From NCBI RefSeq assembly GCF_003852535.1, contig NZ_QAJP01000004.1, forward strand, positions 1 to 64,000: a DNA stretch of 64,000 nucleotides, given 5' to 3'. Position numbers and translations under genes: made by a program. Source of the DNA: Herminiimonas sp. KBW02 (GTDB lineage: Bacteria > Pseudomonadota > Gammaproteobacteria > Burkholderiales > Burkholderiaceae_D). Under the pieces are notes generated by a model, which worked only from the letters and a program-made list of their open reading frames with translations, was not told where the DNA came from and ran no database searches. This document shows, piece by piece, positions 1 to 64,000 of this stretch (position 1 is the first letter of the stretch; each line of letters begins with the position of its first letter).

Positions 1-339
1 TTCTACCCACTCCTGGATGATTGAAATTACTTCAAGCAATCACGATCGATCAAGGCGAAATGAGAGAAAGATGTTTCGGCTAAAATCGTTATCGTGATTG
101 CAGTCTTAATCCTTCATCATCCCGTAGCGTTGTAGGCTTTCGCCACACTTACAAGGTAATAACTGAGTTGACGCTGTTTGTTAACCTCTTAAACGCAACA
201 CTGAGGTGCGCGAAGTTAATAGCCATGTTTTCCAGATTGCGACGTAGAAGAAAAAATGTGCTTTGCTATGGCTGGTAGGATGCAATTTCGTGTCAGGATT
301 CTATGGTTTCAAAACGGATGTACTGGAATTGGAGTCGAT
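1..339. other. Left-edge region without a recognised gene
   Basis: I see no convincing coding region, RNA gene or terminator here. A longer reading of the redoxin frame could begin at 256, but that extension has no ribosome binding site and no family similarity that I recognise. The sequence is AT-rich and probably holds the redoxin gene's promoter. Confidence 0.4.
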
Positions 340-846
340 ATGCCGATTGGAATAGTAGGAAGTACAGCTCCAGAATTAAAGGTTTCTTATTGGATTGATT
401 CCAATGGAAAGGAGCGTCATCCGTTGAAGCTTGCCGAACTTGGGCCCGATTTCAAAGTACTTTTCTTTTTTCAGAATTGGTGTCCCGGATGTCACACCGA
501 CGGATTCCCGCAGCTAAAACGTCTTATTGATCATCTCGAACACAGAGGAGTGGGATTTGCTGCAATTCAAACGGTATTTGAAGGAATGGACACAAATACC
601 AAAGACAAAATTCTTGTGAATCAGCGGCGACATCACTTAAAAATCCCTTTCGGTCATGATGCACCTTTGACCGCTAATCTTTACCCTGCAACTATAGAGG
701 ATTATCGAAGTCGGGGGACGCCTTGGTTTGTTCTCATAAATCCTAACAATGTCGTGATTTACAACGATTTTAGATTGAATTTTGAGAAAGCCCTGATGAT
801 CATCAAGTCGAGCTCTCCACTTGATGATGGCTCTCCTAGCTTATAG
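340..846 (+). CDS. Thioredoxin-fold redoxin (AhpC/TlpA-like)
   Basis: This 168-residue protein has a thioredoxin-like fold with the redox motif WCPGC, preceded by the hydrophobic strand VLFFFQN, as in TlpA, ResA and AhpC/TSA proteins. A cis-proline-type segment, GTPWFVLI, lies near the C-terminus. It probably reduces or oxidises thiols or peroxides. No signal peptide is apparent, so it is likely cytoplasmic. The start at 340 is chosen because GGAG lies 5 bases upstream and the protein then begins MPIGIVGSTAPEL, typical of the family; an upstream start at 256 is possible. Fold and motif are clear, but the substrate is unknown. Confidence 0.7.
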   Translation: MPIGIVGSTAPELKVSYWIDSNGKERHPLKLAELGPDFKVLFFFQNWCPGCHTDGFPQLKRLIDHLEHRGVGFAAIQTVFEGMDTNTKDKILVNQRRHHLKIPFGHDAPLTANLYPATIEDYRSRGTPWFVLINPNNVVIYNDFRLNFEKALMIIKSSSPLDDGSPSL

Positions 847-972
847 CGGAACGGAGTTCATAGGTTGAGCGGAATGGAAGAATTTTCTGTGGTTATTTCA
901 GACCGTAAAAAGGTGTCTCCTGAATAGAGTGATGGCAGTAACTGACGAGTAAGAAAATTTTGGAGAGTGATC

Positions 973-1419
973 ATGATTAACAAAAGTGCGTTACGAGAGT
1001 CAATGCTTGTACTGGAAAAAGAAAAATTAGCGTTTTCAGAAAAGGCATACTCAGAGTATCTCGGAAGTGCGAGGCGGAATAGCAGTGAACCGCAAGATCA
1101 CCATGATTTCTCCATAGAGTTCGCTGACTCAGAAGTAGCGCAAGCATTTGAAACTACCCTTCATAGCCATATAGATGCGATAAGTAAACTAAGAACTATC
1201 GATTTTTCTCCAAAAGTCGTGGTCGAAGAAGGCGCAATTATTTTTTTGCGAGATCGCTGGTTTGTTATTGCTGTTGCGACGACGCAATTTGATTGTGATG
1301 GAACACCGTTTATGGGCATATCAACCGATGCTCCATTGTTCAAAGCGATGGAAGGAAAAGCGCCTGACGACTGGTTCACATGGAATGGTAAGGAATTTAG
1401 AATCAGTGTGGTCGCCTGA
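973..1419 (+). CDS. GreA/GreB-like elongation factor domain protein
   Basis: This 148-residue protein has a helical, charged N-terminal half and a C-terminal part of the Gre type. The segment STDAPLFKAMEGKAPDD followed by FTWNGKEFRI matches the Gre C-terminal pattern (S-P-LG-AL-GK--GD followed by an I-containing strand). Family knowledge suggests binding to RNA polymerase near the secondary channel, possibly as a Gre-like transcript-cleavage factor or an antagonist of one. It is not a canonical greA: the N-terminal coiled coil is short and diverged. The start at 973 has GGAG 7 bases upstream; a GTG at 967 is less likely. Its stand-alone position gives no pathway clue. Confidence 0.6.
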   Translation: MINKSALRESMLVLEKEKLAFSEKAYSEYLGSARRNSSEPQDHHDFSIEFADSEVAQAFETTLHSHIDAISKLRTIDFSPKVVVEEGAIIFLRDRWFVIAVATTQFDCDGTPFMGISTDAPLFKAMEGKAPDDWFTWNGKEFRISVVA

Positions 1420-1610
1420 TATTGATGCACTGATGAGCTAGTAAACACGGGGCAATAATTATTTAATTGCGATGCCTATTTTGGCCGATCTGCTGCTTAA
1501 ATAGACGCATAACTCAGAAGGGGAAAATGTTATTAGGGGTAAAAGTACGGAATTTTTCTTAGATACGTTAAAGTAAGCTGGTTGTATCTCATATTTACCA
1601 TGGAGCGATG

Positions 1611-1790
1611 ATGCCTAAAACAGATGAAAATAGTGAGCCACAAAACGATGTGCCTATAAAAAGAAAATTATGGAAAGAAAATTCGGAACCAGCTCCGACG
1701 CACCACTGGACTATGGATGAAATAAAGGAAGATGAAAAGCTGCACGGATTGGTCGACGAAGACCACCCGTTTCCGTCCAAAAGTAACTAA
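1611..1790 (+). CDS. Small acidic hypothetical protein
   Basis: This 59-residue, highly charged and probably disordered protein is rich in Glu, Asp and Lys and has no membrane segment. GGAG at 1602-1605 supports a start at 1611; an adjacent ATG at 1608 is the alternative. I do not recognise a family. It stands alone between the Gre-like gene and argC, which runs the other way. Confidence 0.45.
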   Translation: MPKTDENSEPQNDVPIKRKLWKENSEPAPTHHWTMDEIKEDEKLHGLVDEDHPFPSKSN

Positions 1791-1975
1791 GAATTTCCTT
1801 TGATTTGATTTATGTCAATTAGGGCGGAGAAGAGGCTGCGGATGTGAATCAAATGCTTCTTGACGGTGATACCGAGATGTATGAAGAACAAGGTGAAATT
1901 GCTCGATGCTGACATCGACATTGTCTGGAATGGTCGGCAACTCTTAGCTGTGACTGGCCGACATCAACAAAGAAT

Positions 1976-2908
1976 TTACGATGATCGGAGCATTAAGCGG
2001 AGATTCTGAATCGCGGCACCTGAAGCGCCCTTTCCTAAATTATCGAAACACGCGATCAGCACTGCTTGTTCCGATGCAGTGTCACCAAACACAGAAATTT
2101 CCAGTGAATTAGTGTTATTGAACCTTTCCGGATTGATGTTCACCGAATCAGCTGCCGTGCCTTCAATCAATGGAGCGACACATACTGCGGTGGAACTCTC
2201 ATAGTGTTCCGAAAGTATTGCATGCAAATCGTAAGGAGTAGTAGCAACTCGCGATGCCCATAGCGGTAGTGGTATTTGTACCAGCATTCCTTGGCGAAAG
2301 GTGCCGACCGCGGGTATAAATAAAGGCGGGCGAGAAAGCCCGGAGTGTTGTTGCATTTCTCTCAAGTGTTTATGTTGAAAATTCAGACCGTAAGGACGAA
2401 ACGCCGGCCTCTTTTCTGAGGGATCTTCATAGGAAGCGATCATCGCTTTGCCGCCCCCGCTGTATCCGCTGATCGCATTGACCGTTATTGGCGTGTCCGG
2501 CGCAAGTAAGCCTTTTTGAATTAAAGGACTCAAAAGTGCAATCACACCTGTGGCATAGCAGCCAGGGTTCGACACCCGACGAGCTTGAGCGATACGACTT
2601 GCTTGTTCTGGGTGCATTTCCGGAAAACCATAAACCCACCCAGAAGCTACACGGTGAGCAGAACTGGCATCCAATACACGTACGTTATCGTTTTTGATCC
2701 AAGATACTGCATCTTTCGCTGCGTCGTCTGGCAGGCATAAGATCGCCACATCGACATCATTGAGAAGTTGTCGACGCACGTGTTCTTTTTTACGATCAAA
2801 CTCGTCGATTGAGATGATATCGATATCATCGTCGTTGGCAAGCAATTGGTGAATTTGGAGGCCGGTTGTTCCAGCCTGCCCATCTATGAATATCCTGGGT
2901 TTTTTCAT
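1976..2908 (-). CDS. argC: N-acetyl-gamma-glutamyl-phosphate reductase, short type
   Basis: ArgC reduces N-acetyl-gamma-glutamyl phosphate to the semialdehyde with NADPH in arginine biosynthesis. The N-terminus has the nucleotide-binding start IFIDGQAGTTG. The catalytic cysteine lies in RVSNPGCYATG, and the ISGYSGGGKA and HKH segments are typical of the family. At 310 residues it matches the shorter class of ArgC rather than the roughly 345-residue class. No other arg genes are adjacent, so it may be a second, accessory copy. The ATG at 2908 gives the natural N-terminus, although the upstream ribosome binding site is weak. Confidence 0.92.
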   Translation of the reverse strand: MKKPRIFIDGQAGTTGLQIHQLLANDDDIDIISIDEFDRKKEHVRRQLLNDVDVAILCLPDDAAKDAVSWIKNDNVRVLDASSAHRVASGWVYGFPEMHPEQASRIAQARRVSNPGCYATGVIALLSPLIQKGLLAPDTPITVNAISGYSGGGKAMIASYEDPSEKRPAFRPYGLNFQHKHLREMQQHSGLSRPPLFIPAVGTFRQGMLVQIPLPLWASRVATTPYDLHAILSEHYESSTAVCVAPLIEGTAADSVNINPERFNNTNSLEISVFGDTASEQAVLIACFDNLGKGASGAAIQNLRLMLRSS

Positions 2909-3244
2909 GACGACTCAGTTAATTTTCTATCGAGAAATCGTAAATATATAGTGTAATTTCGGAAGTCAGGTTCTCTACGGCGAAATGATTGGAAGAAAAT
3001 CAAACAGATATCATTTTAGCGAGTTCGATATAACGTGTCCTTGGAATTGAGACTGAGTTATCAAATCAAAGTTCTGGCTATGATTAAGACAGAAGCGATA
3101 AAGTCACACAAGCAAAATGCAGACATTGAAACATATTAGTATTGACTTATGATGCCCGATTTTGATTTGCCTAATGCTCTAGATTCGAACGGATAGGAAT
3201 AGCGATACGGCTCATGGTGAAAGCCTTCGTTAGGCAGTTATAAC
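2909..3244. other. Intergenic region between argC and the TauE/SafE gene
   Basis: This 336-base AT-rich gap contains no open frame with a plausible ribosome binding site and no clear hairpin followed by a T run. It should hold the argC promoter and the 3' end of the exporter transcript. Confidence 0.4.
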
Positions 3245-4003
3245 TTAAGAAAACGGACGTAGCGTAAGTTCAAGGCCCAAGATCACGAGGAAGAGAAGAA
3301 AGCAGTGACGGAATGTTTTCGGACTGATCTTTTGCCGAACAATCGCGCCTAACCACATTCCGATAAGAGCGGGAAAGACGGCCAATAACGACAGGCTGAG
3401 CTGATCAAGTCGGAACGCACCTTGGGTGAAGAGTCCTCCTGCGAGAGCAACCGTAGAGACGGTGAATGAAAGGCCGAGGGCCTGGACTAGTTCATCTTTC
3501 TGAAGTCCTAGGGCCTGCACATAAGGCACGGCCGGAAGAGTGAAGACGCCGGTGGCACCAGTTAACAATCCGGTAACAATGCCGATAAGAGGCGAGAGCC
3601 AGGATTCTAAACGTTTTGGAATCGAGAGCGTCGGTAAGAACAGGGCAGTGATGGCATAGGCGATCAGGGCAAGTCCTAGAGCACGCCCCGACAAGATGGG
3701 GTCAACGATTACCAATAGTCGCGCGCCCAAAAGTGTACCAATCACGATGCAGAGCATCATTGCCCACAGTCGGCGCAAGAGGCGAAATGTGTCACGCCCA
3801 GCCAACATTTGCCACACATTAGTCACGAACGACGGAATGATTAAGATTGCTGCTGCTGTCAGCGGTGACATAGTTGCCCCTAGGACCCCCATAGCGACCG
3901 TGGGTAATCCCATTCCACTCACGCCTTTAACGATACCGGCTCCTAGAAACGTGGCAAATAGTATGCAAATCAATTCAAGGTTCAAAGTATTCATGGTGTG
4001 CAT
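3245..4003 (-). CDS. TauE/SafE-family membrane exporter
   Basis: This polytopic membrane protein of about 252 residues belongs to the TauE/SafE (DUF81) family, whose members are proposed to export sulfite, sulfoacetate or other organosulfur anions. It begins with a hydrophobic helix and the GAGIVKGVSGMGLP signature, with about eight hydrophobic segments after it. It is divergent from a LysR gene, the usual arrangement for a regulator and its target transporter. The frame extends to a TTG at 4030; ATG codons at 4003 and 3994 are more likely starts, so the exact N-terminus is uncertain. The substrate cannot be told from sequence. Confidence 0.8.
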   Translation of the reverse strand: MHTMNTLNLELICILFATFLGAGIVKGVSGMGLPTVAMGVLGATMSPLTAAAILIIPSFVTNVWQMLAGRDTFRLLRRLWAMMLCIVIGTLLGARLLVIVDPILSGRALGLALIAYAITALFLPTLSIPKRLESWLSPLIGIVTGLLTGATGVFTLPAVPYVQALGLQKDELVQALGLSFTVSTVALAGGLFTQGAFRLDQLSLSLLAVFPALIGMWLGAIVRQKISPKTFRHCFLLFLVILGLELTLRPFS

Positions 4004-4049
4004 TACATATCCAGTCAGAAGCTGGCACAATGCGGTTTTTCCGATGCCG

Positions 4050-4091
4050 CCTTCGGATTTGCCGAAGGGAAGTTGTTTTTTTTGGGGGGGG
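4050..4091 (+). promoter_or_regulatory. Terminator-like hairpin with T8G8 tract before the LysR gene
   Basis: CCTTCGG (4050-4056) and CCGAAGG (4062-4068) form a 7-bp stem with a 5-base loop. It is followed by T8 at 4076-4083 and G8 at 4084-4091, ending one base before the ATG of the LysR gene. The hairpin plus T run resembles a transcription terminator, and the G tract occupies the ribosome-binding position. Attenuation or slippage-based variation is inference only. Confidence 0.45.
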
Positions 4092-4092
4092 T

Positions 4093-4980
4093 ATGAGATT
4101 CGATCTCACGGATCTACGCTTGTTCATTTGTGTCGTTGATGCAGGCAGCATTACGGCTGGGGCCAGACAAGCTAATCTCGCATTGGCTTCAGTCAGCGAG
4201 CGTATTAGTAATATTGAATCGGATGCCGGTGTCGCTCTACTTGTAAGAAGTCGAACGGGTGTGATAACCACCGAGGCGGGAGAAGCCCTGGCGCATCATG
4301 CGCGTCTCATACTCAAGCAACATGGCCTCTTACAAGGAGAGTTACGTGATTTCGGTGCCGGCGCGCGTGGTACGTTGCTGTTGTATGCGAACACTGCAGC
4401 GTTGACAGATTTTTTGCCGAAGAGGCTAGCACCCTGGCTGGCGCAACGTCCCCGCTTAAACATCGATTTGAAGGAACGGACGAGTACGGAAATTGTGAAG
4501 ATGATCAGTTCAGGATTGGTAGAGGCGGGTGTGATATCGGATGCGATAGACTCCACAGGTCTCATAATTCAACCGGTCGCCAGCGATCATCTCGTCCTGA
4601 TTGTTCCTCTAATGCATCGTCTCGCAGGATTGAAGGCGACCCACTTTGCCGACGTCACAGGTGAACAATTCATTGGCCTAGAGGTTGGGAGTGCGCTTCA
4701 GAACCATATCGACGAACACGCGACCGAATTAGGGAAAACCCTAGCTTTCCGTATTCGTATGAAGAACTTCGAGGATGTATGTCAGATGGTATCGCAAGGA
4801 GTGGGGGTGGCGATTGTTCCGTATGGAGCCGCAAGGCGTTTTAGAAGTCGATATCCACTCAAAACTCTCAGGATTAGCGATGATTGGGCTCGCAGGCAAC
4901 TCTGTCTGTGTTTTCAGCAATGGCACAAGTTATCTTCACCAATGCAAAGCCTACTGACGCATCTCGGCGGCGGAGCGTAG
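4093..4980 (+). CDS. LysR-family transcriptional regulator
   Basis: This 295-residue LTTR has the N-terminal winged helix-turn-helix (DLRLFICVVDAGSITAGA, then ASVSERISNIE) and a C-terminal substrate-binding domain with FEDVCQMVSQGVGVAIVP. It probably controls the divergent TauE/SafE exporter gene in response to a small ligand. The ATG at 4093 is chosen because it gives the canonical MRFDLTDLRLF start; upstream codons only add non-homologous residues. The translation start sits directly after an eight-base G tract, which is unusual. The ligand is unknown. Confidence 0.88.
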   Translation: MRFDLTDLRLFICVVDAGSITAGARQANLALASVSERISNIESDAGVALLVRSRTGVITTEAGEALAHHARLILKQHGLLQGELRDFGAGARGTLLLYANTAALTDFLPKRLAPWLAQRPRLNIDLKERTSTEIVKMISSGLVEAGVISDAIDSTGLIIQPVASDHLVLIVPLMHRLAGLKATHFADVTGEQFIGLEVGSALQNHIDEHATELGKTLAFRIRMKNFEDVCQMVSQGVGVAIVPYGAARRFRSRYPLKTLRISDDWARRQLCLCFQQWHKLSSPMQSLLTHLGGGA

Positions 4981-5143
4981 ATAATTGGCAGTCTCAGCTG
5001 ATTATTGGAGAAGAAAAAATTGGTATGTCATTTTCCAAGTCAACAAATTCTTGTGCGTTAAAGTCGAGAACCGTTGCGTTGGAAATCATATTAGGCGCTA
5101 ATGAACGCATCATTTTCGTAACAGTGTTAGCGTGACATAAAAA

Positions 5144-6532
5144 TTAAACGCGTTCAGAATTTTGGATGCGATAGCTCGGTTTATACATGGTCACGAGTTC
5201 TTCCGCAGCAGTGGGATGAACAGCCATAGTACGATCGAAATCCTCTTTCGTGACGCCTGCCTTTAGAGCAACACCAAGTAGTTGGACCATCTCGCCAGCG
5301 TCATGTCCAAGTATATGCGCACCCAGAACTTTTCGACTTACCGCATCAACTATGAGTTTCATGATCGTTTTTTCCACACGACCGGAAAGCGTCGCCTTCA
5401 TCGGACGAAATTCGGCACGATAGACCTCTAGTTCGGGATAGCGTTTTGTAGCCTCTTCTTCAGATAGCCCCACTGTTCCAATTTCCGGCTGCGAGAATAC
5501 GGCAGTGGCGATCACGTCGTGATCAGGAGCAGTTGGATTGTTTCTATACTCGGTTTCGATGAAACACATGGCTTCATGGATCGCAACCGGTGTAAGTTGT
5601 ACTCGATCAGTGACATCTCCTAGTGCGTAAATATTGGTGACGTTGGTGCGAGAATACTTGTCCACAATGATTGCGCCGCGCTCATTAATCTTGACGCCGG
5701 CAGCCTGCAGGCCGAGTTCTTGAGTGTTTGGGTTGCGACCAAGTGCCAGCATGACGGAATCTACGGCTATCGATTTTCCGTCCATTGTTTTTGCCATGAG
5801 ACCCCCTTCAGGAGTTTTCGTAACGTTCTCTATAACGTCGGATAGTACAATGTGGATACCTTTTTCAGTCATTGCTTTGTGCAGACCATGACGAAGGTCT
5901 CGGTCGAAACGTGACAGAATTTCTTTTCCACGATAGATTAGTGTTACATGTACACCAAGGCCATGGAAGATATTGGCAAATTCGACGGCGATATAGCCGC
6001 CACCGGCAATCAGGATTGATCGAGGCAACTCTGGAAGGTCGAAAGCTTCATTGGACGAAATACAGAGTTCATGGCCAGGTAGAGAGGTATGTGGGTTTGG
6101 TGTGCCGCCGGTGGCGACGATGATCTTTTCTGCAGTTACCGTCTCTCCAGTTCTTAAAAAACGAATAGTGTGGGCATTGATCAACTCTGCGCGACTTTCA
6201 ATGATCTCAACACCATTGTTCTCAAGGCCATGACGATAAAGACCTTCGAGTCGGGTAATTTCTTTATCTTTGCCAGCGATTAGCTTCCTCCAATTGAACG
6301 TATTTTTACCGACTTCCCATCCGTAACCTATAGCATCCTCGAAATGCTCATGAAATTGAGAAGCATAGACGAAGAGTTTCTTAGGTACGCAGCCTCGGAT
6401 GACGCAGGTTCCCCCGAGCCTATGTTCTTCGGCAATTGCAACTCGCTTGCCGAGTGACGCAGCGAGTCGGGCCGCCCGCACTCCACCCGATCCACCGCCA
6501 ATTACAAATAAATCATAGTCAAAGGTAGTCAT
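5144..6532 (-). CDS. gor: Glutathione-disulfide reductase
   Basis: Gor reduces oxidised glutathione with NADPH, using FAD and a redox-active disulfide. The 462-residue protein shows the FAD-binding start DLFVIGGGSGGVRAAR, the active disulfide in GGTCVIRGCVPKK, an NAD(P)-binding GGGYIAVEFA segment, the second FAD motif YALGDVT and the C-terminal His-Glu pair in AVHPTAAEE. Length and all catalytic motifs are normal. GGGAAG lies upstream of the ATG at 6532. It is next to genes for glutathione S-transferase and peroxidase-like proteins, which fits thiol stress protection. Trypanothione reductase-like variants are unlikely in this context. Confidence 0.95.
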   Translation of the reverse strand: MTTFDYDLFVIGGGSGGVRAARLAASLGKRVAIAEEHRLGGTCVIRGCVPKKLFVYASQFHEHFEDAIGYGWEVGKNTFNWRKLIAGKDKEITRLEGLYRHGLENNGVEIIESRAELINAHTIRFLRTGETVTAEKIIVATGGTPNPHTSLPGHELCISSNEAFDLPELPRSILIAGGGYIAVEFANIFHGLGVHVTLIYRGKEILSRFDRDLRHGLHKAMTEKGIHIVLSDVIENVTKTPEGGLMAKTMDGKSIAVDSVMLALGRNPNTQELGLQAAGVKINERGAIIVDKYSRTNVTNIYALGDVTDRVQLTPVAIHEAMCFIETEYRNNPTAPDHDVIATAVFSQPEIGTVGLSEEEATKRYPELEVYRAEFRPMKATLSGRVEKTIMKLIVDAVSRKVLGAHILGHDAGEMVQLLGVALKAGVTKEDFDRTMAVHPTAAEELVTMYKPSYRIQNSERV

Positions 6533-6622
6533 GTAATCTTCCCGGAAATTAAACTTTTAACGAATGAGTAACTTATTAGACACTAAGGTCGAAAATTAAA
6601 GTACTGACCGCACATTAGCGTG

Positions 6623-7072
6623 TCAGGTAAATAGTTTTTGATAGTGGATGAACCCTGAACGATTAGCGATGCGGTCGTATAGTTGTCTGGCGTTATGATT
6701 GTATTCGTGTGTCAGCCAATACACACGAGATACTCCGCGGCTTTTCGCGTTTGCATAGACATGTTCGATCAAAGCGCGGCCGACGCCATTGCCACGCCCA
6801 TCGGCTGCAACGAAAAGATCTTGAAGATAGCAGTCATCACTCGTTGCCCAAGTCGAGCGATGATAAATAAAATGCACTAGTCCCACCGCTTGTCCATCCA
6901 CCATGGCCAACGCCGCATGTATCGGTTCGAGCGGATCTAAGAAACGAATCCAAGTCTTGTGTGTCACAGAATCAGGGATATCCACTTCATAAAATCGCTG
7001 ATAGCTTTTCCACAGAGGAAGCCAAATTTCAAAATCGTCGTTTTTAATGTCCTTGATTTCGACTGGTTGCAT
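6623..7072 (-). CDS. GNAT-family N-acetyltransferase
   Basis: This 149-residue protein has a GNAT fold: the acetyl-CoA pyrophosphate loop appears as DGRGNGVGRALI near residue 95, preceded by the strand LQDLFVAAD. The WLTHEYNHNARQLYDR segment is typical of GCN5-type enzymes acting on small amines or protein N-termini. AGGA lies 7 bases before the ATG at 7072. The substrate is unknown. It follows gor on the same strand but is separated by about 90 bases, so cotranscription is uncertain. Confidence 0.85.
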   Translation of the reverse strand: MQPVEIKDIKNDDFEIWLPLWKSYQRFYEVDIPDSVTHKTWIRFLDPLEPIHAALAMVDGQAVGLVHFIYHRSTWATSDDCYLQDLFVAADGRGNGVGRALIEHVYANAKSRGVSRVYWLTHEYNHNARQLYDRIANRSGFIHYQKLFT

Positions 7073-7161
7073 GGAATGTTCCTAAAATTTAGGTGTTCGC
7101 TGCGGTATGGAGCGGGTACGTGGACGTTATGAGTCGGTTGTTGTTCTTCGTGCACCGGCGT

Positions 7162-7638
7162 CTATGGACCGACGAACTTCACACCGTACTTGTGATAGTA
7201 GGTGTTCTTGATTTCTTCCTGACTTCGATGAGGATCAGCAAAAACATGCGCTGGCGACAACAACGGGGTGATCAAGGTTGTCTCTATTCTGACAACATGA
7301 TCGACAGGATATTCTGGGCCGTTCGTCGCCCGAACCCAATCGGCAATCATTGAAAATTCGTTGTGATTTGACGGCAGTACCGATGCTCGACCTTTGAATC
7401 GATAGCCTCGTCTCTGGAAAATATCAACTACATTAATTTCGACGGCGGGATTACGCTTCAAATTCTCTATCGTGCGAGGTGAAGCGATATCGGCGAAGTA
7501 GAGAGCACCATCTCTGACTGTCAAAGATGCTTTCGGTGAAAGATTGGGTGTTCCATCTTCGTTGACTGTCGCGACAAATGACAGCATCGCCTGTTTGATG
7601 ATTATCTCAACGTCGGCATTAATTTCAATCATAGACAT
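7162..7638 (-). CDS. Pyridoxamine 5'-phosphate oxidase-like flavoprotein
   Basis: This 158-residue split-barrel flavin-binding protein resembles the PNPOx-like family. Its N-terminus reads LSFVATVNEDGTPNLSPKAS, followed by LYFADIASPRTIENLKRNP, the typical FMN-binding strand and helix. Proteins of this type bind FMN, F420 or haem, and their roles are usually unproven. The ATG at 7638 has AGGAAATG upstream and overlaps the stop of the azoreductase gene by about 10 bases, so the two are probably translated together. A role in redox or electrophile detoxification is inferred from the cluster. Confidence 0.82.
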   Translation of the reverse strand: MSMIEINADVEIIIKQAMLSFVATVNEDGTPNLSPKASLTVRDGALYFADIASPRTIENLKRNPAVEINVVDIFQRRGYRFKGRASVLPSNHNEFSMIADWVRATNGPEYPVDHVVRIETTLITPLLSPAHVFADPHRSQEEIKNTYYHKYGVKFVGP

Positions 7639-8252
7639 GGGACATTTCCTATGACTGTTAGGTCGATTTTTGCGAGTGCTTTTTCTCTCGCTAGTTTGGC
7701 TTGTTCTTGGTCGAGAAAGGCAGTGGCTTGCACGGAGAGAAATTGTAGAGATTTAAGTCCAATGCAGTCCAGCACTGCCGACAGATACGGAGTTAGAAAA
7801 TCAGGCTGGTTAGCTCGATCGCCCGTAAAGACGCCGCCGGAAGCAATTCCGACAAAAACTGGGCGATTCCGGAGCATTCCCACCTTCCCCGTTGGAGTGG
7901 ACTTGAATGTTCGGCCGGCGCGAAGAATTTGATCAATCCAAGCCTTGAGGACCGACGGAACGGTTAAATTGTTCATTGGTGTTCCAATGACAATCACATC
8001 CGCTGTTTCAACTTCTTGAATAAGAGTTTCGGACAGATCCAGTGAGCCTTTCAGCGGAGCCGCCAAAGTGCCTGGTGACGATAGGGTAGTTGCATAATCG
8101 GATGACGCGTGGGGTAGAGGGGTTGAGGCAAAGTCTCGACGGCTGATACGCGCGTTAGGAACGATCTCAAGAAGTTTTTTGACGATTGCTGCCGAAAGTT
8201 GGCGACTGTGTGATTCTGGGCGCGGGCTGCAATCTATGTGGAGGATGTTCAT
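7629..8252 (-). CDS. azoR: FMN-dependent NADH-azoreductase
   Basis: This 207-residue flavodoxin-fold enzyme matches AzoR. It begins ILHIDCSPRPESHSRQLS, the FMN phosphate-binding loop, and carries GTPMNNLTVPSVLKAWIDQ and IASGGVF, both typical of the family. AzoR reduces quinones and azo compounds with two electrons and so limits thiol-specific stress. It lies in the same-strand cluster with GST and AhpD-like genes. GGGA upstream of the ATG at 8252 supports the start. The symbol is assigned by family; the physiological substrate is more likely a quinone than an azo dye. Confidence 0.85.
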   Translation of the reverse strand: MNILHIDCSPRPESHSRQLSAAIVKKLLEIVPNARISRRDFASTPLPHASSDYATTLSSPGTLAAPLKGSLDLSETLIQEVETADVIVIGTPMNNLTVPSVLKAWIDQILRAGRTFKSTPTGKVGMLRNRPVFVGIASGGVFTGDRANQPDFLTPYLSAVLDCIGLKSLQFLSVQATAFLDQEQAKLAREKALAKIDLTVIGNVPCL

Positions 8253-8310
8253 GCGAACGATCCCAACTGCTTTACAGAGTTGATCAGGACTATATTCATA
8301 ATTGCTCTCC

Positions 8311-9006
8311 TTAGTTAGTCGCCGTTACTTCGAGTCCGCGTTGCACTGCCGGGCGTGCTAGGCCACGGGTAAACCATGCTTGTACATGATGAAAACGGTC
8401 GAACTCGACGAGTTCGCGCGCTTCGTAAAAGCCGATAAGGTTGCGTACCCAGCCGAGCAATGAAATATCGGCGATGCTGTAAGTTCCCATCACCCAGTCG
8501 CGGTCTGCGAGTCGATTGTCAAGGACACTGAGTAGCCGTGCTGATTCGTTTACGTAACGGTCGCGCGGACGTTTGTCCTCATAAGCTTTGCCGGCGAACT
8601 TATTGAAGAACCCGACCTGGCCGAACATTGGTCCAACTCCGCCCATTTGCCACATCACCCACTGAATCGTTTCGTAGCGGGTGTTTGGGTCACTCGAAAT
8701 TAATTGTCCGGTCTTGTCTGCAAGGTATAAGAGAATAGCTCCCGATTCAAACAGCGCGAGTGGTTTACCGCTTGGCCCCTCAGGGTCGTAGATTGCGGGA
8801 ATCTTACCGTTGGGGTTGAGTGAGAGAAAGGCCGGGTCGTGACTTTCGTTTGCTGCGATGTCGATTCGGTGCGGTTCATAGGCGAGGCCTGTTTCTTCGA
8901 GCATAATTCCGACTTTCACCCCATTTGGTGTCGGCAAGGAAAAGAGTTGAAGCCGATCGGGATATTGTGCTGGCCATCGTTTAAAAATTGGATGATCGAG
9001 TATCAT
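8311..9006 (-). CDS. Glutathione S-transferase (YfcG/YghU-like)
   Basis: This 231-residue GST has an N-terminal thioredoxin-like domain with FSLPTPNGVKVGIMLEE, the NPNGKIPAI cis-proline loop and the glutathione-contacting ESGAILLYLAD. The helical C-terminal domain contains YSIADISLLGW, the conserved capping region. The features point to the nu-class-like group, which has disulfide reductase activity. A strong AGGAGAG ribosome binding site precedes the ATG at 9006. Its place in a cluster with azoreductase, AhpD-like proteins and, further on, gor supports a role in electrophile or peroxide defence. Confidence 0.9.
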   Translation of the reverse strand: MILDHPIFKRWPAQYPDRLQLFSLPTPNGVKVGIMLEETGLAYEPHRIDIAANESHDPAFLSLNPNGKIPAIYDPEGPSGKPLALFESGAILLYLADKTGQLISSDPNTRYETIQWVMWQMGGVGPMFGQVGFFNKFAGKAYEDKRPRDRYVNESARLLSVLDNRLADRDWVMGTYSIADISLLGWVRNLIGFYEARELVEFDRFHHVQAWFTRGLARPAVQRGLEVTATN

Positions 9007-9030
9007 TTTCTCTCCTAAATTTGTCAGCGT

Positions 9031-9573
9031 TCAGATTGAACCAGCTAGCGGAACGGCTGGATAATCTTTTTCAGGATCAAACACGTTGTTGAAAAAGTTG
9101 GTTAGAGAGAACATCGCCACCATTGAAATTATTTCCATAATGTTCGCATCCGTGTAGCCGGCATCGCGCACCGCTTGCACGTCAGAGTCGTTAACTTGGC
9201 CGCGAGTCTCAATGACTTTACGTGCAAATTGGACTGCTGCATCGCGCTTCGGGTCGCTGGAATGTCCCTTTCGAGCGAGAATAATTTCATCGGCAGGAAG
9301 TTTAGCTAAATTGGCTGCATAGGTATGAACCGCTAGACAATAATTACAACCATTCACCTCGGAAACAATGAGACTGATTGCTTCACGCGTCTTCATGTCG
9401 AGTGCCTTGTTTAAGGAACTGCGGAAGGCAGCCCATGCGTTGAATGCGATTGGACTCTGCGCAAAGCTCGCCAGCATATTTGGAGTAAAGCCGAGACTCT
9501 TGCTGAATGCATCGAGAGTTGGTTTCGACTCCGGCGGCACTTGTTCTGGCTTTAGAGCAGTAGTTCTTGGCAT
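9031..9573 (-). CDS. Carboxymuconolactone decarboxylase/AhpD-like protein, copy A
   Basis: This 180-residue protein belongs to the AhpD-like CMD family. The redox motif reads NGCNYCLAVH, with the catalytic CxxC followed three residues later by His, as in AhpD peroxidase-related proteins. The N-terminal helix FTPNMLASFAQSPIAFNAW is also typical. It is a close paralogue of the 10444-10989 gene, with an SDR gene between them. Family members reduce peroxides or act as partners of peroxiredoxins. It ends 25 bases before the GST gene and is probably cotranscribed with it. Confidence 0.87.
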   Translation of the reverse strand: MPRTTALKPEQVPPESKPTLDAFSKSLGFTPNMLASFAQSPIAFNAWAAFRSSLNKALDMKTREAISLIVSEVNGCNYCLAVHTYAANLAKLPADEIILARKGHSSDPKRDAAVQFARKVIETRGQVNDSDVQAVRDAGYTDANIMEIISMVAMFSLTNFFNNVFDPEKDYPAVPLAGSI

Positions 9574-9614
9574 GGTAATCTTTCTAAAATTATCGGTTTA
9601 TTTAATGGAGTATT

Positions 9615-10325
9615 TCAGTGGCCAGCACTTTGTCCACCGTCAACGTGCAGAATTTCTCCCGTGATGAACGGTGCGGAGTCGAGAAAGAGAATGGCATCGG
9701 TGATATCGTTAGTTTCACCTAAGCGTCCAATAGGGTTGTAAGTTCCCAGGGCTTCGTGAATTTCGGTTGGATGCATCGGCGTCTTTATGTTTCCCGGAGC
9801 AACGGCATTCACTCGAATACCTTTCTTTGCATATTCGATTGCGAGTGATTTCGTCGCAGCATTGATGCCGCCCTTCGATAAAGCCGCCAAAGCCGAGTAA
9901 ACGCCGCTGATCGCTACTTGGTCGATACTAGCTGTGATGCTCACCACGTGACCACTCGAATGCTTTTCCATTTCCTGAATCGCAAGTTGCGTGATGTGAT
10001 AAAAACCTGCCATGTTCACATTCATTACGGAAGCGTAATCTTCTGCTGTGTGCTCAGTAAAAGGTTTTCCGATATAAATGCCGGCGTTGTTCACCAACGT
10101 GTCAATTCGACCAAACCGTGCGACACCTTCGGAAATAACACGTTGAGCAGTTGTAGGATTGCCTATGTCGCCGATTACGTTCAAAATGTTCTCGTCATCC
10201 GATGGTTTGATCGAACGTGAGGTTGCGATGACGCGGTAATCGAGTTTTCGAAATGCCTTTACGACTTCAGCGCCGATACCACGCGATGCACCTGTGACGA
10301 CAACTACCTTCTGTGACTTATTCAT
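9615..10325 (-). CDS. Short-chain dehydrogenase/reductase
   Basis: This 236-residue SDR has the cofactor motif TGASRGIGAEV at the N-terminus, NNAG at the strand-4 turn and the C-terminal PFITGEILHVDGG. The usual catalytic YxxxK is represented by SALAALSKGG, where the position normally held by Tyr may be Leu or Ala; the Tyr in GVYSALAALSK lies just before, so activity should be checked. The Ser of the triad is in VSITAS. It sits between the two AhpD-like paralogues on the same strand. The substrate is unknown; quinone, aldehyde or ketone reduction would fit the cluster. Confidence 0.85.
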   Translation of the reverse strand: MNKSQKVVVVTGASRGIGAEVVKAFRKLDYRVIATSRSIKPSDDENILNVIGDIGNPTTAQRVISEGVARFGRIDTLVNNAGIYIGKPFTEHTAEDYASVMNVNMAGFYHITQLAIQEMEKHSSGHVVSITASIDQVAISGVYSALAALSKGGINAATKSLAIEYAKKGIRVNAVAPGNIKTPMHPTEIHEALGTYNPIGRLGETNDITDAILFLDSAPFITGEILHVDGGQSAGH

Positions 10326-10443
10326 TCCTTGCCCCTGATAATATTATTTCTCGTCAATGTCCATCGCCGGCATACACGAAAACTCCGACGCGTTCCTGAG
10401 ATATCTCTTTGGATGCATCCGGGTTTTCGCATCATGCATGAGC

Positions 10444-10989
10444 TTAGATTGAGCCAGCTGGTGTAACGGCCGGGAAGTCTTTCTCGGGATCGAATACATT
10501 ATTAATAAAGTTCGTCAGGGAATACATAGCCACTAGCGCAACAATCTCCATAATATTTGCATCTGTGTAACCAGCATCGCGGACGGCTTGTATATCGGCG
10601 TCACTAACTTGGCCGCGCGCCTTGGTAACTTTCTGTGCAAACTGAATAACTGCGTCCCGTTTCAGATCAGTAGCATGGCCCTTTCGAGCGAGAATGATTT
10701 CATCGGCCGGCATCTTTGCCATATGCTCAGCTGTATAGCTGTGAACTGTCAGGCAGTAGTTGCAACCATTTATTTCGGAGACAACTAGGCCAATGCTGTC
10801 ACGAGTTTTTACGTCAAGCGCCTTACTCAAAGAGCCAAGCAGAGTGGCCCATGCGTTGAAAGCAATGGGACTTTGCGCGAAAGTCGCCATCATGTTGGGG
10901 GTAAAACCGATATTCTTGGTGAACATATCGAGAGTTGGTTTCGAAGCAGCTGGCACTTGGTCTGGCGTTAAAGCAATAGTTCTGGTCAT
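10444..10989 (-). CDS. Carboxymuconolactone decarboxylase/AhpD-like protein, copy B
   Basis: This 181-residue paralogue of the 9031-9573 protein shares the same plan: FTPNMMATFAQSPIAFNAW near the N-terminus, NGCNYCLTVH with the CxxC-H redox site, and the C-terminal FINNVFDPEKDFPAV. It probably has peroxide-related redox activity. The start at 10989 is chosen because GGAG lies 6 bases upstream; an ATG one codon earlier and another at 11001 are possible. It is the first gene of the same-strand run ending at 7162, downstream of an AraC-type regulator. Confidence 0.87.
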   Translation of the reverse strand: MTRTIALTPDQVPAASKPTLDMFTKNIGFTPNMMATFAQSPIAFNAWATLLGSLSKALDVKTRDSIGLVVSEINGCNYCLTVHSYTAEHMAKMPADEIILARKGHATDLKRDAVIQFAQKVTKARGQVSDADIQAVRDAGYTDANIMEIVALVAMYSLTNFINNVFDPEKDFPAVTPAGSI

Positions 10990-11223
10990 CATGATCTCCA
11001 TAAGTAAAGTAGGCAGTGGTTTTACTAATTTGGGAAATTCCTCTTAGAATCTTCCCTTCGGTTAGTGACTCTACTTTAGGCCTGCTAGGTACAAATTTCG
11101 AGACGACCTTGGCTCAATAAAATGCTCAAAAAGATCAACATAAAGAAATAATTCATCGACTGATCGCGAAAGGAAATGGTGCGACTAGCATCTCATTCAG
11201 CCCGCAGATTGAAAGCGAAGACA

Positions 11224-12180
11224 TTACTTGACTTCGTGTGATAGGCGTCGACATTGCCCGGGGGTCATTCCCATTTTTTCAGTGAACACCCTCCGAAATG
11301 CTGCCACGGATCGATAACCGACCGCGTCGGCCACAGCCTCGGTGGTCATTCCAGGTTTCTTAAGTTCATTAGCGGCCATGCTCATCCGGATTTCCGTCAG
11401 AAGTTCTATCGCCGAACGCCCCAGTTTGTCTTGAAAGTGCCGCACAAAAGTAGCGCGTGACATGTTGCACAAGTCGGCAAGATCAGGAAGATTCCAAGGG
11501 CGTGCCGGACTAGCGAACATTGCTGAAATGGCTGGGGTCAATCTGGAATGGCCGGCAAGCGTTAGTAGGCCAGACGGTGCCTGATCTGATTCACTCGCCG
11601 CGCGTAGTGCTAGTGTGAATAGTGCCGAAGTTAGTGAGTTGAGGATTGCACATCCTCCCGGTTTATCGCTGGCAGACTCCACACGCATTAGTCCTACGAG
11701 ATTGGCTAGGTGGTTGGAAGCGGACTTGATGTCTCCCCCACGGTGGCCGTCGATGGCACGCACAATCAAAGTCGCGGGTAGATAATCACGAACCAACCGA
11801 TCATGAGGCGGTTCGATGAAGAATCGCCCGCACAGCATGTCTAGATGCTCACCCGGACTGTCATTCTCGCTGAGTCTCCATCCCGCAGAACCCTGTCGAT
11901 TGTGTGTGGCGCTCGGGGGATGTCCGCTGCCATCATGCAGCACATGCGCAGACCCGTGAGGCAACAGCACAATATCGCCGGCCACTAGTTCCTTGTTCGT
12001 TTTCGTGTCCGGATCCTCAATAATAGCCCGACCATTGAGCACCACGTGATAGGGGATTTCATGAGCTGCAGATTGTGGCCAAGCCACACGCCATGGTGCA
12101 CCATACGTGCAGTGGACCTCCAGCTTGCCGGTGACGGTAATTATTTGCAGGAGGCGGCTGAGCCAATCGACTTGGGACAT
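11224..12180 (-). CDS. AraC-family regulator with N-terminal cupin
   Basis: This 318-residue regulator has an N-terminal cupin-type ligand domain (VVLNGRAIIE, then ELVAGDIVLLPHGSAHVLH) and two C-terminal helix-turn-helix motifs: LADLCNMSRATFVRHFQDKLG and AVADAVGYRSVAAFRRVFTEKMG. It resembles regulators next to aldehyde- or quinone-detoxification genes and probably controls the cluster that starts 235 bases downstream. The frame extends upstream to 12279, but 12180 begins MSQVDWLSRLL, usual for this family, with GAG shortly before it. The inducer is unknown. Confidence 0.87.
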   Translation of the reverse strand: MSQVDWLSRLLQIITVTGKLEVHCTYGAPWRVAWPQSAAHEIPYHVVLNGRAIIEDPDTKTNKELVAGDIVLLPHGSAHVLHDGSGHPPSATHNRQGSAGWRLSENDSPGEHLDMLCGRFFIEPPHDRLVRDYLPATLIVRAIDGHRGGDIKSASNHLANLVGLMRVESASDKPGGCAILNSLTSALFTLALRAASESDQAPSGLLTLAGHSRLTPAISAMFASPARPWNLPDLADLCNMSRATFVRHFQDKLGRSAIELLTEIRMSMAANELKKPGMTTEAVADAVGYRSVAAFRRVFTEKMGMTPGQCRRLSHEVK

Positions 12181-12307
12181 AGAATCTCGGAAACTTAAAA
12201 CGTTGATTGCGATTGCACATTGGTTGTGAGCACCCCGGTGTTCAATGCGCGAGCCGACCGTACACATAGTGTCTGACATCTTTCATGGAAGAAATCGAGC
12301 ACATACG

Positions 12308-12353
12308 AAAAACCCGGAGGGATTTCCAAGACTGCTTCCTGGGCCCCTCCGGG
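12308..12353 (-). terminator. Rho-independent terminator after the nitroreductase gene
   Basis: On the minus strand CCCGGAGGG pairs with CCCTCCGGG (plus-strand arms 12345-12353 and 12313-12321), giving a 9-bp GC-rich stem with a 23-base loop, followed by a run of five T residues. It lies between the nitroreductase stop and the AraC gene, so it probably ends the nitroreductase transcript. Confidence 0.7.
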
Positions 12354-12416
12354 CTTTGGTGTTACGTTTACCTTACTTCTAGATCCCTCGAAAGGGGTAT
12401 TGTGACTGGGTTAAGT

Positions 12417-13052
12417 TTAGATCAAATTTAGTACTTCTGTAACTGGACGGCGTGGTTTCTGCGCCCAGTTTCCGGCACGCTCAACCCCAACGGACAATAA
12501 CATGACTGGCACTTCGTTTTTGGTCAGACCGAATTCGCGGTGCACCCCATCGGCATCGAAGCCTATCATCGGCGTCGAACCCAATCCGAGCGAACGGGCC
12601 GCATAGATCATCGCCGCCGCGCCAAAGGTGCCGGTGCGCATGGCCTCGTCACGTTGACGCTGCGGTTGGTCCATGTAAAGACCACGCGCAGGGTTTTCCC
12701 ATTCCGGTACCATCGTTGCAGGCATGACACCAGCTTTCACCAATGGAGCTAAGCGTTCAGGTATTACGCTGGAATCGGCTAACTGGCCACAGATGATAAA
12801 GGTAACAGCTGCTTCGGTAATCGGGGGTTGACCCCAAGCAATCGGGCTCAGCCGAGCCTTGGCTTCGCGTGTGCGCACCGCGATGAAGCGCCAGTTCTGC
12901 ATGTGAAAGGATGTTGGTGCTGTAGTACCGATTCGCACGAGTTCATAGATTTGCTCATCGCTTAAGGTGGCGTCAGGGTCGTAATATTTGGCAGCGGTGC
13001 GACTCAAAATACATTCGATGACAGGATTGCTCGTGGTGATTCCGTTGATCAT
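12417..13052 (-). CDS. Nitroreductase-family FMN oxidoreductase
   Basis: This 211-residue flavoprotein has the nitroreductase fold: the N-terminal SRTAAKYYDPDATLSDEQ region, APTSFHMQNWRFIAV for FMN binding, and the late ARSLGLGSTPMIGF segment that contacts FMN. It reduces nitroaromatics, quinones or enones with NAD(P)H. The start at 13052 is preferred because AGGA lies 6 bases upstream; an in-frame TTG at 13070 lacks this. Codon use and GC look slightly higher than in neighbouring genes. The physiological substrate is not evident. Confidence 0.88.
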   Translation of the reverse strand: MINGITTSNPVIECILSRTAAKYYDPDATLSDEQIYELVRIGTTAPTSFHMQNWRFIAVRTREAKARLSPIAWGQPPITEAAVTFIICGQLADSSVIPERLAPLVKAGVMPATMVPEWENPARGLYMDQPQRQRDEAMRTGTFGAAAMIYAARSLGLGSTPMIGFDADGVHREFGLTKNEVPVMLLSVGVERAGNWAQKPRRPVTEVLNLI

Positions 13053-13098
13053 GATTATTCCTAGGGACAAAAGAGTATGTTGAGGTATAAGAAAATGC

Positions 13099-13530
13099 TT
13101 ACTTTGCTGGTTTGGTCAGTTCTTTGTCATTGCTATCAACGATGAATATGGCCAATAGCTTTGCTGCTTTGGTTTTGCTCGCATTTCGGCTAATAGAATG
13201 GCTCGCACCAGGCGGTTCAGACCAGCTCTCACCAGCACGGTATACGCGAACTTCACCATCGTTGACTTTTGATTCGATCGCACCTGATACCACGTACGCG
13301 TATATGAAAGCGGACTTTGCGTGCATGTGGGGTAACGAGGCTGCACCCGGTGGATACTTAACCTCTACAGCGACCAGTGATTTACCGGGTAGATTTGGAA
13401 TCGTTTGTTCAAAATTCAGCTTCACAATTTCACTGCCATCATGCGCTACGACATCACTACTAATGAAGATTGTAATTGCCGCGCATAGCGCAATCAGAAT
13501 CGGATGAATGATCATGTGTGGATGTCTCAT
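13099..13530 (-). CDS. Exported cupin-domain protein
   Basis: This 143-residue protein begins with a hydrophobic segment (PILIALCAAITIFISSDVVAH) resembling a signal peptide or N-terminal anchor. A single cupin domain follows, with PPGAASLPHMHAKSAFIYAYVVSG and EPPGASHSI, which supply likely metal-binding His residues. It is probably periplasmic. AAGG upstream of the ATG at 13530 supports the start; a longer frame begins at 13563. The promoter region contains a palindrome identical to the one before the MocR gene, which suggests MocR-type control. Its enzymatic role is unknown. Confidence 0.78.
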   Translation of the reverse strand: MRHPHMIIHPILIALCAAITIFISSDVVAHDGSEIVKLNFEQTIPNLPGKSLVAVEVKYPPGAASLPHMHAKSAFIYAYVVSGAIESKVNDGEVRVYRAGESWSEPPGASHSISRNASKTKAAKLLAIFIVDSNDKELTKPAK

Positions 13531-13561
13531 ATTGCCCTTGAAATTTTGTGCAGCAACGTGC

Positions 13562-13627
13562 AAATATTCTGTACCATCAATGGTATTAATAAAAGAACCA
13601 AGATTCGCTATTTTTGTGTGTACTAAG
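13562..13627 (+). repeat. 66-bp direct repeat, copy 1, with palindrome
   Basis: This copy matches 14209-14274 at all but four of 66 positions by eye. It contains the palindrome TACCAT-CA-ATGGTA at 13572-13585. It lies just upstream of the cupin gene and overlaps the 3' end of the DUF3788 gene by five bases. Confidence 0.85.
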
Positions 13628-14177
13628 AAATGGCGAGTGGAGGGCGCTTCATACTGACTAGTTCCATCACATCATGAAGATCATTTGCAGATGAGATAGC
13701 AACTGTCATCCATTTCCCATCAGGGTATGTTCGGGCTTGATCGTAGAACTTAACCAATTGAGGGCTCCAGGCATAACGCCGCTCCTCAAACTTCTCTCGC
13801 TCTGCTCTTCCCAAGACCACCAGAACTGAAAATAGTTTGTATCCCGGTATTAATGTGCAGAACGCCTTGGTCTTCTTGTAGCGCAGGGACCAACCGCGGT
13901 TTTTACCGCCATGGAGCCAATCCGGTGTGAAAACATTGGGATAGGATGCTTCGATCCAGCTTCGCAGCTGGTTCCAATGCTCGAACGCCTCCAGCCCGAT
14001 CCAGTTTCGGATCATGTTTTCATCTGGCGGTGCCGATTTGTCTATGATTCTGTCGCCGATTTGAGACTGCTGCTCGATGTTGCTTTCCTCACGCCTCACA
14101 TTGATTTCTCTGGTGGACCTAGCACCTGCTTTTCCTGGAGACGAACTTTTCCGCGTGGGTGGGGTCTCGAGCGTCAT
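13623..14177 (-). CDS. DUF3788-family protein
   Basis: This 184-residue protein has a poorly conserved, charged N-terminal 60 residues and a C-terminal DUF3788 domain. The segments WLHGGKNRGWSLRYKKTKAFCTLIP and FSVLVVLGRAEREKFEE match the family pattern. The function of DUF3788 proteins is unknown. The gene is divergent from the MocR gene, and its ends are bracketed by the 66-bp direct repeats, so it may have entered or been duplicated as a unit with this regulatory DNA. Confidence 0.75.
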   Translation of the reverse strand: MTLETPPTRKSSSPGKAGARSTREINVRREESNIEQQSQIGDRIIDKSAPPDENMIRNWIGLEAFEHWNQLRSWIEASYPNVFTPDWLHGGKNRGWSLRYKKTKAFCTLIPGYKLFSVLVVLGRAEREKFEERRYAWSPQLVKFYDQARTYPDGKWMTVAISSANDLHDVMELVSMKRPPLAIS

Positions 14178-14208
14178 GTTGACCTTAGGATTATGTGGGT
14201 TAATATGA

Positions 14209-14274
14209 AAATATTTTGTACCATCAATGGTATGAATAAAAGAACCAAGATTCCCAATTTTTGTGTGTACTAAG
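14209..14274 (+). repeat. 66-bp direct repeat, copy 2, with palindrome
   Basis: This is the second copy of the 13562-13627 repeat, placed between the divergent DUF3788 and MocR genes. It contains the identical palindrome at 14219-14232 and ends 3 bases before the MocR ATG. The palindrome is a plausible operator. Confidence 0.85.
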
Positions 14275-14277
14275 GAT

Positions 14278-15687
14278 ATGATTTCAAACCTGAAAATTCA
14301 AATCGATCGGACTGCAAAGTTATCTCTATCCGAACAAATTTGTGTGAGCATTCGGCGGGCAATAGAGTCGGGACTTCTTGCGCCTGGCACTCGATTGCCC
14401 TCGTGGCAAGCTCTAGCTGCACAACTTGGTGTGGCTCGCGGTACTGTTCAAGCGGCGTATGAACGATTATCAGACTCTCAGATGATCGAAACATTTGGAG
14501 CAAAAGGTACCCGCGTAGCACCACGACCCCTAGTAACTGCGATGAAACCCGAAGTGCCTCAGCCTGGAGCTTTTATAAAAAACTATCTGGAGATGATGGC
14601 CGGACCAGCGATCTTTCAACTCGGTATTCCAACGATGGAAGGGTTTCCGGAACAGCTTTTCGCTCGTGCCCGCTCTTCCAATTTACTGAAGACTGGATCT
14701 TTCTCATCGATGGTCTATCCTGACCCTAGGGGGGAGTTCGAGCTGCGGAGAGAAGTTGCAGGCTATCTCTCCATTTCTAGAAATTTTCACTGTTTTCCAG
14801 AGCAGGTGTTTATCACTTCGGGATACAGCTCCGGCTTAGGCCTTGTACTGCGAGTGTTAGGTTTGGACCATAGGAAGGTTTGGATGGAAGAGCCTGGTTT
14901 TTTCCTCACTCGAAAGGGATTAGAACTTGCTCGCTTGAATATTGTCCCGGTACCTGTAGACGCAGAAGGCCTCAACGTAGACTACGGAATCGAGAACGCC
15001 GCGGACGCAGCGTTGGTCGTGGTAACGCCTGGTCAACAGGCTCCATTGGGCACTACTCTGTCTTTGAGGAGACGGCTTCAATTACTTGAATGGGCAACCG
15101 CGAATGATGCCTGGATCGTCGAAGATGACTATCTCAGCGAACTTCAACTAGAAGGCAGGCCCGCGCCCGCCTTAGCGTCTTTGGATGAGGGGAAAAGAGT
15201 TATTCACGTAGGTTCTTTTAGCAAAACTATTAGTCCGGGACTGCGACTTGGATTTGTCGTGGTGCCAGCTGAACAGACTGCTGCGTTCTCCGAGGTTGCT
15301 ACAACACTTGCCCCTGCGCCATCACCCGTAACTCAACTCGCTACTGCTCAATTTATGCGTGATGGTCACTACATTCAGCGCGTACGTCGACTCAAGCGTT
15401 TATATTCTGCCCAGAGTAACGCGCTATGCGAGCAGTTACGCATGCGTGACGCCGAGTGGATTAAGGCCGGCTTGGCGGTACTCCTCAGACTACCCGAGGG
15501 AGCCCCCGACGTGCAGATTGTTCGGGATGCGAGGAGCATTGGTATCGCACCATCGCCGTTATCTGCTTGGTTCGCGACTCCATCCAGAGCCTTACCTGGT
15601 CTTTTGCTTGGGGTTGCCTCTGCACCTGAATCGTACGTTGCTAAATCGTGTCGCCAATTGTTCGAGATCATCGACCGATATTGCTAG
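14278..15687 (+). CDS. MocR/PdxR-type GntR regulator with aminotransferase domain
   Basis: This protein of about 469 residues combines an N-terminal GntR winged helix (LSEQICVSIRRAIESGLLAPG, then LAAQLGVARGTVQAAYERL) with a fold-type-I aminotransferase-like domain. The PLP lysine is expected in HVGSFSKTISPGLRLGF, and the YPDPRGEFELRREVAGYL segment is typical. MocR proteins sense PLP or an aminated ligand and act at nearby promoters. Candidate targets are its own gene, the divergent DUF3788 gene and the cupin gene, all near the shared palindrome. The start at 14278 has AAGGA very close; a GTG at 14263 is an alternative. Confidence 0.88.
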   Translation: MISNLKIQIDRTAKLSLSEQICVSIRRAIESGLLAPGTRLPSWQALAAQLGVARGTVQAAYERLSDSQMIETFGAKGTRVAPRPLVTAMKPEVPQPGAFIKNYLEMMAGPAIFQLGIPTMEGFPEQLFARARSSNLLKTGSFSSMVYPDPRGEFELRREVAGYLSISRNFHCFPEQVFITSGYSSGLGLVLRVLGLDHRKVWMEEPGFFLTRKGLELARLNIVPVPVDAEGLNVDYGIENAADAALVVVTPGQQAPLGTTLSLRRRLQLLEWATANDAWIVEDDYLSELQLEGRPAPALASLDEGKRVIHVGSFSKTISPGLRLGFVVVPAEQTAAFSEVATTLAPAPSPVTQLATAQFMRDGHYIQRVRRLKRLYSAQSNALCEQLRMRDAEWIKAGLAVLLRLPEGAPDVQIVRDARSIGIAPSPLSAWFATPSRALPGLLLGVASAPESYVAKSCRQLFEIIDRYC

Positions 15688-15737
15688 CAAACCACTGTTT
15701 GAGTGGGTATTTATCGATCCAAAATAGAATAATGATT

Positions 15738-16124
15738 CTATCTTAGATGTAATTTTGACATGACTTCGCGCAAAACTACTGCCTGATTATGTTGCTCATC
15801 TTTAGCGCCGTAGACAAGCGTTATTGGCCGGCCAGCAGCATTCACGAGTAGTAATTGCATCTGCCGTAATTTTTCTACCTCAGTTAGTTCACTTCTATAG
15901 CGCTGTTTGAAAACTTCCCAATGTTGCGGATCGTGCGCGAACCATTTTCGCAATTCGTCGGTCGGCGCAAGTTCACGTGCCCAATGATCAAGTTTCAGCG
16001 ATTCTTTGCTACGGCCGCGAGGCCAGAGACGGTCAACCAGAACTCGATAGCCATCATCTTCGGAAGGATCCTCATATGCTCGACGAATCGAAATCATTGA
16101 ATGTTTATTACCTAGGTTCGACAT
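15738..16124 (-). CDS. DUF488 (YeaO-like) protein
   Basis: This 128-residue DUF488 protein contains the core YRVLVDRLWPRGRSKESL, the WARELAPTDELRKWFAHDP segment and ITLVYGAKDEQHNQA near the C-terminus. The family has no proven function, although it is common and often annotated as MarR-associated or YeaO. AGGAAC upstream of the ATG at 16124 supports the start. It ends 50 bases from the convergent MocR gene. Confidence 0.85.
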   Translation of the reverse strand: MSNLGNKHSMISIRRAYEDPSEDDGYRVLVDRLWPRGRSKESLKLDHWARELAPTDELRKWFAHDPQHWEVFKQRYRSELTEVEKLRQMQLLLVNAAGRPITLVYGAKDEQHNQAVVLREVMSKLHLR

Positions 16125-16162
16125 TTCAGTTCCTCATTGACTGGGCCTGATAAAGCGACTAT

Positions 16163-16747
16163 CTAATCCAAACGTTTTTTTACTGTCTCACGCAAGACTG
16201 GTAAAAGTTTACTCTCGAACCAGGGATTACGGGCCATCCAACTAACGCAGCGCCATGACGGATGCGGTAATGGGAAAAATGTGGGAAGAAAAGAGGAGAA
16301 TGCTTTAACTCTATCTGTTTGTAATCGAGGCGCTGTCCACGGCAAATAACGCGCTTGCGCATAACTTCCAATTAACAATGTCAAACGATCGGATGGGAGT
16401 TGCGCCAAAATTTTGTCATGCCATAACGGCGCACATTCAGGTCGTGGAGGTAGGTCGCCAGTTTTTCCTTTACCTGGGTAGCAAAATCCCATTGGCATGA
16501 TGGCGACTTTCTCTGGATTGTAAAAATCTTGTGATGATATGCCAAGCCATTCCCGCAAACGCGCACCGCTTTGATCGTCCCACGGAATACCGCTGGCATG
16601 CACTTTCGTACCTGGTGCTTGTGAGATGATCAAAATCTGCGCCGTTCTGCTGAACTGCACCACCGGACGGGGACCTAAGGGTAAATTTGGTACGCAGTTA
16701 GTACAAGCAGCAATTTCTTCATGTAGTTTTTTTATACTTTGTACCAT
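16163..16747 (-). CDS. Uracil-DNA glycosylase superfamily protein
   Basis: This 194-residue protein belongs to the UDG superfamily, in the group with short, single-domain members. It shows ILIISQAPGTKVHASGIPWDDQSG as the active-site loop, MPMGFCYPGKG, and PLPHPSWR as the C-terminal DNA-intercalation motif. Two Cys residues in ACTNCVP lie near the N-terminus, but a full Fe-S set is not evident. It would remove uracil or a related base to start base excision repair, but substrate range cannot be inferred. It is a single gene near DUF488. Confidence 0.82.
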   Translation of the reverse strand: MVQSIKKLHEEIAACTNCVPNLPLGPRPVVQFSRTAQILIISQAPGTKVHASGIPWDDQSGARLREWLGISSQDFYNPEKVAIMPMGFCYPGKGKTGDLPPRPECAPLWHDKILAQLPSDRLTLLIGSYAQARYLPWTAPRLQTDRVKAFSSFLPTFFPLPHPSWRCVSWMARNPWFESKLLPVLRETVKKRLD

Positions 16748-16915
16748 TTTTTCTTGGCTGGAAATTTCTGTTTTCGAAAAATTGCGGTGTTCACTGACAG
16801 AGTCGGATTTTGGTCCACAGAACTAGTCTTCTACTCACTTGAGTATGCGGAACTACATTTTAAGCCTGGGTCAGTTCTCGATGAAAATCAATAATCCACT
16901 TATCGGTAATACGAC

Positions 16916-17692
16916 TTAGCTTGCATTACCTTTCAACGATAGATAACGGGATGACCATGCAGTAATTAGATCAGCTACATAGTCGGCATCCCGGCGTTGC
17001 GTCAGTAAATGATCTGCATCGTCCAACGAAATAAAACTCTTAGGATGCTTGGCCGCTGCAAAGATACGTGAAGCATTCTCGACATATACCGTATCGTCAC
17101 CTGGCGCATGCATCACCAATAGTGGACGTTTCAAGGTCGCGATGTGCGAGTGCAAGTCGTTTTCTCGCAACGCATTGATCAGATCTTTGCGAACAAAAAA
17201 GGGACGACCAGCTAGGTGGACTTCGGCCTCGCCATCGGCTTCGATTTTTTCTAAAGCAGCAGGGTCGAATTGATGCAGAACGTGTTTTAAATCGTATGGC
17301 GAACCGATCGTTACGACCGCGCGGATATTTGGCATCATGCCTGCTGCCATTAAAGATGCTGCACCGCCCAGACTATGACCGATCAGCAAAGAAGGTTCCT
17401 TATCAGCTGCAGTCATTGCCTGACCTGCGGCGACCAGGTCCGCCACATCTGCAGCAAAAGTCGAATCACCGAATTTGCCCTGGCTCGCACCCAATCCGGC
17501 AAAGTCAAAACGCAACACACCTACACCAAGCGCTCCCAAAGCGCGTGTTGTTCGAGTAGCCGCTAGACTGTCTTTTCCACACGTAAAGCAATGTGCAAAA
17601 ATCGCCCAAGCATGCGGTGCTTCTGGTCCTTCAATGCGGCCAGATAGCCGATAGCCTTTAGGTCCTTTAAAATCAAATACCTGTGACGCCAT
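16916..17692 (-). CDS. Alpha/beta hydrolase
   Basis: This 258-residue hydrolase has the nucleophile elbow IGHSLGGAAS, the oxyanion-region FAHCFTCGKDSLAA, an acid in MHAPGDDTVYVEN and the catalytic His near DADHLLT. It resembles the hydrolase half of alpha/beta-hydrolase-OsmC fusions, here without the OsmC part. The substrate is probably a small ester. The start at 17692 has AGGA 5 bases upstream; an ATG two codons earlier overlaps the binding site. It is the last complete gene before the IS21 scar. Confidence 0.88.
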   Translation of the reverse strand: MASQVFDFKGPKGYRLSGRIEGPEAPHAWAIFAHCFTCGKDSLAATRTTRALGALGVGVLRFDFAGLGASQGKFGDSTFAADVADLVAAGQAMTAADKEPSLLIGHSLGGAASLMAAGMMPNIRAVVTIGSPYDLKHVLHQFDPAALEKIEADGEAEVHLAGRPFFVRKDLINALRENDLHSHIATLKRPLLVMHAPGDDTVYVENASRIFAAAKHPKSFISLDDADHLLTQRRDADYVADLITAWSSRYLSLKGNAS

Positions 17693-17766
17693 GATCATCC
17701 TTTAGTATGTAATTCAAACTTGAGCAATCGATGCCCATACTACTTGATTTTTTCGGACACTTGTAA

Positions 17767-17934
17767 GTGAACATATATAGGTTCAAGCTTTCGGCTTGGT
17801 TAAAGACCGAGGCGGCTACGTCGCGTAAGCAACGACGGACTTTGAAAAAGACGCACATCGATCTATGTGCATTGGGATTTGATGGGTCGTATGACCGGGT
17901 CTCAGCCTTCGCAAGGCGATGGAAGGTGGATCAG
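17767..17934 (+). pseudogene. IS21-family IstA transposase fragment
   Basis: The translated segment contains LSAWLKTEAATSRKQRR and LCALGFDGSYDRVSAFARRWK, which match an internal stretch of IstA from IS21-type elements, just after the N-terminal helix-turn-helix. Only about 55 residues remain, with no catalytic DDE part and no istB, so this is a decayed remnant. It marks past insertion at the edge between ordinary genes and the accessory element. Confidence 0.65.
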
Positions 17935-17995
17935 TTTTCGGTAACAATAATTTATGAGCAACAGGCCGTTTTGACTAAAAGACGAACAATATCAG

Positions 17996-18721
17996 ATGGA
18001 AAATATGGAAAATATGGAGTGGCTACTCGACTTGCAGGATGACTCCAGCAACGAACGGTGGTTTGATGCCGCTGTGCAGATCAAGTATGAATATCAGCGG
18101 ATATTACGAGAAAATTTTGATTCAGATGTCGCCAGTCTTCAGGCATATCTGCATCGAGTGGCTCAACTTGGTGCACTTCCTGGTTGGCCTAGACAGTATT
18201 GGACGGAAGAAAGCTTCGATGAGCAGGCATTTGTAGAGTTGATCGATACTTATCCTCTAGCCTCCGAAATTCTGACGGATAGCGATGGCGTGTATCGCGA
18301 AAATATGGTGTGTTTTTGTAGCGAATTATTGAGAGCTAAACTCGCACTCAAGACTGGTCTAAGGGAAAAAGCATGGTGGCATTTGTCTCGTGCCAGTTTT
18401 TATGACGGGCAAGCACAGGGGTATTACCTAAGGGTAAAGCCAGCGGAGGATAAACGGAGGAGCGGGAAAAAAGGCGGGATATCTAAAGAGAAAAATAAGC
18501 GGCAAGCGGTTCGGAATGCTTGTATGCAACATCTAAAAAATGATTGTCCCCTAGGGGGGTGGAGCTCTACGAGTGTCGCTATCGCTGCCGTAGCTCCAAA
18601 GGTCGAAAAAATGATTAGAAAACAACGCGAAGAAGTCGATGTCCATGAGCTTCTTTACGCTTGGTTGAACGGTGACCTAGAAGTCCAACAAGCAGGTGGT
18701 TTCAAAATGCCATGCGCATGA
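17996..18721 (+). CDS. Hypothetical protein, possible element cargo
   Basis: This protein of up to 241 residues is helical and basic in its second half, with the cluster KPAEDKRRSGKKGG. I do not recognise a family. The N-terminus is encoded by a short tandem repeat (ATGGAAAAT twice, then ATGGAG), so three starts at 17996, 18005 and 18014 are possible. The central residues (ELLRAKLALKTGLREKAWWHL) suggest a helical bundle. Similar-looking hypothetical genes are common near integrated elements. It lies between the IS21 scar and the AlpA gene. Confidence 0.55.
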   Translation: MENMENMEWLLDLQDDSSNERWFDAAVQIKYEYQRILRENFDSDVASLQAYLHRVAQLGALPGWPRQYWTEESFDEQAFVELIDTYPLASEILTDSDGVYRENMVCFCSELLRAKLALKTGLREKAWWHLSRASFYDGQAQGYYLRVKPAEDKRRSGKKGGISKEKNKRQAVRNACMQHLKNDCPLGGWSSTSVAIAAVAPKVEKMIRKQREEVDVHELLYAWLNGDLEVQQAGGFKMPCA

Positions 18722-19181
18722 TTGCGGTATGGTCGAGCGGTATACGACATTAGCCGATTGAGTAACGTCTCTGATGCGTGCGTTAGCATGCGTTAGTGCA
18801 ACGTCGAATCTCCATCAAGCACGGCATGATTACATTTCGCCTGCGCGTTCCCACGACGCTGTAGGTCCCTCGTCGGACGTTCCGTGAGTGCCCGACTTCC
18901 TGCTATCAATCTTGTCGTTCTGGCGAATCATGAACTCGGGTAGTTTTTGTAAATTCGTTTAGTGACCTCGGGCCAGGCGCGCACGTAATTCTTGCGACGA
19001 TCTATTTCCTCCTACTATCGCCACACATTAATTTCATATCGCTCGACTCGCGTAGTTGCCGATCACATCGTTTCCTAAATGAAGAAGGTAATTTTTTACA
19101 GGTGCTAGGTATCGCGAATTTGGCCCTAATCCTTAATCATTCGTCGAGCTGCAATTCGCAGCGTTCAAAAAAGGATTAGCT
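18722..19181. other. 460-base intergenic region, possible left end of the element
   Basis: No convincing gene is present. There is a short repeated GCGTTAG around a GCATGC at about 18780-18797. The alpA leader contains an inverted repeat at 19126-19179. I could not find a copy of the ssrA 3' end here by eye. Confidence 0.4.
19126..19179 (+). promoter_or_regulatory. Nested inverted repeats overlapping the alpA ribosome binding site
   Basis: CTAATCCTT (19126-19134) is the exact complement of AAGGATTAG (19171-19179), and the second arm includes the AAGGA ribosome binding site of alpA. A second stem, GCTGC/GCAGC (19148-19152 with 19158-19162), lies inside the loop. If transcribed as one leader, this fold would hide the ribosome binding site. 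Function is inferred. Confidence 0.5.
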
Positions 19182-19466
19182 ATGTACAGAACGACACCGG
19201 TAGATACCATTTCGACAACTAAGACCAACTCCAATAGCATGATTACGTCGGGCAACGTCGCTTTATTTTCATCTCAAAAAGATAATTCACTGCGCATCCT
19301 GCGCATGAAGCAACTGATTGAGCGCACACAATTATCGCGCTCGACTTTGTACTGGCTTATTGTGAACGACCCAACTTTTCCTCGCAAAATCAAATTGTCT
19401 GTACGTACCGTTGGTTATTGCGAATTTTCGGTTGATGCCTGGATTGCATCGCGCATCGCGGCATAG
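19182..19466 (+). CDS. AlpA-family phage-type regulator
   Basis: This 94-residue protein has a C-terminal AlpA-type helix-turn-helix (MKQLIERTQLSRSTLYWLI, then PTFPRKIKL and FSVDAWIASRIA) after a nonconserved N-terminus. AlpA proteins are known from E. coli CP4-57, a P4-like prophage inserted at ssrA, where AlpA activates integrase expression and excision. An analogous role here is inference, supported by the integrase and ssrA at the far right. AAGGA sits at the correct distance upstream but may be hidden in a leader hairpin. Confidence 0.85.
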   Translation: MYRTTPVDTISTTKTNSNSMITSGNVALFSSQKDNSLRILRMKQLIERTQLSRSTLYWLIVNDPTFPRKIKLSVRTVGYCEFSVDAWIASRIAA

Positions 19467-19479
19467 TCGGAGAGAAAAA

Positions 19480-20835
19480 ATGACTAATTTAACTATGTCA
19501 TTGAAGCATATGGCTACGTATCCTTTTGGGCAGCCACTGGGTGGACTTTTGATGCCTCAGGCGTCATTGTCTCCCCCCGATCTAATGCCTTTCCCTAGCC
19601 ATTATTATCCGGATGAATTGGGCCAAATGATGAAGCAATTGTGCGGCAGTGGTGCCATCCCGCCTGAACTTGTTGGTACGCAATTAGCTATTTTTTGCGC
19701 TTTGGCCGCTCAAGGGGTTGCTGATGTCGCATGGCCAAACGAACAGCCTATGCCTGTCGGCATTAGCGCTGTAATGGGTGTGGGTGCCTCCACTGGCAAG
19801 AGTTTTATCGAAAAAATACTCAAGGCTCCCTTCAGCCCCTATCGAGAAGTTCATACGGATGCCAGCGGTGAAAAATACGGTTTCTTGATCGAGGATGCTT
19901 CGCGTGAATCTCTGATTGATAGCATGCGTGAATGGCCGGTAGCCGGCTTGATAACGGATGAAGCGGGCATGCTCAAGCCATTACTGCGCCATGCTCACAC
20001 ATTGGCAAAATTGTCAGATGGCTCTTCGTTGCATCACGCACGCAAGGCCACAGGCAGAACTCAGGTGAAGGATCCCCGCCTGGTGATGTTGCTGATGGAG
20101 CAGCCTGACTTGTTCCAAGAAACAAAAATCAAGTTAGGTGCAAAAAAGGGTGGCGTCGGGTTGATCAATCGTTGTTTTGTGGTGTCGATACCGCACAAGC
20201 TGTCCGAGGGTACATACGATGACGTAAAACTCTCACACGATATGACTGTTTGGTATGAGAAAAAAGTAACCGAGTTGATGGACGCTAGCATTTTCTATCT
20301 GAAAGGTGAGACAGCGAAGCGCCCAATACTTAAATTAAGCAATGATGCCCTTCGTCATTTTAAAGGATTGAGTCAGCACGCGAGCAAACAATGCTTGCCT
20401 GGTTCGGATTGGTTCTTCATTTCGGAGTATATCGGTCGTCATGCTGAACGTGTCCTGCGATTGGCGGCGATTTTTCATGTCTTCATGCATGGTACTAGCG
20501 GCGAAATATCTCTCGATACTTTGTTACGCGCTGAGGGCTTGGGTAACTGGTATATAGAGTCGTTTGCGCAGATCGCCTACGAACCGCCAAAGACGACTCA
20601 GGCCGAAGATGATGCTGACAAGCTCGCGGATTGTTTTTACCAATTTTTCTACCAGACCCGGTATTTACAGTTCCCCATGTCTGATCTTCGACATACGGCA
20701 TTATCAATTGGCCTTACGCCTACTCGTGTTACTCGAGCGCTGGCTACTCTTGGTGAGCAAGGGCGCATTCGTGTCTTCGTACACCTCAAAAAGCCTTGGG
20801 TTGAGTTGAACGCATCACGCTTCCCTCAATACTGA
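19480..20835 (+). CDS. DUF3987 (YfjI-like) protein
   Basis: This 451-residue DUF3987-family protein has a P-loop-like segment, GVGASTGKSFIEK, near residue 110 and the later LITDEAGMLKPLLRHAHTL as a Walker B-like acidic strand. The C-terminal part looks like a winged helix (LGLTPTRVTRALATLGEQGRIRV-type segment). Such proteins are common in P4-like elements and are thought to act in replication or its control. A GGAGAG site precedes the ATG at 19480; the frame overlaps the end of alpA upstream but that extension is unlikely. Confidence 0.8.
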   Translation: MTNLTMSLKHMATYPFGQPLGGLLMPQASLSPPDLMPFPSHYYPDELGQMMKQLCGSGAIPPELVGTQLAIFCALAAQGVADVAWPNEQPMPVGISAVMGVGASTGKSFIEKILKAPFSPYREVHTDASGEKYGFLIEDASRESLIDSMREWPVAGLITDEAGMLKPLLRHAHTLAKLSDGSSLHHARKATGRTQVKDPRLVMLLMEQPDLFQETKIKLGAKKGGVGLINRCFVVSIPHKLSEGTYDDVKLSHDMTVWYEKKVTELMDASIFYLKGETAKRPILKLSNDALRHFKGLSQHASKQCLPGSDWFFISEYIGRHAERVLRLAAIFHVFMHGTSGEISLDTLLRAEGLGNWYIESFAQIAYEPPKTTQAEDDADKLADCFYQFFYQTRYLQFPMSDLRHTALSIGLTPTRVTRALATLGEQGRIRVFVHLKKPWVELNASRFPQY

Positions 20836-20851
20836 TCATCAGACTGTTTGC

Positions 20852-20877
20852 CATGAATGCATTGACATGCATTCATG
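20852..20877. repeat. 10-bp perfect inverted repeat with TGAATGCA motifs
   Basis: CATGAATGCA (20852-20861) and TGCATTCATG (20868-20877) form a perfect 10-bp inverted repeat with a 6-base loop, directly after the DUF3987 gene. GTGAATGCA recurs about 90 bases on, in GTGAATGCAGTTTCATGG. It could be a transcription signal or part of a replication or operator region. The T run needed for a terminator is not obvious. Confidence 0.5.
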
Positions 20878-21092
20878 CGCTTTTATGCCCTGTCGTATCG
20901 GAATAACTAAGCATATCGACCATCTTGCAGAAACATCGGTGAGGGTGGCGGCTCGGATTTCCGTGAATGCAGTTTCATGGATGTTTTCTGAAGCGCTGAA
21001 TTCTGGTTATTAGTGAGATATGCGTTGGTACAAGTGGTTATCCATGCCTCAGATAGCGATAGGGATCAATACCAATATTTGAAGAAATTTAT

Positions 21093-22244
21093 ATGAATGC
21101 CAATATTAATTTATACACCTTGAAAGCTACCAACGGTACGAACTACATCATGCCCTATGCCTTAGGTGATATCCACCAGTTGATGAGTTTTATGGGTCTG
21201 GTCATCAATAGTCAAGTGTTGATGGGTAGTGCGAGTAGTAACAGAAGATATGCCCGCGAACTTAAGAAAACGAGGCTTCATCTCCATATGAAGTGTCTAC
21301 CTGAATATATTCAGCTTTATTCAAAGAACTACTATTTTTCACCATTGCTTGATTTCTTCTTCGAGCAATATCGTATTCATCCGATCCATGAATGCCTAAC
21401 GCTTGATGAGTTTGATTCAGACGACATCGATATATTTAATAACTTCATTTCGACAATGCGCCAGCACGCAACAGAGGTAAAGCTAAAGAAAAAGGTGGCT
21501 GATTGGCTAAGCAAAAGCAAGAAGAATCAAAAAAGCCTTATGGCGTTTGAAAACAAGTTGTTTAAAAAGAATGCGCGATTGATGGTGATTCGCTTGGATT
21601 TTAACTATCACAAGGCTGAGTTTTCGCCAGCCGAAATCGAAGAACTATGTACGCAGAATGCTGCATTGAAAGAGCGTGACCTATCCGACTATTGGGCTGG
21701 GGATGACCTTTCAGAAAAACGAGTCATGAAAGGGCGTATTGCGTTAGAAGAGGTTCAGCGTGACCGGAAGCATTTATTCGGAAACATGAAAGGCAAGCCT
21801 TCTTTATTTGAGCATCTGGTCGGCTATGCGTGGCGTATTGAATGCGGGCATGAGGCCGGCTATCACTTGCACGTCATGTTTTTCTTTGATGGTTCATATG
21901 TCCAGAAGCATGAATATCTCGCTCAAGAAATTGGCGAATACTGGCGTGATGTCATCACGAAAGGCCGTGGCTACTTTGAAAGCTGTAACAGGAACAAGAC
22001 AAAGTACGGTGGTTACTGGGCGCTTGGCACAATCAATCACTGGGAAGTTGCGAGACGGAATAACTTGAAAGCTGCGATGCAATATTTTTGCAAGACGAAT
22101 CAGATCGTTCAGGTGGTTCCGTATCGTGGATGCCATCTTTTTGGAACTGGGTTTGCTCGTCGTGACCGTGGAAAGGGAAATCATAGTGGCCGGCCTCGCA
22201 CGCGTGGCGACTCACCCACACCAAACCAAGGCTCGGCTCTGTGA
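21093..22244 (+). CDS. Inovirus Gp2-like/YagK-YfjJ domain replication protein
   Basis: This 383-residue protein resembles the inovirus Gp2 family and the YagK/YfjJ domain group. It has the His-rich segment GYHLHVMFFFDGSYVQKHEY and the preceding ARLMVIRLDFNYHK. The pattern 'U-x-HxH' with hydrophobic strands suggests an HUH-type replication fold, while the catalytic Tyr is not assigned. It likely supports element replication or its control. GAAG precedes the ATG at 21093. It sits between DUF3987 and a membrane protein, an arrangement seen in P4-like and satellite elements. Confidence 0.72.
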   Translation: MNANINLYTLKATNGTNYIMPYALGDIHQLMSFMGLVINSQVLMGSASSNRRYARELKKTRLHLHMKCLPEYIQLYSKNYYFSPLLDFFFEQYRIHPIHECLTLDEFDSDDIDIFNNFISTMRQHATEVKLKKKVADWLSKSKKNQKSLMAFENKLFKKNARLMVIRLDFNYHKAEFSPAEIEELCTQNAALKERDLSDYWAGDDLSEKRVMKGRIALEEVQRDRKHLFGNMKGKPSLFEHLVGYAWRIECGHEAGYHLHVMFFFDGSYVQKHEYLAQEIGEYWRDVITKGRGYFESCNRNKTKYGGYWALGTINHWEVARRNNLKAAMQYFCKTNQIVQVVPYRGCHLFGTGFARRDRGKGNHSGRPRTRGDSPTPNQGSAL

Positions 22245-22305
22245 TTTTTTATATCCGTTTTTGTCCTTTTTCTTTTAGATCAAGGACTTATTGAAAAACA
22301 AAACA

Positions 22306-22340
22306 ATTGGGGTAGGTGTGGTTAGGTACGCCTACCCAAT
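22306..22340. other. Imperfect hairpin before the membrane protein gene
   Basis: ATTGGGGTAGG and CCTACCCAAT pair, except for one bulged G, around a 14-base loop. It lies between the Gp2-like gene and the next start. It could be a weak terminator or a processing site. Confidence 0.35.
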
Positions 22341-22361
22341 GAAAAAATATTGAGGTTACTT

Positions 22362-23330
22362 ATGAATATGGGAAGCAAGGATCCGGCGTGGTTCGGGTGT
22401 GCGATGTTGGCAATCTTCGCTACGGGGATTTCGCTCAGTCTATCGGTAATTACCGGATGGCAGGTAGGGGATTTCTTTGTGACGAAAGCAATGATGGCTG
22501 CGGTTGGTGTATTGGCAGTGATGGCAGCGCATTTAATGCCAGCTTTATACGCTTCGAAATCGCACAAAGTACGCTTTGTCGGTCTGACGTTATGGCTGTT
22601 TTGTGTGACATACGTGGCGTTTAGTCATGCGAATTTCTTTCTGCTATCGCAGCAGCAGGCTGGAATGCAGCGGGAAATGGCAATCACGTCTTCGCCCGTA
22701 ATTGGCAAACCGCAGAAGGATTTGATTGAGGTTTTGAATGACAAGGTCAAGGTGCAGACTGAGTTAGCGAAAATACAATTTCGCTGTCAGGAAGCCTGTA
22801 CCCGACTGGCTTCGACGAAGGCAAATCTTGAGGCTCGGCTAGCGGTATTGGAGGAACAGGAATCAGTCGCTAGAAACTGGCAGAAGAAGTTGGAGCAGCA
22901 ACAGAAACGTCAGGAAATTGCCCAAAACAACCCGGCATTAAGTCGATTGGCGGAGTGGTCGAATATGACGATTACCCATTTGGAACTCATCATGGGAATA
23001 GTCTTTTCCCTTATTCTTGAAGGGGTGGCCTGCTTTTGTTGGTACTTGGTACTGCAGCGACGTGATTTCTCTTTGACTCATCCCATTGTGACTCCAGTCG
23101 TGGCACCAGTCACGGTAATTGAGGATGTGACGAGCGCAAGTCAGATTAGTCAGATGCCAGTTTCACAGCAGTACGATGATCTAGTTGAAAAACTGGCGCA
23201 GTTAGTCAAAGGCGGGCACATTAAGCTGACTGTTGCGAGTATCCGCGAGTATTGTCGTTGTGCACAGGGTAAAGCTGCAGATCTGAAACGACTGGTCCAG
23301 GAGAGAGTAGATGGAGAATGCGCAGTTTAA
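22362..23330 (+). CDS. Membrane protein with coiled coil
   Basis: This protein of about 322 residues begins with three hydrophobic segments (roughly residues 5-90), then a long coiled coil (about 95-195) rich in Glu, Lys and Gln with two Cys in FRCQEACTRL, then another membrane segment (LIMGIVFSLILEGVACFCWYL) and a soluble tail. The tail ends in a short helical region, VASIREYCRCAQGKAADLKRL, that resembles a winged helix or KfrA-like domain. I do not recognise a family. GAGG lies 6 bases before the ATG at 22362. It is downstream of the replication-like genes and convergent with the Wadjet operon. Confidence 0.65.
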   Translation: MNMGSKDPAWFGCAMLAIFATGISLSLSVITGWQVGDFFVTKAMMAAVGVLAVMAAHLMPALYASKSHKVRFVGLTLWLFCVTYVAFSHANFFLLSQQQAGMQREMAITSSPVIGKPQKDLIEVLNDKVKVQTELAKIQFRCQEACTRLASTKANLEARLAVLEEQESVARNWQKKLEQQQKRQEIAQNNPALSRLAEWSNMTITHLELIMGIVFSLILEGVACFCWYLVLQRRDFSLTHPIVTPVVAPVTVIEDVTSASQISQMPVSQQYDDLVEKLAQLVKGGHIKLTVASIREYCRCAQGKAADLKRLVQERVDGECAV

Positions 23331-23501
23331 AAGTCATTAGGGAGCTTGATCTGCGCGAATGATTATTTGTGACGTGCCTATTGGTGGACGAGAGACAGTT
23401 AGAAAACGGCCGATATCAGTATTTGATATCGGCTTAGTTTTAGACGCATTTGCAACTTGGTGGTCGCAACTATACGCATGCAATCGCTTTATCTTTGATG
23501 A

Positions 23502-24731
23502 TTAGAGCCACGCCTCTTGTTCAGCCTTACGTCCTTCCTGGGCCATAGCCTCGCACAAAGCACGTAACGTCGGTTGGAGATCTGCCTTCGCAAGCAGGAC
23601 GCCTAGTAAGCGCCGATCATGATCATTTAATGGCCAACGCTGAATAGTGGCTTCCCATTGTGGGACTCCCATCAAGTGTGGCTCCCAACTAGAACCTTGC
23701 TCTTCCCAAAGCCGTCCAACCCCGCAAGCGATGTCAATACCAGCTGGATCAGCATCAGCACTAATCCAGCATGGCGCAGGGGCAAGGCGTAGCAGGTTGG
23801 ACATAGTGAGCATCCAATCATGAGAAGGGCGACCAGGCATCCAGACTACTGCTATTCCCTGTTGGCGCTGGCTAGCCTGTTTTTCGAAACTTGCGCGATT
23901 TTCAATTAGCCACCAGCGTTCGGGTGGGCTCACAGCTTCCAAGTTCCTTAGATCCGCCAACGGTAAGCCTAAGCAATGCAATGGCGCTAGGTCAACCTTA
24001 TGTTTCCCCCAGAGTAGCTCAATGTCTCCTGCTAACCAAGCGACTTGAGCAAAACGGGCTATGCCTAGTCGTTCTAGATCAAAGATCGATTCCAACCAAT
24101 GCCATTCGGCAGCTGTCAGCGCCTTGGTTGCATCTCGGGCATGTAGGGCAAAATTGCGACGCGACCCTTCCTGCCGGCTATCGTGCCACGTAGCGATAGA
24201 CTTCAGTAGAGAAAATCGGCTATCCAAGACTTCTAGACGCAATGATTTGTCTTGTTCCAGCTCGGTCACAGCTCGAGACAACTCGTCCAGCAAGTCAGGG
24301 TCTAGTGCTGGCACGACTGTCGTGGTGCACCTTACCTGTAGCCAATCTACTATCTCTCCGACTTTTTCCTGGCGTGCCTGTAAACGCTGACTGGCGCTGG
24401 ATAGACCCATTAAACTTTGTAAATGAGGCAAGTCACGCCAGGTAATGGATTCCCATAGCCAGTTACCGCCAGCGAGCTGTTCACGCCGCGATATCCATCC
24501 ATTGTTCAGCATTTTTTGGCAGAGGTCTTCCGCTCGCTCGATAGATATATCGCTGGTTTGAGCTTCTTTCAGCAATGCTCCACGTTTACGTGTTTGAGCA
24601 TCACTACGTGCCCAACGTAATAAAAGTGCTTTCTGATCGGCATCGAGCAAAGGCAGCGTTAGCGGTACAGGCTTAGAGGAGCACAAGTCGCGCGCGTTGC
24701 GACCTTTGGGCGTGACTCCTATATCTTGCAT
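23502..24731 (-). CDS. jetD: Wadjet JetD, Toprim-type nuclease
   Basis: JetD is the nuclease subunit of Wadjet, which cuts small circular DNA after loop extrusion by JetABC. This 409-residue protein has an N-terminal arm and a C-terminal Toprim-like domain. The acidic motifs WWLIENRASFEKQ and WISADADPAGIDIA fit the Toprim Glu and DxD pair. The start at 24731 is chosen because it lies 11 bases after the jetC stop and has AGG upstream; an in-frame start at 24791 would overlap jetC. It is the last gene of the operon. The exact Wadjet type is not settled. Confidence 0.88.
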   Translation of the reverse strand: MQDIGVTPKGRNARDLCSSKPVPLTLPLLDADQKALLLRWARSDAQTRKRGALLKEAQTSDISIERAEDLCQKMLNNGWISRREQLAGGNWLWESITWRDLPHLQSLMGLSSASQRLQARQEKVGEIVDWLQVRCTTTVVPALDPDLLDELSRAVTELEQDKSLRLEVLDSRFSLLKSIATWHDSRQEGSRRNFALHARDATKALTAAEWHWLESIFDLERLGIARFAQVAWLAGDIELLWGKHKVDLAPLHCLGLPLADLRNLEAVSPPERWWLIENRASFEKQASQRQQGIAVVWMPGRPSHDWMLTMSNLLRLAPAPCWISADADPAGIDIACGVGRLWEEQGSSWEPHLMGVPQWEATIQRWPLNDHDRRLLGVLLAKADLQPTLRALCEAMAQEGRKAEQEAWL

Positions 24732-24742
24732 AGCCTGCCTGC

Positions 24743-27553
24743 TCAAGCAGCACCTGAGCGACGCTGTAAGACACCGATCGGCGGCGCCCATCGTGCTTCT
24801 TTCAGTTTTTTGGAGGTGACTAGCGTGATATCGGCAGGCTCAAATACCTCTACGTTGTGAGTGATAGGTGTAGTTAACACATATTGTGCTCGTGTTGATT
24901 TGAGGAAGTGCCCCACGAGTTGAATGTTACGTACATCTAAATGAGCAAAAGGCTCGTCAATAAAAACAAAGCCGCCAGGCACATCTTCGTCTTTGAGCAA
25001 ACCTACGAGCAGAATCAAGGACTTAATTACTTGTTGTCCGCCCGAGGCTTCGCCATCGTTCAAGCCAATTTCGCCTTTTCCATCAAAATTGAAGCTGACT
25101 TTTAGCTCGGCTTGGCGCAATACGTTGTCATCATTCTCTAGGTGCGGTAAATCAGCGCTCACGTCGACACCAGCTAACAGGCCCAATTCGACAATATTTT
25201 TACGATAGCGTCGGATGGTTGCGCGCAACACATCGATATACCGTTCGCGAGCATTGTCCACTGCTACAGCTGCTGCCGAATTGCTTGACTTACGTGCATC
25301 AAGGTCGATACGCTGTTTGCTGACTGTTCCTCGCATAAGCGTTTGTTTTTCTTCGACAGTAGCGTCTGTTTCCCAGTTTCCGCTTTGTAATTCGTTTTCT
25401 ACCGATGTCATACGCAACTCTGCTTGTTTGGCATTCGCGTACGTAACGTAGAGTGACTCTAACGCGGTAGCAGTAACCCATCTCGAGGGAAGCTGTCGTT
25501 TCTGTGTATTTGAAGCGGTAGCTTTCGTACGTTGCTCATCGTAGCGGTTACGCCACTCTCGCTCTTGGCGGTCGGCCTCACCCTCACTGTCACGCAGCTG
25601 CCTTTGCAAGGTCTCGTAATTAGTAAGCGCTTTAGTCTGGGCTTCTACGGCGCTGGAATGTTCCAAATCCAGGCTTTGCCAGCGTTCACTGGCGGCAACG
25701 CGGGCTTGTTTGAGCGCAGGTAGCTGTCTACGACTAAGCTCGAATTCTTCACTATGTTTTGCCAATTCTTCTGCTGCACGATGCCCTTTGCTTGCCTCGA
25801 CCGCGTCATCAAATTGACGATTAACCGTTTTTTGCTTTATTGCCACCTCAGTGAGTTGCTTATCTAGCGCGTTGAGTCGCTTTTCGATGGATTCTTTACG
25901 AGCGGTGAGAGCGGCGACGCCGAACTGATAATCGCTTGCATCACTCCAGACGCTACGTCCGCCACGGCCATCTCGCAGGTAAGCAAGTGGTGTGATCCAT
26001 TCTCCGCCCCGTTTTGCGCCTTCTTTGGTATCGCTAACAAGGTGAATTTGAGCTAATTGTCGTAGTAGCCAAGTGGGTACTTTTTCCGAGAAGCGTAATA
26101 CTGCCAGCAGGCTATCAGCCGGTGGTTGCATCGGAGCGGGTGCCGTATCTGAGACAACATAGTGTCTGTAGCGCTCACGTTCAGCGATCGCCATGGCACG
26201 CCCTTCATCTTTTGGGTCATCCAAAACTACGATCCAACGAGAAGCGCGTAAAACCCCTTCCGCCGCTGCGCGCCAAGTATCGTCGGTGATTTCGATAACA
26301 TTAGCCAAGAAATGGTGGCTGATATTTTCTTGCTTGAGCATGCGCTCAAACCGTTGTACTTCGGAAGGCGGTGGCGCTTGATGCTTGCCTTGCAATCCGT
26401 CCCAAGCGCTTTGGGCTTCGTTGCGCTGGATTTCTAAGCTGCGCCACAGGTCAGCTAATTTAGACTTCTCTTGTTCCAACTCCTGCAGGCGTGCTGAGAG
26501 CTGCGCAGCATCACTCTCGACTGCCGCTAGAGACATCAGTTCGTTGGCGCGATTGACCATTTCTTCAACCGGTCGTTCGGCATCCCGTGCCTTAACTTGG
26601 GCATCCTGAGCATTTTTTTTGGCAGTTTCCAAGTCCCGTACTTTATTGACAACGGCTTGGCTCTCTTCGAATAGTCGAAGTAGTCGCGCGCTGTCGTCAG
26701 CACGTTGGCGCCGCTGCGAACTGGCATGTAGACGCTGGCGATGTAATTCTCGCAAGCGGGTGGCACTTGTCTGCCGGTCTTCATGCCAGGTCAACACAGG
26801 GATCACTTCGGTCGCGAGTAATTCCCGTTCCCGCAGCTTTATTTGATATTGGCGATAGAGGTTAACGCGTCCGTCCAGTACCGCCAACTGAGCTTCGCCG
26901 TGCGTTAACTCACGCTCAGCGGATTCGACTTCTGCGGTCAGTTCTCGTTGATGGCGGCGTGCTTCTTCATAGCGATCCAAGACTTCTTGGTCGCCGAACA
27001 CTTCAAATACTAAGCGTAGCAGCTCCTTTGGTGAGAATTCGCAGAGTCTGTCGGTTTGACCTTGTTCTAAAGCCAATACCCGGGCAATCGCCCGCGAAAG
27101 TCCAGCGCCTTCCAGGCGTTTGCGCCAATGTTCTACACCCAGCCATTCTTTATCGGCCATCTCGGCTAAGGTCTCAATCGAGACGTCGCCGTCGCTCATC
27201 GAGTAGCGCCGTTGCCAGTCGCCACCATTACGCTCAATGCGACAAGCTAGGGTAACTTGGTCTGCGTATAAAAGATTGCGTGCAAAAGGACGGGTCGACG
27301 TTTGTCGCGAATGTGGGCGGTTATCAACCGTAGCCCGTAACCAGGTCGTATCAGCATTGGCGTGACGCGCATAGGTTTTATAGCTGCGCCCCCCGGAGCA
27401 TTCCAGCCCAAGAAGGGTACGCATAGCGTCGAGCAAAGTGGTCTTGCCTGAGCCGTTTGGTCCGGCTACTGTGATAATGGCACCGTCCAACGGCAATGTC
27501 AGACGTTGGCAGTAGTCCCATTGGAGTAGTTCAAGCGATTGCAAGTGAAACAT
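24743..27553 (-). CDS. jetC: Wadjet JetC, SMC-like/MukB-like ATPase
   Basis: JetC is the SMC-like motor of Wadjet and extrudes DNA loops. The 936-residue protein has Walker A, AGPNGSGKTTLLDAM, near residue 30, a long coiled coil with a central hinge-like globular part, then the ABC signature region EASGGQQVIKSL and Walker B GGFVFIDEPFAHLD near the C-terminus. The ATG at 27553 overlaps the jetB stop by one base (TGATG), showing translational coupling. Motifs are intact, so the subunit is likely functional. The arms are shorter than in many JetC proteins of the MukB-like class. Confidence 0.92.
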   Translation of the reverse strand: MFHLQSLELLQWDYCQRLTLPLDGAIITVAGPNGSGKTTLLDAMRTLLGLECSGGRSYKTYARHANADTTWLRATVDNRPHSRQTSTRPFARNLLYADQVTLACRIERNGGDWQRRYSMSDGDVSIETLAEMADKEWLGVEHWRKRLEGAGLSRAIARVLALEQGQTDRLCEFSPKELLRLVFEVFGDQEVLDRYEEARRHQRELTAEVESAERELTHGEAQLAVLDGRVNLYRQYQIKLRERELLATEVIPVLTWHEDRQTSATRLRELHRQRLHASSQRRQRADDSARLLRLFEESQAVVNKVRDLETAKKNAQDAQVKARDAERPVEEMVNRANELMSLAAVESDAAQLSARLQELEQEKSKLADLWRSLEIQRNEAQSAWDGLQGKHQAPPPSEVQRFERMLKQENISHHFLANVIEITDDTWRAAAEGVLRASRWIVVLDDPKDEGRAMAIAERERYRHYVVSDTAPAPMQPPADSLLAVLRFSEKVPTWLLRQLAQIHLVSDTKEGAKRGGEWITPLAYLRDGRGGRSVWSDASDYQFGVAALTARKESIEKRLNALDKQLTEVAIKQKTVNRQFDDAVEASKGHRAAEELAKHSEEFELSRRQLPALKQARVAASERWQSLDLEHSSAVEAQTKALTNYETLQRQLRDSEGEADRQEREWRNRYDEQRTKATASNTQKRQLPSRWVTATALESLYVTYANAKQAELRMTSVENELQSGNWETDATVEEKQTLMRGTVSKQRIDLDARKSSNSAAAVAVDNARERYIDVLRATIRRYRKNIVELGLLAGVDVSADLPHLENDDNVLRQAELKVSFNFDGKGEIGLNDGEASGGQQVIKSLILLVGLLKDEDVPGGFVFIDEPFAHLDVRNIQLVGHFLKSTRAQYVLTTPITHNVEVFEPADITLVTSKKLKEARWAPPIGVLQRRSGAA

Positions 27554-28242
27554 CAGGCACCTTTCTCTTCATCTTGCACTTCGGGCATTTCTGCTTCTTG
27601 GCTTTTTACGCGTGTCAGTACGTCTCCCAGGGCGCCGTCAAGTATGCGCGGGGCTAGCGAGTCGTAGTCGAGCAGAAGGTCCAGCAATGGCCCTTCGATA
27701 ATGTCGTCGCCGCGGCGAAGAATGAAGCCGTTTGTTTCAAGTCGCTTGAGATTGCCATCCATTCGCGTTTTCTTCCCCAACTGCGTACCAAAATCGGCTA
27801 GTAAAGCCTTATATGAAACAACTGGGCTAACCGTAGCAGCACTAGGCAGGGGTTTGTCACTATTAAACATCTCCTCCTGGATATCCCCATTTGACGTAGA
27901 GGCACGGGCGGATTGCCGTTCCCGCTTAGGTAATACGATGAGAGACCACAACACGACTAGCAGTGAAACGGCATCGCGTGGCAATTCCAAATTATTGTTG
28001 GCATTCAGTCCCGCCTCGCCGAACACGGCTGATTCAGCGTTGCGTAAAAGAGCGACGCAGATATGATCTGCATAGATGTTATCTATTAAACGCAGACCTA
28101 CCTGTGCCAAACGCTCTTGCACGGCTTGCCACATGTCGGCTTCGATCAGAGCACGACGTACCCGTGGATGTTTACGAGGTAACCAGCGGCGTGCCAATAA
28201 CTCGGCTGCCAACAATCCAGCATCGTCAATTACTTCATTCAT
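27553..28242 (-). CDS. jetB: Wadjet JetB, MukE-like subunit
   Basis: This 229-residue protein is identified as JetB by its position between JetA and JetC and by its MukE/kite-like helical composition. It begins with a helix-rich N-terminus, PRVRRALIEADMWQAV, and has a winged-helix-like C-terminal part, KRLETNGFILRRGDDIIEGPLLDLL. Family knowledge is that JetB dimerises and binds the JetA kleisin. It overlaps jetA by eight bases and jetC by one, so all are cotranslated. The individual family match is less sure than that of JetC. Confidence 0.8.
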   Translation of the reverse strand: MNEVIDDAGLLAAELLARRWLPRKHPRVRRALIEADMWQAVQERLAQVGLRLIDNIYADHICVALLRNAESAVFGEAGLNANNNLELPRDAVSLLVVLWSLIVLPKRERQSARASTSNGDIQEEMFNSDKPLPSAATVSPVVSYKALLADFGTQLGKKTRMDGNLKRLETNGFILRRGDDIIEGPLLDLLLDYDSLAPRILDGALGDVLTRVKSQEAEMPEVQDEEKGA

Positions 28243-29623
28243 TGGATTCTCTTGAAATATCAGGATGTAACGCCCCTAGGCTTAAGGCGCACACATTAGG
28301 GTCATCAACCCGCTCAATAGCTGGAAGAAAGCTAGCTTGCCAGGGCAATCGTGCCAAATCACCGGTCTGGCCTTTTAAGGTTCGAGATTGATGGTCGCCG
28401 AGCAAAGGCAATAATTGCATGCGATAGGCCGCCTGAGAAAAACGGCCGCCGAGCACAACTTGCTGCAATGGCAAAGGCTCTGCCATTTCACCTTCCGGCA
28501 ACGCACCTAACCGGGTCAGTTGATCGATTAACTCATTCAATTCAGCTGGCATGCTGAGAACCTCTATCTCGCCCGCTGCAGCTTGCGCGGGAGGTGGGAG
28601 TCCTTCGGAACGTCTTGGATTTGGTCTGTCGCGCTCAAATTCTCCCTCGGCTACGTCCACTAATTCATGACCGCTTACAAAGATCGGCTGAACACCGATA
28701 GAAAGTGCGTCACCGAGTAATGTCGGCAAAAAAGGATAGGTTTGCAGCCATTGGCGTACGTCGGAGCTGGTAACGCCGGTACTACCCAGCGTTACTCGCT
28801 GACGGTCAGCCTGTTGTAGCGCGCGCGTGAACTGGCTGGCCATGGATAGCAAACGTGCTTGTCCATTGCCTAAGGCACGCGCTTCACGCTCCAAGCGTGC
28901 ATCGTCGTGTTCGCTACGGATTAATGCGGTAAGCGCTTCGCCGGCACGTCCGACTAATTTCAGGGCACGCTCAAAGCGCGGCTGTGCTTCACGTAATCTG
29001 GCTTCGGAACCACTAGCGATGGCGTCGGCGAATTCATCATACAAGCGAGCCAATTGCGCATGCAGATGCCGAATCTGGCTAGCATCCGAAAGACCCATGG
29101 CTTGTGCGCCCGCTACCTGCGCCAGAAGGGAAGCCATCTCATCATCTTCGCTGCTTGCCCTAGTCAGTGGAGCCAGGAGCGCTTGTACCTGTAACGCAAG
29201 TGAGGATAAATAGTAATCCTGTGCGGTTGCATCCCAGACTAGTAAAGTTAATTCCCGCAGTCGCTTAAGGACGGCGTCCAATACTTCGGGTTTGAGATTG
29301 TAGAAAAGTTGGTTGAGATCGTCTCGGAGCAATCGCCCCTTAGGCTGCGCAGCAAGTTCGAGAAACACCCATATGCGCAGGCGAGCCGCAGCATGCCCGC
29401 CCGACAACAAGCCGCGCAAGGCATCTAGTACGTCCAAATGCTGGTTTAATCCCCAAGCCAGCATGGATTCTGTCGCTAAGCTGGGATCACGAAAATACCC
29501 ATCGAAGGAGTCGAATTCTTGTTCATCAACCTGGAGCGGTTGATTCAGTTCTTCAGCCAATTTGGTTTTTCTATTAAATTGAACGCATACATCATACCGG
29601 AACGATTGCATCATTAATAACAC
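28235..29623 (-). CDS. jetA: Wadjet JetA, kleisin-like subunit
   Basis: This 462-residue protein is the first gene of the Wadjet operon and fits JetA, the MukF-like kleisin that bridges the JetC heads. The N-terminal part resembles a winged helix (LLRDDLNQLFYNLKPEVLDAVLKRLRELTLLVW). A helical middle is rich in Arg, Glu and Ala. The GTG at 29623 has AGGA 6 bases upstream and is preferred to the ATG at 29614 or 29611. Its identity rests mainly on gene order, length and secondary-structure pattern. Confidence 0.8.
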   Translation of the reverse strand: MLLMMQSFRYDVCVQFNRKTKLAEELNQPLQVDEQEFDSFDGYFRDPSLATESMLAWGLNQHLDVLDALRGLLSGGHAAARLRIWVFLELAAQPKGRLLRDDLNQLFYNLKPEVLDAVLKRLRELTLLVWDATAQDYYLSSLALQVQALLAPLTRASSEDDEMASLLAQVAGAQAMGLSDASQIRHLHAQLARLYDEFADAIASGSEARLREAQPRFERALKLVGRAGEALTALIRSEHDDARLEREARALGNGQARLLSMASQFTRALQQADRQRVTLGSTGVTSSDVRQWLQTYPFLPTLLGDALSIGVQPIFVSGHELVDVAEGEFERDRPNPRRSEGLPPPAQAAAGEIEVLSMPAELNELIDQLTRLGALPEGEMAEPLPLQQVVLGGRFSQAAYRMQLLPLLGDHQSRTLKGQTGDLARLPWQASFLPAIERVDDPNVCALSLGALHPDISRESNE

Positions 29624-29972
29624 GTCCCGTCCTCATGTTCGAGAGGGAGGGAGTATTCGCATGCTACTTGCCTGTAGTTCGTAAAGCAAAGTTACAGCTC
29701 AGAGGATTATAAAAAGTTGGCGTTCTGATTTTCTAACTTGGTGCTGAAAGCAGGCGTCTCAAGCGGTCCATGCTAATGGCAGCTTTGCTTTTGGGCTTAG
29801 TGGAAATATACGTGTGCATACTCAGCGTACCTCTGAAAAGCCAATTCCGCTCCGGCTATGAGTTGAAAAATAGTAGATTTTTACATGTGGAAGGAATTCA
29901 AATATCCCATGTTTATGGGATATTGCTCAGTCAGCCACCTCTGTATCGTTCGATTTTCTTCTGGGGTTTGAC
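29624..29972. other. Divergent intergenic region between jetA and the NYN gene
   Basis: This 349-base region should hold the promoters of the Wadjet operon and of the NYN gene. It contains a perfect 10-bp inverted repeat at 29901-29924. An open frame at 29770-30006 overlaps the NYN start and looks non-coding. Confidence 0.5.
29901..29924. promoter_or_regulatory. Perfect palindrome, ATCCCAT-N4-ATGGGAT type (site A)
   Basis: The arm AATATCCCAT (29901-29910) is the exact complement of ATGGGATATT (29915-29924), with GTTT between. The core is shared with a second site at 39240-39259. It sits 49 bases before the NYN start and is a plausible repressor operator. Confidence 0.6.
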
Positions 29973-30683
29973 ATGGCTGAGTACGCAAAGCAGGGTGATC
30001 GAGTAGCTGTTTTGGTGGATTGTGACAATACATCCCCTGAGATTCTTGAATATGCGTTACGTGTCGTTGCTCAGTTTGGACGAGTTGTCGTGCGTCGCGG
30101 CTATGGTAATCACGCCACTCTGGCAAACAAGTGGCAAGAGGCTTTAGTGCGTCTCGCATTTACGCCATGTCTTCAATATCAATACGCGGCGGGCAAGAAC
30201 ACTTCAGACATCGCACTGGCACTGGATGCACTTGAAGATTTGTTTGATCACCGTGCCGATACGTATTGCCTCGTTACCAGTGATTCAGATTTCGCATACT
30301 TGTGCCGCAAGTTGCGTGAACGTGGGGCAACCGTATGCATCGTGGGGGAAGACAAAACACCGGATGCTTTACGAAACGCCAGCGATCAGTTTTTTGAATA
30401 TCAGAAGCCCGAAGCAGAGAATGCGAAGGTGGGCACTGCCAAGAAATCTAAGAAAAGACCTAAAGCCTTGATCGCAGCCGTTTCTCTTATGGCAGCGGAG
30501 AGTGCAGAAGGATGGGTCGGTTTGGGCGCTCTGGGTCAATATATGCGTAGAACAGATCCTGGCTTTTCTCCGCAAAAGAATGGTTACGGTGGATTGCTTG
30601 AGATGGTAGAGAGCTACCCTGGTTTGACGACTCGACGAGATGGTGGAGGCCATTGGGTACAAGTAAAGGAGAAAGCTGAGTGA
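29973..30683 (+). CDS. NYN-domain (PIN-like) RNase with C-terminal LOTUS/OST-HTH
   Basis: This 236-residue protein has an NYN (LabA/DUF88) domain with the acidic catalytic residues in VLVDCDNT, NTSDIALALDALEDL and CLVTSDSDFAYL, consistent with metal-dependent RNA cleavage. After a Lys-rich linker, the C-terminus (SAEGWVGLGALGQYMRRTDPGF, then NGYGGLLEMVESYPGL) matches a LOTUS/OST-HTH RNA-binding domain. This pair is known in bacterial LabA-like proteins. GGGG precedes the ATG by 6 bases. A role in RNA surveillance or defence is inferred from its neighbours. Confidence 0.87.
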   Translation: MAEYAKQGDRVAVLVDCDNTSPEILEYALRVVAQFGRVVVRRGYGNHATLANKWQEALVRLAFTPCLQYQYAAGKNTSDIALALDALEDLFDHRADTYCLVTSDSDFAYLCRKLRERGATVCIVGEDKTPDALRNASDQFFEYQKPEAENAKVGTAKKSKKRPKALIAAVSLMAAESAEGWVGLGALGQYMRRTDPGFSPQKNGYGGLLEMVESYPGLTTRRDGGGHWVQVKEKAE

Positions 30684-31085
30684 GGTAGAGGGAGGGCAAG
30701 TAGATTAGGAAAATTCGTCGCCAAAATTCCAATTTAATAAGTGGCATTCTTTCTCTGCGATAGACTCTCCCTCATTACCTTCAGGAAGTATCATGATTAA
30801 GTCAAATCGAAATACGAATCCATTCGGAAAGCACATAGCTACTTTGGGTTATCAAGCAAATTAATTCGCGAAACTAAGACCCGACCAGATCCCGATAGAG
30901 CACGAGAGGCAACAGAACGTGCTCTCTATGCTCTATCCACTTCACTAATTTGATTGAAACTCGAAACTGAGCTCTTCGAATATCTTAGTTCTTTATCTTA
31001 GCTGGAGACTGTAACGCATGCTGGTAAGCATCATTGATAGAAGGTAAAGCGCTTAGTACATTACCACTCGATAGAAGGAAGCATT
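30684..31085. other. Intergenic region before the RloC-like gene
   Basis: This 402-base region contains a short frame at 30793-30864, listed separately. It also contains an inverted repeat, AGAGCACG with CGTGCTCT, in about 30898-30926, with no T run after it. The promoter of the large ATPase gene should lie here. Confidence 0.45.
30793..30864 (+). CDS. Possible 23-residue peptide
   Basis: A 23-codon frame begins MIKSNRNTNPFGKHIATL and has AGGAAG 6 to 7 bases upstream. It is too short to judge by composition. It may be a leader peptide or a chance frame. Confidence 0.2.
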   Translation: MIKSNRNTNPFGKHIATLGYQAN

Positions 31086-33710
31086 GTGAACGCAAAAGAA
31101 GAAAACGGGAATGCCGTATTGCAGCCATTCGAAAAATGGCTTTCCGAACGCCATAAATGGCTTCAGACGGCGGCAGTGTGGATGATTGAAAATAGAACTC
31201 GGCCTAATGAAAAGGTCATACGGCACTTCGCTGATTTGTGTTTACTTGAAGCGACCAAAGTGGAAAGTAAGGATTTTCGAAAGATCACGCCAGGATCTTT
31301 GGAACAGGCTGCAATGCGGCCGCAGCTTAGCTTAGTTGAGCTAGCTGATGTTTCTGGCGTCAATGCAATTAAGACTGGCGCTAAATTGACGTTCGGGAAG
31401 ACTGGTTTAACGGTGGTATACGGTTCTAACGGATCGGGGAAGAGCGGATATGCCCGGTTGTTAAAACAGATTTGCGGATCACGTGCAAAAGAAGATCTGC
31501 TAAAAAATGTGTTTGATAAAAAGGCTGGTGAACCAACGGCCAAGGTTTTGATCGAGAAGGGGGGCGAGAGCATTCAACTCGATTGGATCTTGGAAAATGG
31601 TGGTCTTGCAGATCTTCGCCATGTGCATGTCTTCGACGCCGCGACGGCTGCTCTGTATTTTGGGCCTAAAAATGAAGCAACTTATGAGCCTTCCAGAATG
31701 AGGTTTGTTTCTTCGCTCATTCGCCTCAGCGACGAAGTAGCTGAGGAGCTAAATTCTAGAAAAGAGCGTCTAATTAGCAAATTACCCATCATGTCACCAG
31801 CTCTGGCAGGGACGCCGTCCGCTCAATGGCTTAATGCGATGAAATTGACAACGACTCAAGCAGAGGTCGACATCGCTTGTCAATATACGGAAGAATTAGA
31901 CGCTGAAAGAGTAAGTGCAGAAGGTGCATTGGCGGAAAAGGATATTCCCGGTCGCTTGAAAGTTCTTGACCAAGAACTCCTCGCCGTAAATAACGTTAAA
32001 AGCTTATTTGAGACGTGGAAGAATGGCCTCGATGATACAAAAGTCGAAGCGATTATCGCTGCGAGGGTTGACGCCGCGCAAAAACGAAAGCTTGCGAATC
32101 AGGATGCAGAGAAGGTATTCGCCGACGCATCATTGGAGGGAGTCGGAAATGATGCCTGGAGAGCACTGTGGAATAAAGCTCGTGAATTCTCAGAAGCTCA
32201 TGCCTATGCCGGATTGGTCTATCCGCACGTTGAAGAAGATGCAAAATGTGTCCTGTGTCAGCAACCGTTGGAAAATGACGCAAAAAACCGCATGCGCCAA
32301 TTTGAAACATTTGTGAGAGGAGCTCTAGAACGCGACGCCCTGGCTTCAGAGCAAACGCTGAAAGTTCTTTTGAATGCATTGCCGGTAATTCCTAGTGTGG
32401 AGACTTGGCTAGTAAGCGCCGGTATTCTTAAGTTCGAAGAAGAGAAGGCTCAAGCCTGGCTTTCGTCGCTTCAGTCCAGAAGAACAGCTTTAGATACCGA
32501 AGATAAGAAAGAGGCGGTGGGTAGCGTGGAGTGGGAGATTGTAGGCGCATTGATTACAACTTCCATCCAAACAAAAAATCAAGAAAAGACCTCCCTGGAG
32601 GAATTGCAGAAGGACGGTACGCGACAAAAGAAGGCTGCGCGTGTGCTCGAATTATCTGCACTCCAATGGCTTAGTCAGCAAAAAAATGCCATTCTTGAAG
32701 AACTTCAGCGACGCAAGGACGTTGCTGCATTTGTCAACGCAGGCTCTCTGACATCAACAGCCTTGTTAACAAAGAAGAATACGGAGTTGTCTGTAAAGGA
32801 GCTAAGCGAAGGCTATCAGGCACGATTTGAGCTTGAGCTGAAGGCGCTAAATGGGACAAGGCTTCCTGTGATGCCTAAGAGTCGTCAGCTAGGCAAAGGT
32901 AAGGTGACTTTCAATTTGATAGTTAAGGATGCAGATGAAGGTATTAAGGCTGAATCTATTCTGAGCGAAGGAGAAAGACGAATTATCGCTTTAGCGGCTT
33001 TCCTTGCAGATATATCCGGCTCAGAGCAGAGCACACCATTTATCTTTGATGATCCAATTTCCTCGCTCGACCAAGACTTTGAGGAGCATGTCGTCGAACG
33101 ACTAGTTAGCCTTGCGCAACAACGGCAGGTGATTATTTTTACACACCGACTATCTTTGCTCGTTCTTGTAGAGACCATTGTGAAGAAACTGGCTGATCAG
33201 GCGAAGCTTCAGCAGGTGGTGGCGCCGGTTACATTGCATACTTCCTCATTGCGACGAATGGGGCGCACTGTCGGTTTGGTGAGCGACATGAGCGTACGAG
33301 ATGCAAAGCCGGAGAAGGCTTTGAATAAGCTGCTTCTCGAATCTATTCCTCAGTTGCGTAAGTTAATGGATGATAGTGATGTAGGCGGGTTCGACGAAAA
33401 AGCGAAATCTATCTGTAGTGATTTCCGAATTCTCGTTGAACGTTGTGTTGAGATTGTGCTTTTAAACGAAGTCGTTGTTAGGTTTCGCCGCAGCATCACG
33501 ACACAAGGACGAATTGCTAGTCTCGCCAGGATACGCGTAGACGATTGCGCCATGATTGATGCTCTGATGAGCAGATATTCTGTGTACGAACACTCGCAGT
33601 CAGAAGAGCTCCCAGCGCAACAGGTAGATATCGATCAGTTGGAAGAAGATGTGGCGAAGCTGTCTGGATGGGTCAAAGAGTTTTTGGCTCGACCAACTGT
33701 AAGCTCGTAG
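31086..33710 (+). CDS. RloC-like ABC/SMC-type ATPase with zinc hook
   Basis: This 874-residue ATPase resembles RloC/PrrC-type proteins. It has Walker A, YGSNGSGKSGYA, near residue 112; a coiled coil with a zinc-hook CVLC near residue 388; the ABC signature LSEGERR near 625; Walker B FIFDDPISSLD near 653; and an H-loop FTHRLS. The C-terminal region contains Arg781 and Glu785 in the spacing R-x3-E, and a later His836 in YEHS, comparable to the PrrC/RloC anticodon-nuclease triad. If that holds, it cleaves tRNA on phage infection. GTG at 31086 has AAGGAAG upstream. A general SMC-like repair or defence ATPase is the alternative. Confidence 0.65.
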   Translation: MNAKEENGNAVLQPFEKWLSERHKWLQTAAVWMIENRTRPNEKVIRHFADLCLLEATKVESKDFRKITPGSLEQAAMRPQLSLVELADVSGVNAIKTGAKLTFGKTGLTVVYGSNGSGKSGYARLLKQICGSRAKEDLLKNVFDKKAGEPTAKVLIEKGGESIQLDWILENGGLADLRHVHVFDAATAALYFGPKNEATYEPSRMRFVSSLIRLSDEVAEELNSRKERLISKLPIMSPALAGTPSAQWLNAMKLTTTQAEVDIACQYTEELDAERVSAEGALAEKDIPGRLKVLDQELLAVNNVKSLFETWKNGLDDTKVEAIIAARVDAAQKRKLANQDAEKVFADASLEGVGNDAWRALWNKAREFSEAHAYAGLVYPHVEEDAKCVLCQQPLENDAKNRMRQFETFVRGALERDALASEQTLKVLLNALPVIPSVETWLVSAGILKFEEEKAQAWLSSLQSRRTALDTEDKKEAVGSVEWEIVGALITTSIQTKNQEKTSLEELQKDGTRQKKAARVLELSALQWLSQQKNAILEELQRRKDVAAFVNAGSLTSTALLTKKNTELSVKELSEGYQARFELELKALNGTRLPVMPKSRQLGKGKVTFNLIVKDADEGIKAESILSEGERRIIALAAFLADISGSEQSTPFIFDDPISSLDQDFEEHVVERLVSLAQQRQVIIFTHRLSLLVLVETIVKKLADQAKLQQVVAPVTLHTSSLRRMGRTVGLVSDMSVRDAKPEKALNKLLLESIPQLRKLMDDSDVGGFDEKAKSICSDFRILVERCVEIVLLNEVVVRFRRSITTQGRIASLARIRVDDCAMIDALMSRYSVYEHSQSEELPAQQVDIDQLEEDVAKLSGWVKEFLARPTVSS

Positions 33711-33793
33711 CAGTGTAGAGACGACTGTAATCGACCAAAAATAGAGATTCAGATAGTGCAAAATTGTCCTCAATACATTACCGATAGACACCT

Positions 33794-34105
33794 ATGAATA
33801 TCACAGTAAATCGACAGGCTTGTTGTTCTCAAGATGACCAAATTGGTCCTCTTGAGATTAAGTACAGCATTGAAGTCGACTCAACTTTTTCATTACTTGT
33901 TGACGAAATTATTAAGTCACTTTTTCTACAGTTTTCGTCCTCTCACAATCGCATAATGGGAGAAGTAGATGGCATAGAGCTTGTTGAAATTTTCTCGCCA
34001 CACAGCGTGAATGTAAGGCAACCTGAGTTTAAAGTGAACCCAAACATGCGAGTTGTTGATGTCCTTGGTGCCAAAGCCTTAGTATTTAATTTCCGTAATG
34101 TTTGA
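33794..34105 (+). CDS. Small hypothetical protein
   Basis: This 103-residue protein has two N-terminal Cys (RQACCSQDD) and hydrophobic and beta-rich segments further on, including VRVVDVLGAKALVF-like strands. I do not recognise a family. It follows the RloC-like gene by 83 bases on the same strand and lacks a strong ribosome binding site. It might be a regulator or antitoxin-like partner, but nothing in the sequence shows this. Confidence 0.5.
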   Translation: MNITVNRQACCSQDDQIGPLEIKYSIEVDSTFSLLVDEIIKSLFLQFSSSHNRIMGEVDGIELVEIFSPHSVNVRQPEFKVNPNMRVVDVLGAKALVFNFRNV

Positions 34106-34199
34106 CACACGGATTTCTAATAACGTGTACGGCTGTGCCGATCAATGTCAGCTTTGGATCGAGAGCAGACGTCTACTAACGGCCAATAGCGGACGTCCA

Positions 34200-34239
34200 T
34201 GAAAAATAAAAGCGACCAGTTGGTCGCTTTTATTTTTCA
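34200..34239. terminator. Strong bidirectional terminator
   Basis: The arms GAAAAATAAAAGCGACCA and TGGTCGCTTTTATTTTTC (34201-34218 and 34221-34238) pair perfectly over 18 bases around a 2-base centre. T-rich 3' flanks occur on both strands. It separates the RloC-like block from the convergent RadC gene. Confidence 0.85.
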
Positions 34240-34410
34240 CTCGGAAGCCTACAAACTTGGTGGCTAGGGCTATGAATGTTAAGGAAAGATCGAAGAAAAA
34301 TGAGCGCCTACCTGATCTGTTCCAAGGTAACCTTCAGCAATAGCTTTAATAAGCCCTTCTCAATTTAAATCTCCTCCTACCGCAACTCCTAATAGGATTT
34401 GCCTTGTGAG

Positions 34411-34944
34411 CTAGGCATTTGTGAGCAATCCGTTCTCGGCGAATGAAAATGCCGGCCCTTCTCCAATGATGAAATGATCTAGTACACGAACGTCGATCGA
34501 TTCCAAAAGTGACGTAAGGCGCTTAGTAAGCAATTTATCTGCTTCACTGGGCTGGGTACTGCCGGAGGGATGGTTATGTGCCAAGATCATCGACGCCGCA
34601 TTGAGTGACATGGCGCGTTGAACGATTACGCGTGGGTGAACCGACGTCTGATGAATCGTTCCAAAGAACAGTGGTTCGTAAGCGATAACGCGATGTAGCG
34701 CATCCATAAAAACTACCGCGAAGACCTCTCGTTGCTCATTGATTAGTTGTAGGCGCAAATAATCCTTTACTTCTTGAGGGCAGCTTAATTTCGGCCCGTG
34801 TTTGATGACGTGTTCATCCAAGATTTCAATGGCGCGGTGCACAATCCAAGTATCTATGGCGGTAAGGTCGCTTAAGAAATCACTCCAAAGTCGCGGATTC
34901 TCGGTATCTTGAGTCAATGCGTATGTATCGATATTGGTCGTCAT
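34411..34944 (-). CDS. RadC-family JAB-domain protein
   Basis: This 177-residue protein is a RadC-like (DUF2466) MPN/JAB protein. The JAMM-type motif appears in ASMILAHNHPSGSTQPSEADKLLT, which gives the metal-binding His-x-His and Asp. It is shorter than core RadC because the N-terminal HhH is missing or poor. Such genes are frequent in integrated elements, where their function is unproven. The radC name should not be used for the housekeeping gene here. It is the last gene of a minus-strand series. Confidence 0.85.
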   Translation of the reverse strand: MTTNIDTYALTQDTENPRLWSDFLSDLTAIDTWIVHRAIEILDEHVIKHGPKLSCPQEVKDYLRLQLINEQREVFAVVFMDALHRVIAYEPLFFGTIHQTSVHPRVIVQRAMSLNAASMILAHNHPSGSTQPSEADKLLTKRLTSLLESIDVRVLDHFIIGEGPAFSFAENGLLTNA

Positions 34945-35018
34945 AGAACCTCCAGGTTGGGAGAGTGCAGGTCGGGAAATGACAGCACTTTTCGAGTATG
35001 TTGAATATGAGGTCGAAA

Positions 35019-35042
35019 AAAAGACCGCCGAAGCGGTCTTAA
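35019..35042 (-). terminator. Rho-independent terminator after the zinc-ribbon/SH3 gene
   Basis: On the minus strand AAGACCGC pairs with GCGGTCTT around TTCG and is followed by T residues. It lies about 60 bases after the stop of the 35102-36259 gene. Confidence 0.75.
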
Positions 35043-35101
35043 GGGGCGAGGGAAAGCGGTCTTTGCATTCTCCTTCGTGAAATTTTTGTTTTGAGTGCTG
35101 T

Positions 35102-36259
35102 TTAGAATCTCTGTTGCATTAAAACGATGCGGCTGCGATGGATAAAACCAATACGATTTCCTCCGATCTGAACTTTCCACCAATCAGAGTTTTGTGGATG
35201 TGTCTGAAAGGATGTCCCGCTTTCCACACGTCCGATGATGCTGCTCTGTCCGCTCGCTTGAGCGCGAACGTTTGTATAGCCGTCTGGATCATCAATGACG
35301 GCCTCAGCAGAAAATTCTCGTACGGACCGTGGTTGAATCTGTTTTCCATTGTCCTTCAGGACGCCGTTTGTAAATATGTACTGATGTGATTCGTTCCCTT
35401 GTCCTTGCATCGTGACCACTACCGAGTCGGCTCTACGCTCGGCTTGATAGATGTCCGAGCATGTTCCGAATGTCGGATAGCTTTGTGCACCACTCGCTCT
35501 GACCACGACAAAATTGAATAACGCAGGACATGCCGAACCGCCGGTATTTTCAATAAGGACGATATGATCATCGCCGATACGGTACGACTCTTTGATGGAC
35601 AATGAGGAGTTCGCTTGGATGGCTGGTTTGACCAAACGGCCATTCAGGATGAGTTGGGCGTGCTCATTGGTCGTGAGATGGCCGTAACGTGTTTCTAATA
35701 AATCGACTCCTTCTTTGTCTACGTTAGCTAATGTATTTTCATCATGTACATGCACAACGGGTGCTGCGCTCTCTGTTTCAATCGGTGGAACTGACAAATT
35801 GAGCCCCGCTACTACCTCATCGCTTGGGGATGGCTTTCTATGCTCGCCTGTACTGAAGCCAATCAGTAAATTAATTACTACTGCAGCAATCAAGACGACA
35901 ACGCCGGCGATGGACCATCGTCGCTGCGATTTGTTGAATTCTTCTATATTGGCCCAATTGCCTTTTCGCCAGGCTAGTTCGCGGCCTTTGAAACCAAGCC
36001 AGAAGCTGATGCCAAATCCGACGATGGGAATGAGTGCTAGCAAACCTAGCCAAACCCGAAATCGGATGGCCCAGATCGCGTTTAATAAGAGACCTCCCCA
36101 GCACCAGCCTTGAATACCCTCGGGGAGGGGTTCCAATACTTGTTTTGAGACAGGTGTCTTTGCTGGGGAGATGAATTTCGCGGCTTGAGGTGCGCCGCAC
36201 TCGGGGCAATGAATAGCGTTATCGGGAATTTCTTTACTACAGGCGTGGCACAAGGTCAT
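35102..36259 (-). CDS. Zinc-ribbon membrane protein with SH3 domain
   Basis: This 385-residue protein has an N-terminal zinc ribbon (CHACSKEIPDNAIHCPEC), then two to three membrane segments in about residues 50-140 (GLLALIPIVGFGISFWL and IAGVVVLIAAVVINLLIG), an extracytoplasmic central region, and a C-terminal bacterial SH3 domain (GYTNVRAQASGQSSIIGRV). The zinc ribbon is cytoplasmic by topology. It shares its N-terminal plan with the two genes upstream. Membrane sensing or cell-wall contact is inference. No close family with known function is recognised. Confidence 0.78.
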   Translation of the reverse strand: MTLCHACSKEIPDNAIHCPECGAPQAAKFISPAKTPVSKQVLEPLPEGIQGWCWGGLLLNAIWAIRFRVWLGLLALIPIVGFGISFWLGFKGRELAWRKGNWANIEEFNKSQRRWSIAGVVVLIAAVVINLLIGFSTGEHRKPSPSDEVVAGLNLSVPPIETESAAPVVHVHDENTLANVDKEGVDLLETRYGHLTTNEHAQLILNGRLVKPAIQANSSLSIKESYRIGDDHIVLIENTGGSACPALFNFVVVRASGAQSYPTFGTCSDIYQAERRADSVVVTMQGQGNESHQYIFTNGVLKDNGKQIQPRSVREFSAEAVIDDPDGYTNVRAQASGQSSIIGRVESGTSFQTHPQNSDWWKVQIGGNRIGFIHRSRIVLMQQRF

Positions 36260-36395
36260 GGCTATTTATTCCTCTATCTGAAAGGCACTTTTATCGTTGT
36301 ATTGGTAGAGCTTTATTGCGGCTTGAGAATGACGGGCGGCAGTGCGAGGAAATAAGAAAACAGGTCTTCCTTGCGAGGTTCCGCCATTGCCGTTT

Positions 36396-36857
36396 TTATC
36401 CCCCGATGAATGCGGTACTGAGCTGGACAAAAACGAACGTGCCTATCCATGTCCAAAAGTAGGCTGGACTATGATTGAAGGCCTTGGCGCGTTTCCAGAG
36501 ATAGACCGGGACCAGGATGGAAAATTTTCCAAAGTTGGCTGTATTGATACCATCTTTCTTTAGGCCTGCCTCGTCTCCCATGCAGAGACTAATATTGAGT
36601 ATTAGCGAGATATACCAGTACTTGCTAGCAGCCATGTCTTGCATCGCGTAATACTGGCTTGGTGCGAACACGCCGGCCACAATGCTTTCCACAAAAAGAC
36701 CGATTAGTGGGGCAAATGCGAGAGTCCACATAATCTTGTTGTTTGGGTTTGACACAGGCGAAGATGCTTTGGTCGCTGGTGCACCGCACTTTGGACACGC
36801 TGGCGCCGTTTCATGGATTTGATGAGAGCAATGTTGGCAGTTGAGAAAAGTACTCAT
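36396..36857 (-). CDS. Zinc-ribbon membrane protein
   Basis: This 153-residue protein begins with a zinc ribbon, CQHCSHQIHETAPACPKCGAP, followed by three to four hydrophobic segments (IMWTLAFAPLIGLFV, YWYISLILNISLCMG, FWTWIGTFVFVQLST). It is related to its neighbours at 36877-37221 and 35102-36259 in the ribbon sequence. I do not know its function. The order of the three genes on one strand suggests a duplicated set. Confidence 0.7.
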   Translation of the reverse strand: MSTFLNCQHCSHQIHETAPACPKCGAPATKASSPVSNPNNKIMWTLAFAPLIGLFVESIVAGVFAPSQYYAMQDMAASKYWYISLILNISLCMGDEAGLKKDGINTANFGKFSILVPVYLWKRAKAFNHSPAYFWTWIGTFVFVQLSTAFIGG

Positions 36858-36876
36858 TTTTTCCTTTATCTGAAGA

Positions 36877-37221
36877 TTAGTTAGGTTGGCTATTTCCTAA
36901 AACAATAAGAAATCCGAGTATTGCGAAGGTAATCGCGACAATTGCTAAGGTCTTCAGTGGTTTGTGTTGATACAAACTGATGCTCGCTAGGATCACGCTG
37001 CTTATTCCTAAAATACCCGAGCCCACAATTACGTCGAGGTCGTATCCCCCTTCGAAATCCAGACTACCTAGAAACATAAAGCCGGCGAGAATCGCTGAAA
37101 CGATGCTCATCCAGCCGGACTCTTTATTGACGCTCGCTGCAACCGCTTGAGTGGCGCCACACTGAGGACAGGAGGGGGCGCTTTCGTGTATTTCTTTGCT
37201 GCATCCGCGGCAAAAAACCAT
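36877..37221 (-). CDS. Small zinc-ribbon membrane protein
   Basis: This 114-residue protein has an N-terminal zinc ribbon, CRGCSKEIHESAPSCPQCGAT, and three hydrophobic segments with the last at LAIVAITFAILGFLIVLG. The start at 37221 is chosen for its AGGAG ribosome binding site 8 bases upstream; a frame to 37290 exists but lacks one. The gene is divergent from the XRE gene and shares its operator-like palindrome. Its role is unknown. Confidence 0.75.
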   Translation of the reverse strand: MVFCRGCSKEIHESAPSCPQCGATQAVAASVNKESGWMSIVSAILAGFMFLGSLDFEGGYDLDVIVGSGILGISSVILASISLYQHKPLKTLAIVAITFAILGFLIVLGNSQPN

Positions 37222-37329
37222 GGTGATTCTCCTATTTAGAAATGATGGGCAAGACCGCAGGGTTAATGTTTGTTGTTGAAAATTCAGCAATGCTCTTGCT
37301 TAGAGCATATTGGCTAGTAGCAACATGAT

Positions 37330-37372
37330 ATATCCTAAAACCGGTTTTGGGATATCCTAAATTGGGTTTGAG
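37330..37372. promoter_or_regulatory. 26-bp palindromic operator plus a second half-site
   Basis: From 37330 to 37355 the sequence is palindromic with one mismatched pair; the half-site reads ATATCCTAAAACC. A related half, TATCCTAAA, recurs at 37353-37361 and is followed by TTGGGTTTG. It lies 27 bases before the XRE start and in the divergent region, so autoregulation by XRE is likely. Confidence 0.7.
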
Positions 37373-37381
37373 AATGACTGG

Positions 37382-37648
37382 ATGCCAAATCCCATCCATG
37401 ATCCCCGATACACAGTGTTTCGAAGAATGCTGCAAGAGACCCGTATTGCTAAGGGACTATTGCAGACGGATGTGGCCGATAGGTTGGGGAAAAATCAGTC
37501 TTTCGTTTCGAAGTATGAGCGCGGTGAGAGGCGCCTAGATTTCCCCGAATTTCTCGACGTTGCACAGGTTCTAGATATAAAGGTTTCGGACTTCATTAAA
37601 AGGTACGAAGCGGAAATTGAAAATCTCTCAACCTCTTTTAAGAAGTAG
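37382..37648 (+). CDS. XRE-family helix-turn-helix regulator
   Basis: This 88-residue protein is a single XRE-type DNA-binding domain. The helix-turn-helix reads IAKGLLQTDVADRLGKNQSFVSKYERGERRL, followed by LDFPEFLDVAQVLDI. It has no extra ligand domain, so it is probably a simple repressor. The palindrome at 37330-37355 is the likely operator and would control both this gene and the divergent zinc-ribbon gene. The start at 37382 lacks a strong ribosome binding site. Confidence 0.9.
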   Translation: MPNPIHDPRYTVFRRMLQETRIAKGLLQTDVADRLGKNQSFVSKYERGERRLDFPEFLDVAQVLDIKVSDFIKRYEAEIENLSTSFKK

Positions 37649-37649
37649 T

Positions 37650-38609
37650 TCATTCCAATAGTGCAGTCGTTTGCCACAAAGCCTTAGCTTTCAATGCAGC
37701 TCCCTGGCCAAACCAGGCTGAATCAAGTCTATGGTCGATACTCTTGGCTCGCCGTTCGTGATCAACAAATTCAGTAACAGCCTGCAAAAGTCCGAACGCA
37801 GTTCCTTTTGCCGAGGGTAATTCTGCCCCGCGTCCTTTTCCTTCATAGATTCGCTTTATTTGACGCATGGTTCGCCCCATGTTTTGTAACTCATTGTTTT
37901 CAAAGGGTAAAGAGAAAAGAGTGTGTAAGAAGGCATTTACTTCTTGATCTTTGATCTTGCGTTCCGCCAGCTTGTTCATGCGATATCGAAAGTTGTCCCA
38001 GGCAGAAAACGAAATACCCAATTCCTTCTTGACCAACTCAGGTTCGAAGGTCGTGCTATGGGGAACCTTTACAACATCTTTCCCACCCGATAAGGCAATC
38101 GCCAAAGTATTATTGCAAACCACTCGCACGCTGGTGAACTGCGCCGTTGTCGCAAGACTGCCGTCACAGGCGGTTGCCAGCAACAGGTACCCGTTTATAC
38201 GATCCTTGGCTTTGATTGAGAAAGATTGTCCGGTCTTGGCCAGTGCCCAGAGTTTGCGGCCACCTTTCATGACGCCGGCCGTTTCCAATTCAAAACCAGA
38301 GCGTTCAGTCAGATCACGATAGAACTCCAAGATTTCGTCTGGCTGCACGACCTGGTATCGATTCGAGACGACAGACAGGGCAGCGTTGGTATCTGAGCGA
38401 TACAGTACCTTTTGGTGGCTAAACATTTGGATCTTTTCCGGTGCACCTAATAAGCCGGTATTGAAGCGAACAGGTGTTTCCATAATCTTGAAATCAAGTC
38501 CGGACTGACGGGCCCAGGTATTAAGGGGCTGATTAGGAGTGAGCGCTTTGCCCAAGCCGTGCCATGGGGTTTCTCCGGTAAAAGCCATCGTTTCAATTTC
38601 GTGTGACAT
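37650..38609 (-). CDS. DUF932 (phage/plasmid-like) protein
   Basis: This 319-residue protein belongs to the DUF932/TIGR03299 family found on phages, plasmids and integrated elements. The N-terminus, FTGETPWHGLGKALTPN, and the later CDGSLATTAQFTSVRVVCNNTL, match the family. The function is not known. GGGA lies upstream of the ATG at 38609; a longer frame starts at 38669. It ends one base from the stop of the convergent XRE gene. Presence supports the mobile character of the region. Confidence 0.85.
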   Translation of the reverse strand: MSHEIETMAFTGETPWHGLGKALTPNQPLNTWARQSGLDFKIMETPVRFNTGLLGAPEKIQMFSHQKVLYRSDTNAALSVVSNRYQVVQPDEILEFYRDLTERSGFELETAGVMKGGRKLWALAKTGQSFSIKAKDRINGYLLLATACDGSLATTAQFTSVRVVCNNTLAIALSGGKDVVKVPHSTTFEPELVKKELGISFSAWDNFRYRMNKLAERKIKDQEVNAFLHTLFSLPFENNELQNMGRTMRQIKRIYEGKGRGAELPSAKGTAFGLLQAVTEFVDHERRAKSIDHRLDSAWFGQGAALKAKALWQTTALLE

Positions 38610-38744
38610 TGTGTTCCCAGCATAAAAAACCCATGGCATCACAATCGACAGTCGTCGACGAGATGACATGGGAGGGTTTAAAAGAAAGAAGAAAAGGAAT
38701 TGGTTAAGTCGCGTAGAGATAGCGCTTAAGTTGGGGCAGCGGAG

Positions 38745-39137
38745 CTAATGAACGTTGAATGTATGTCCGCAGTGATGACATTTATTGTTAAGCATTACGG
38801 TACTGTCAACGATTCGGCCTAGCGCGATGCCTGTGGCACAACCTGCCGCGCCGCTAGCAAATGCATCAAGTACAGCGCCAGCGATGGCACCTATCGTTGC
38901 ACCAATCGGCCCGCCGACCATTCCGATCGAAGAGCCAATGCGGGCTCCTCTTGCATAACTAGCGATGCTGACACTCATACCTGCGACTGCTCCAATGACG
39001 CAGCCGGCTTTAGTAGCGTAATTTCTGCTCTCGATCTGATGCGAGCGGCACTGAGGACAGGCTTCTGATGAGGAATAGGGTGGGAAAGCCTCAATAGGCT
39101 CATCGGGGTCGTGTGGATAGACATAAGGATTTTCCAT
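38745..39137 (-). CDS. Glycine-zipper protein with split zinc ribbon
   Basis: This protein of about 130 residues has two Cys-x-x-Cys pairs that could form one ribbon: CPQC near the N-terminus and CHHC at the C-terminus. Between them is a Gly-rich, hydrophobic stretch (about residues 40-105) with repeats such as GGPIGATIGAIAGAV, resembling a glycine-zipper membrane insertion. The start is uncertain: 39137 has GAAAG upstream, and 39149 and 39197 are alternatives. It may associate with membranes; its function is unknown. Confidence 0.6.
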   Translation of the reverse strand: MENPYVYPHDPDEPIEAFPPYSSSEACPQCRSHQIESRNYATKAGCVIGAVAGMSVSIASYARGARIGSSIGMVGGPIGATIGAIAGAVLDAFASGAAGCATGIALGRIVDSTVMLNNKCHHCGHTFNVH

Positions 39138-39239
39138 GGTTTCTTTCATTGTGTTGATGAATGAACGCACTACAGCGAAATACCGGCTGAAGCTCATGGA
39201 AGTGATATGTGTTCGAAGTAGATTTCATTTAAACATTCG

Positions 39240-39259
39240 CATCCCATGAATATGGGATG
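39240..39259. promoter_or_regulatory. Palindrome, ATCCCAT-N4-ATGGGAT type (site B)
   Basis: CATCCCAT (39240-39247) and ATGGGATG (39252-39259) are perfect complements around GAAT. The 18-base core arrangement equals that of site A at 29901-29924. It lies between the divergent glycine-zipper and DUF4236 genes. A 10-bp direct repeat TTGTGGCAAC, spaced one helical turn, follows at 39296-39317. Confidence 0.55.
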
Positions 39260-39403
39260 GATCGTTCCTTATTGTTCGGTATGCTACTTTGTTCCTTGTG
39301 GCAACAATTGTGGCAACGATGTAATTGTCACTTAAGTAATCTCGCTGTCTATACCGAGGCAAAGTCGATATGCATGTACTCCTAACTAGGTTCCCTACCG
39401 CTT

Positions 39404-40579
39404 ATGCCAATTAGATTTAGAAAGTCAATTAAGCTTGCTCCTGGTATTCGCATGAATTTCAGTAGCAAGGGGGCTAGTTGGACAATCGGTCCTCGTGGCG
39501 CTTCTTTAGGTATTGGACAACGCGGCACCTACTTAAACACAGGTATAGCGGGATTTTCATCGCGCCAAAAGCTAGCAGGAAGCAGGGGTAACCATAACCA
39601 TGGTTCTAACACCAAGGTATCGATTGCTATCACTGTCGAAGTAAACGACTTAGGAGAAATTCTCTTCAAAGATGAGAATGGGATTCTGCTGACTGAGGAT
39701 GTAATAAAAGTTGCGAAAAAACAGAACGGTGATGTAATCCGCGAGCTTATCCAAAGAAAATGTGATCAGATTAACAGTCAAGTTGAGGCTTTAAGCGAGA
39801 TCCATCTGTATACCCCAGAATCGACACGGATCCCATCTTATGAGCCACTGCAGTACGGAGAGAGTCAGCCAGTCAAACCTCTTCCAATAAAACCCAACTT
39901 TTTTAATCGTTGGTTCAAAAAAACGATTGCAAGAATCGAAGCACAGAATGCAAAAACTCAGTTGAAATATGAAGACGATCTTTCTAAGTGGACTAGTGAT
40001 CGACTTGAATTCGATACAGCGCAACGTAATAAGCAGGATTTAATTGCTAAGGTAATCCAGGGCGATACTCTATCAATGGAAATATTTTTGGAAGAGGTTT
40101 TGCAAGATATTGTCTGGCCTAGGGAAACGACTCTTTCTTTTGATATCTTGGAAGAAGGAAAAAAAGTTGTCGTTGATGTTGATCTACCTGAGATTGAAGA
40201 CATGCCCGATAAGGTAGCAAGTGTTCCACAGCGTGGTTATCGCTTATCGGTCAAAGAGATCAGTGCTACACAAGTTCAGAAAAACTATATGCGTCATGTG
40301 CATGCAGTCGGTTTTCGAATTATTGGAGAGATCTTTGCTGCGCTTCCAACGGTTAATCTGGTCTTGTTATCAGGGTACTCCCAAAGGGCAAGTATTCGAA
40401 CGGGGGAAATAGAAGATGAGTACTTGTATTCTGTAAAAGTACGTAGGGAAGAGTGGGGTCGTATTCAGTTTGCGAATTTGACTCATATTGAAGTTGGGGA
40501 ATCTCTATCTCAGTTCGAACTTAAACGTAGTATGAGTAAGACGGGAGTATTTAAAGCTATTAAACCTATAGAGGAATGA
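39404..40579 (+). CDS. DUF4236 N-terminal domain protein
   Basis: This 391-residue protein has a DUF4236 domain at its N-terminus: RFRKSIKLAPGIRMNFSSKG and GASLGIGQRGTYLNTGI. The rest contains basic and coiled-coil segments near residues 160-220 and a beta-rich C-terminus. DUF4236 proteins are small beta domains of unknown role, often with extra domains. It lies between the glycine-zipper and zinc-ribbon genes. No strong ribosome binding site precedes the ATG. Confidence 0.78.
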   Translation: MPIRFRKSIKLAPGIRMNFSSKGASWTIGPRGASLGIGQRGTYLNTGIAGFSSRQKLAGSRGNHNHGSNTKVSIAITVEVNDLGEILFKDENGILLTEDVIKVAKKQNGDVIRELIQRKCDQINSQVEALSEIHLYTPESTRIPSYEPLQYGESQPVKPLPIKPNFFNRWFKKTIARIEAQNAKTQLKYEDDLSKWTSDRLEFDTAQRNKQDLIAKVIQGDTLSMEIFLEEVLQDIVWPRETTLSFDILEEGKKVVVDVDLPEIEDMPDKVASVPQRGYRLSVKEISATQVQKNYMRHVHAVGFRIIGEIFAALPTVNLVLLSGYSQRASIRTGEIEDEYLYSVKVRREEWGRIQFANLTHIEVGESLSQFELKRSMSKTGVFKAIKPIEE

Positions 40580-40655
40580 CGTTCTATTCCATATGGTTAA
40601 ATACCATACTTTAGCTATGTGATAACTAAAATATTTTATTAAAGGGAGGCCGATT

Positions 40656-41207
40656 ATGGCGGCTACTAAACGCTCACTCAATAAGTGCGTGGACTGTAAA
40701 TACACTTGGTATCCCAAGGGAAAAGATCTATCCGCAAGATGTCCAGAATGTGCGAGTGTGAACGTTAAATACGCAGGGATGGGCTTACTAGGTCAACTAG
40801 GAATGGGTGCAGTTATCGTGGTAGGACTTTTAATTTTCTCTGGGAAGGACAAATCTCCGATTCAATCGACAACGAACGATGCGATCGTCGGGGAACACTT
40901 ACGCTCACCGGATGAGCCTATATCGGGCGTCTCCGTTTCCTCCAATGACGAAACTGAATCAGGAAAAAATAAAGTATTTGATCAGGTCGAATATGGAACA
41001 ACTAAACACGGTTCGACATTGCCGCCAGTAAGCCGACGCGATACTTCACCGGTATCTCAAACGCAAGTGAGTGGCAACATAGAGAAAACATATTCAGAAC
41101 ATGAGATTAATCAGATGGAAATTGAGAAACAATATCAAGGTGATGACCCTATTGTGCGTCGTAGATTACAACTACCTTCAAGGGATACCGGGAGGTTGAT
41201 TCCGTAA
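40656..41207 (+). CDS. Zinc-ribbon single-pass membrane protein
   Basis: This 183-residue protein starts with a zinc ribbon (CVDCKYTWYPKGKDLSARCPEC) and has one membrane segment (LGMGAVIVVGLLIFSG) near residues 48-65. The C-terminal 115 residues are polar and low-complexity. GGGAGG before the ATG at 40656 supports the start. It belongs to the local set of zinc-ribbon proteins and is convergent with the coiled-coil gene at 41354. Confidence 0.75.
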   Translation: MAATKRSLNKCVDCKYTWYPKGKDLSARCPECASVNVKYAGMGLLGQLGMGAVIVVGLLIFSGKDKSPIQSTTNDAIVGEHLRSPDEPISGVSVSSNDETESGKNKVFDQVEYGTTKHGSTLPPVSRRDTSPVSQTQVSGNIEKTYSEHEINQMEIEKQYQGDDPIVRRRLQLPSRDTGRLIP

Positions 41208-41353
41208 CGATATTTTTCTGGACGCCTATCTGTTATTTTTGTTGTTTTCTTTTCTTGATGGTATTGCATATCTATCAGCTAAGTTGCGATTTTCCGTGAC
41301 TTTCTTGATGTAGATTTTATCTACGTTACTCCAAGCATAAAGAAGGCATAGAC

Positions 41354-42709
41354 TCAGGTTTTTTTTGCCAGATCAAAATTCTTTATTTCTTGTAGATTGC
41401 TTTGCAGTGTTCCGGCCACTACTTTTAAAGGCACAACTCCTACACCCAGAGCACGTTCAATAGCAAGATTGTCACCGCGGTCCGCAAGTAATCCCTGCAA
41501 CTTTGAAAATTCTCCGCACCAAATAGTCTCAACGTCCTTATCTCGACTGATATCTCTGTCGGCCTCTAACGCCACGGCCCTTACCTGTAAACGGCCATTC
41601 TGAGCATTTCCTCCAATTTCGACGCCATAGCCAGGTAGCGCGGCTTTTTTTGCGACAACTCGACCATCTGTAGCCCAAGCAGTTTCCATTCCTTCGCTGA
41701 TTTCGTAGCCTAGCTGCGCCAGCCCTTGTAGGATAACCTGGCGCCGCGCCTCTGCTTCCTTGCGTTGCCGAGCCTGGGCAATTAATGTTCTGCATTCATC
41801 TGTGAGTTCAGTTATCGCCTGTAAAGACATCAATGGCTTACAAGCTTCAATGCGTTCGAGTAGTGTTGTTGTAGTTAGATCATGGGCCTGCAGTTCTGCG
41901 ACAAGCGCTCTCAATTCAGTCATAGTGGACCGATATGTTCGGGCGCTCTCCAGATCGGCGGCCAAGTCTAAAATTAAGCTATCCAAGATGAGGTTTTGTT
42001 TTGAACTGACTTCCATCTTCTCAACTTTGCTCAATCTTTCAATATAGTTTGCTGTTCGATCGCTGCCCAAAAGCATCTCGAGTTCAGCAATCTGTTGATC
42101 AATGCGCGCTATTCTTGGGTTCTGGGTAAGGGGAACATGCGTTGCTTTCCAAGTCGTGAAATCTTGTTTCTCTAATCCAACCATGAGAGCTTCTGCTGCT
42201 GTACGCTGTGCTTCAGACAAGTCTTTGCTGCTAAAGGGCGTCGTAAGTAATGAAAATCCGCGCGCAAGGATGGTGTCCATATTGGGGGCGGCTTTGCCAG
42301 CAGCTAGCGTTCTTAGTTCTTCATATAGTTTTGTCGGAATGGCAATATCTCGAGCCTCAAGCATCTGTATTAACGTTGAGGCACTATCTCGCCCATGGCG
42401 ATGGCGTTTTCGCTCTTGTACTGCTTTTTCGGAGGCTATTCGATGGCGTCGATCAAGATCAGCGGTTAGAAACGCAATTTCATCAGGAACTTTCTTTTGT
42501 AAATCCATGAATGCGTCTTGTTTTAACAGGATATCAAAAGCCTTTCTGCGATGCAGCGTCGTAGCGATTTCTTCATCAGTTAGTTCCTTAATCCTTTTGC
42601 CATCGTTGCTCCACATTGCAATGGTCTGGTCTAGGCGACGCAGATGTCCCTCACAGATAGAAATTATTTCTTCGCGAGTAACAATACGTACAACTTTGGG
42701 GCCGCTCAT
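41354..42709 (-). CDS. Coiled-coil protein coupled to the kinase-helicase gene
   Basis: This 451-residue protein is mainly helical and charged, with several coiled-coil segments through about residue 340, then a compact C-terminal region (GYGVEIGGNAQNGRLQVRAV followed by DVETIWCGEFSKLQGLL) that may be a small alpha-beta domain. It begins MSGPKVVRIVTREE. Its ATG at 42709 overlaps the stop of the 2095-residue gene in ATGA, so the two are probably translated together and may act in one complex. I do not recognise a family. A frame extension to 42895 lies inside the upstream gene and is rejected as the start. Confidence 0.8.
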   Translation of the reverse strand: MSGPKVVRIVTREEIISICEGHLRRLDQTIAMWSNDGKRIKELTDEEIATTLHRRKAFDILLKQDAFMDLQKKVPDEIAFLTADLDRRHRIASEKAVQERKRHRHGRDSASTLIQMLEARDIAIPTKLYEELRTLAAGKAAPNMDTILARGFSLLTTPFSSKDLSEAQRTAAEALMVGLEKQDFTTWKATHVPLTQNPRIARIDQQIAELEMLLGSDRTANYIERLSKVEKMEVSSKQNLILDSLILDLAADLESARTYRSTMTELRALVAELQAHDLTTTTLLERIEACKPLMSLQAITELTDECRTLIAQARQRKEAEARRQVILQGLAQLGYEISEGMETAWATDGRVVAKKAALPGYGVEIGGNAQNGRLQVRAVALEADRDISRDKDVETIWCGEFSKLQGLLADRGDNLAIERALGVGVVPLKVVAGTLQSNLQEIKNFDLAKKT

Positions 42710-45700
42710 GTTAGTTCCTTCTGAAGAGCTGATTCGATAGCTGATTTCAAGCGCTCTTTTTCGGACGAATTTTCGTGATACCAAGCTTGCGATGAGATAC
42801 GATGGAGACGAGGGATTGCACGGCTCAAGACAGAAGGACGCCAGATATCTCGCGCTCGCGCGCGGTGTAATAACTCGTGGCGCGGTGCATCGCACTCAAT
42901 ACCAATGGCATAAAGACCTGTGTGTGAGTCTGCAATAGCAAAGTCTAGACTGAAGGCGTCGCCTTCCTGTGCGACTACTGGATTGAAACCAATCGAGTGT
43001 AAATATGAGAGAACATCCGTAGCAAAGCCATCCAATTTTTTTCCTTGTTCCAAGCGTGCATTTACCCGTTCACTATGCATTCGTTTTAACAAAGAGAGGG
43101 CAGATGGAAGATCGCCGTTTGACATGGTGCGAGCATATTCCATATAGCCTTGCAGATAATCTCTAGGAATAGCTGGCTTACGTTGGGTGCTAAGCATGTC
43201 CGATATTTCATGGATTGGCATTGAGGTTACCAAAACGACCTTTTGGCGTGCTCGAGTTACTGCTACATTTAGCCGTCGTTCTCCACCTTTCTGTCCTAAT
43301 ACGCCGAAGAAGCGTTTGAATGCACCTTGACCATTGCGACCAAAGGTCGTAGAGAATACGATTACATCACGTTCGTCACCTTGTACATTCTCCACATTCT
43401 TTACGAAGACGGCCATATCCTCACCGCCGTCGCTTCTCATAGATTCTTCCTGATAAGCGGTACGGAATGCAGGATTCTCTTCAGCAAATAACTCCAATTT
43501 TTCTTCAATTAGCTCGGCTTGCTTTAGGTTGAAAGTCACTACACCCACGGATGGGCGATCCATATATGGCTTTTTCCAGAGATCCGCCAAGTAAGCTACT
43601 ACACGGTCTGCCTCTTCAGCATTAGTTTGCTTATCGTACAACCCGTTGACTTGGATCATTTCGATAGGTTTGATCTCTTGGATCGTGGCATCAGGATGTC
43701 GTGCTGGAACGTTTAGATTGTTCTCGTAAAATGCTGCATTCGAATAGCCTATTAATTCACGATAAACTGACCGGTAGTGAATTTGAAGTGTTGTTATGGG
43801 AAGCGCTGTTCTTGCCAACTGTAGGAGATCAGGACAATCCTTAATTTCGCGACGATTCCATGTTTCTTCAAACTGCTCTTTTTCTTCTTCGCTAGCATCG
43901 TCATTGGGTTGTTCGCCATCGAAAAGCTCAGCCTCGTCGTTATCAGTGCGACCAGAGAAGAAGGAGCTAGGTGGCATTTGCTTTTCATCGCCACTGACTA
44001 TTGCAACATTGCCGCGAAAGAGCGTAGGTAACGCATATTCAACAGGCATCTGTGAAGCTTCATCATATACAATTGAATCAAATAGGCCAGTTTTTAGTGG
44101 GAGTACACGGCTAGCAACGTCTGGATTCATAAGCCAGATCGGACGTAAAGCCATTAAACCCATACTGGCGCCTGATTCAATGAATTCACGTAGGCGCCGC
44201 GACCGCTGCCCTCGCAGTCTGGTGACATCTTCCCATTGTTTTGCCGTTGCAATATTGTTGCGATCAATACCCTCTCGTAGCACATCACGATTGAGCCTCC
44301 GCATTTCTTCATCAGCCGTAGCTAACGATTGGACCTTGGCGACTGTTTCCGTCTGTTCTAACAGAAGTTCGGGATTATTCTGTTCCATTCGGCGCTTCCA
44401 GCCCAAACGGGCTTCACGATTGACAATGCGGCGGACTTCGCCATCAAGTGATTCTAGCGGGACGTTATTAAAAAGGAATTCATTGTGCCGCATTGTCGCA
44501 AAGACTTCGAGCGTATCTTTGCTCAAGTTTTGGGAGCGTGTACGGAATTGCTGATAGGCCGCTAATGTGGGTAGTGCATCGTGAATTCGATTGAGAACGG
44601 TACGATCTTCGAGGTTGTGCTGGATAGACTGATGACATTGATCTATCAGGTCTGTGGAGAACCAGTCATGTAGTAGAGCCAGATTTTTCAAGCTTAATTG
44701 ACGAGCGGCGTATCGTATAAAGGCGCGCTCGAAGCCGTCTAGGAGTTGCTCAACGGGAGCACGGTCTCCTGTCATGACAGCTTCTTCAAATTCGTCGCAG
44801 CGGGGAGCAACTGCTAAATGCTGCGCTAATTCTCGGACTTCTTCAAGTTTGCGAAGACGAGTTAGGCATTCATCGGCTAATGTTGGACCGCAGGCGGCCG
44901 TGACTTTCTCCATCAGTAATGTCTCCGCTATTGTATTAAGCTTCTGACGAAGGGGACGCCACTGCTGTTCCAGAAGTGCTGCTGCGAGTAGCTTATTGAT
45001 GGAATCTACTTCAACGGTGGAGCCGGTGCGAATAATGAACTTCAATAATTTTTTTCGGCGAATATACGTAGCAGGATTCAAACGACTAAGGAATGTAGCC
45101 GGACGCACGGCCAGTGTGGCTTGTTTTATACGCTCTATTAGCTCAAGGTTAGTTGTTTGAGCTAGTGACGTCGACATGGCATCGTTATACCCAATGCTAT
45201 TGATGGATATTAATTCATGACGCAGACCTTGGAGCGCTGCGTAATGAAGATGGCCAGGAGTATCCTTCCTGTCGGAAGGACGGAATAGCGGAAGCCATTG
45301 TGCAAGCCGCTTACGTTGAGTCTCATCCAAACCAGCCAATCGAGCTGCATTTTGCTTAAGCCAAGTACGATAGGGTTCTGGATCATCAACATCGAATCGC
45401 GCAGGGTGCTCATTCAGTACCTGAATACGATGTTGTTCCGCATCTAGAAAGGCTATAAAAACGACTTTAAATTCATCAATAGTTGCCGAGTCGGCGGAAA
45501 ATGACTTCAATTGCGCTAAAGCACTGCCTTCAAATTTAGCGGGAAGCCAGTAACGTGCCAAGGGAGAACATTGTTCTTCAACAGTGGTAAGGGATGCAGG
45601 GTCTAACGATGAAAGTTTGCTTCTCAACTGCGGCATGTTTAAAGGTGGCGTACCGGCTTCCAGTTGGATTAACTCACCTAATAGGGTGCGATAGCTCAAG

Positions 45701-48700
45701 CCAGTTGCTTGATCTACGTTGTGAAGTGCGCGATGCAATCGATCTAATTCGCCTTCCAGTGCTTCAATTTTGGCTGCGACACGCTCACGTTGTTTTGACC
45801 AACCGTTGTCAAACGACGAGCCTTTAAAAATACTATCTAGTTGTTCTCGTATCGTGCGAATTGTAGGTTCACGGTCCTTATTGACATCGTTGACCATGAT
45901 GATTCGGTCACCTAATCCTTCGGCAACTAGGCGCTTGTATACGACTTCCAGTGCTGCGTGCTTTTGACAGACAATGAGCAAACTTTTTTTGTGGCCAATG
46001 GCATCCGCGACCATATTGACGATGGTTTGGCTCTTACCTGTTCCAGGTGGCCCCTCTACCAAAAGACCTGGACCTTGACGTGCCTTTAGTATGGCTGACT
46101 CTTGAGACGGATCGCTAGCTACTGTCAGGTAGCGGTCTATTTCTGCCACTGATGGCACTGGCGCCTCATATTGCGCTTTTTCCTTCAAGCGCAACATAGA
46201 TTCCAATGCGGTGCCAGAGGGTGATAGAACCTTTAGTTGTCTCAGATCTTCGCCTATAGCTTGGCCGCTAAAAGTTACATGAAACAAAACAGCGGAACAA
46301 ACTAGTTGAGTGGTCCCGGGCGGAATCTCGTAAGTTGGTGGTGGTAGCACCCTAAGTTGGCGCTGTTCGACTGGTGCCAGTAGACCAAATGCGTCCATAA
46401 CATCGGCGATTTTCAGTGTTGAACGTCCCAACACTTCGTCGGCTGCAGCACGCCAAGTTTTAACCGTCTCGCGGCCAAGCAAACCCTCCAAGGCAGGATT
46501 AATTCTGATCTCCTCGCGTTCCGAATCAAAAGCCAATGAAATTTGGGATCGAGTCCCCAGTTCCATGAGCAATTTAATTGGCCATAGTAATACTGGAGCG
46601 ATTCTTGGACGAACTTTGGCGCGACTGTCCTTTATAGCTAAAAACGGAAAACCCATATACAGGCCATCGATACCAGTATCTCGTTTATAGACTGACGTTT
46701 GACGATACAACGCGTGAAGTCGCGATTCCAAACCGAGATGGTCAGCAAAGAGTGCTGGATCTAATTGAACTGATTGAGAATTACGCTGCAGCAGATGGTC
46801 TAGCAACATAGGCCCATTATGGCGCGAACTATTCATTTCCATAAGATCGGCCCGACCTACAGATTTACCGATAGTCATTCGTACTAATGGTCCACGCATG
46901 ACTGAGGAAGATACTTTCTTCTCAAAAAAATCAAGAAGATGAGATACGTATTGCTGTTTCTGTGGCTCAAGCCATTGATCTACTGGAATGGCTAATAGGA
47001 GTATGGCTTCATGCAGCGACAAGCGACGCTCAAGGCGGAACTGTTCTGCCAAATCATCAATTAGCCTTTTCCCAGTACGTGCAAAGCCGGCAATTCGATC
47101 ATCGACTTTCCGAAATAGTTCGGCACGACTTAACGCTAAAGTAGATCGTGCGGTTTCCTTATCAAAACTAAGGATATTTTCTCTGTCTGCTATTTGCTTG
47201 GCCTCATTCAATATTGTTTCAACCGAACGAAATTGAGAAATAGCTGCACTCAACAAGACTATTAGATCCTCTTCACTGATCGTCCTTTTCTCTGATAAAG
47301 ACAATAGCCCAGGATGATTAGAGTCGGGCAAAAGTTGTCGAGTTTGTTCCCACATGGCCGCTAGTCGTGCACGCGATGTAGAAAGAAGAAAAATACGGAC
47401 ATTTTCTTCGCTCAGTTCAATACTTAAACTGGCAGCGCGCTGTCGAACAAGCGCAGCACGCGAGCTCAATCCAGAAATCCATTGTTCAGTTCCCAGTCGT
47501 TCCAAAAAAGAAGGTACAGGGCCAGTAATGAGATCGTAGGCTTCTAGTGCATTCTGCAGCAGCCATCCGGGATTAACGATTTCTCCGCGCAAAATTAACG
47601 GAAGTTCCGGATTGAGAAGCTTTAAGGCAATCATTAAGCGACAGTCGTCATCAATTTCAATCTGCTGCATCAGCTGTCGTAGGCCCGTTATTGCCTTGCT
47701 AGATAAGCCGGCTTGTTCTGCCCAAGTAATCAGTACACCGCGACTAAGGAGATCTTTTGCCTCGTTCCAGTGCTCTTTCTCTGCTGCCTTTAAGGCAAAA
47801 ATGGGCGGCTTACGGAATCGTTGGGAGCCAAGAGAAATGCTGTTGCCTTCTTCACTATCGACATCTACTTCTCTTATTGTGGGGGCTTGTATATCCTTAC
47901 CATCTAGCCACGCTTGTACTTGCGGCCATTGCCAACGTTCATGACGGTCACGTGCTAGTAGACCGCGCAACAGCAAATGAATTTGCGGATCTAAATCGGA
48001 TGGGAGTGGCACACCATTGGTGACAACGTGAATCAGAAAGGCGTGAAGATTGGTCTCCTTAAAGCACGCACCATTGGTGAGCTTCTCGAGCAAAATCATA
48101 CCTAAGCTCCACCAATCTGAGGCCGCGGCGACACCTCCGGCAACTGTTTCCGGAGCCATGTAACGGGTCGTTTCGAGTGGTGCGACAATATCCAGATCGA
48201 ATTCAGCTAAACGTGCTGACCCGAATCCGCCAATAACAAGGTCTAATGGAGTGCGGTTCCGAACAAATAGTGTCTCAGGACGGAGATCTCGATGACGCAG
48301 TCCTGCTTCCGAGAAGGAGTTTAAGATTTTTCCGAGCTCGGAAACGACATTTCGGATAGTACTTAGGTTACTGAACTCGATGTCTATGTTGGCAAAAGAA
48401 CCTTGGCTTAATTCTTCAGTCACTTCATAGGCTCGCCCATCCCATCGCCCTGTAGTAATTATCTCGGGAACATGTTCTTTGGGGAGATAGGCAACGACTT
48501 CATATACCGCCGGATCAGGTTCTGCGCCGGGGCGATATAACGTCAGAACGGCACTTCTATTTGTATCAATATGCTGGCAAACATAGCGTTCGCGTACGCT
48601 ATCTGCATTGGAAATGCGTTTCAGTAATCGCCAGCCATCGATTTGCGTTTCTTCTGCAGTTGCTTGTTCTTCAGAGTCTTCTCCCGGCGCTGTCGCATCT

Positions 48701-48993
48701 TGTTCTAGCTCAGGTGGAATAACAGAACTTGGATCTGCACCGCAATCCAAGCACATTAAGTCACCCTGATTCATCAGATGGCCGTTTGCGCAACGTAAGA
48801 TGGACGATGCGGATAAAATCCTTTGTCGCTGTTCTTTGTCTTCTTCCGTTACTAGTTCTTGTGGACGATATCCATTCTCCCTAATTGCGATTGCAGATAG
48901 CTCCCAGTTACAAGGTGCATTATCAACAATACCTTCGCAGAACCATTCCTGGACGGATCGTTCGGTTTTGCAATTTGGACAAAAACGCATCAT
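42706..48993 (-). CDS. Zinc-ribbon/kinase-fold/SF1 helicase/MTES_1575-type nuclease fusion
   Basis: This 2095-residue multidomain protein has N-terminal zinc ribbons (CPNC near residue 5; CANGH and CLDC at 68-84), a kinase-like domain (about 120-350), a long linker, an SF1 helicase, and a C-terminal nuclease. The helicase has Walker A EGPPGTGKSQTI near 980, DEASQ near 1640 and RRLNVAVTRARQK near 1908. The nuclease fits the REase_MTES_1575/Vsr group with SLDFAIAD and GIECDAPRH near 2030. The kinase keeps HRD (234-236) and APE (280-282) but has Thr151 in place of the usual Lys, Thr241 for the catalytic-loop Asn and Gly256 for Asp of DFG. It is probably a pseudokinase. DNA remodelling with cleavage is inferred. 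Confidence 0.88.
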   Translation of the reverse strand: MMRFCPNCKTERSVQEWFCEGIVDNAPCNWELSAIAIRENGYRPQELVTEEDKEQRQRILSASSILRCANGHLMNQGDLMCLDCGADPSSVIPPELEQDATAPGEDSEEQATAEETQIDGWRLLKRISNADSVRERYVCQHIDTNRSAVLTLYRPGAEPDPAVYEVVAYLPKEHVPEIITTGRWDGRAYEVTEELSQGSFANIDIEFSNLSTIRNVVSELGKILNSFSEAGLRHRDLRPETLFVRNRTPLDLVIGGFGSARLAEFDLDIVAPLETTRYMAPETVAGGVAAASDWWSLGMILLEKLTNGACFKETNLHAFLIHVVTNGVPLPSDLDPQIHLLLRGLLARDRHERWQWPQVQAWLDGKDIQAPTIREVDVDSEEGNSISLGSQRFRKPPIFALKAAEKEHWNEAKDLLSRGVLITWAEQAGLSSKAITGLRQLMQQIEIDDDCRLMIALKLLNPELPLILRGEIVNPGWLLQNALEAYDLITGPVPSFLERLGTEQWISGLSSRAALVRQRAASLSIELSEENVRIFLLSTSRARLAAMWEQTRQLLPDSNHPGLLSLSEKRTISEEDLIVLLSAAISQFRSVETILNEAKQIADRENILSFDKETARSTLALSRAELFRKVDDRIAGFARTGKRLIDDLAEQFRLERRLSLHEAILLLAIPVDQWLEPQKQQYVSHLLDFFEKKVSSSVMRGPLVRMTIGKSVGRADLMEMNSSRHNGPMLLDHLLQRNSQSVQLDPALFADHLGLESRLHALYRQTSVYKRDTGIDGLYMGFPFLAIKDSRAKVRPRIAPVLLWPIKLLMELGTRSQISLAFDSEREEIRINPALEGLLGRETVKTWRAAADEVLGRSTLKIADVMDAFGLLAPVEQRQLRVLPPPTYEIPPGTTQLVCSAVLFHVTFSGQAIGEDLRQLKVLSPSGTALESMLRLKEKAQYEAPVPSVAEIDRYLTVASDPSQESAILKARQGPGLLVEGPPGTGKSQTIVNMVADAIGHKKSLLIVCQKHAALEVVYKRLVAEGLGDRIIMVNDVNKDREPTIRTIREQLDSIFKGSSFDNGWSKQRERVAAKIEALEGELDRLHRALHNVDQATGLSYRTLLGELIQLEAGTPPLNMPQLRSKLSSLDPASLTTVEEQCSPLARYWLPAKFEGSALAQLKSFSADSATIDEFKVVFIAFLDAEQHRIQVLNEHPARFDVDDPEPYRTWLKQNAARLAGLDETQRKRLAQWLPLFRPSDRKDTPGHLHYAALQGLRHELISINSIGYNDAMSTSLAQTTNLELIERIKQATLAVRPATFLSRLNPATYIRRKKLLKFIIRTGSTVEVDSINKLLAAALLEQQWRPLRQKLNTIAETLLMEKVTAACGPTLADECLTRLRKLEEVRELAQHLAVAPRCDEFEEAVMTGDRAPVEQLLDGFERAFIRYAARQLSLKNLALLHDWFSTDLIDQCHQSIQHNLEDRTVLNRIHDALPTLAAYQQFRTRSQNLSKDTLEVFATMRHNEFLFNNVPLESLDGEVRRIVNREARLGWKRRMEQNNPELLLEQTETVAKVQSLATADEEMRRLNRDVLREGIDRNNIATAKQWEDVTRLRGQRSRRLREFIESGASMGLMALRPIWLMNPDVASRVLPLKTGLFDSIVYDEASQMPVEYALPTLFRGNVAIVSGDEKQMPPSSFFSGRTDNDEAELFDGEQPNDDASEEEKEQFEETWNRREIKDCPDLLQLARTALPITTLQIHYRSVYRELIGYSNAAFYENNLNVPARHPDATIQEIKPIEMIQVNGLYDKQTNAEEADRVVAYLADLWKKPYMDRPSVGVVTFNLKQAELIEEKLELFAEENPAFRTAYQEESMRSDGGEDMAVFVKNVENVQGDERDVIVFSTTFGRNGQGAFKRFFGVLGQKGGERRLNVAVTRARQKVVLVTSMPIHEISDMLSTQRKPAIPRDYLQGYMEYARTMSNGDLPSALSLLKRMHSERVNARLEQGKKLDGFATDVLSYLHSIGFNPVVAQEGDAFSLDFAIADSHTGLYAIGIECDAPRHELLHRARARDIWRPSVLSRAIPRLHRISSQAWYHENSSEKERLKSAIESALQKELT

Positions 48994-49023
48994 GTCTACT
49001 AATCCTCTATTTTTTCTGTATTA

Positions 49024-49665
49024 CTAATCGCTCGTCTTATCGGCACTAATCAGTATCTGGTGTCCCTGATCTGTTAAGAGCTCTTTTAGGCGATGGAAAT
49101 CACCTCGTTGAGGTATGCCGGCAAACCAAATGCTGCCGTCCTGATCGAACATGACATCTAACGATTTGTCGCTGTCAGCTAGCGGTCGTTCATACTGACT
49201 AAATCGGTCACGTCCCAACATTGTTAGAAGATGCAAGCTTTGATTATCACTACCTCTAAGTGGTAGTGAGTTTGCGGTATGGAGTTCAAACGGATCAGAT
49301 ATCAAGGCATCGATTAGGCCTGCTGCTTTTTCTAATATCGGTGCGATGTGTTCAAAGGTATGGCCACTGTAGACGAGAATGTCTATTGCGGTACGGCGAC
49401 GTAGACTTTGCAGTAATTTGAGCAGTGCCTCGGCCTGATCAAACGGTTCGCCGCCGGAAATAGTGATGCCGTTCGCAGAGGAAATCCAAGGAGCTATATG
49501 TTCAAGAACAGTTTCAACGGTTGTTTCGCCGGTATTTGTGGCCCAAGTATCGGCTGAGATACAACCGGGACAATGGATGCTACACCCTTGAAGCCAAATG
49601 CCAATGCGCTGACCTGGTCCTAACGTGGTGACCGGGAAGTGAAGGCGAGAAATTCGTATGTTCAT
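49024..49665 (-). CDS. Radical-SAM protein of the NrdG-like activase type
   Basis: This 213-residue protein has the radical-SAM cluster motif GCSIHCPGC (Cys-x3-Cys-x2-Cys), then ITISGGEPFDQAEALLKLL, as in NrdG and other activating enzymes. It binds a 4Fe-4S cluster and SAM. Typical NrdG activates a glycyl-radical ribonucleotide reductase, but no such partner lies here. Its ATG is three bases after the AAA+ stop, and the kinase-helicase gene starts 30 bases after its stop, so it belongs to this operon. It might modify a protein or nucleic acid in the system, as inference. Confidence 0.85.
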   Translation of the reverse strand: MNIRISRLHFPVTTLGPGQRIGIWLQGCSIHCPGCISADTWATNTGETTVETVLEHIAPWISSANGITISGGEPFDQAEALLKLLQSLRRRTAIDILVYSGHTFEHIAPILEKAAGLIDALISDPFELHTANSLPLRGSDNQSLHLLTMLGRDRFSQYERPLADSDKSLDVMFDQDGSIWFAGIPQRGDFHRLKELLTDQGHQILISADKTSD

Positions 49666-49668
49666 GAA

Positions 49669-51513
49669 CTACAGCTTGTGCAACTGTAGTGCGTCGGAGT
49701 CGTATCCACTCAAAGTAAATCGATCCTCTGCTTGCGCATTTTGGTCAAACAATCCTCGCGCTAGTGGATTGATGAGATGTGCCTCAATTTGATTGCGAAT
49801 ACCACGGCCGCCGTTTGATAAATCACTCAAGCATCGCTTTTTTAGTATTGACATAAAAGTCTCTTGGATCTCAATCGAAATGCCTTGTGCTGAGATATCG
49901 TCCAAAATAGCTCGGACCATTTGGTCAAAAATTTGTTCGGCAACATCTTGGCGAATGAAGTCAAAGACAATGATATTTTCGCCGATTCGGTTAAGGATTT
50001 CGGGCCGATTTAGTATTAGCTTGAAGTGATCCTGGATTTCACTTAATACCTTTTCCTGTACATGTTCAAAAGGTTCGCCAGGTAGTACGTTCGGTACTCG
50101 TTTCCCCAGATCTCCTTGGCGATAGATGCCTAGATTTGAAGTGAAAATGATTAATGCTTCGGAAAAGTAGACGCGATCTCCTCTCCCGGAGGTTAATACG
50201 CCATCGTCTAGAATTTGTAGAAATTTGTCTAAGATACGCGGATGGGCTTTCTCGATTTCGTCGAACAGAACTACGCTAAATGGCTTTTCGCGGATGGCAT
50301 TAGTGAGTTCTCCACCAACGTCGTAACCTACATATCCGGGCGGTGCACCAATTAGACGTTGATCTGCGTGTTCTGCGCTGAATTCCGACATGTCGAAACG
50401 AATGTAAGCACTTTCGTCACCGAATAATAGGCTGGTAATGGTCTTGGCTAGCTCGGTTTTCCCGACTCCAGTGGGACCTGCGAGAAACGCTACTCCGCGT
50501 GGGCGCCCTCCCTTACGCTGCGATCCTAATCCAGTCATCGCACGTTTAACAAGATCCAGCATATGGGTAACTGCATGTGCTTGGCCTTTGACACGTTTGC
50601 GAATTTCTACTTCTGCATTCTGAATCTTATTACGTTCAATCTGAAGCCAGGGGTCTTCAGTAACGCCAACTTTATAACGACGAACTGCATCAGCAATCTT
50701 CTCAATGCCTACGTTTTCTACTCGGGCTAGCGTCGCAATAGCATTCATATCTGAAAGGAAGAGACCTTCCGTACCATCGACGAAAGCACGCTCGGCCTCA
50801 GCATAAGCTTCAGTAGAGGCGTTTTGGAAGCCAGGGACTCCGCGAAGGAGCGCGTTGGATAGCGCACGGCGTGCAAGATTATCGGGTTTTGAGATGGGGA
50901 TATGGCGAATCCGCGGGTTGTCGATTAGAAGCCAATCTGGAACATCTCCTTCCTTGTCGACGATCCAAATAACCGTATTAAAGAATGGACGTCGTTGTTC
51001 TCCGTGAGGGCGAGGTTGAGCTGCGTGACCTAGTACTATTGCGCGTGTAAAAAGGTTATGTTCCGCCGCATTAAGTGATTCAGTGCGGACCGTCAAGCGA
51101 GAAGCAAAATCGATGATTAAAGCCATCGGTGCCTCAGCAAATGAGACTATACGTTCTAAGGTAGTGCTGAGTATATCTATTCCACCTGGGGCAACACCAT
51201 TGCTAGGTGTTAAACCTAGGCTATTCAAAATAGTATCGCGCGATTCTTGGCTGTCAGTACGGGCATTGACAGAGAAGCCTATTAATGGATTCCAAACCAC
51301 CAGTTGTGTATACCCAATCTCTCTTAAACCATCGCATAAAGTGTCGGTTAAAGGTTGTGCTGTCACAATTCCTGGGGCCACTTCACATGCTTGTAAGTCG
51401 CGAACGTTTCCGGATAGTACAAACTGACTTTTTAAGGGGGCAAAGCGAATTAGGTCGCGTAGCCAGCGTGCCTTGACGAATTCCGGCTGTTGTTTGCTTT
51501 GATTGTTGTTCAT
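49669..51513 (-). CDS. ClpB/ClpA-like AAA+ ATPase
   Basis: This 614-residue protein has an N-terminal degenerate AAA-like module (about 20-300), which lacks a Walker A, and a canonical Clp-type D2 module: Walker A AGPTGVGKTELAK near 346, pore loop GYVGYDVGG near 393, Walker B VLFDEIEKAHP near 414, sensor 1 IIFTSN, Arg finger in NRPEILNRI and sensor 2 GGRGIRNQIE. It has no ClpN repeat and no visible ClpP-binding loop. It probably remodels or unfolds proteins by threading. It is the first gene of the four-gene operon. A disaggregase or unfoldase serving the downstream nuclease is inferred. Confidence 0.87.
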   Translation of the reverse strand: MNNNQSKQQPEFVKARWLRDLIRFAPLKSQFVLSGNVRDLQACEVAPGIVTAQPLTDTLCDGLREIGYTQLVVWNPLIGFSVNARTDSQESRDTILNSLGLTPSNGVAPGGIDILSTTLERIVSFAEAPMALIIDFASRLTVRTESLNAAEHNLFTRAIVLGHAAQPRPHGEQRRPFFNTVIWIVDKEGDVPDWLLIDNPRIRHIPISKPDNLARRALSNALLRGVPGFQNASTEAYAEAERAFVDGTEGLFLSDMNAIATLARVENVGIEKIADAVRRYKVGVTEDPWLQIERNKIQNAEVEIRKRVKGQAHAVTHMLDLVKRAMTGLGSQRKGGRPRGVAFLAGPTGVGKTELAKTITSLLFGDESAYIRFDMSEFSAEHADQRLIGAPPGYVGYDVGGELTNAIREKPFSVVLFDEIEKAHPRILDKFLQILDDGVLTSGRGDRVYFSEALIIFTSNLGIYRQGDLGKRVPNVLPGEPFEHVQEKVLSEIQDHFKLILNRPEILNRIGENIIVFDFIRQDVAEQIFDQMVRAILDDISAQGISIEIQETFMSILKKRCLSDLSNGGRGIRNQIEAHLINPLARGLFDQNAQAEDRFTLSGYDSDALQLHKL

Positions 51514-51748
51514 GGCCTTATTTATCAGGTACAGCTAGACAATTGAAACTTCACATGATGAGTTACTTTGAGAATCAATTTTCACTGATCGATAGGCAGT
51601 AACATCGGACGCCATTGTTTCCCTCTACTAGCAGTGATAATTGACAATTTGATAGTAATTCTACTTGGAAAGAGGTTGATGTAGAAGTGTGTAACGGTGT
51701 GCTGCATACTAGATAGCTCTGTCGAGGATTTTTTTTCGAGGGCGTGGA

Positions 51749-52594
51749 TTACGTTCCTCTTATTCTAAGTTTGTCGAGTTCTTTGCCGAACCACGCTCGA
51801 TCGCAGTCGGCCCCTGTATCTATGGAAATTATTCCTCCACCGGCGATTGCTGTTCGGAAGTCGAATGCCATGTGGAGGCTTGGCGGGAGTTCTATGGCCT
51901 TGCCGTTCAAGGAGAGTCTACCCATGCCGATTGCGCTGAGTGAGACACGCAACTCGTGCTCGGCACGAAAGCGTTCGGCTTTAAGGTAGCTATAGAGAAT
52001 CGGGTTTGGGAGCTGCTGGCTGTTGAGCCTGTGTTGGTCAGTGTCCACATAATCGACGACTCCATAATTGATCGAGAAAATTTGTCGTAAAGGAACATCG
52101 TTTAGCATCAGTCCGCTTGTGCCCGGCATCAGCTGCGCATTGAGGTGCTGTCGTAGCCAAGTGAAATCGAAGACAACAGCAACACGTCCGTGATCGCTAC
52201 CAGAGCCATAATGCTGCCAGATATGTGCGTTGTTCTCGAGTGCGAAGCAGCAAGCATAAGTTCGAGCCCGACTTTGGTCGTAATAATGTTCCGCAGTAAA
52301 GGTCGGTGCCTTTTCGAAGCCGATGGTTGCATTTAACACCCGATCAGCGGGAAGCTGCGCACCGTCTAGTGCGTCGGCTTTATCGAAATCGCGATAGCTA
52401 TCGACGCGATTGAAGTGCAGATACGAATTAGCGATGGAGTTTATTAGATGCTCAGCCCGCATGACCTTGTATAGCGGCTGGCCATCCACCGGCTGTCGCA
52501 GTAAGGTCGCATGTGGCTCGATAAACCCTCTCGGAGCGGGAGTTGACGTGAGCGAGACTCTATCGGATATCTTGAGATGGGCATCTTTGTTCAT
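51749..52594 (-). CDS. DUF2971-family protein
   Basis: This 281-residue protein matches the DUF2971 family: LYKVMRAEHLINSIANSYLHF at the N-terminus, followed by FNRVDSYRDFDKADAL and a central CCFALENNAHIWQHYG. The function of DUF2971 is unknown, though such genes are common in accessory and defence-rich regions. It is 235 bases upstream of the AAA+ gene on the same strand and may or may not be cotranscribed. The start is the ATG at 52594. Confidence 0.8.
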   Translation of the reverse strand: MNKDAHLKISDRVSLTSTPAPRGFIEPHATLLRQPVDGQPLYKVMRAEHLINSIANSYLHFNRVDSYRDFDKADALDGAQLPADRVLNATIGFEKAPTFTAEHYYDQSRARTYACCFALENNAHIWQHYGSGSDHGRVAVVFDFTWLRQHLNAQLMPGTSGLMLNDVPLRQIFSINYGVVDYVDTDQHRLNSQQLPNPILYSYLKAERFRAEHELRVSLSAIGMGRLSLNGKAIELPPSLHMAFDFRTAIAGGGIISIDTGADCDRAWFGKELDKLRIRGT

Positions 52595-52839
52595 TTTTTT
52601 GTGTGCACGTGTATTAGGTGGAATGTACCCCGAAACTCAGTAACGGATGTTTCCGGCTTGACTGCAATTCTGGTAATCAGCTGCCTCGAATTGTGTACAC
52701 CATCAGCTTGCGCAACACGGATTGCAGGAGGCGAAATAATCTTCGCCAGCGAGTCATTTCGCCTGGTTACGGGAGACGGATCACATTCCAGCTAGACGTG
52801 GACAGCCAACGTCATATTTAACGAGCTATCCATTCCCTG

Positions 52840-53601
52840 TTAAAAGGGGAGTTCACGCCACTTTAAACCTTCTCGGTGCCGAGCTAGATACTTTTTAATC
52901 CCATTAGGCACACTGCGAAGTTGTATATCCTGGCGCAGACCCAAGAGCATCGCATCGTTCAGGTCGAGACTGAGACTGACTAGCAGGCGTCCCTTATCTG
53001 TAAATGAAATCATTTTGCGGTCAAAAAGCTTATCTAGATTTGGACTTAGAAGCAGGCCATTATCGGGATCAAGGCGCTCGTTATTGTTCTCGCAGGTGCG
53101 CCAAGATACTATGTGCGACGCAATTAACGCGGTCTGAGGACCGCAGCCTAGGGCACTGCAAGTTTTCCATCGCGTCAGAAGTTTTTTCCTAAATTCTCCT
53201 TGACCAACACGGGCCAGTAAGAGCTGCTCTCTCTCTGTACTACCGACAGAGCCGATGATCTCTTCCGCAGCTTCGTCTGAAATGTGGTCGGTAAAAGCAT
53301 GTTGATTGGAATTCTGTGGAGTGCCGACGGCCTGCGGATGAAGTGATGATGTTCCGCAGTATTGTTTGTAGGCTAGGGGACATCCAGGGTGCGCCGGACG
53401 ATGTTCGAAGTGAGCCTCGTTCCGTCCATTTTGGCTCTCCCTCATCAAAATTATAGGGCCATGACACTCGTAGCACCTTACTAACGCGGTTTTGCGGTGT
53501 GGATAAGCGGCCGAAACGGGCCAAATTTCCCATTGCGTCCCAGTCCATATTGCGCAACGCTTCTTGTTTTTGGGTCGAACCAGCGTATTTTCAACTTTCA
53601 T
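52840..53601 (-). CDS. HNH endonuclease with N-terminal zinc-finger-like region
   Basis: This 253-residue protein has a C-terminal HNH nuclease domain: IASHIVSWRTCENNNERLD, then NGLLLSPNLDKLFD, with catalytic His and Asn. The N-terminal region contains VRCYECHGPIILM and FEHRPAHPGCP, resembling the Cys/His cluster seen in CoiA-like proteins. Such HNH proteins are frequent on mobile elements as restriction or anti-phage nucleases. Its target is unknown. It lies between DUF2971 and the integrase. Confidence 0.82.
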   Translation of the reverse strand: MKVENTLVRPKNKKRCAIWTGTQWEIWPVSAAYPHRKTALVRCYECHGPIILMRESQNGRNEAHFEHRPAHPGCPLAYKQYCGTSSLHPQAVGTPQNSNQHAFTDHISDEAAEEIIGSVGSTEREQLLLARVGQGEFRKKLLTRWKTCSALGCGPQTALIASHIVSWRTCENNNERLDPDNGLLLSPNLDKLFDRKMISFTDKGRLLVSLSLDLNDAMLLGLRQDIQLRSVPNGIKKYLARHREGLKWRELPF

Positions 53602-53833
53602 ACGTGTCCACTCTGTTTAGAATATAGATTAATTGAGCTGCATCGCCTCGAGGTCACCCACTGTTTATGCCGTTAACTTCCCGAACCTCCGAAAAAATGC
53701 CGGATCATTGTGCTGCTACCGCTTTCTAGAAAAATAACTGCGCACTTCAGGCGGGAACTGTCATCGGATGCTCGAGCTGGTTTGCCTAAGACATGGAAAT
53801 TTAGAACATTGTTTTTTAATACTGTTGGAGGAG

Positions 53834-55045
53834 CTATGCTGCTTTGATCGAAACGATGGTTGAATTTTCTTCTAGTTTGTCCAAAAAATCAGCCCATGCT
53901 TGCATCATTCTCCGGCGTTCTGGTAAATGTTCAGCATAGTTGTAGGCCGCACGAACAGAATTCCTTTCTGCATGCGCTAATTGCCGTTCAATGGCATCCC
54001 GATGCCAACCTTGCTCATTTAGTAGTGTACTAGCCATGCTTCTAAAGCCATGACCCGTCATTTGATCATTTGTATATCCCAAGCGGCGAAGGCCCGCATT
54101 AACTGTGTTTTCACTCATTGGTCGGCCATTAGTTCTTGCGCCAGGGAAGACGTAACGGCCATTGCCTGTCAGAGGCTGGAGTTCGCGCAAAACTATAATG
54201 GCTTGTGTGGAAAGCGGAACAATATGCAATTCCCCCATTTTCATTCGTTCTGCAGGGATGCGCCATTCTAGAGTTTCAAAGTTGAACTCACTCCATTCCG
54301 CCTTTCGTAGTTCGCCAGGCCGGACAAAGAAAAGGGGCGCTAGTTGCAAAGCGCATTTTGTTATCAGAGTTCCTTGATACCCCTTAATTGCCCGAAGTAG
54401 CTCACCGATGGCCTTGGGCTCAATAATTGATGAGTGGTGTTTGACTTTACTTGGAGGAATGGCACCTCGTAAGGCAATAGTAGGGTCTCGTTCTGTTCGG
54501 CCGGTCGCAATTGCATAACGAAAAATTTGGCCGCAATTTTGTAGGGCGCGATGAGCAGTCTCAGTAGCGCCCCGATTCTCTACTCTGCGGAGTGCCATTA
54601 AAAGCTCAGGAGCCTTAATTTCTGAAATGGGAGATTTTCCAATCCATGGAAAGATATCTCTTTCCAGTCTGCGGATAATTTTCTCGGAATGGTTTTGTGC
54701 CCAGCTCGGCGCAAACTTGCCAAACCATTCCCTAGCGATCATCTCGAAAGTATTTTCGCTATTTTCTTGAAGTGCAGCTTTTTGAGCCTTTTTATTCTCT
54801 CCAGGATCTATATCGGTGGCCAATAGTTTGCGCGCTTGATCTCGCTGCTCTCGAGCTTCACTTAGGGTGATTTCTGGATAAGTGCCAAACGTGAGAAGTT
54901 TCTCCTTACCCCCAAATCGGTACTTTAGTCTCCACGATTTACCCCCACTCGGCGCAATGTGTAGAAATAGGCCGCCTCCATCAAACAACTTAATAGGCTT
55001 CTCGCCAGGTTTGGTATTTTTAACGGAAATGTTGGTTAAAGGCAT
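53834..55045 (-). CDS. int: P4-type tyrosine recombinase (integrase)
   Basis: This 403-residue integrase has an N-terminal DUF4102 arm-binding domain (NTKPGEKPIKLFDGGGLFLHI), then a core domain, and the catalytic Arg-His-Arg-Tyr set: FVRPGELRKAEW, HGFRSMAST and the final Tyr in AYNYAEHLPER. It probably integrated the element next to the 3' end of ssrA, 165 bases away, and excises it with AlpA help, by analogy to CP4-57. All motifs are intact. Its orientation toward the element and away from ssrA is the usual one. Confidence 0.93.
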   Translation of the reverse strand: MPLTNISVKNTKPGEKPIKLFDGGGLFLHIAPSGGKSWRLKYRFGGKEKLLTFGTYPEITLSEAREQRDQARKLLATDIDPGENKKAQKAALQENSENTFEMIAREWFGKFAPSWAQNHSEKIIRRLERDIFPWIGKSPISEIKAPELLMALRRVENRGATETAHRALQNCGQIFRYAIATGRTERDPTIALRGAIPPSKVKHHSSIIEPKAIGELLRAIKGYQGTLITKCALQLAPLFFVRPGELRKAEWSEFNFETLEWRIPAERMKMGELHIVPLSTQAIIVLRELQPLTGNGRYVFPGARTNGRPMSENTVNAGLRRLGYTNDQMTGHGFRSMASTLLNEQGWHRDAIERQLAHAERNSVRAAYNYAEHLPERRRMMQAWADFLDKLEENSTIVSIKAA

Positions 55046-55122
55046 GTGGGGGTATCGATTTAGCGGGAGGGTAGTGGTACCCCCGAATTTACCCCCTGTA
55101 TGTTCTGGATGTCAATATTCCG

Positions 55123-55142
55123 CTTTGGACGTCTCTAAACGA
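55123..55142. repeat. 20-bp near-identical repeat, left copy, next to ssrA terminator
   Basis: CTTTGGACGTCTCTAAACGA matches CTTTGGATGTCTTTAAACGA at 55186-55205 at 18 of 20 positions. Both lie between the integrase and the mature 3' end of ssrA and flank the ssrA terminator. They are candidate recombination sites. Confidence 0.6.
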
Positions 55143-55176
55143 AAAAACCGCATTCTCAGAGGGAGAAATGCGGTTT
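55142..55176 (-). terminator. Rho-independent terminator of ssrA
   Basis: On the minus strand AAACCGCATT pairs with AATGCGGTTT around a 12-base loop and is followed by a T run. It lies about 35 bases beyond the mature 3' end of ssrA. Confidence 0.8.
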
Positions 55177-55185
55177 CTTGTACTT

Positions 55186-55205
55186 CTTTGGATGTCTTTA
55201 AACGA
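55186..55205. repeat. 20-bp near-identical repeat, right copy, next to ssrA
   Basis: This is the right-hand partner of the repeat at 55123-55142, ending five bases before the CCA end of ssrA. It may be part of the attachment site or an arm site. Confidence 0.6.
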
Positions 55206-55210
55206 GTTCT

Positions 55211-55571
55211 TGGTGGAGGCGGCGGGAATCGAACCCGCGTCCAGAAGCACTCTACAGACAGTTCTACATACTTAGTGCTGCCATTTGATTTAACCCGTAC
55301 GACGCGGACGCACACGCTGCGGACAGGCGAGTCACCTATTGTTTAACGTCTTGCCAAGTGACCCGGCACGACGCGATTCCTTGTATATGACTTCACTGCT
55401 GTTGCCAGCCCGCCCCAAGGAAGAAACGGTGTGAAGCTAACCGGTATTAAGCGGCTAGTGCGTACGAGTTATCGTTTGCAGTTATTACTTTTCTGGTTGT
55501 ATTTACGAGGTGACCAGTCCTCGGTATGCCCTGCGCTGCTTTGCAACCCCTGTCGAAACCAGGTCGCCCCC
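55211..55571 (-). ncRNA. ssrA: Transfer-messenger RNA
   Basis: The 361-base tmRNA rescues stalled ribosomes by adding a degradation tag. The 5' end GGGGGCG at 55571 pairs with CGCCTCC at the 3' end, forming the acceptor stem, and the tRNA-like T arm GGTTCGATTCC and encoded CCA are at 55211. The internal reading frame gives the tag ANDNSYALAA followed by TAA; the resume codon is GCA. The gene is intact and borders the integrase, so it is the probable insertion site of the element. Standard form, as in betaproteobacteria. Confidence 0.95.
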
Positions 55572-55678
55572 AAAGCATTGCCATTGTATCGCATTAGATG
55601 GGGTGTTTCACGGCAGATTCAAGTGAGGCGGTATTCGCCCGGTTTGCCTGAAGCCGGATCGCCGTTTTACAAGCTGCT

Positions 55679-56338
55679 TTACGCTTTAATCAGTGTGAAC
55701 AATTGTTGTGGCGACTCTGCCAAGGCGTCGGCATTCCAGCTGGTCGGTTCGATATTCCCGCAATAACCCCAGCCCGCAGCAATGGTCGTCATACCGGCGG
55801 CCTGGCCAGCCTGGATGTCACGCAAATCGTCGCCGACATACCAGCAGTGCTGCGGATCTATACCTATGCGTTTGGCGGCTTCGAACAGCGGGGCAGGGTG
55901 CGGTTTAGGATGGCTGGCAGTGTCGCCGGAGACCACGCAAGCAGCATGATCCAGGCCGATTTGCGGAACCAGTCTATCAGTCAGGTAGCTGACTTTATTG
56001 GTGACGATGCCCCAGACGATGCCTTGATCCTGTAATTGCGCCAACAGTTCGGTGACGCCGTCGAACAGGCGGCTTTCCACCGCTATCGATGCTTCATAGT
56101 TCTTGAGGAACGCGTCGCGTAGTTCAGGATATTCAGCGTCTTGTGGCGTCAGGCCGAAGGCGGCGCCGATCAGGCCGCGCGCACCTGCGGAAGCGGTAGG
56201 GCGCAGCACTTCGTAATCAGTCGGTTCCAGACCGCGCGCGATACGTAGTTGATTGACGGCTCCGGCCAGATCGGGCGCTGTGTCCGCAAGTGTGCCGTCG
56301 AGGTCAAACAGTATGGCTAATGGCGTGCGTAGGGTCAT
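55679..56338 (-). CDS. gph: Phosphoglycolate phosphatase
   Basis: This 219-residue HAD-family phosphatase has motif I FDLDGTLADTAPDL at the N-terminus, motif II-like VTNKV, and motif III/IV in KPHPAPLFEAAK followed by YVGDDLRDIQAGQAAG. Gph dephosphorylates 2-phosphoglycolate, formed in DNA repair and oxygenase side reactions. It lies between ubiG and ssrA in the order usual for Burkholderiales. Length and motifs are normal. Confidence 0.93.
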   Translation of the reverse strand: MTLRTPLAILFDLDGTLADTAPDLAGAVNQLRIARGLEPTDYEVLRPTASAGARGLIGAAFGLTPQDAEYPELRDAFLKNYEASIAVESRLFDGVTELLAQLQDQGIVWGIVTNKVSYLTDRLVPQIGLDHAACVVSGDTASHPKPHPAPLFEAAKRIGIDPQHCWYVGDDLRDIQAGQAAGMTTIAAGWGYCGNIEPTSWNADALAESPQQLFTLIKA

Positions 56339-56402
56339 GTGAACTCATGCAGATAAGTAAGCAAGGCTGCGCTTTTGCACCAGCCTTGCCATATGTCGTG
56401 GA

Positions 56403-57098
56403 TCAGGCGGGTTTGGTGCAGGCGACCAGATAATTGACGCTGGTATCCTGATTCAGCGAGTAGATTTTGGTCAGCGGATTGAAGCCCATGCCTTTGAGTG
56501 CATCGATATCCAGGCCGGCTTCACGGGCGAAGCGTGACAGTTCCGCCGGGGTGATGAACTTGGCGTAGTCATGCGTGCCCTTAGGCAGCAGGCGCAGCAA
56601 GTATTCTGCGCCGAGGATTGCGTGCAGATAGGCCTTCGGATTTCGATTGATGGTCGAGAAGAATACTTTACCGCCGGGTTTTGCGAGTTTGGCGCATGCA
56701 GCAACGATGGAGGCCGGATCAGGAACATGCTCCAGCATTTCCATGCAGGTCACGACATCGTAGCGACCAGCTTCGCGTTCGGCCAGTGCCTCCGCTGCGA
56801 TCAGCTCATAGCGCACCTGTACGCCGGATTCCAGGCTGTGCAGGTCTGCTACTTTCAATGCTTTTTCTGACAGGTCTATACCCGTGACATTGGCACCGCT
56901 TTTGGCCATCGATTCAGCCAGGATGCCACCACCGCAGCCGATGTCGACTACGGTTTTGCCAGCCAATGGCGCGCGGCCATTGATCCAGCCCAGGCGCAGC
57001 GGATTGATTTCATGCAGCGGACGGAATTCTGATGTTGGGTCCCACCATTGATGGGCCAAATCACTAAATTTTTTCAGTTCTAAAGGATCAGCGTTCAT
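56403..57098 (-). CDS. ubiG: Ubiquinone biosynthesis O-methyltransferase
   Basis: UbiG carries out both O-methylation steps in ubiquinone synthesis using SAM. This 231-residue protein has the SAM-binding motif [19 protein letters not shown], then [11 protein letters not shown] and [13 protein letters not shown], with the N-terminal [18 protein letters not shown] region specific to UbiG. All motifs are intact. It precedes gph on the same strand and lies after ompA, the usual order in this order of bacteria. Confidence 0.95.
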
Positions 57099-57150
57099 GG
57101 GCTAAATGATAACTGGAAAGTGCAGTGAGCGCGCTGGTTTGCGCAGACGA

Positions 57151-57176
57151 AAAAAAACCCCGCCGGAGCGGGGTTT
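57151..57176 (-). terminator. Rho-independent terminator after ompA
   Basis: AAACCCCGC pairs with GCGGGGTTT (plus arms 57155-57163 and 57168-57176) around CGGA. On the minus strand it is followed by a run of T residues. It lies 20 bases after the ompA stop. Confidence 0.92.
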
Positions 57177-57195
57177 AGATTTCGCAAGAAACGAA

Positions 57196-57816
57196 TTATT
57201 TGCGTGTGCCAACAACTTCGATTTCTACGCGACGGTTTTGTGCGCGACCAGCAGCTGTTTTGTTAGTAGCAACTGGTTGTTTTTCGCCTTTGCCTTCGGT
57301 GTAAACACGTTTCGCGTCAACGCCTTTGCCAACCAGGTAAGCTTTAACAGCTTCTGCGCGGCGAACCGACAGTTTTTGGTTGTATGCATCGGAACCGACC
57401 GAGTCAGTGTGACCAACAGCAATGATAACTTCCAGGTTCAGATCTTTCAGTTTCGAAGTCAGATCGTCCAGTTTAGCTTTGCCTTCTGGTTTCAACACTG
57501 CTTTGTCGAAATCAAAGAATGCATCAGCTGCGAACGTTACTTTTTCCGAAGTTGGAACTGGAACAACTGCTGGAGCTGGGCTAGCAGGAGCAGGAGCTGC
57601 AGCTGCTACCAGTGCACCGTCGCAACCTGGAACCGAGTCAGCTGGTGTCCAGTAGCCAGTGTGCCAGCACAAACCGGTCGAGTTGCGAACGATCGTACCG
57701 TTAGTAGCTTGTGCATAAGCGCTGTTTGGTGTGCTTGCTTTGATGTCGGTCTGTGCTTGAGCAGACATTGCGACAATCGCGGACGCAGCGAAGACGAGTT
57801 TTGCTAATTTATTCAT
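57196..57816 (-). CDS. ompA: OmpA-family outer membrane protein
   Basis: This 206-residue lipid-free OmpA-family protein has a signal peptide (KLAKLVFAASAIVAMSAQAQ), an N-terminal region with two Cys (GLCWHTGYWTPADSVPGCDG), an Ala/Pro-rich linker and a C-terminal peptidoglycan-binding domain (FFDFDKAVLKPEGKAKLDDL, then VGHTDSVGSDAYNQKLSVRRAEAV). It links the outer membrane to the cell wall. The start at 57816 has a strong AGGAGA site; a longer frame to 57966 has none and is rejected. Codon use suggests high expression. Confidence 0.93.
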   Translation of the reverse strand: MNKLAKLVFAASAIVAMSAQAQTDIKASTPNSAYAQATNGTIVRNSTGLCWHTGYWTPADSVPGCDGALVAAAAPAPASPAPAVVPVPTSEKVTFAADAFFDFDKAVLKPEGKAKLDDLTSKLKDLNLEVIIAVGHTDSVGSDAYNQKLSVRRAEAVKAYLVGKGVDAKRVYTEGKGEKQPVATNKTAAGRAQNRRVEIEVVGTRK

Positions 57817-58132
57817 ATTTCTTTCTCCTCTCGAGTGAGATATCCGCAGACTAAACTGCGCAAAATTACGTGAATGACATCGGAAATGGATATTAACACG
57901 CGCTTCAACAACCACATGAAACAAATTGTTCGCATGCAATGGTTTAACTTGGCTCCATTCTGCCACAGCCAGTCACGACAACGACCGATTGCTAAATCGA
58001 CTAATTAACGTTTTTTCCAAAGCGTTGTGTTTAAACAACGCTTGCTAAGAATCATTTCCCCTGGCAAAACATTGACCTTTGGACATCAAAAACGTTCATG
58101 TTTTGAGGAAATTTTTAATAAAAAGCACTCTT
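57817..58132. other. Promoter region of ompA, with an inverted repeat
   Basis: This 316-base region should contain the ompA promoter and long leader. AAGCGTTGT (58020-58028) and ACAACGCTT (58035-58043) form a perfect 9-bp stem with a 6-base loop. No T run follows on the minus strand, so it is not a typical terminator for the gene upstream. Confidence 0.5.
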
Positions 58133-58801
58133 TTATTTCGGCAAATTGTGCACTTCTATTAAAACGCGCCGATTTGGTGCTAAACATGTAACTAATTTGG
58201 TGCGGCTCAATTTGCTGTCACATTCCTTGATGGGTTGTGTTGCACCTGCACCGACAACCTTCATATTGACCGTTACGCCCTTTTTCTTTAGATAGTCGGC
58301 GACCGCGGCGGCACGCTTTTCCGACAAGGCCTGATTGGCGTGTGCGTTGCCCAGCAGATCTGTGTATCCGGTAATTGTCATACCGCTGGCGCCATTGCAG
58401 GTGGTCAGTTTCGGCAAGACATCGCGATCGATGCGATTTTTGGCTGCTCTATTTAATACTGCCTGGTTCAGGCCAAAAGTCTGGTCGCTTTCCAGTGCGA
58501 TAGTGAAATCGCAAGATTTGGCGACCACGGCAACCGGCGCCACCTTGCCATCCAGGTGGCTGGCGACATCAGGTGCGATCGGATTCGGGATAGGGGATGC
58601 CAGTGCGCCGTCGCAACCTGCGACCGCATCAGCCGGTGTCCATGTGCCGGAGCGCCAGCACAGGCCAAAAGCACTGCGTGTTACTACGCCGCGGCTATCC
58701 TGGGCGTAGGCATTGTTTGCCGGGACCTGAATATCAGTTTGCGCGGCAACGTAGGACGAGGAGGCGCCAAGCAGCAAACCAAGGACCACTTTGTTGATCA
58801 T
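58133..58801 (-). CDS. OmpA-family outer membrane protein, second copy
   Basis: This 222-residue paralogue of the neighbouring ompA has a signal peptide (VVLGLLLGASSSYVAAQT), the paired Cys region GLCWRSGTWTPADAVAGCDG and the OmpA-like domain (GYTDLLGNAHANQALSEKRAAAVADYL). The peptidoglycan-binding region has an insert with extra Cys (CDSKLSRTKLVTC). It lies directly upstream of ompA and is oriented the same way. It is probably produced at lower level, given its codon use. Confidence 0.9.
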   Translation of the reverse strand: MINKVVLGLLLGASSSYVAAQTDIQVPANNAYAQDSRGVVTRSAFGLCWRSGTWTPADAVAGCDGALASPIPNPIAPDVASHLDGKVAPVAVVAKSCDFTIALESDQTFGLNQAVLNRAAKNRIDRDVLPKLTTCNGASGMTITGYTDLLGNAHANQALSEKRAAAVADYLKKKGVTVNMKVVGAGATQPIKECDSKLSRTKLVTCLAPNRRVLIEVHNLPK

Positions 58802-59054
58802 GTTTTTCTCTTATTAATAGATGAGTGCCGAAAAAGCAGCATATTTTCGATAGTCAGCATTTAAACATATTTTCTTCTTGCCACGTGACCGCAATGGTCG
58901 CCACGGTGAAAGCTCCCGGATTGCCGAAAGCGGGGAGCGGAGGCCTCTGCCGTGTTAAAATCTTACGATTTGCCGGATCGCCCGTAACTAAGCTTTACTG
59001 CTCAAGCGATTCTTCATTATTAAAACCCCTAGCCAAAGACCAGACGAACCGCCA

Positions 59055-61676
59055 ATGGATCAATTCGCTAAAGAAACAATTCCTATTTCACTCGAAGAAG
59101 AGATGCGCAAGAGCTACCTCGATTACGCGATGAGCGTTATCGTTGGCCGCGCATTGCCCGATGTGCGTGACGGCTTGAAACCGGTGCATCGCCGGGTATT
59201 GTTTGCCATGCATGAGATGAATAACGTGTGGAACCGCCCGTTCGTAAAATGTGCGCGCGTGGTCGGTGAAACCATGGGTAAGTATCACCCGCACGGCGAC
59301 GCGTCGATTTACGACACGCTGGTGCGTATGGCACAGCCATTCTCGCTGCGCTATATGCTGGTCGACGGGCAGGGTAACTTCGGTTCCATCGACGGCGATA
59401 ACGCAGCGGCTATGCGTTACACCGAATGTCGTCTGGATAAGATCGCAGGCGAATTGCTGGCCGATCTGGACAAGGAAACCGTCGATTTCGTACCGAACTA
59501 TGACGGCAAGGAAAAAGAGCCGTCGGTATTGCCGACGCGTATTCCTAATCTGCTGATCAACGGCTCGTCCGGTATTGCGGTCGGTATGGCGACGAATATC
59601 CCGCCACACAATATTACTGAAGTCATCGATGGTGCCTTGCATGTCTTGCGCAATGCAGATGCGACGGTCGATGAGCTGATCGAAATCATTCCGGCACCGG
59701 ACTTCCCGACGGGCGGCATCATTTATGGTGTGTCCGGCGTACGTGATGGTTATCGCACCGGCCGTGGCCGTGTGGTGATGCGCGCGAAGACGCACTTCGA
59801 AGAGTTCGGCAAGGAAAACCGTGCGGCCATCATCGTTGACGAGTTGCCGTATCAGGTAAACAAGAAGTCGCTGCTCGAGCGCATCGCTGAATTGGTACGT
59901 GACAAGAAGCTCGACGGTATCTCTGACATCCGCGATGAATCCGATAAATCGGGTATGCGCGTAGTGATCGAACTGAAGCGCAATGAAGTACCGGAAGTCG
60001 TGCTGAACAATCTGTACAAACAGACTCAGTTGCAAGACACCTTCGGTATGAATATGGTTGCACTGGTCGATGGTCAGCCTAAGTTGCTGAACCTGAAGCA
60101 GATGCTGGAATGCTTCCTGTCGCATCGCCGCGAAGTGGTAACACGTCGTACCATATTTGAACTGCGCAAAGCACGCGAACGCGGTCACGTACTGGAAGGT
60201 CTGGCAGTCGCATTGGCGAACATTGATGATTTCATAGCGATCATCAAAGCAGCGCCGACTCCGCCGGTGGCAAAGGTAGACCTGATGTCGCGTGCCTGGG
60301 ATTCGTCCGTGGTACGTGAGATGCTGGCACGTACCGGTGAAGCATCTATCGGTGGTGTAAATGCATTCCGTCCGGAAAACCTGCCTAAGCATTACGGCAT
60401 CCAGACTGACGGTTTGTACAAACTGTCCGATGACCAGGCACAGGAAATCCTGCAGATGCGTCTGCAACGCCTGACCGGTCTGGAACAAGACAAGATCGTT
60501 AATGAATACAAGGAAGTCATGGAGCAAATCGCTGATTTGCTCGACATCCTGGCCAAGCCTGAGCGCGTCACCGTCATCATCACTGATGAACTGACGCTGG
60601 CTAAAAACGACTACGGCATCGGCAATAAAGATGAACGTCGTTCGACCATCGAACTGAACGCTACCGACCTCGGTACCGAAGACTTGATCACACCGCAGGA
60701 TATGGTCGTGACCTTGTCGCATACCGGTTACATGAAGGCGCAGCCGATTTCCGAATACCGTGCGCAGAAGCGTGGCGGTCGCGGCAAGCAGGCGATGGCG
60801 ACCAAGGATGATGACTGGATCGATCAGCTCTTCATCGCGAATACACATGATTACATCCTGTGCTTCAGCAACCGCGGTCGTTTGTACTGGCTGAAGGTAT
60901 GGGAAGTGCCGCAAGGTTCGCGCAATTCGCGCGGCAAACCTATCGTCAATATGTTCCCGCTGCAGGATGGAGAAAAGATCACGGTGATCCTGCCTATCTC
61001 CGGCGAGAACCGCAGCTTCCCTGAAGATCACTACATCTTCATGGCAACCAGCCTCGGTACCGTGAAGAAAACCTCCCTCAGCGATTTCAGCAATCCGCGT
61101 AAGGCCGGCATCATCGCGGTCGATCTGGATGACGGCGACTTCCTGATCGGTGCAGCGCTGACCGACGGCAAGCATGACGTCATGCTGTTCTCTGATTCCG
61201 GCAAGGCTGTGCGCTTCGACGAAAACGATGTACGTCCTATGGGCCGTACAGCACGTGGCGTGCGCGGTATGAACCTGGAAGAAGGTCAGCAGGTTATTGC
61301 ATTGCTGGTCGCCGAGAACGAACAGCAATCGGTGCTGACGGCAACGGAAAACGGTTTCGGCAAACGCACGCCGATCACCGAGTACACCCGCCATGGCCGT
61401 GGTACCAAAGGCATGATTGCGATCCAGACCAGCGAACGTAACGGCAAAGTTGTGGCTGCGACCCTGGTCGACGCCAGCGATGAAATCATGCTGATTACGA
61501 CCGGCGGCGTATTGATACGTACCCGCGTTGCGGAAATTCGCGAAATGGGTCGTGCGACACAAGGCGTGACGCTGATTGCAGTCGAAGACGGCACCAAGCT
61601 GAGCGGACTGCAACGCATACTTGAATCAGATGTAGAAGTTGATGATGATCAATCCGGTACGGAGGAAGCAGAATAA
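59055..61676 (+). CDS. gyrA: DNA gyrase subunit A
   Basis: GyrA forms the DNA-cutting part of gyrase, which adds negative supercoils. This 873-residue protein has the N-terminal [21 protein letters not shown], the quinolone-pocket region [19 protein letters not shown], the catalytic Tyr in [11 protein letters not shown] and C-terminal beta-pinwheel repeats with the GyrA-box-like QKRGGRGKQ. At the position of E. coli Ser83 this protein has Ala, followed by Ser; Asp87 is kept. It is the first gene of the gyrA-serC-pheA-hisC series. Confidence 0.97.
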
Positions 61677-62770
61677 TGAAGCGTGTGTATAACTTTTCGC
61701 CGGGTCCGGCTGCATTGCCGCAAGAAGTAATCAAGCAGGCAGCAGAGGAAATGACAAACTGGAGAGGTAGCGGTTTGTCAGTGATGGAGATGAGCCATCG
61801 CGGGCGGGAATTTACGGAAATCCTGGCAACAACCAAGGCTGATCTGCGTTCCTTGTTGTCGATTCCGGATAATTACAAAGTGCTGTTGATGCAAGGTGGT
61901 GCGATTGCCGAGAACGCGATTGTGCCTATGAACTTGCTGGGCCTTAAAGGGCAACAACCAGCCACTATCGACTTCGTTAATACCGGTCACTGGTCGAGCA
62001 AGACGATAGAAGAAGCGCACAAGTACGCGAAGGTGAATGTGGCTGCTTCGTCTGAAGACAAGGGTTTTACCTATGTACCTGCACGTGACACCTGGAAGCT
62101 GACGCCGGACGCTGCTTACGTGCATATCTGCACCAACGAAACCATCGGCGGTGTCGAGTTCGACTTTACACCTGACGTTGGTAACGTACCTTTAGTCGCG
62201 GATATGTCGTCGAATATCCTGTCGCGCGAAATCGATATTTCCAAGTACGCGGTGATTTACGCTGGCGCACAAAAGAACATCGGCCCGGCCGGTGTAACGA
62301 TTGTCATCGTGCGTGACGACATGCTGGGCCACGCATTGCCTATCTGCCCGTCCGCATTCGACTGGAAGCAAGTGGCTGAACATGACTCCATGTTTAATAC
62401 GCCACCGACTTATCCTATCTATATCGCCGGCCTGACCTTCCAATGGATGAAGCGCCAGGGTGGCGTAGCTGCGATGGAACAGGTCAATATCGCGAAAGCG
62501 AAGTTGATGTATGACTACCTGGATTCGACCGGCTTCTACCTGAACAATGTTCCTGTAGCGAATCGCTCGCGCATGAACGTGCCGTTTTTCCTGAAAGACG
62601 AATCGTTGAACGGGAAGTTCATCGCGGAAGCGGACCAGCAAGGTCTGGTGCAACTCAAAGGTCATAGCTCGGTCGGCGGCATGCGTGCGTCGATCTATAA
62701 CGCGATGCCGATTGAGGGTGTGCAGGCACTGGTCGCGTTCATGAAAGACTTCGAGAAAAAGTACGGCTGA
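61676..62770 (+). CDS. serC: Phosphoserine aminotransferase
   Basis: SerC makes 3-phosphoserine from 3-phosphohydroxypyruvate and also acts in pyridoxal phosphate synthesis. This 364-residue protein begins [11 protein letters not shown] and has the PLP lysine in [17 protein letters not shown] before the ATG at 61676, and TAATG overlap with the gyrA stop, show translational coupling. Length and residues are normal. It precedes pheA in the usual Burkholderiales operon for aromatic amino acids and serine. Confidence 0.96.
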
Positions 62771-62803
62771 TTTTTATTCAAATAAAAGATTGTTTGCATA
62801 ACT

Positions 62804-63880
62804 ATGACGACCGACGACAAGCTTAAACCACTGCGTGAACAGATCGACGCGATCGACGCGCAAATTCTCGATTTACTGAATCGGCGCGCACGCGTCGCGC
62901 AGGAAGTCGGCCATGTGAAGGCGGAGACCAATGCCCCGGTCTTCCGTCCGGAACGCGAAGCGCAGGTTTTGCGCAGCGTGGCAGAACGCAATCCCGGGCC
63001 TTTGCTCGATACCGATATCCAGACCGTCTTCCGCGAAGTGATGTCGGCATGCCGCGCGCTGGAAAAGCGCGTGACGGTCGCTTACCTGGGGCCGGTCGGT
63101 ACTTTTAGCGAGCAGGCTGTGTATCAGCAATTCGGCCGTTCTGTCGATGCGATGCCATGTGCCTCCATTGATGAAGTATTCCGCGCGACCGAGGCCGGTA
63201 CTGCCGATTTCGGCGTTGTGCCTATCGAGAATTCATCGGAAGGCGTAATCAATCGCACGCTGGACTTGCTGCTGCAAACCACGCTGACGATCAGCGGTGA
63301 AGTGTCGATCCAGGTGAATCACAGCCTGATGACGCGTACCGGTTCGATGACAGGTGTAAAGACTATCTGTGCCCATTCGCAGGCACTGGCGCAATGCCAG
63401 GTCTGGCTGAACCAGAATTACCCGAACATCGAGCGCATGGCGGTTGCATCTAATGGTGAAGCGGCACGTCTGGCGGGCGAAGATCCGAGTGTGGCTGCTA
63501 TTGCCAGTGAAATCGCCGGACAAAAATACCAGTTACAAGTCATCAAGGCACACATTCAGGACGATCCGCATAACCGTACCCGCTTTGCGGTCATCGGCCG
63601 TTTGCAAACGTCGGCCAGCGGCAAGGATCAAACCTCGCTGGTACTCTCGGTGCCGAACAAGGCGGGTGCGGTCTACAACCTGCTGGCGCCACTGGCCAAG
63701 CATGGTGTGTCGATGACGCGTTTCGAATCGCGTCCGGCACGCATGGGTACGTGGGAATACTATTTCTACGTCGATGTGGAAGGCCATCTGCAAGACGTCA
63801 AGGTCGAAAACGCCTTGAAAGAACTAAAAGACAACGCAGCATTCTTCAAAGTGCTGGGTTCGTATCCATTCAGTTTGTAA
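62804..63880 (+). CDS. pheA: Bifunctional chorismate mutase/prephenate dehydratase
   Basis: PheA converts chorismate via prephenate to phenylpyruvate, for phenylalanine. This 358-residue protein has the AroQ chorismate mutase at residues 1-90 (LREQIDAIDAQILDLLNRRA), the prephenate dehydratase domain starting VAYLGPVGTFSEQA with ENSSEG, and the C-terminal ACT domain with TRFESRPARMGTWEYYFYVD, the phenylalanine-feedback site. It lies 33 bases after serC. Confidence 0.96.
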   Translation: MTTDDKLKPLREQIDAIDAQILDLLNRRARVAQEVGHVKAETNAPVFRPEREAQVLRSVAERNPGPLLDTDIQTVFREVMSACRALEKRVTVAYLGPVGTFSEQAVYQQFGRSVDAMPCASIDEVFRATEAGTADFGVVPIENSSEGVINRTLDLLLQTTLTISGEVSIQVNHSLMTRTGSMTGVKTICAHSQALAQCQVWLNQNYPNIERMAVASNGEAARLAGEDPSVAAIASEIAGQKYQLQVIKAHIQDDPHNRTRFAVIGRLQTSASGKDQTSLVLSVPNKAGAVYNLLAPLAKHGVSMTRFESRPARMGTWEYYFYVDVEGHLQDVKVENALKELKDNAAFFKVLGSYPFSL

Positions 63881-63956
63881 TCTGTTTGTGAAGTATGGCG
63901 GGCGCTGCGTGCGGTGCCCGACTGTACTTCAGACGTGATTTATTTTGGAATCTGCT

Positions 63957-64000
63957 ATGTCAATTAAGTTTGGTCCTGACTACGTTCGTGCGATTGCGCC
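63957..64000 (+). CDS. hisC: Histidinol-phosphate aminotransferase, 5' end only
   Basis: Only the first 14 codons are present, reading MSIKFGPDYVRAIA, cut by the window edge. The residues and position after pheA match hisC in the gyrA-serC-pheA-hisC-tyrA order. The enzyme would transaminate histidinol phosphate or aromatic keto acids. Confidence 0.6.
   Translation, partial: MSIKFGPDYVRAIA

What the first reader, a model, noticed from the sequence alone, without database searches (positions are those of the whole stretch)
41354..51513. Four-gene operon: Clp-like ATPase, radical-SAM protein, kinase-fold/helicase/nuclease giant and coiled-coil protein
The genes lie on one strand with spacings of 3 and 30 bases and an ATGA overlap, so they act together. 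Each domain is recognisable, but I do not know this combination as a named system. A protein-unfolding ring, a SAM-radical enzyme and a 2095-residue DNA or RNA remodelling nuclease within an integrase-flanked element suggests an undescribed defence or conflict system.
Basis: partly seen in the sequence, partly recalled or inferred. Interest (0 to 1): 0.88.

Follow-up and report, generated by a model that had tools for sequence, protein, structure and literature searches.

The report
Undescribed conserved four-gene helicase-nuclease system
Four bacterial genes (a protein-unfolding ring, a radical-chemistry enzyme, a giant DNA/RNA motor-nuclease with a dead kinase domain, and a coiled-coil partner) travel together in related bacteria, and three of the four also recur with other partner enzymes, which points to an undescribed and probably defensive machine.

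Summary
The operon is real. All four genes occur in the same order and strand in 76 of the 80 loci kept from a genome scan (the 80 best of at least 444 relatives). Spacings are tight, and no flanking gene family is shared by more than four genera. Ten paper searches and the PADLOC and NCBIfam scans gave no named system with this set. In P. aeruginosa three of the genes appear to be the core right-flank markers of defence hotspot cDHS1 (PMC10250203), with no function assigned in the passages I read.

The kinase in the giant is a conserved pseudokinase: ATP Lys lost in 78 of 78 rows, DFG Asp in 78 of 78. Distant relatives show a modular triad, Clp-type ATPase + NrdG-like radical-SAM enzyme + coiled-coil protein, partnered by an active kinase, an MkoA-like helicase with a PIN-type protein, or a ProA-like helicase with kinases, FHA and PP2C. 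The window type looks like a fusion of such a kinase, since inactivated, with a helicase-nuclease.

Best reading: a gated nucleic-acid-degrading effector controlled by the triad, probably against phages or mobile DNA. The defence role is inferred; neighbourhood evidence is modest.

The parts
49669..51513 (-). AAA+ ATPase, 614 aa: N-terminal domain (aa 1-330) plus Clp/ClpB-D2-type ATPase
   Evidence: Pfam AAA_2 2.2e-45, ClpB_D2-small; Walker A, Walker B, sensor 1, pore loop GYVGY/GYIGY, RPE..NR and GGRG motifs in 81 of 81 rows
50524..51513 (-). N-terminal domain of the ATPase, possibly a degenerate AAA domain
   Evidence: PDB profile search: ClpB/ClpC-type matches at aa 258-327 and a weak hit of aa 199-260 to VCP-like ATPase, E 0.36; the degenerate-AAA reading is inference
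49024..49665 (-). NrdG/PFL-activase-like radical SAM enzyme, 213 aa
   Evidence: Fer4_12 3.5e-27; TIGR02491 NrdG 88 bits against a cut-off of 126; CxxxCxxC and GGEP in 80 of 80 rows
42706..48993 (-). giant, 2095 aa: zinc ribbons, pseudokinase, DUF4011, SF1 helicase, MTES_1575 nuclease
48724..48993 (-). zinc-ribbon-like region of the giant (aa 1-90)
   Evidence: first CxxC in 78 of 78 ungapped rows; CPTC/CPSC near the start of the stand-alone kinases of L183, L186, L189, L190; no Pfam zinc-ribbon hit, so named from the Cys pattern
47899..48636 (-). pseudokinase domain (aa 120-365)
   Evidence: Pkinase 3.1e-16; catalytic Lys lost 78 of 78, DFG Asp lost 78 of 78; aligned with active homologues
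46483..46848 (-). DUF4011 (aa 716-837)
   Evidence: Pfam 1.8e-11
43219..46146 (-). SF1 helicase (AAA_11/AAA_12)
   Evidence: Walker A, Walker B, motif III and motif VI conserved
42736..43026 (-). REase_MTES_1575 nuclease (aa 1990-2086)
   Evidence: Pfam 1.8e-16; Asp of LDFAI and ECD motif conserved in the commonest forms listed
41354..42709 (-). coiled-coil protein, 451 aa, MSGPK start
   Evidence: ATGA overlap; AlphaFold2 mean pLDDT 90.7: short strand, long helices, C-terminal alpha/beta domain; no PDB fold match at E 0.001 or better
41420..41761 (-). conserved C-terminal alpha/beta domain of the coiled-coil protein, with Cys398
   Evidence: Cys398 in 76 of 76 ungapped rows of 78
53834..55045 (-). 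tyrosine integrase next to tmRNA (context, not part of the system)
   Evidence: Phage_integrase 1.8e-21; tmRNA 55211-55571

Best explanation
A regulated nucleic-acid-degrading conflict system, most likely against phages or mobile DNA. Shown by sequence: a Clp-type ATPase with its catalytic motifs and pore loop kept; a radical-SAM enzyme of the glycyl-radical-activase type with its cluster and GGEP motifs; a helicase and a restriction-type nuclease with their motifs kept; and a pseudokinase and zinc ribbons in front of the effector. Inferred steps: (1) ATPase, radical-SAM enzyme and coiled-coil protein form a sensing and gating complex, the coiled-coil protein being adaptor or substrate. (2) The radical-SAM enzyme modifies a protein of the complex, with the coiled-coil protein (invariant Cys398, conserved MSGPK end) the first candidate, to set its resting or armed state. 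(3) The pseudokinase and zinc ribbons dock the giant on this complex, a job that phosphorylation may do in relatives whose kinase is separate and active. (4) On a trigger the ATPase remodels the complex, and the freed helicase-nuclease unwinds and cuts nucleic acid.
For: Four-gene unit in 76 of 80 loci, median spacings -1, 12 and -4. Motif counts. ATPase, radical-SAM and a coiled-coil-type gene lie within the fetched piece in 15 of 22 more distant loci, with exchanged partners: active kinase, MkoA-like helicase + PIN-type gene, ProA-like helicase: the pattern of a fixed regulator with exchangeable effectors. The 14 pseudokinases sampled are one clade, 100/100 support. The host has no glycyl-radical enzyme by two models, Gly_radical and NRDD, and no second NrdG-like gene at E 0.001, so the radical-SAM enzyme most likely serves the operon. 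Effector relatives Hhe and ProA are named anti-phage proteins in NCBIfam. Patchy spread: the ATPase family is in 8 of 398 genomes of its phylum. Flanks: 19 PADLOC models at 1e-40 among 119 flank proteins, none among 110 controls. cDHS1 flank in P. aeruginosa.
Against: No functional test exists. Flank families are mostly metabolic, and 3 of 119 flank proteins are phage integrases. In P. aeruginosa the flank markers are present in every isolate, unusual for an accessory defence system. No substrate of the radical-SAM enzyme is known, and L066 lacks that gene. The window coiled-coil profile finds the partner in only 7 of 22 distant loci, at 30-56 bits, and does not reach the PIN type. No match in 50,697 phage records; none in E. 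coli genomes at DNA level (one Providencia query, which would miss divergent copies).
Confidence: 0.5

Rival explanations
1. A housekeeping or stress system (nucleic-acid or RNP repair, protein quality control), not defence: the helicase-nuclease processes the cell's own damaged DNA or RNA and the Clp-type ATPase clears stalled complexes.
For: Core in P. aeruginosa (PMC10250203); mostly metabolic flank families; largely order-wise grouping in the ATPase tree; kinase, FHA and PP2C partners in relatives resemble stress signalling.
Against: Patchy presence of the ATPase family (8 of 398 genomes of the phylum; 11 of 300 of the order); a plasmid copy near an integrase and ArdA; effectors related to Hhe, ProA and MkoA.
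Confidence: 0.25
2. The giant alone is the anti-phage effector, like Hhe or ProA; the ATPase and the radical-SAM enzyme only mature it or keep it folded and do no sensing.
For: Hhe and ProA are single large proteins that share the giant's helicase and nuclease part; L066 keeps ATPase, giant and coiled-coil gene without the radical-SAM gene.
Against: The triad also occurs with kinases and no helicase hit in the fetched piece (L032, L124, L183, L185, L186, L188-L190), so it is not a dedicated helicase maturase.
Confidence: 0.2
3. A module of mobile elements used against rival elements or to control their own transfer or upkeep.
For: Integrase by the tmRNA end here; 18 plasmid records carry the ATPase family.
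Against: No flanking gene family, mobile or other, recurs in more than four genera; no second attachment site found here; one viral contig only.
Confidence: 0.1

Closest known systems
Hhe (DUF4011-containing anti-phage protein)
   Same: NCBIfam NF042953 aligns at aa 1372-2078 of the giant (helicase C-part and nuclease), 318 bits; DUF4011 in both by name
   Different: Far below the cut-off of 2000; ours has zinc ribbons and a pseudokinase in front and three partner genes
ProA (NCBIfam NF058533 anti-phage protein) / PADLOC candidate PDC-S37
   Same: aa 753-2092 of the giant align, 505 bits; PDC-S37 2e-143
   Different: Below the cut-off of 1500; the partner genes are not part of either model. 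A ProA-like protein does sit by the triad on an Aristaeella plasmid (1020.9 bits for the 1879 aa of it given, still under the cut-off)
Mokosh type I (MkoA/MkoB)
   Same: SF1 helicase related (MkoA 5.6e-43); kinase domain + helicase is a Mokosh type I feature (recalled)
   Different: No PLD domain among the operon's Pfam hits; the best MkoA stretch lies in the helicase core
Dodola DolB and ClpB/ClpV
   Same: Clp-type AAA core (DolB 1.2e-20; ClpB model 266 bits of 1232 needed)
   Different: Different N-terminal part and different gene partners (Dodola's partner recalled)
MoxR-vWA 'ternary' chaperone-centred conflict systems (PMC7159879)
   Same: Theme: AAA+ chaperone plus co-chaperone gating variable effectors, with a radical-SAM domain in one subtype (passages read)
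   Different: Clp-type not MoxR-type ATPase, no vWA protein found, different third component

Membership tests
Hhe | whole-protein match above NCBIfam cut-off | tested here: not met
   318 of 2000 bits
ProA | whole-protein match above NCBIfam cut-off | tested here: not met
   505 of 1500 bits
Mokosh type I | helicase gene with kinase domain (recalled) | tested here: inconclusive
   a kinase-like domain is present but has lost catalytic residues; best MkoA stretch is in the helicase core
Mokosh type I | PLD-domain partner gene (recalled) | tested here: not met
   no PLD domain among Pfam hits of the seven proteins scanned
NrdG (class III RNR activase) | CxxxCxxC cluster motif and activase-type family match | tested here: met
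   80 of 80 rows; Fer4_12
NrdG (class III RNR activase) | above the NrdG equivalog cut-off, class III RNR partner present | tested here: not met
   88 of 126 bits; no NRDD match in the genome and no Gly_radical match; both models ring in control genomes
ClpB disaggregase | equivalog cut-off over the whole tandem protein | tested here: not met
   only the D2-type part matches, 266 of 1232 bits
Anti-phage defence system | protects cells against phage | not testable with these tools
   needs plaque assays
Anti-phage defence system | enriched among other defence genes | tested here: inconclusive
   19 models, each hit by one of 119 flank proteins, against 0 of 110 controls; most flank families listed are metabolic
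MoxR-vWA ternary systems | MoxR ATPase and vWA protein | tested here: not met
   Pfam hits of the operon proteins

The most novel reading that the evidence does not exclude
A new class of immune machine: a widespread triad (Clp-type unfoldase + glycyl-radical-activase-like radical-SAM enzyme + coiled-coil adaptor) that uses radical chemistry on its own adaptor as the switch and drives interchangeable effectors (kinase cascades, helicase-PIN, helicase-nuclease). In the window type the signalling kinase has been fused to the effector and has died, turning a phosphorylation step into a physical tether.
Probability: 0.3. Interest if true: 0.88.

Novelty: new variant of a known kind. Interest (0 to 1): 0.72.

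Why it matters
If right, a conserved gene set that borders a known defence hotspot of Pseudomonas and occurs in many other bacteria has gone unnamed, and it would be the first case known to me of an activase-type radical-SAM enzyme coupled to a Clp-type ATPase and a nuclease effector. The living-kinase and dead-kinase types form a natural experiment on how a signalling step is replaced by a fusion. The radical-SAM substrate question becomes directly testable, because this host has no glycyl-radical enzyme that the two models detect.

Tried and rejected
Rejected: service to class III RNR or another glycyl-radical enzyme (no Gly_radical match; no NRDD match; no second NrdG-like gene). Filing under Hhe, ProA or Mokosh (cut-offs or partners not met). 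An active kinase (Lys and DFG Asp lost). A delimited tmRNA island (no second attachment copy). A fifth conserved gene (571 flank ORFs, no cluster in more than four genera; reach about 8.5 kb upstream and 1.7 kb downstream).

Led nowhere: fold search of the coiled-coil model (no match at E 0.001 or better; Chk1 KA1 domain at E 1.8 is a lead only). Distant coiled-coil proteins against the window profile by hhalign: L032 96.6% probability, L127 31%, the other nine under 5%; shuffled controls at most 0.6%. PDB search with the coiled-coil profile: none. A second structure job, for the ATPase N-terminus, was not accepted because the machine was busy. Prevalence within Pseudomonas could not be measured.

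In one search, 61 of 274 genomes matched, but only five matches (own included) exceed 100 bits; most others match over the ClpB-type stretch. Flank samples were 119 of 209 and 110 of 219 ORFs, after dropping ORFs under 150 aa, over 1400 aa, cut ones and system genes; in GC-rich genomes some of these ORFs are spurious. One search gives models, not proteins: 'about six proteins' is my grouping. In one search several coiled-coil profiles were built from the very loci listed (L032, L033, L124-L132), so those hits are by construction; independent ones are L183-L191 and the window profile's hit in L032. The ten kinase domains of the other types were judged active by reading the alignment. Whether the radical-SAM enzyme acts on the coiled-coil protein was not tested.
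Full report
OBSERVATION. The four genes lie on the minus strand as described, with gaps of 3 and 30 bases and an ATGA overlap; the last gene is better started at 42709 (451 aa). Pfam finds AAA_2 and ClpB_D2-small in the first, Fer4_12 in the second, Pkinase, DUF4011, AAA_11, AAA_12 and REase_MTES_1575 in the giant and nothing above cut-off in the last.

CONSERVATION OF THE UNIT. A genome scan with the C-terminal part of the ATPase family kept the best 80 of at least 444 relatives. By tblastn, 76 of 80 hold all four genes in the order ATPase, radical SAM, giant, coiled coil on one strand; the ATPase and giant are in 80, the radical-SAM gene in 79, the coiled-coil gene in 77. Of the four misses, L111 and L112 are cut by contig ends, L096 has a truncated giant and no coiled-coil gene, and L066 has about 117 bases and no radical-SAM gene between ATPase and giant. 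Median spacings are -1, 12 and -4. By record titles the hosts are mostly Pseudomonadota, with one Acidobacteria and one Parachlamydiales bin. In 73 rows with four near-complete proteins (window included) the distance matrices correlate at r 0.886 to 0.952; shared ancestry alone would give such values. Among 571 flanking ORFs no protein cluster reaches more than four genera, so the unit stands alone within the reach of the loci.

ACTIVE AND DEAD PARTS. Over the family, window included: ATPase Walker A, Walker B, pore loop, sensor 1 and arginine-finger region 81 of 81; radical-SAM CxxxCxxC 80 of 80; Cys398 of the coiled-coil protein 76 of 76 ungapped rows of 78; MSGPK start 67 of 78. Helicase motifs and the listed nuclease motifs are kept. 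The kinase has lost the ATP-binding Lys in 78 of 78 ungapped rows and the DFG Asp in 78 of 78, while the HRD-type Asp stays in 69 of 78: a conserved pseudokinase.

A WIDER FAMILY. More distant ATPases from whole genomes and plasmids sit with similar companions. Kinases with all catalytic residues (ten of ten domains, from nine loci, read in the alignment) accompany ATPase, radical-SAM and coiled-coil genes in L032, L124, L183, L185, L186, L188, L189 and L190, with WD40 repeats or FHA in L032, FHA and FGE domains in L124 and PP2C in L185. An MkoA-like helicase and a PIN-type gene accompany them on plasmids of Moellerella, Photobacterium and Acinetobacter and in one genome of the window's order, L191; in L191 the PIN-type gene is recognised only weakly (about 18-24 bits, no Pfam hit). 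On an Aristaeella plasmid the set is a ProA-like DUF4011 helicase, two kinases, a coiled-coil-type protein starting MSGPK, FHA, radical SAM, ATPase and PP2C. In all, 15 of 22 distant loci show the triad within the fetched piece; in L131 the radical-SAM gene is 6.6 kb from the coiled-coil gene. Of the seven misses, L127 and L187 end at the contig, L035 begins with the ATPase, L125 and L126 are contigs of 10 and 8 kb, L034 has a split ATPase with no coiled-coil hit, and L033 shows ATPase and coiled coil without radical SAM in 20 kb. The window's coiled-coil profile finds the partner in seven loci at 30-56 bits, six with a kinase plus L184; the PIN-type protein is equivalent by position only.

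EVOLUTION. The ATPase tree groups the 80 window-type rows (window and 79 loci; L094, cut, was left out), with L032 next to them (quick method, long branches). In the kinase tree the 14 pseudokinases sampled form one clade with 100/100 support beside the ten active ones (drawn with a midpoint root). The simplest reading is one fusion of a zinc-ribbon kinase to a helicase-nuclease, followed by loss of kinase activity.

THE RADICAL-SAM ENZYME. It is nearest to activases of class III ribonucleotide reductase and pyruvate formate-lyase (NCBIfam 88 of 126 bits; PDB match 2e-9). The genome has no Gly_radical match, no NRDD match and no other such activase-like gene at E 0.001, so its substrate is probably in the operon. 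Cys398 and the MSGPK end are candidates; that is inference.

THE COILED-COIL PROTEIN. AlphaFold2 gives a confident model (mean pLDDT 90.7): short N-terminal strand, long helices and a C-terminal alpha/beta domain. Foldseek finds no significant match; a weak hit of about 100 columns to the KA1 domain of Chk1 (E 1.8) is noted without weight.

DEFENCE OR NOT. For: effector relatives Hhe and ProA are called anti-phage proteins. In P. [quoted passage not shown] that this is the operon is my inference, supported by the P. aeruginosa PA7 copy in L057. At 1e-40, 19 PADLOC models each hit one of 119 flank proteins (by my grouping about six proteins) and none hit 110 control proteins from the same 16 genomes. 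The window also holds a protein matching PDC-S06 at 1045 bits and a weakly Jet-like operon. Against: the flank families listed are mostly metabolic and three flank proteins are integrases (the control set was not scanned with Pfam); 50,697 phage records have no match, nor have E. coli genomes at DNA level.

SPREAD. The ATPase family is in 8 of 398 genomes of the phylum, four of them (own included) above 470 bits to the window-type profile, the same eight with a broader profile, and in 11 of 300 of the order. It is in 18 of 72,556 plasmid records.

LITERATURE. Ten searches of the held library gave no description of this gene set. PA2727 and PA2728, the DUF4011 gene by my recall, appear in mutation tables in the passages read (PMC4918941, PMC3697988); one more paper with PA2728 (PMC5870498) was seen in the listing only. 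Subscription papers and preprints are largely outside the library.

VERDICT. A real, conserved and apparently undescribed four-gene system, one type of a modular family built on the ATPase, radical-SAM enzyme and coiled-coil protein. The gated helicase-nuclease mechanism is inferred, the defence role likely but untested.

Noticed in passing
window 31086-33710 +: 874 aa protein matching the PADLOC single-gene candidate PDC-S06 at 1045 bits.
   Followed up: partly
window 23502-29623 -: Four-gene operon that looks like a divergent Wadjet (JetC-like 2e-20, JetD-like 3.5e-12; no hit for the two smaller genes).
   Followed up: partly
window 51749-53601 -: Two genes between integrase and operon: a protein with a DUF2971 match below cut-off and an HNH_2 nuclease with a DUF7830 match just below cut-off.
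   Followed up: no
window 39404-40579 +: Protein with an FRKSIK start near the coiled-coil end of the operon; a family with a similar start lies by the ATPase in L049, L083 and L088. The name DUF4236 is recalled, not searched.
   Followed up: no
L129 2478-12431, L130, L132, L191: Five-gene set of MkoA-like helicase, PIN-type protein, coiled-coil protein, Clp-type ATPase and radical-SAM enzyme, on plasmids and in one genome; it could be a system in its own right.
   Followed up: partly
L128 1-17047: Clostridial plasmid with ProA-like helicase, two kinases, FHA, radical SAM, Clp-type ATPase and PP2C in one run of genes.
   Followed up: partly
L182 7971-9857: One IMG/VR contig carries a close relative of the ATPase (55% over the N-terminus); the held piece ends after it.
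   Followed up: no
L053, L076-L078, L084, L089-L091, L099, L104: The ten Enterobacterales rows form one clade of the ATPase tree; nine coiled-coil rows of the family read MSS instead of MSGPK, among them L076.
   Followed up: no
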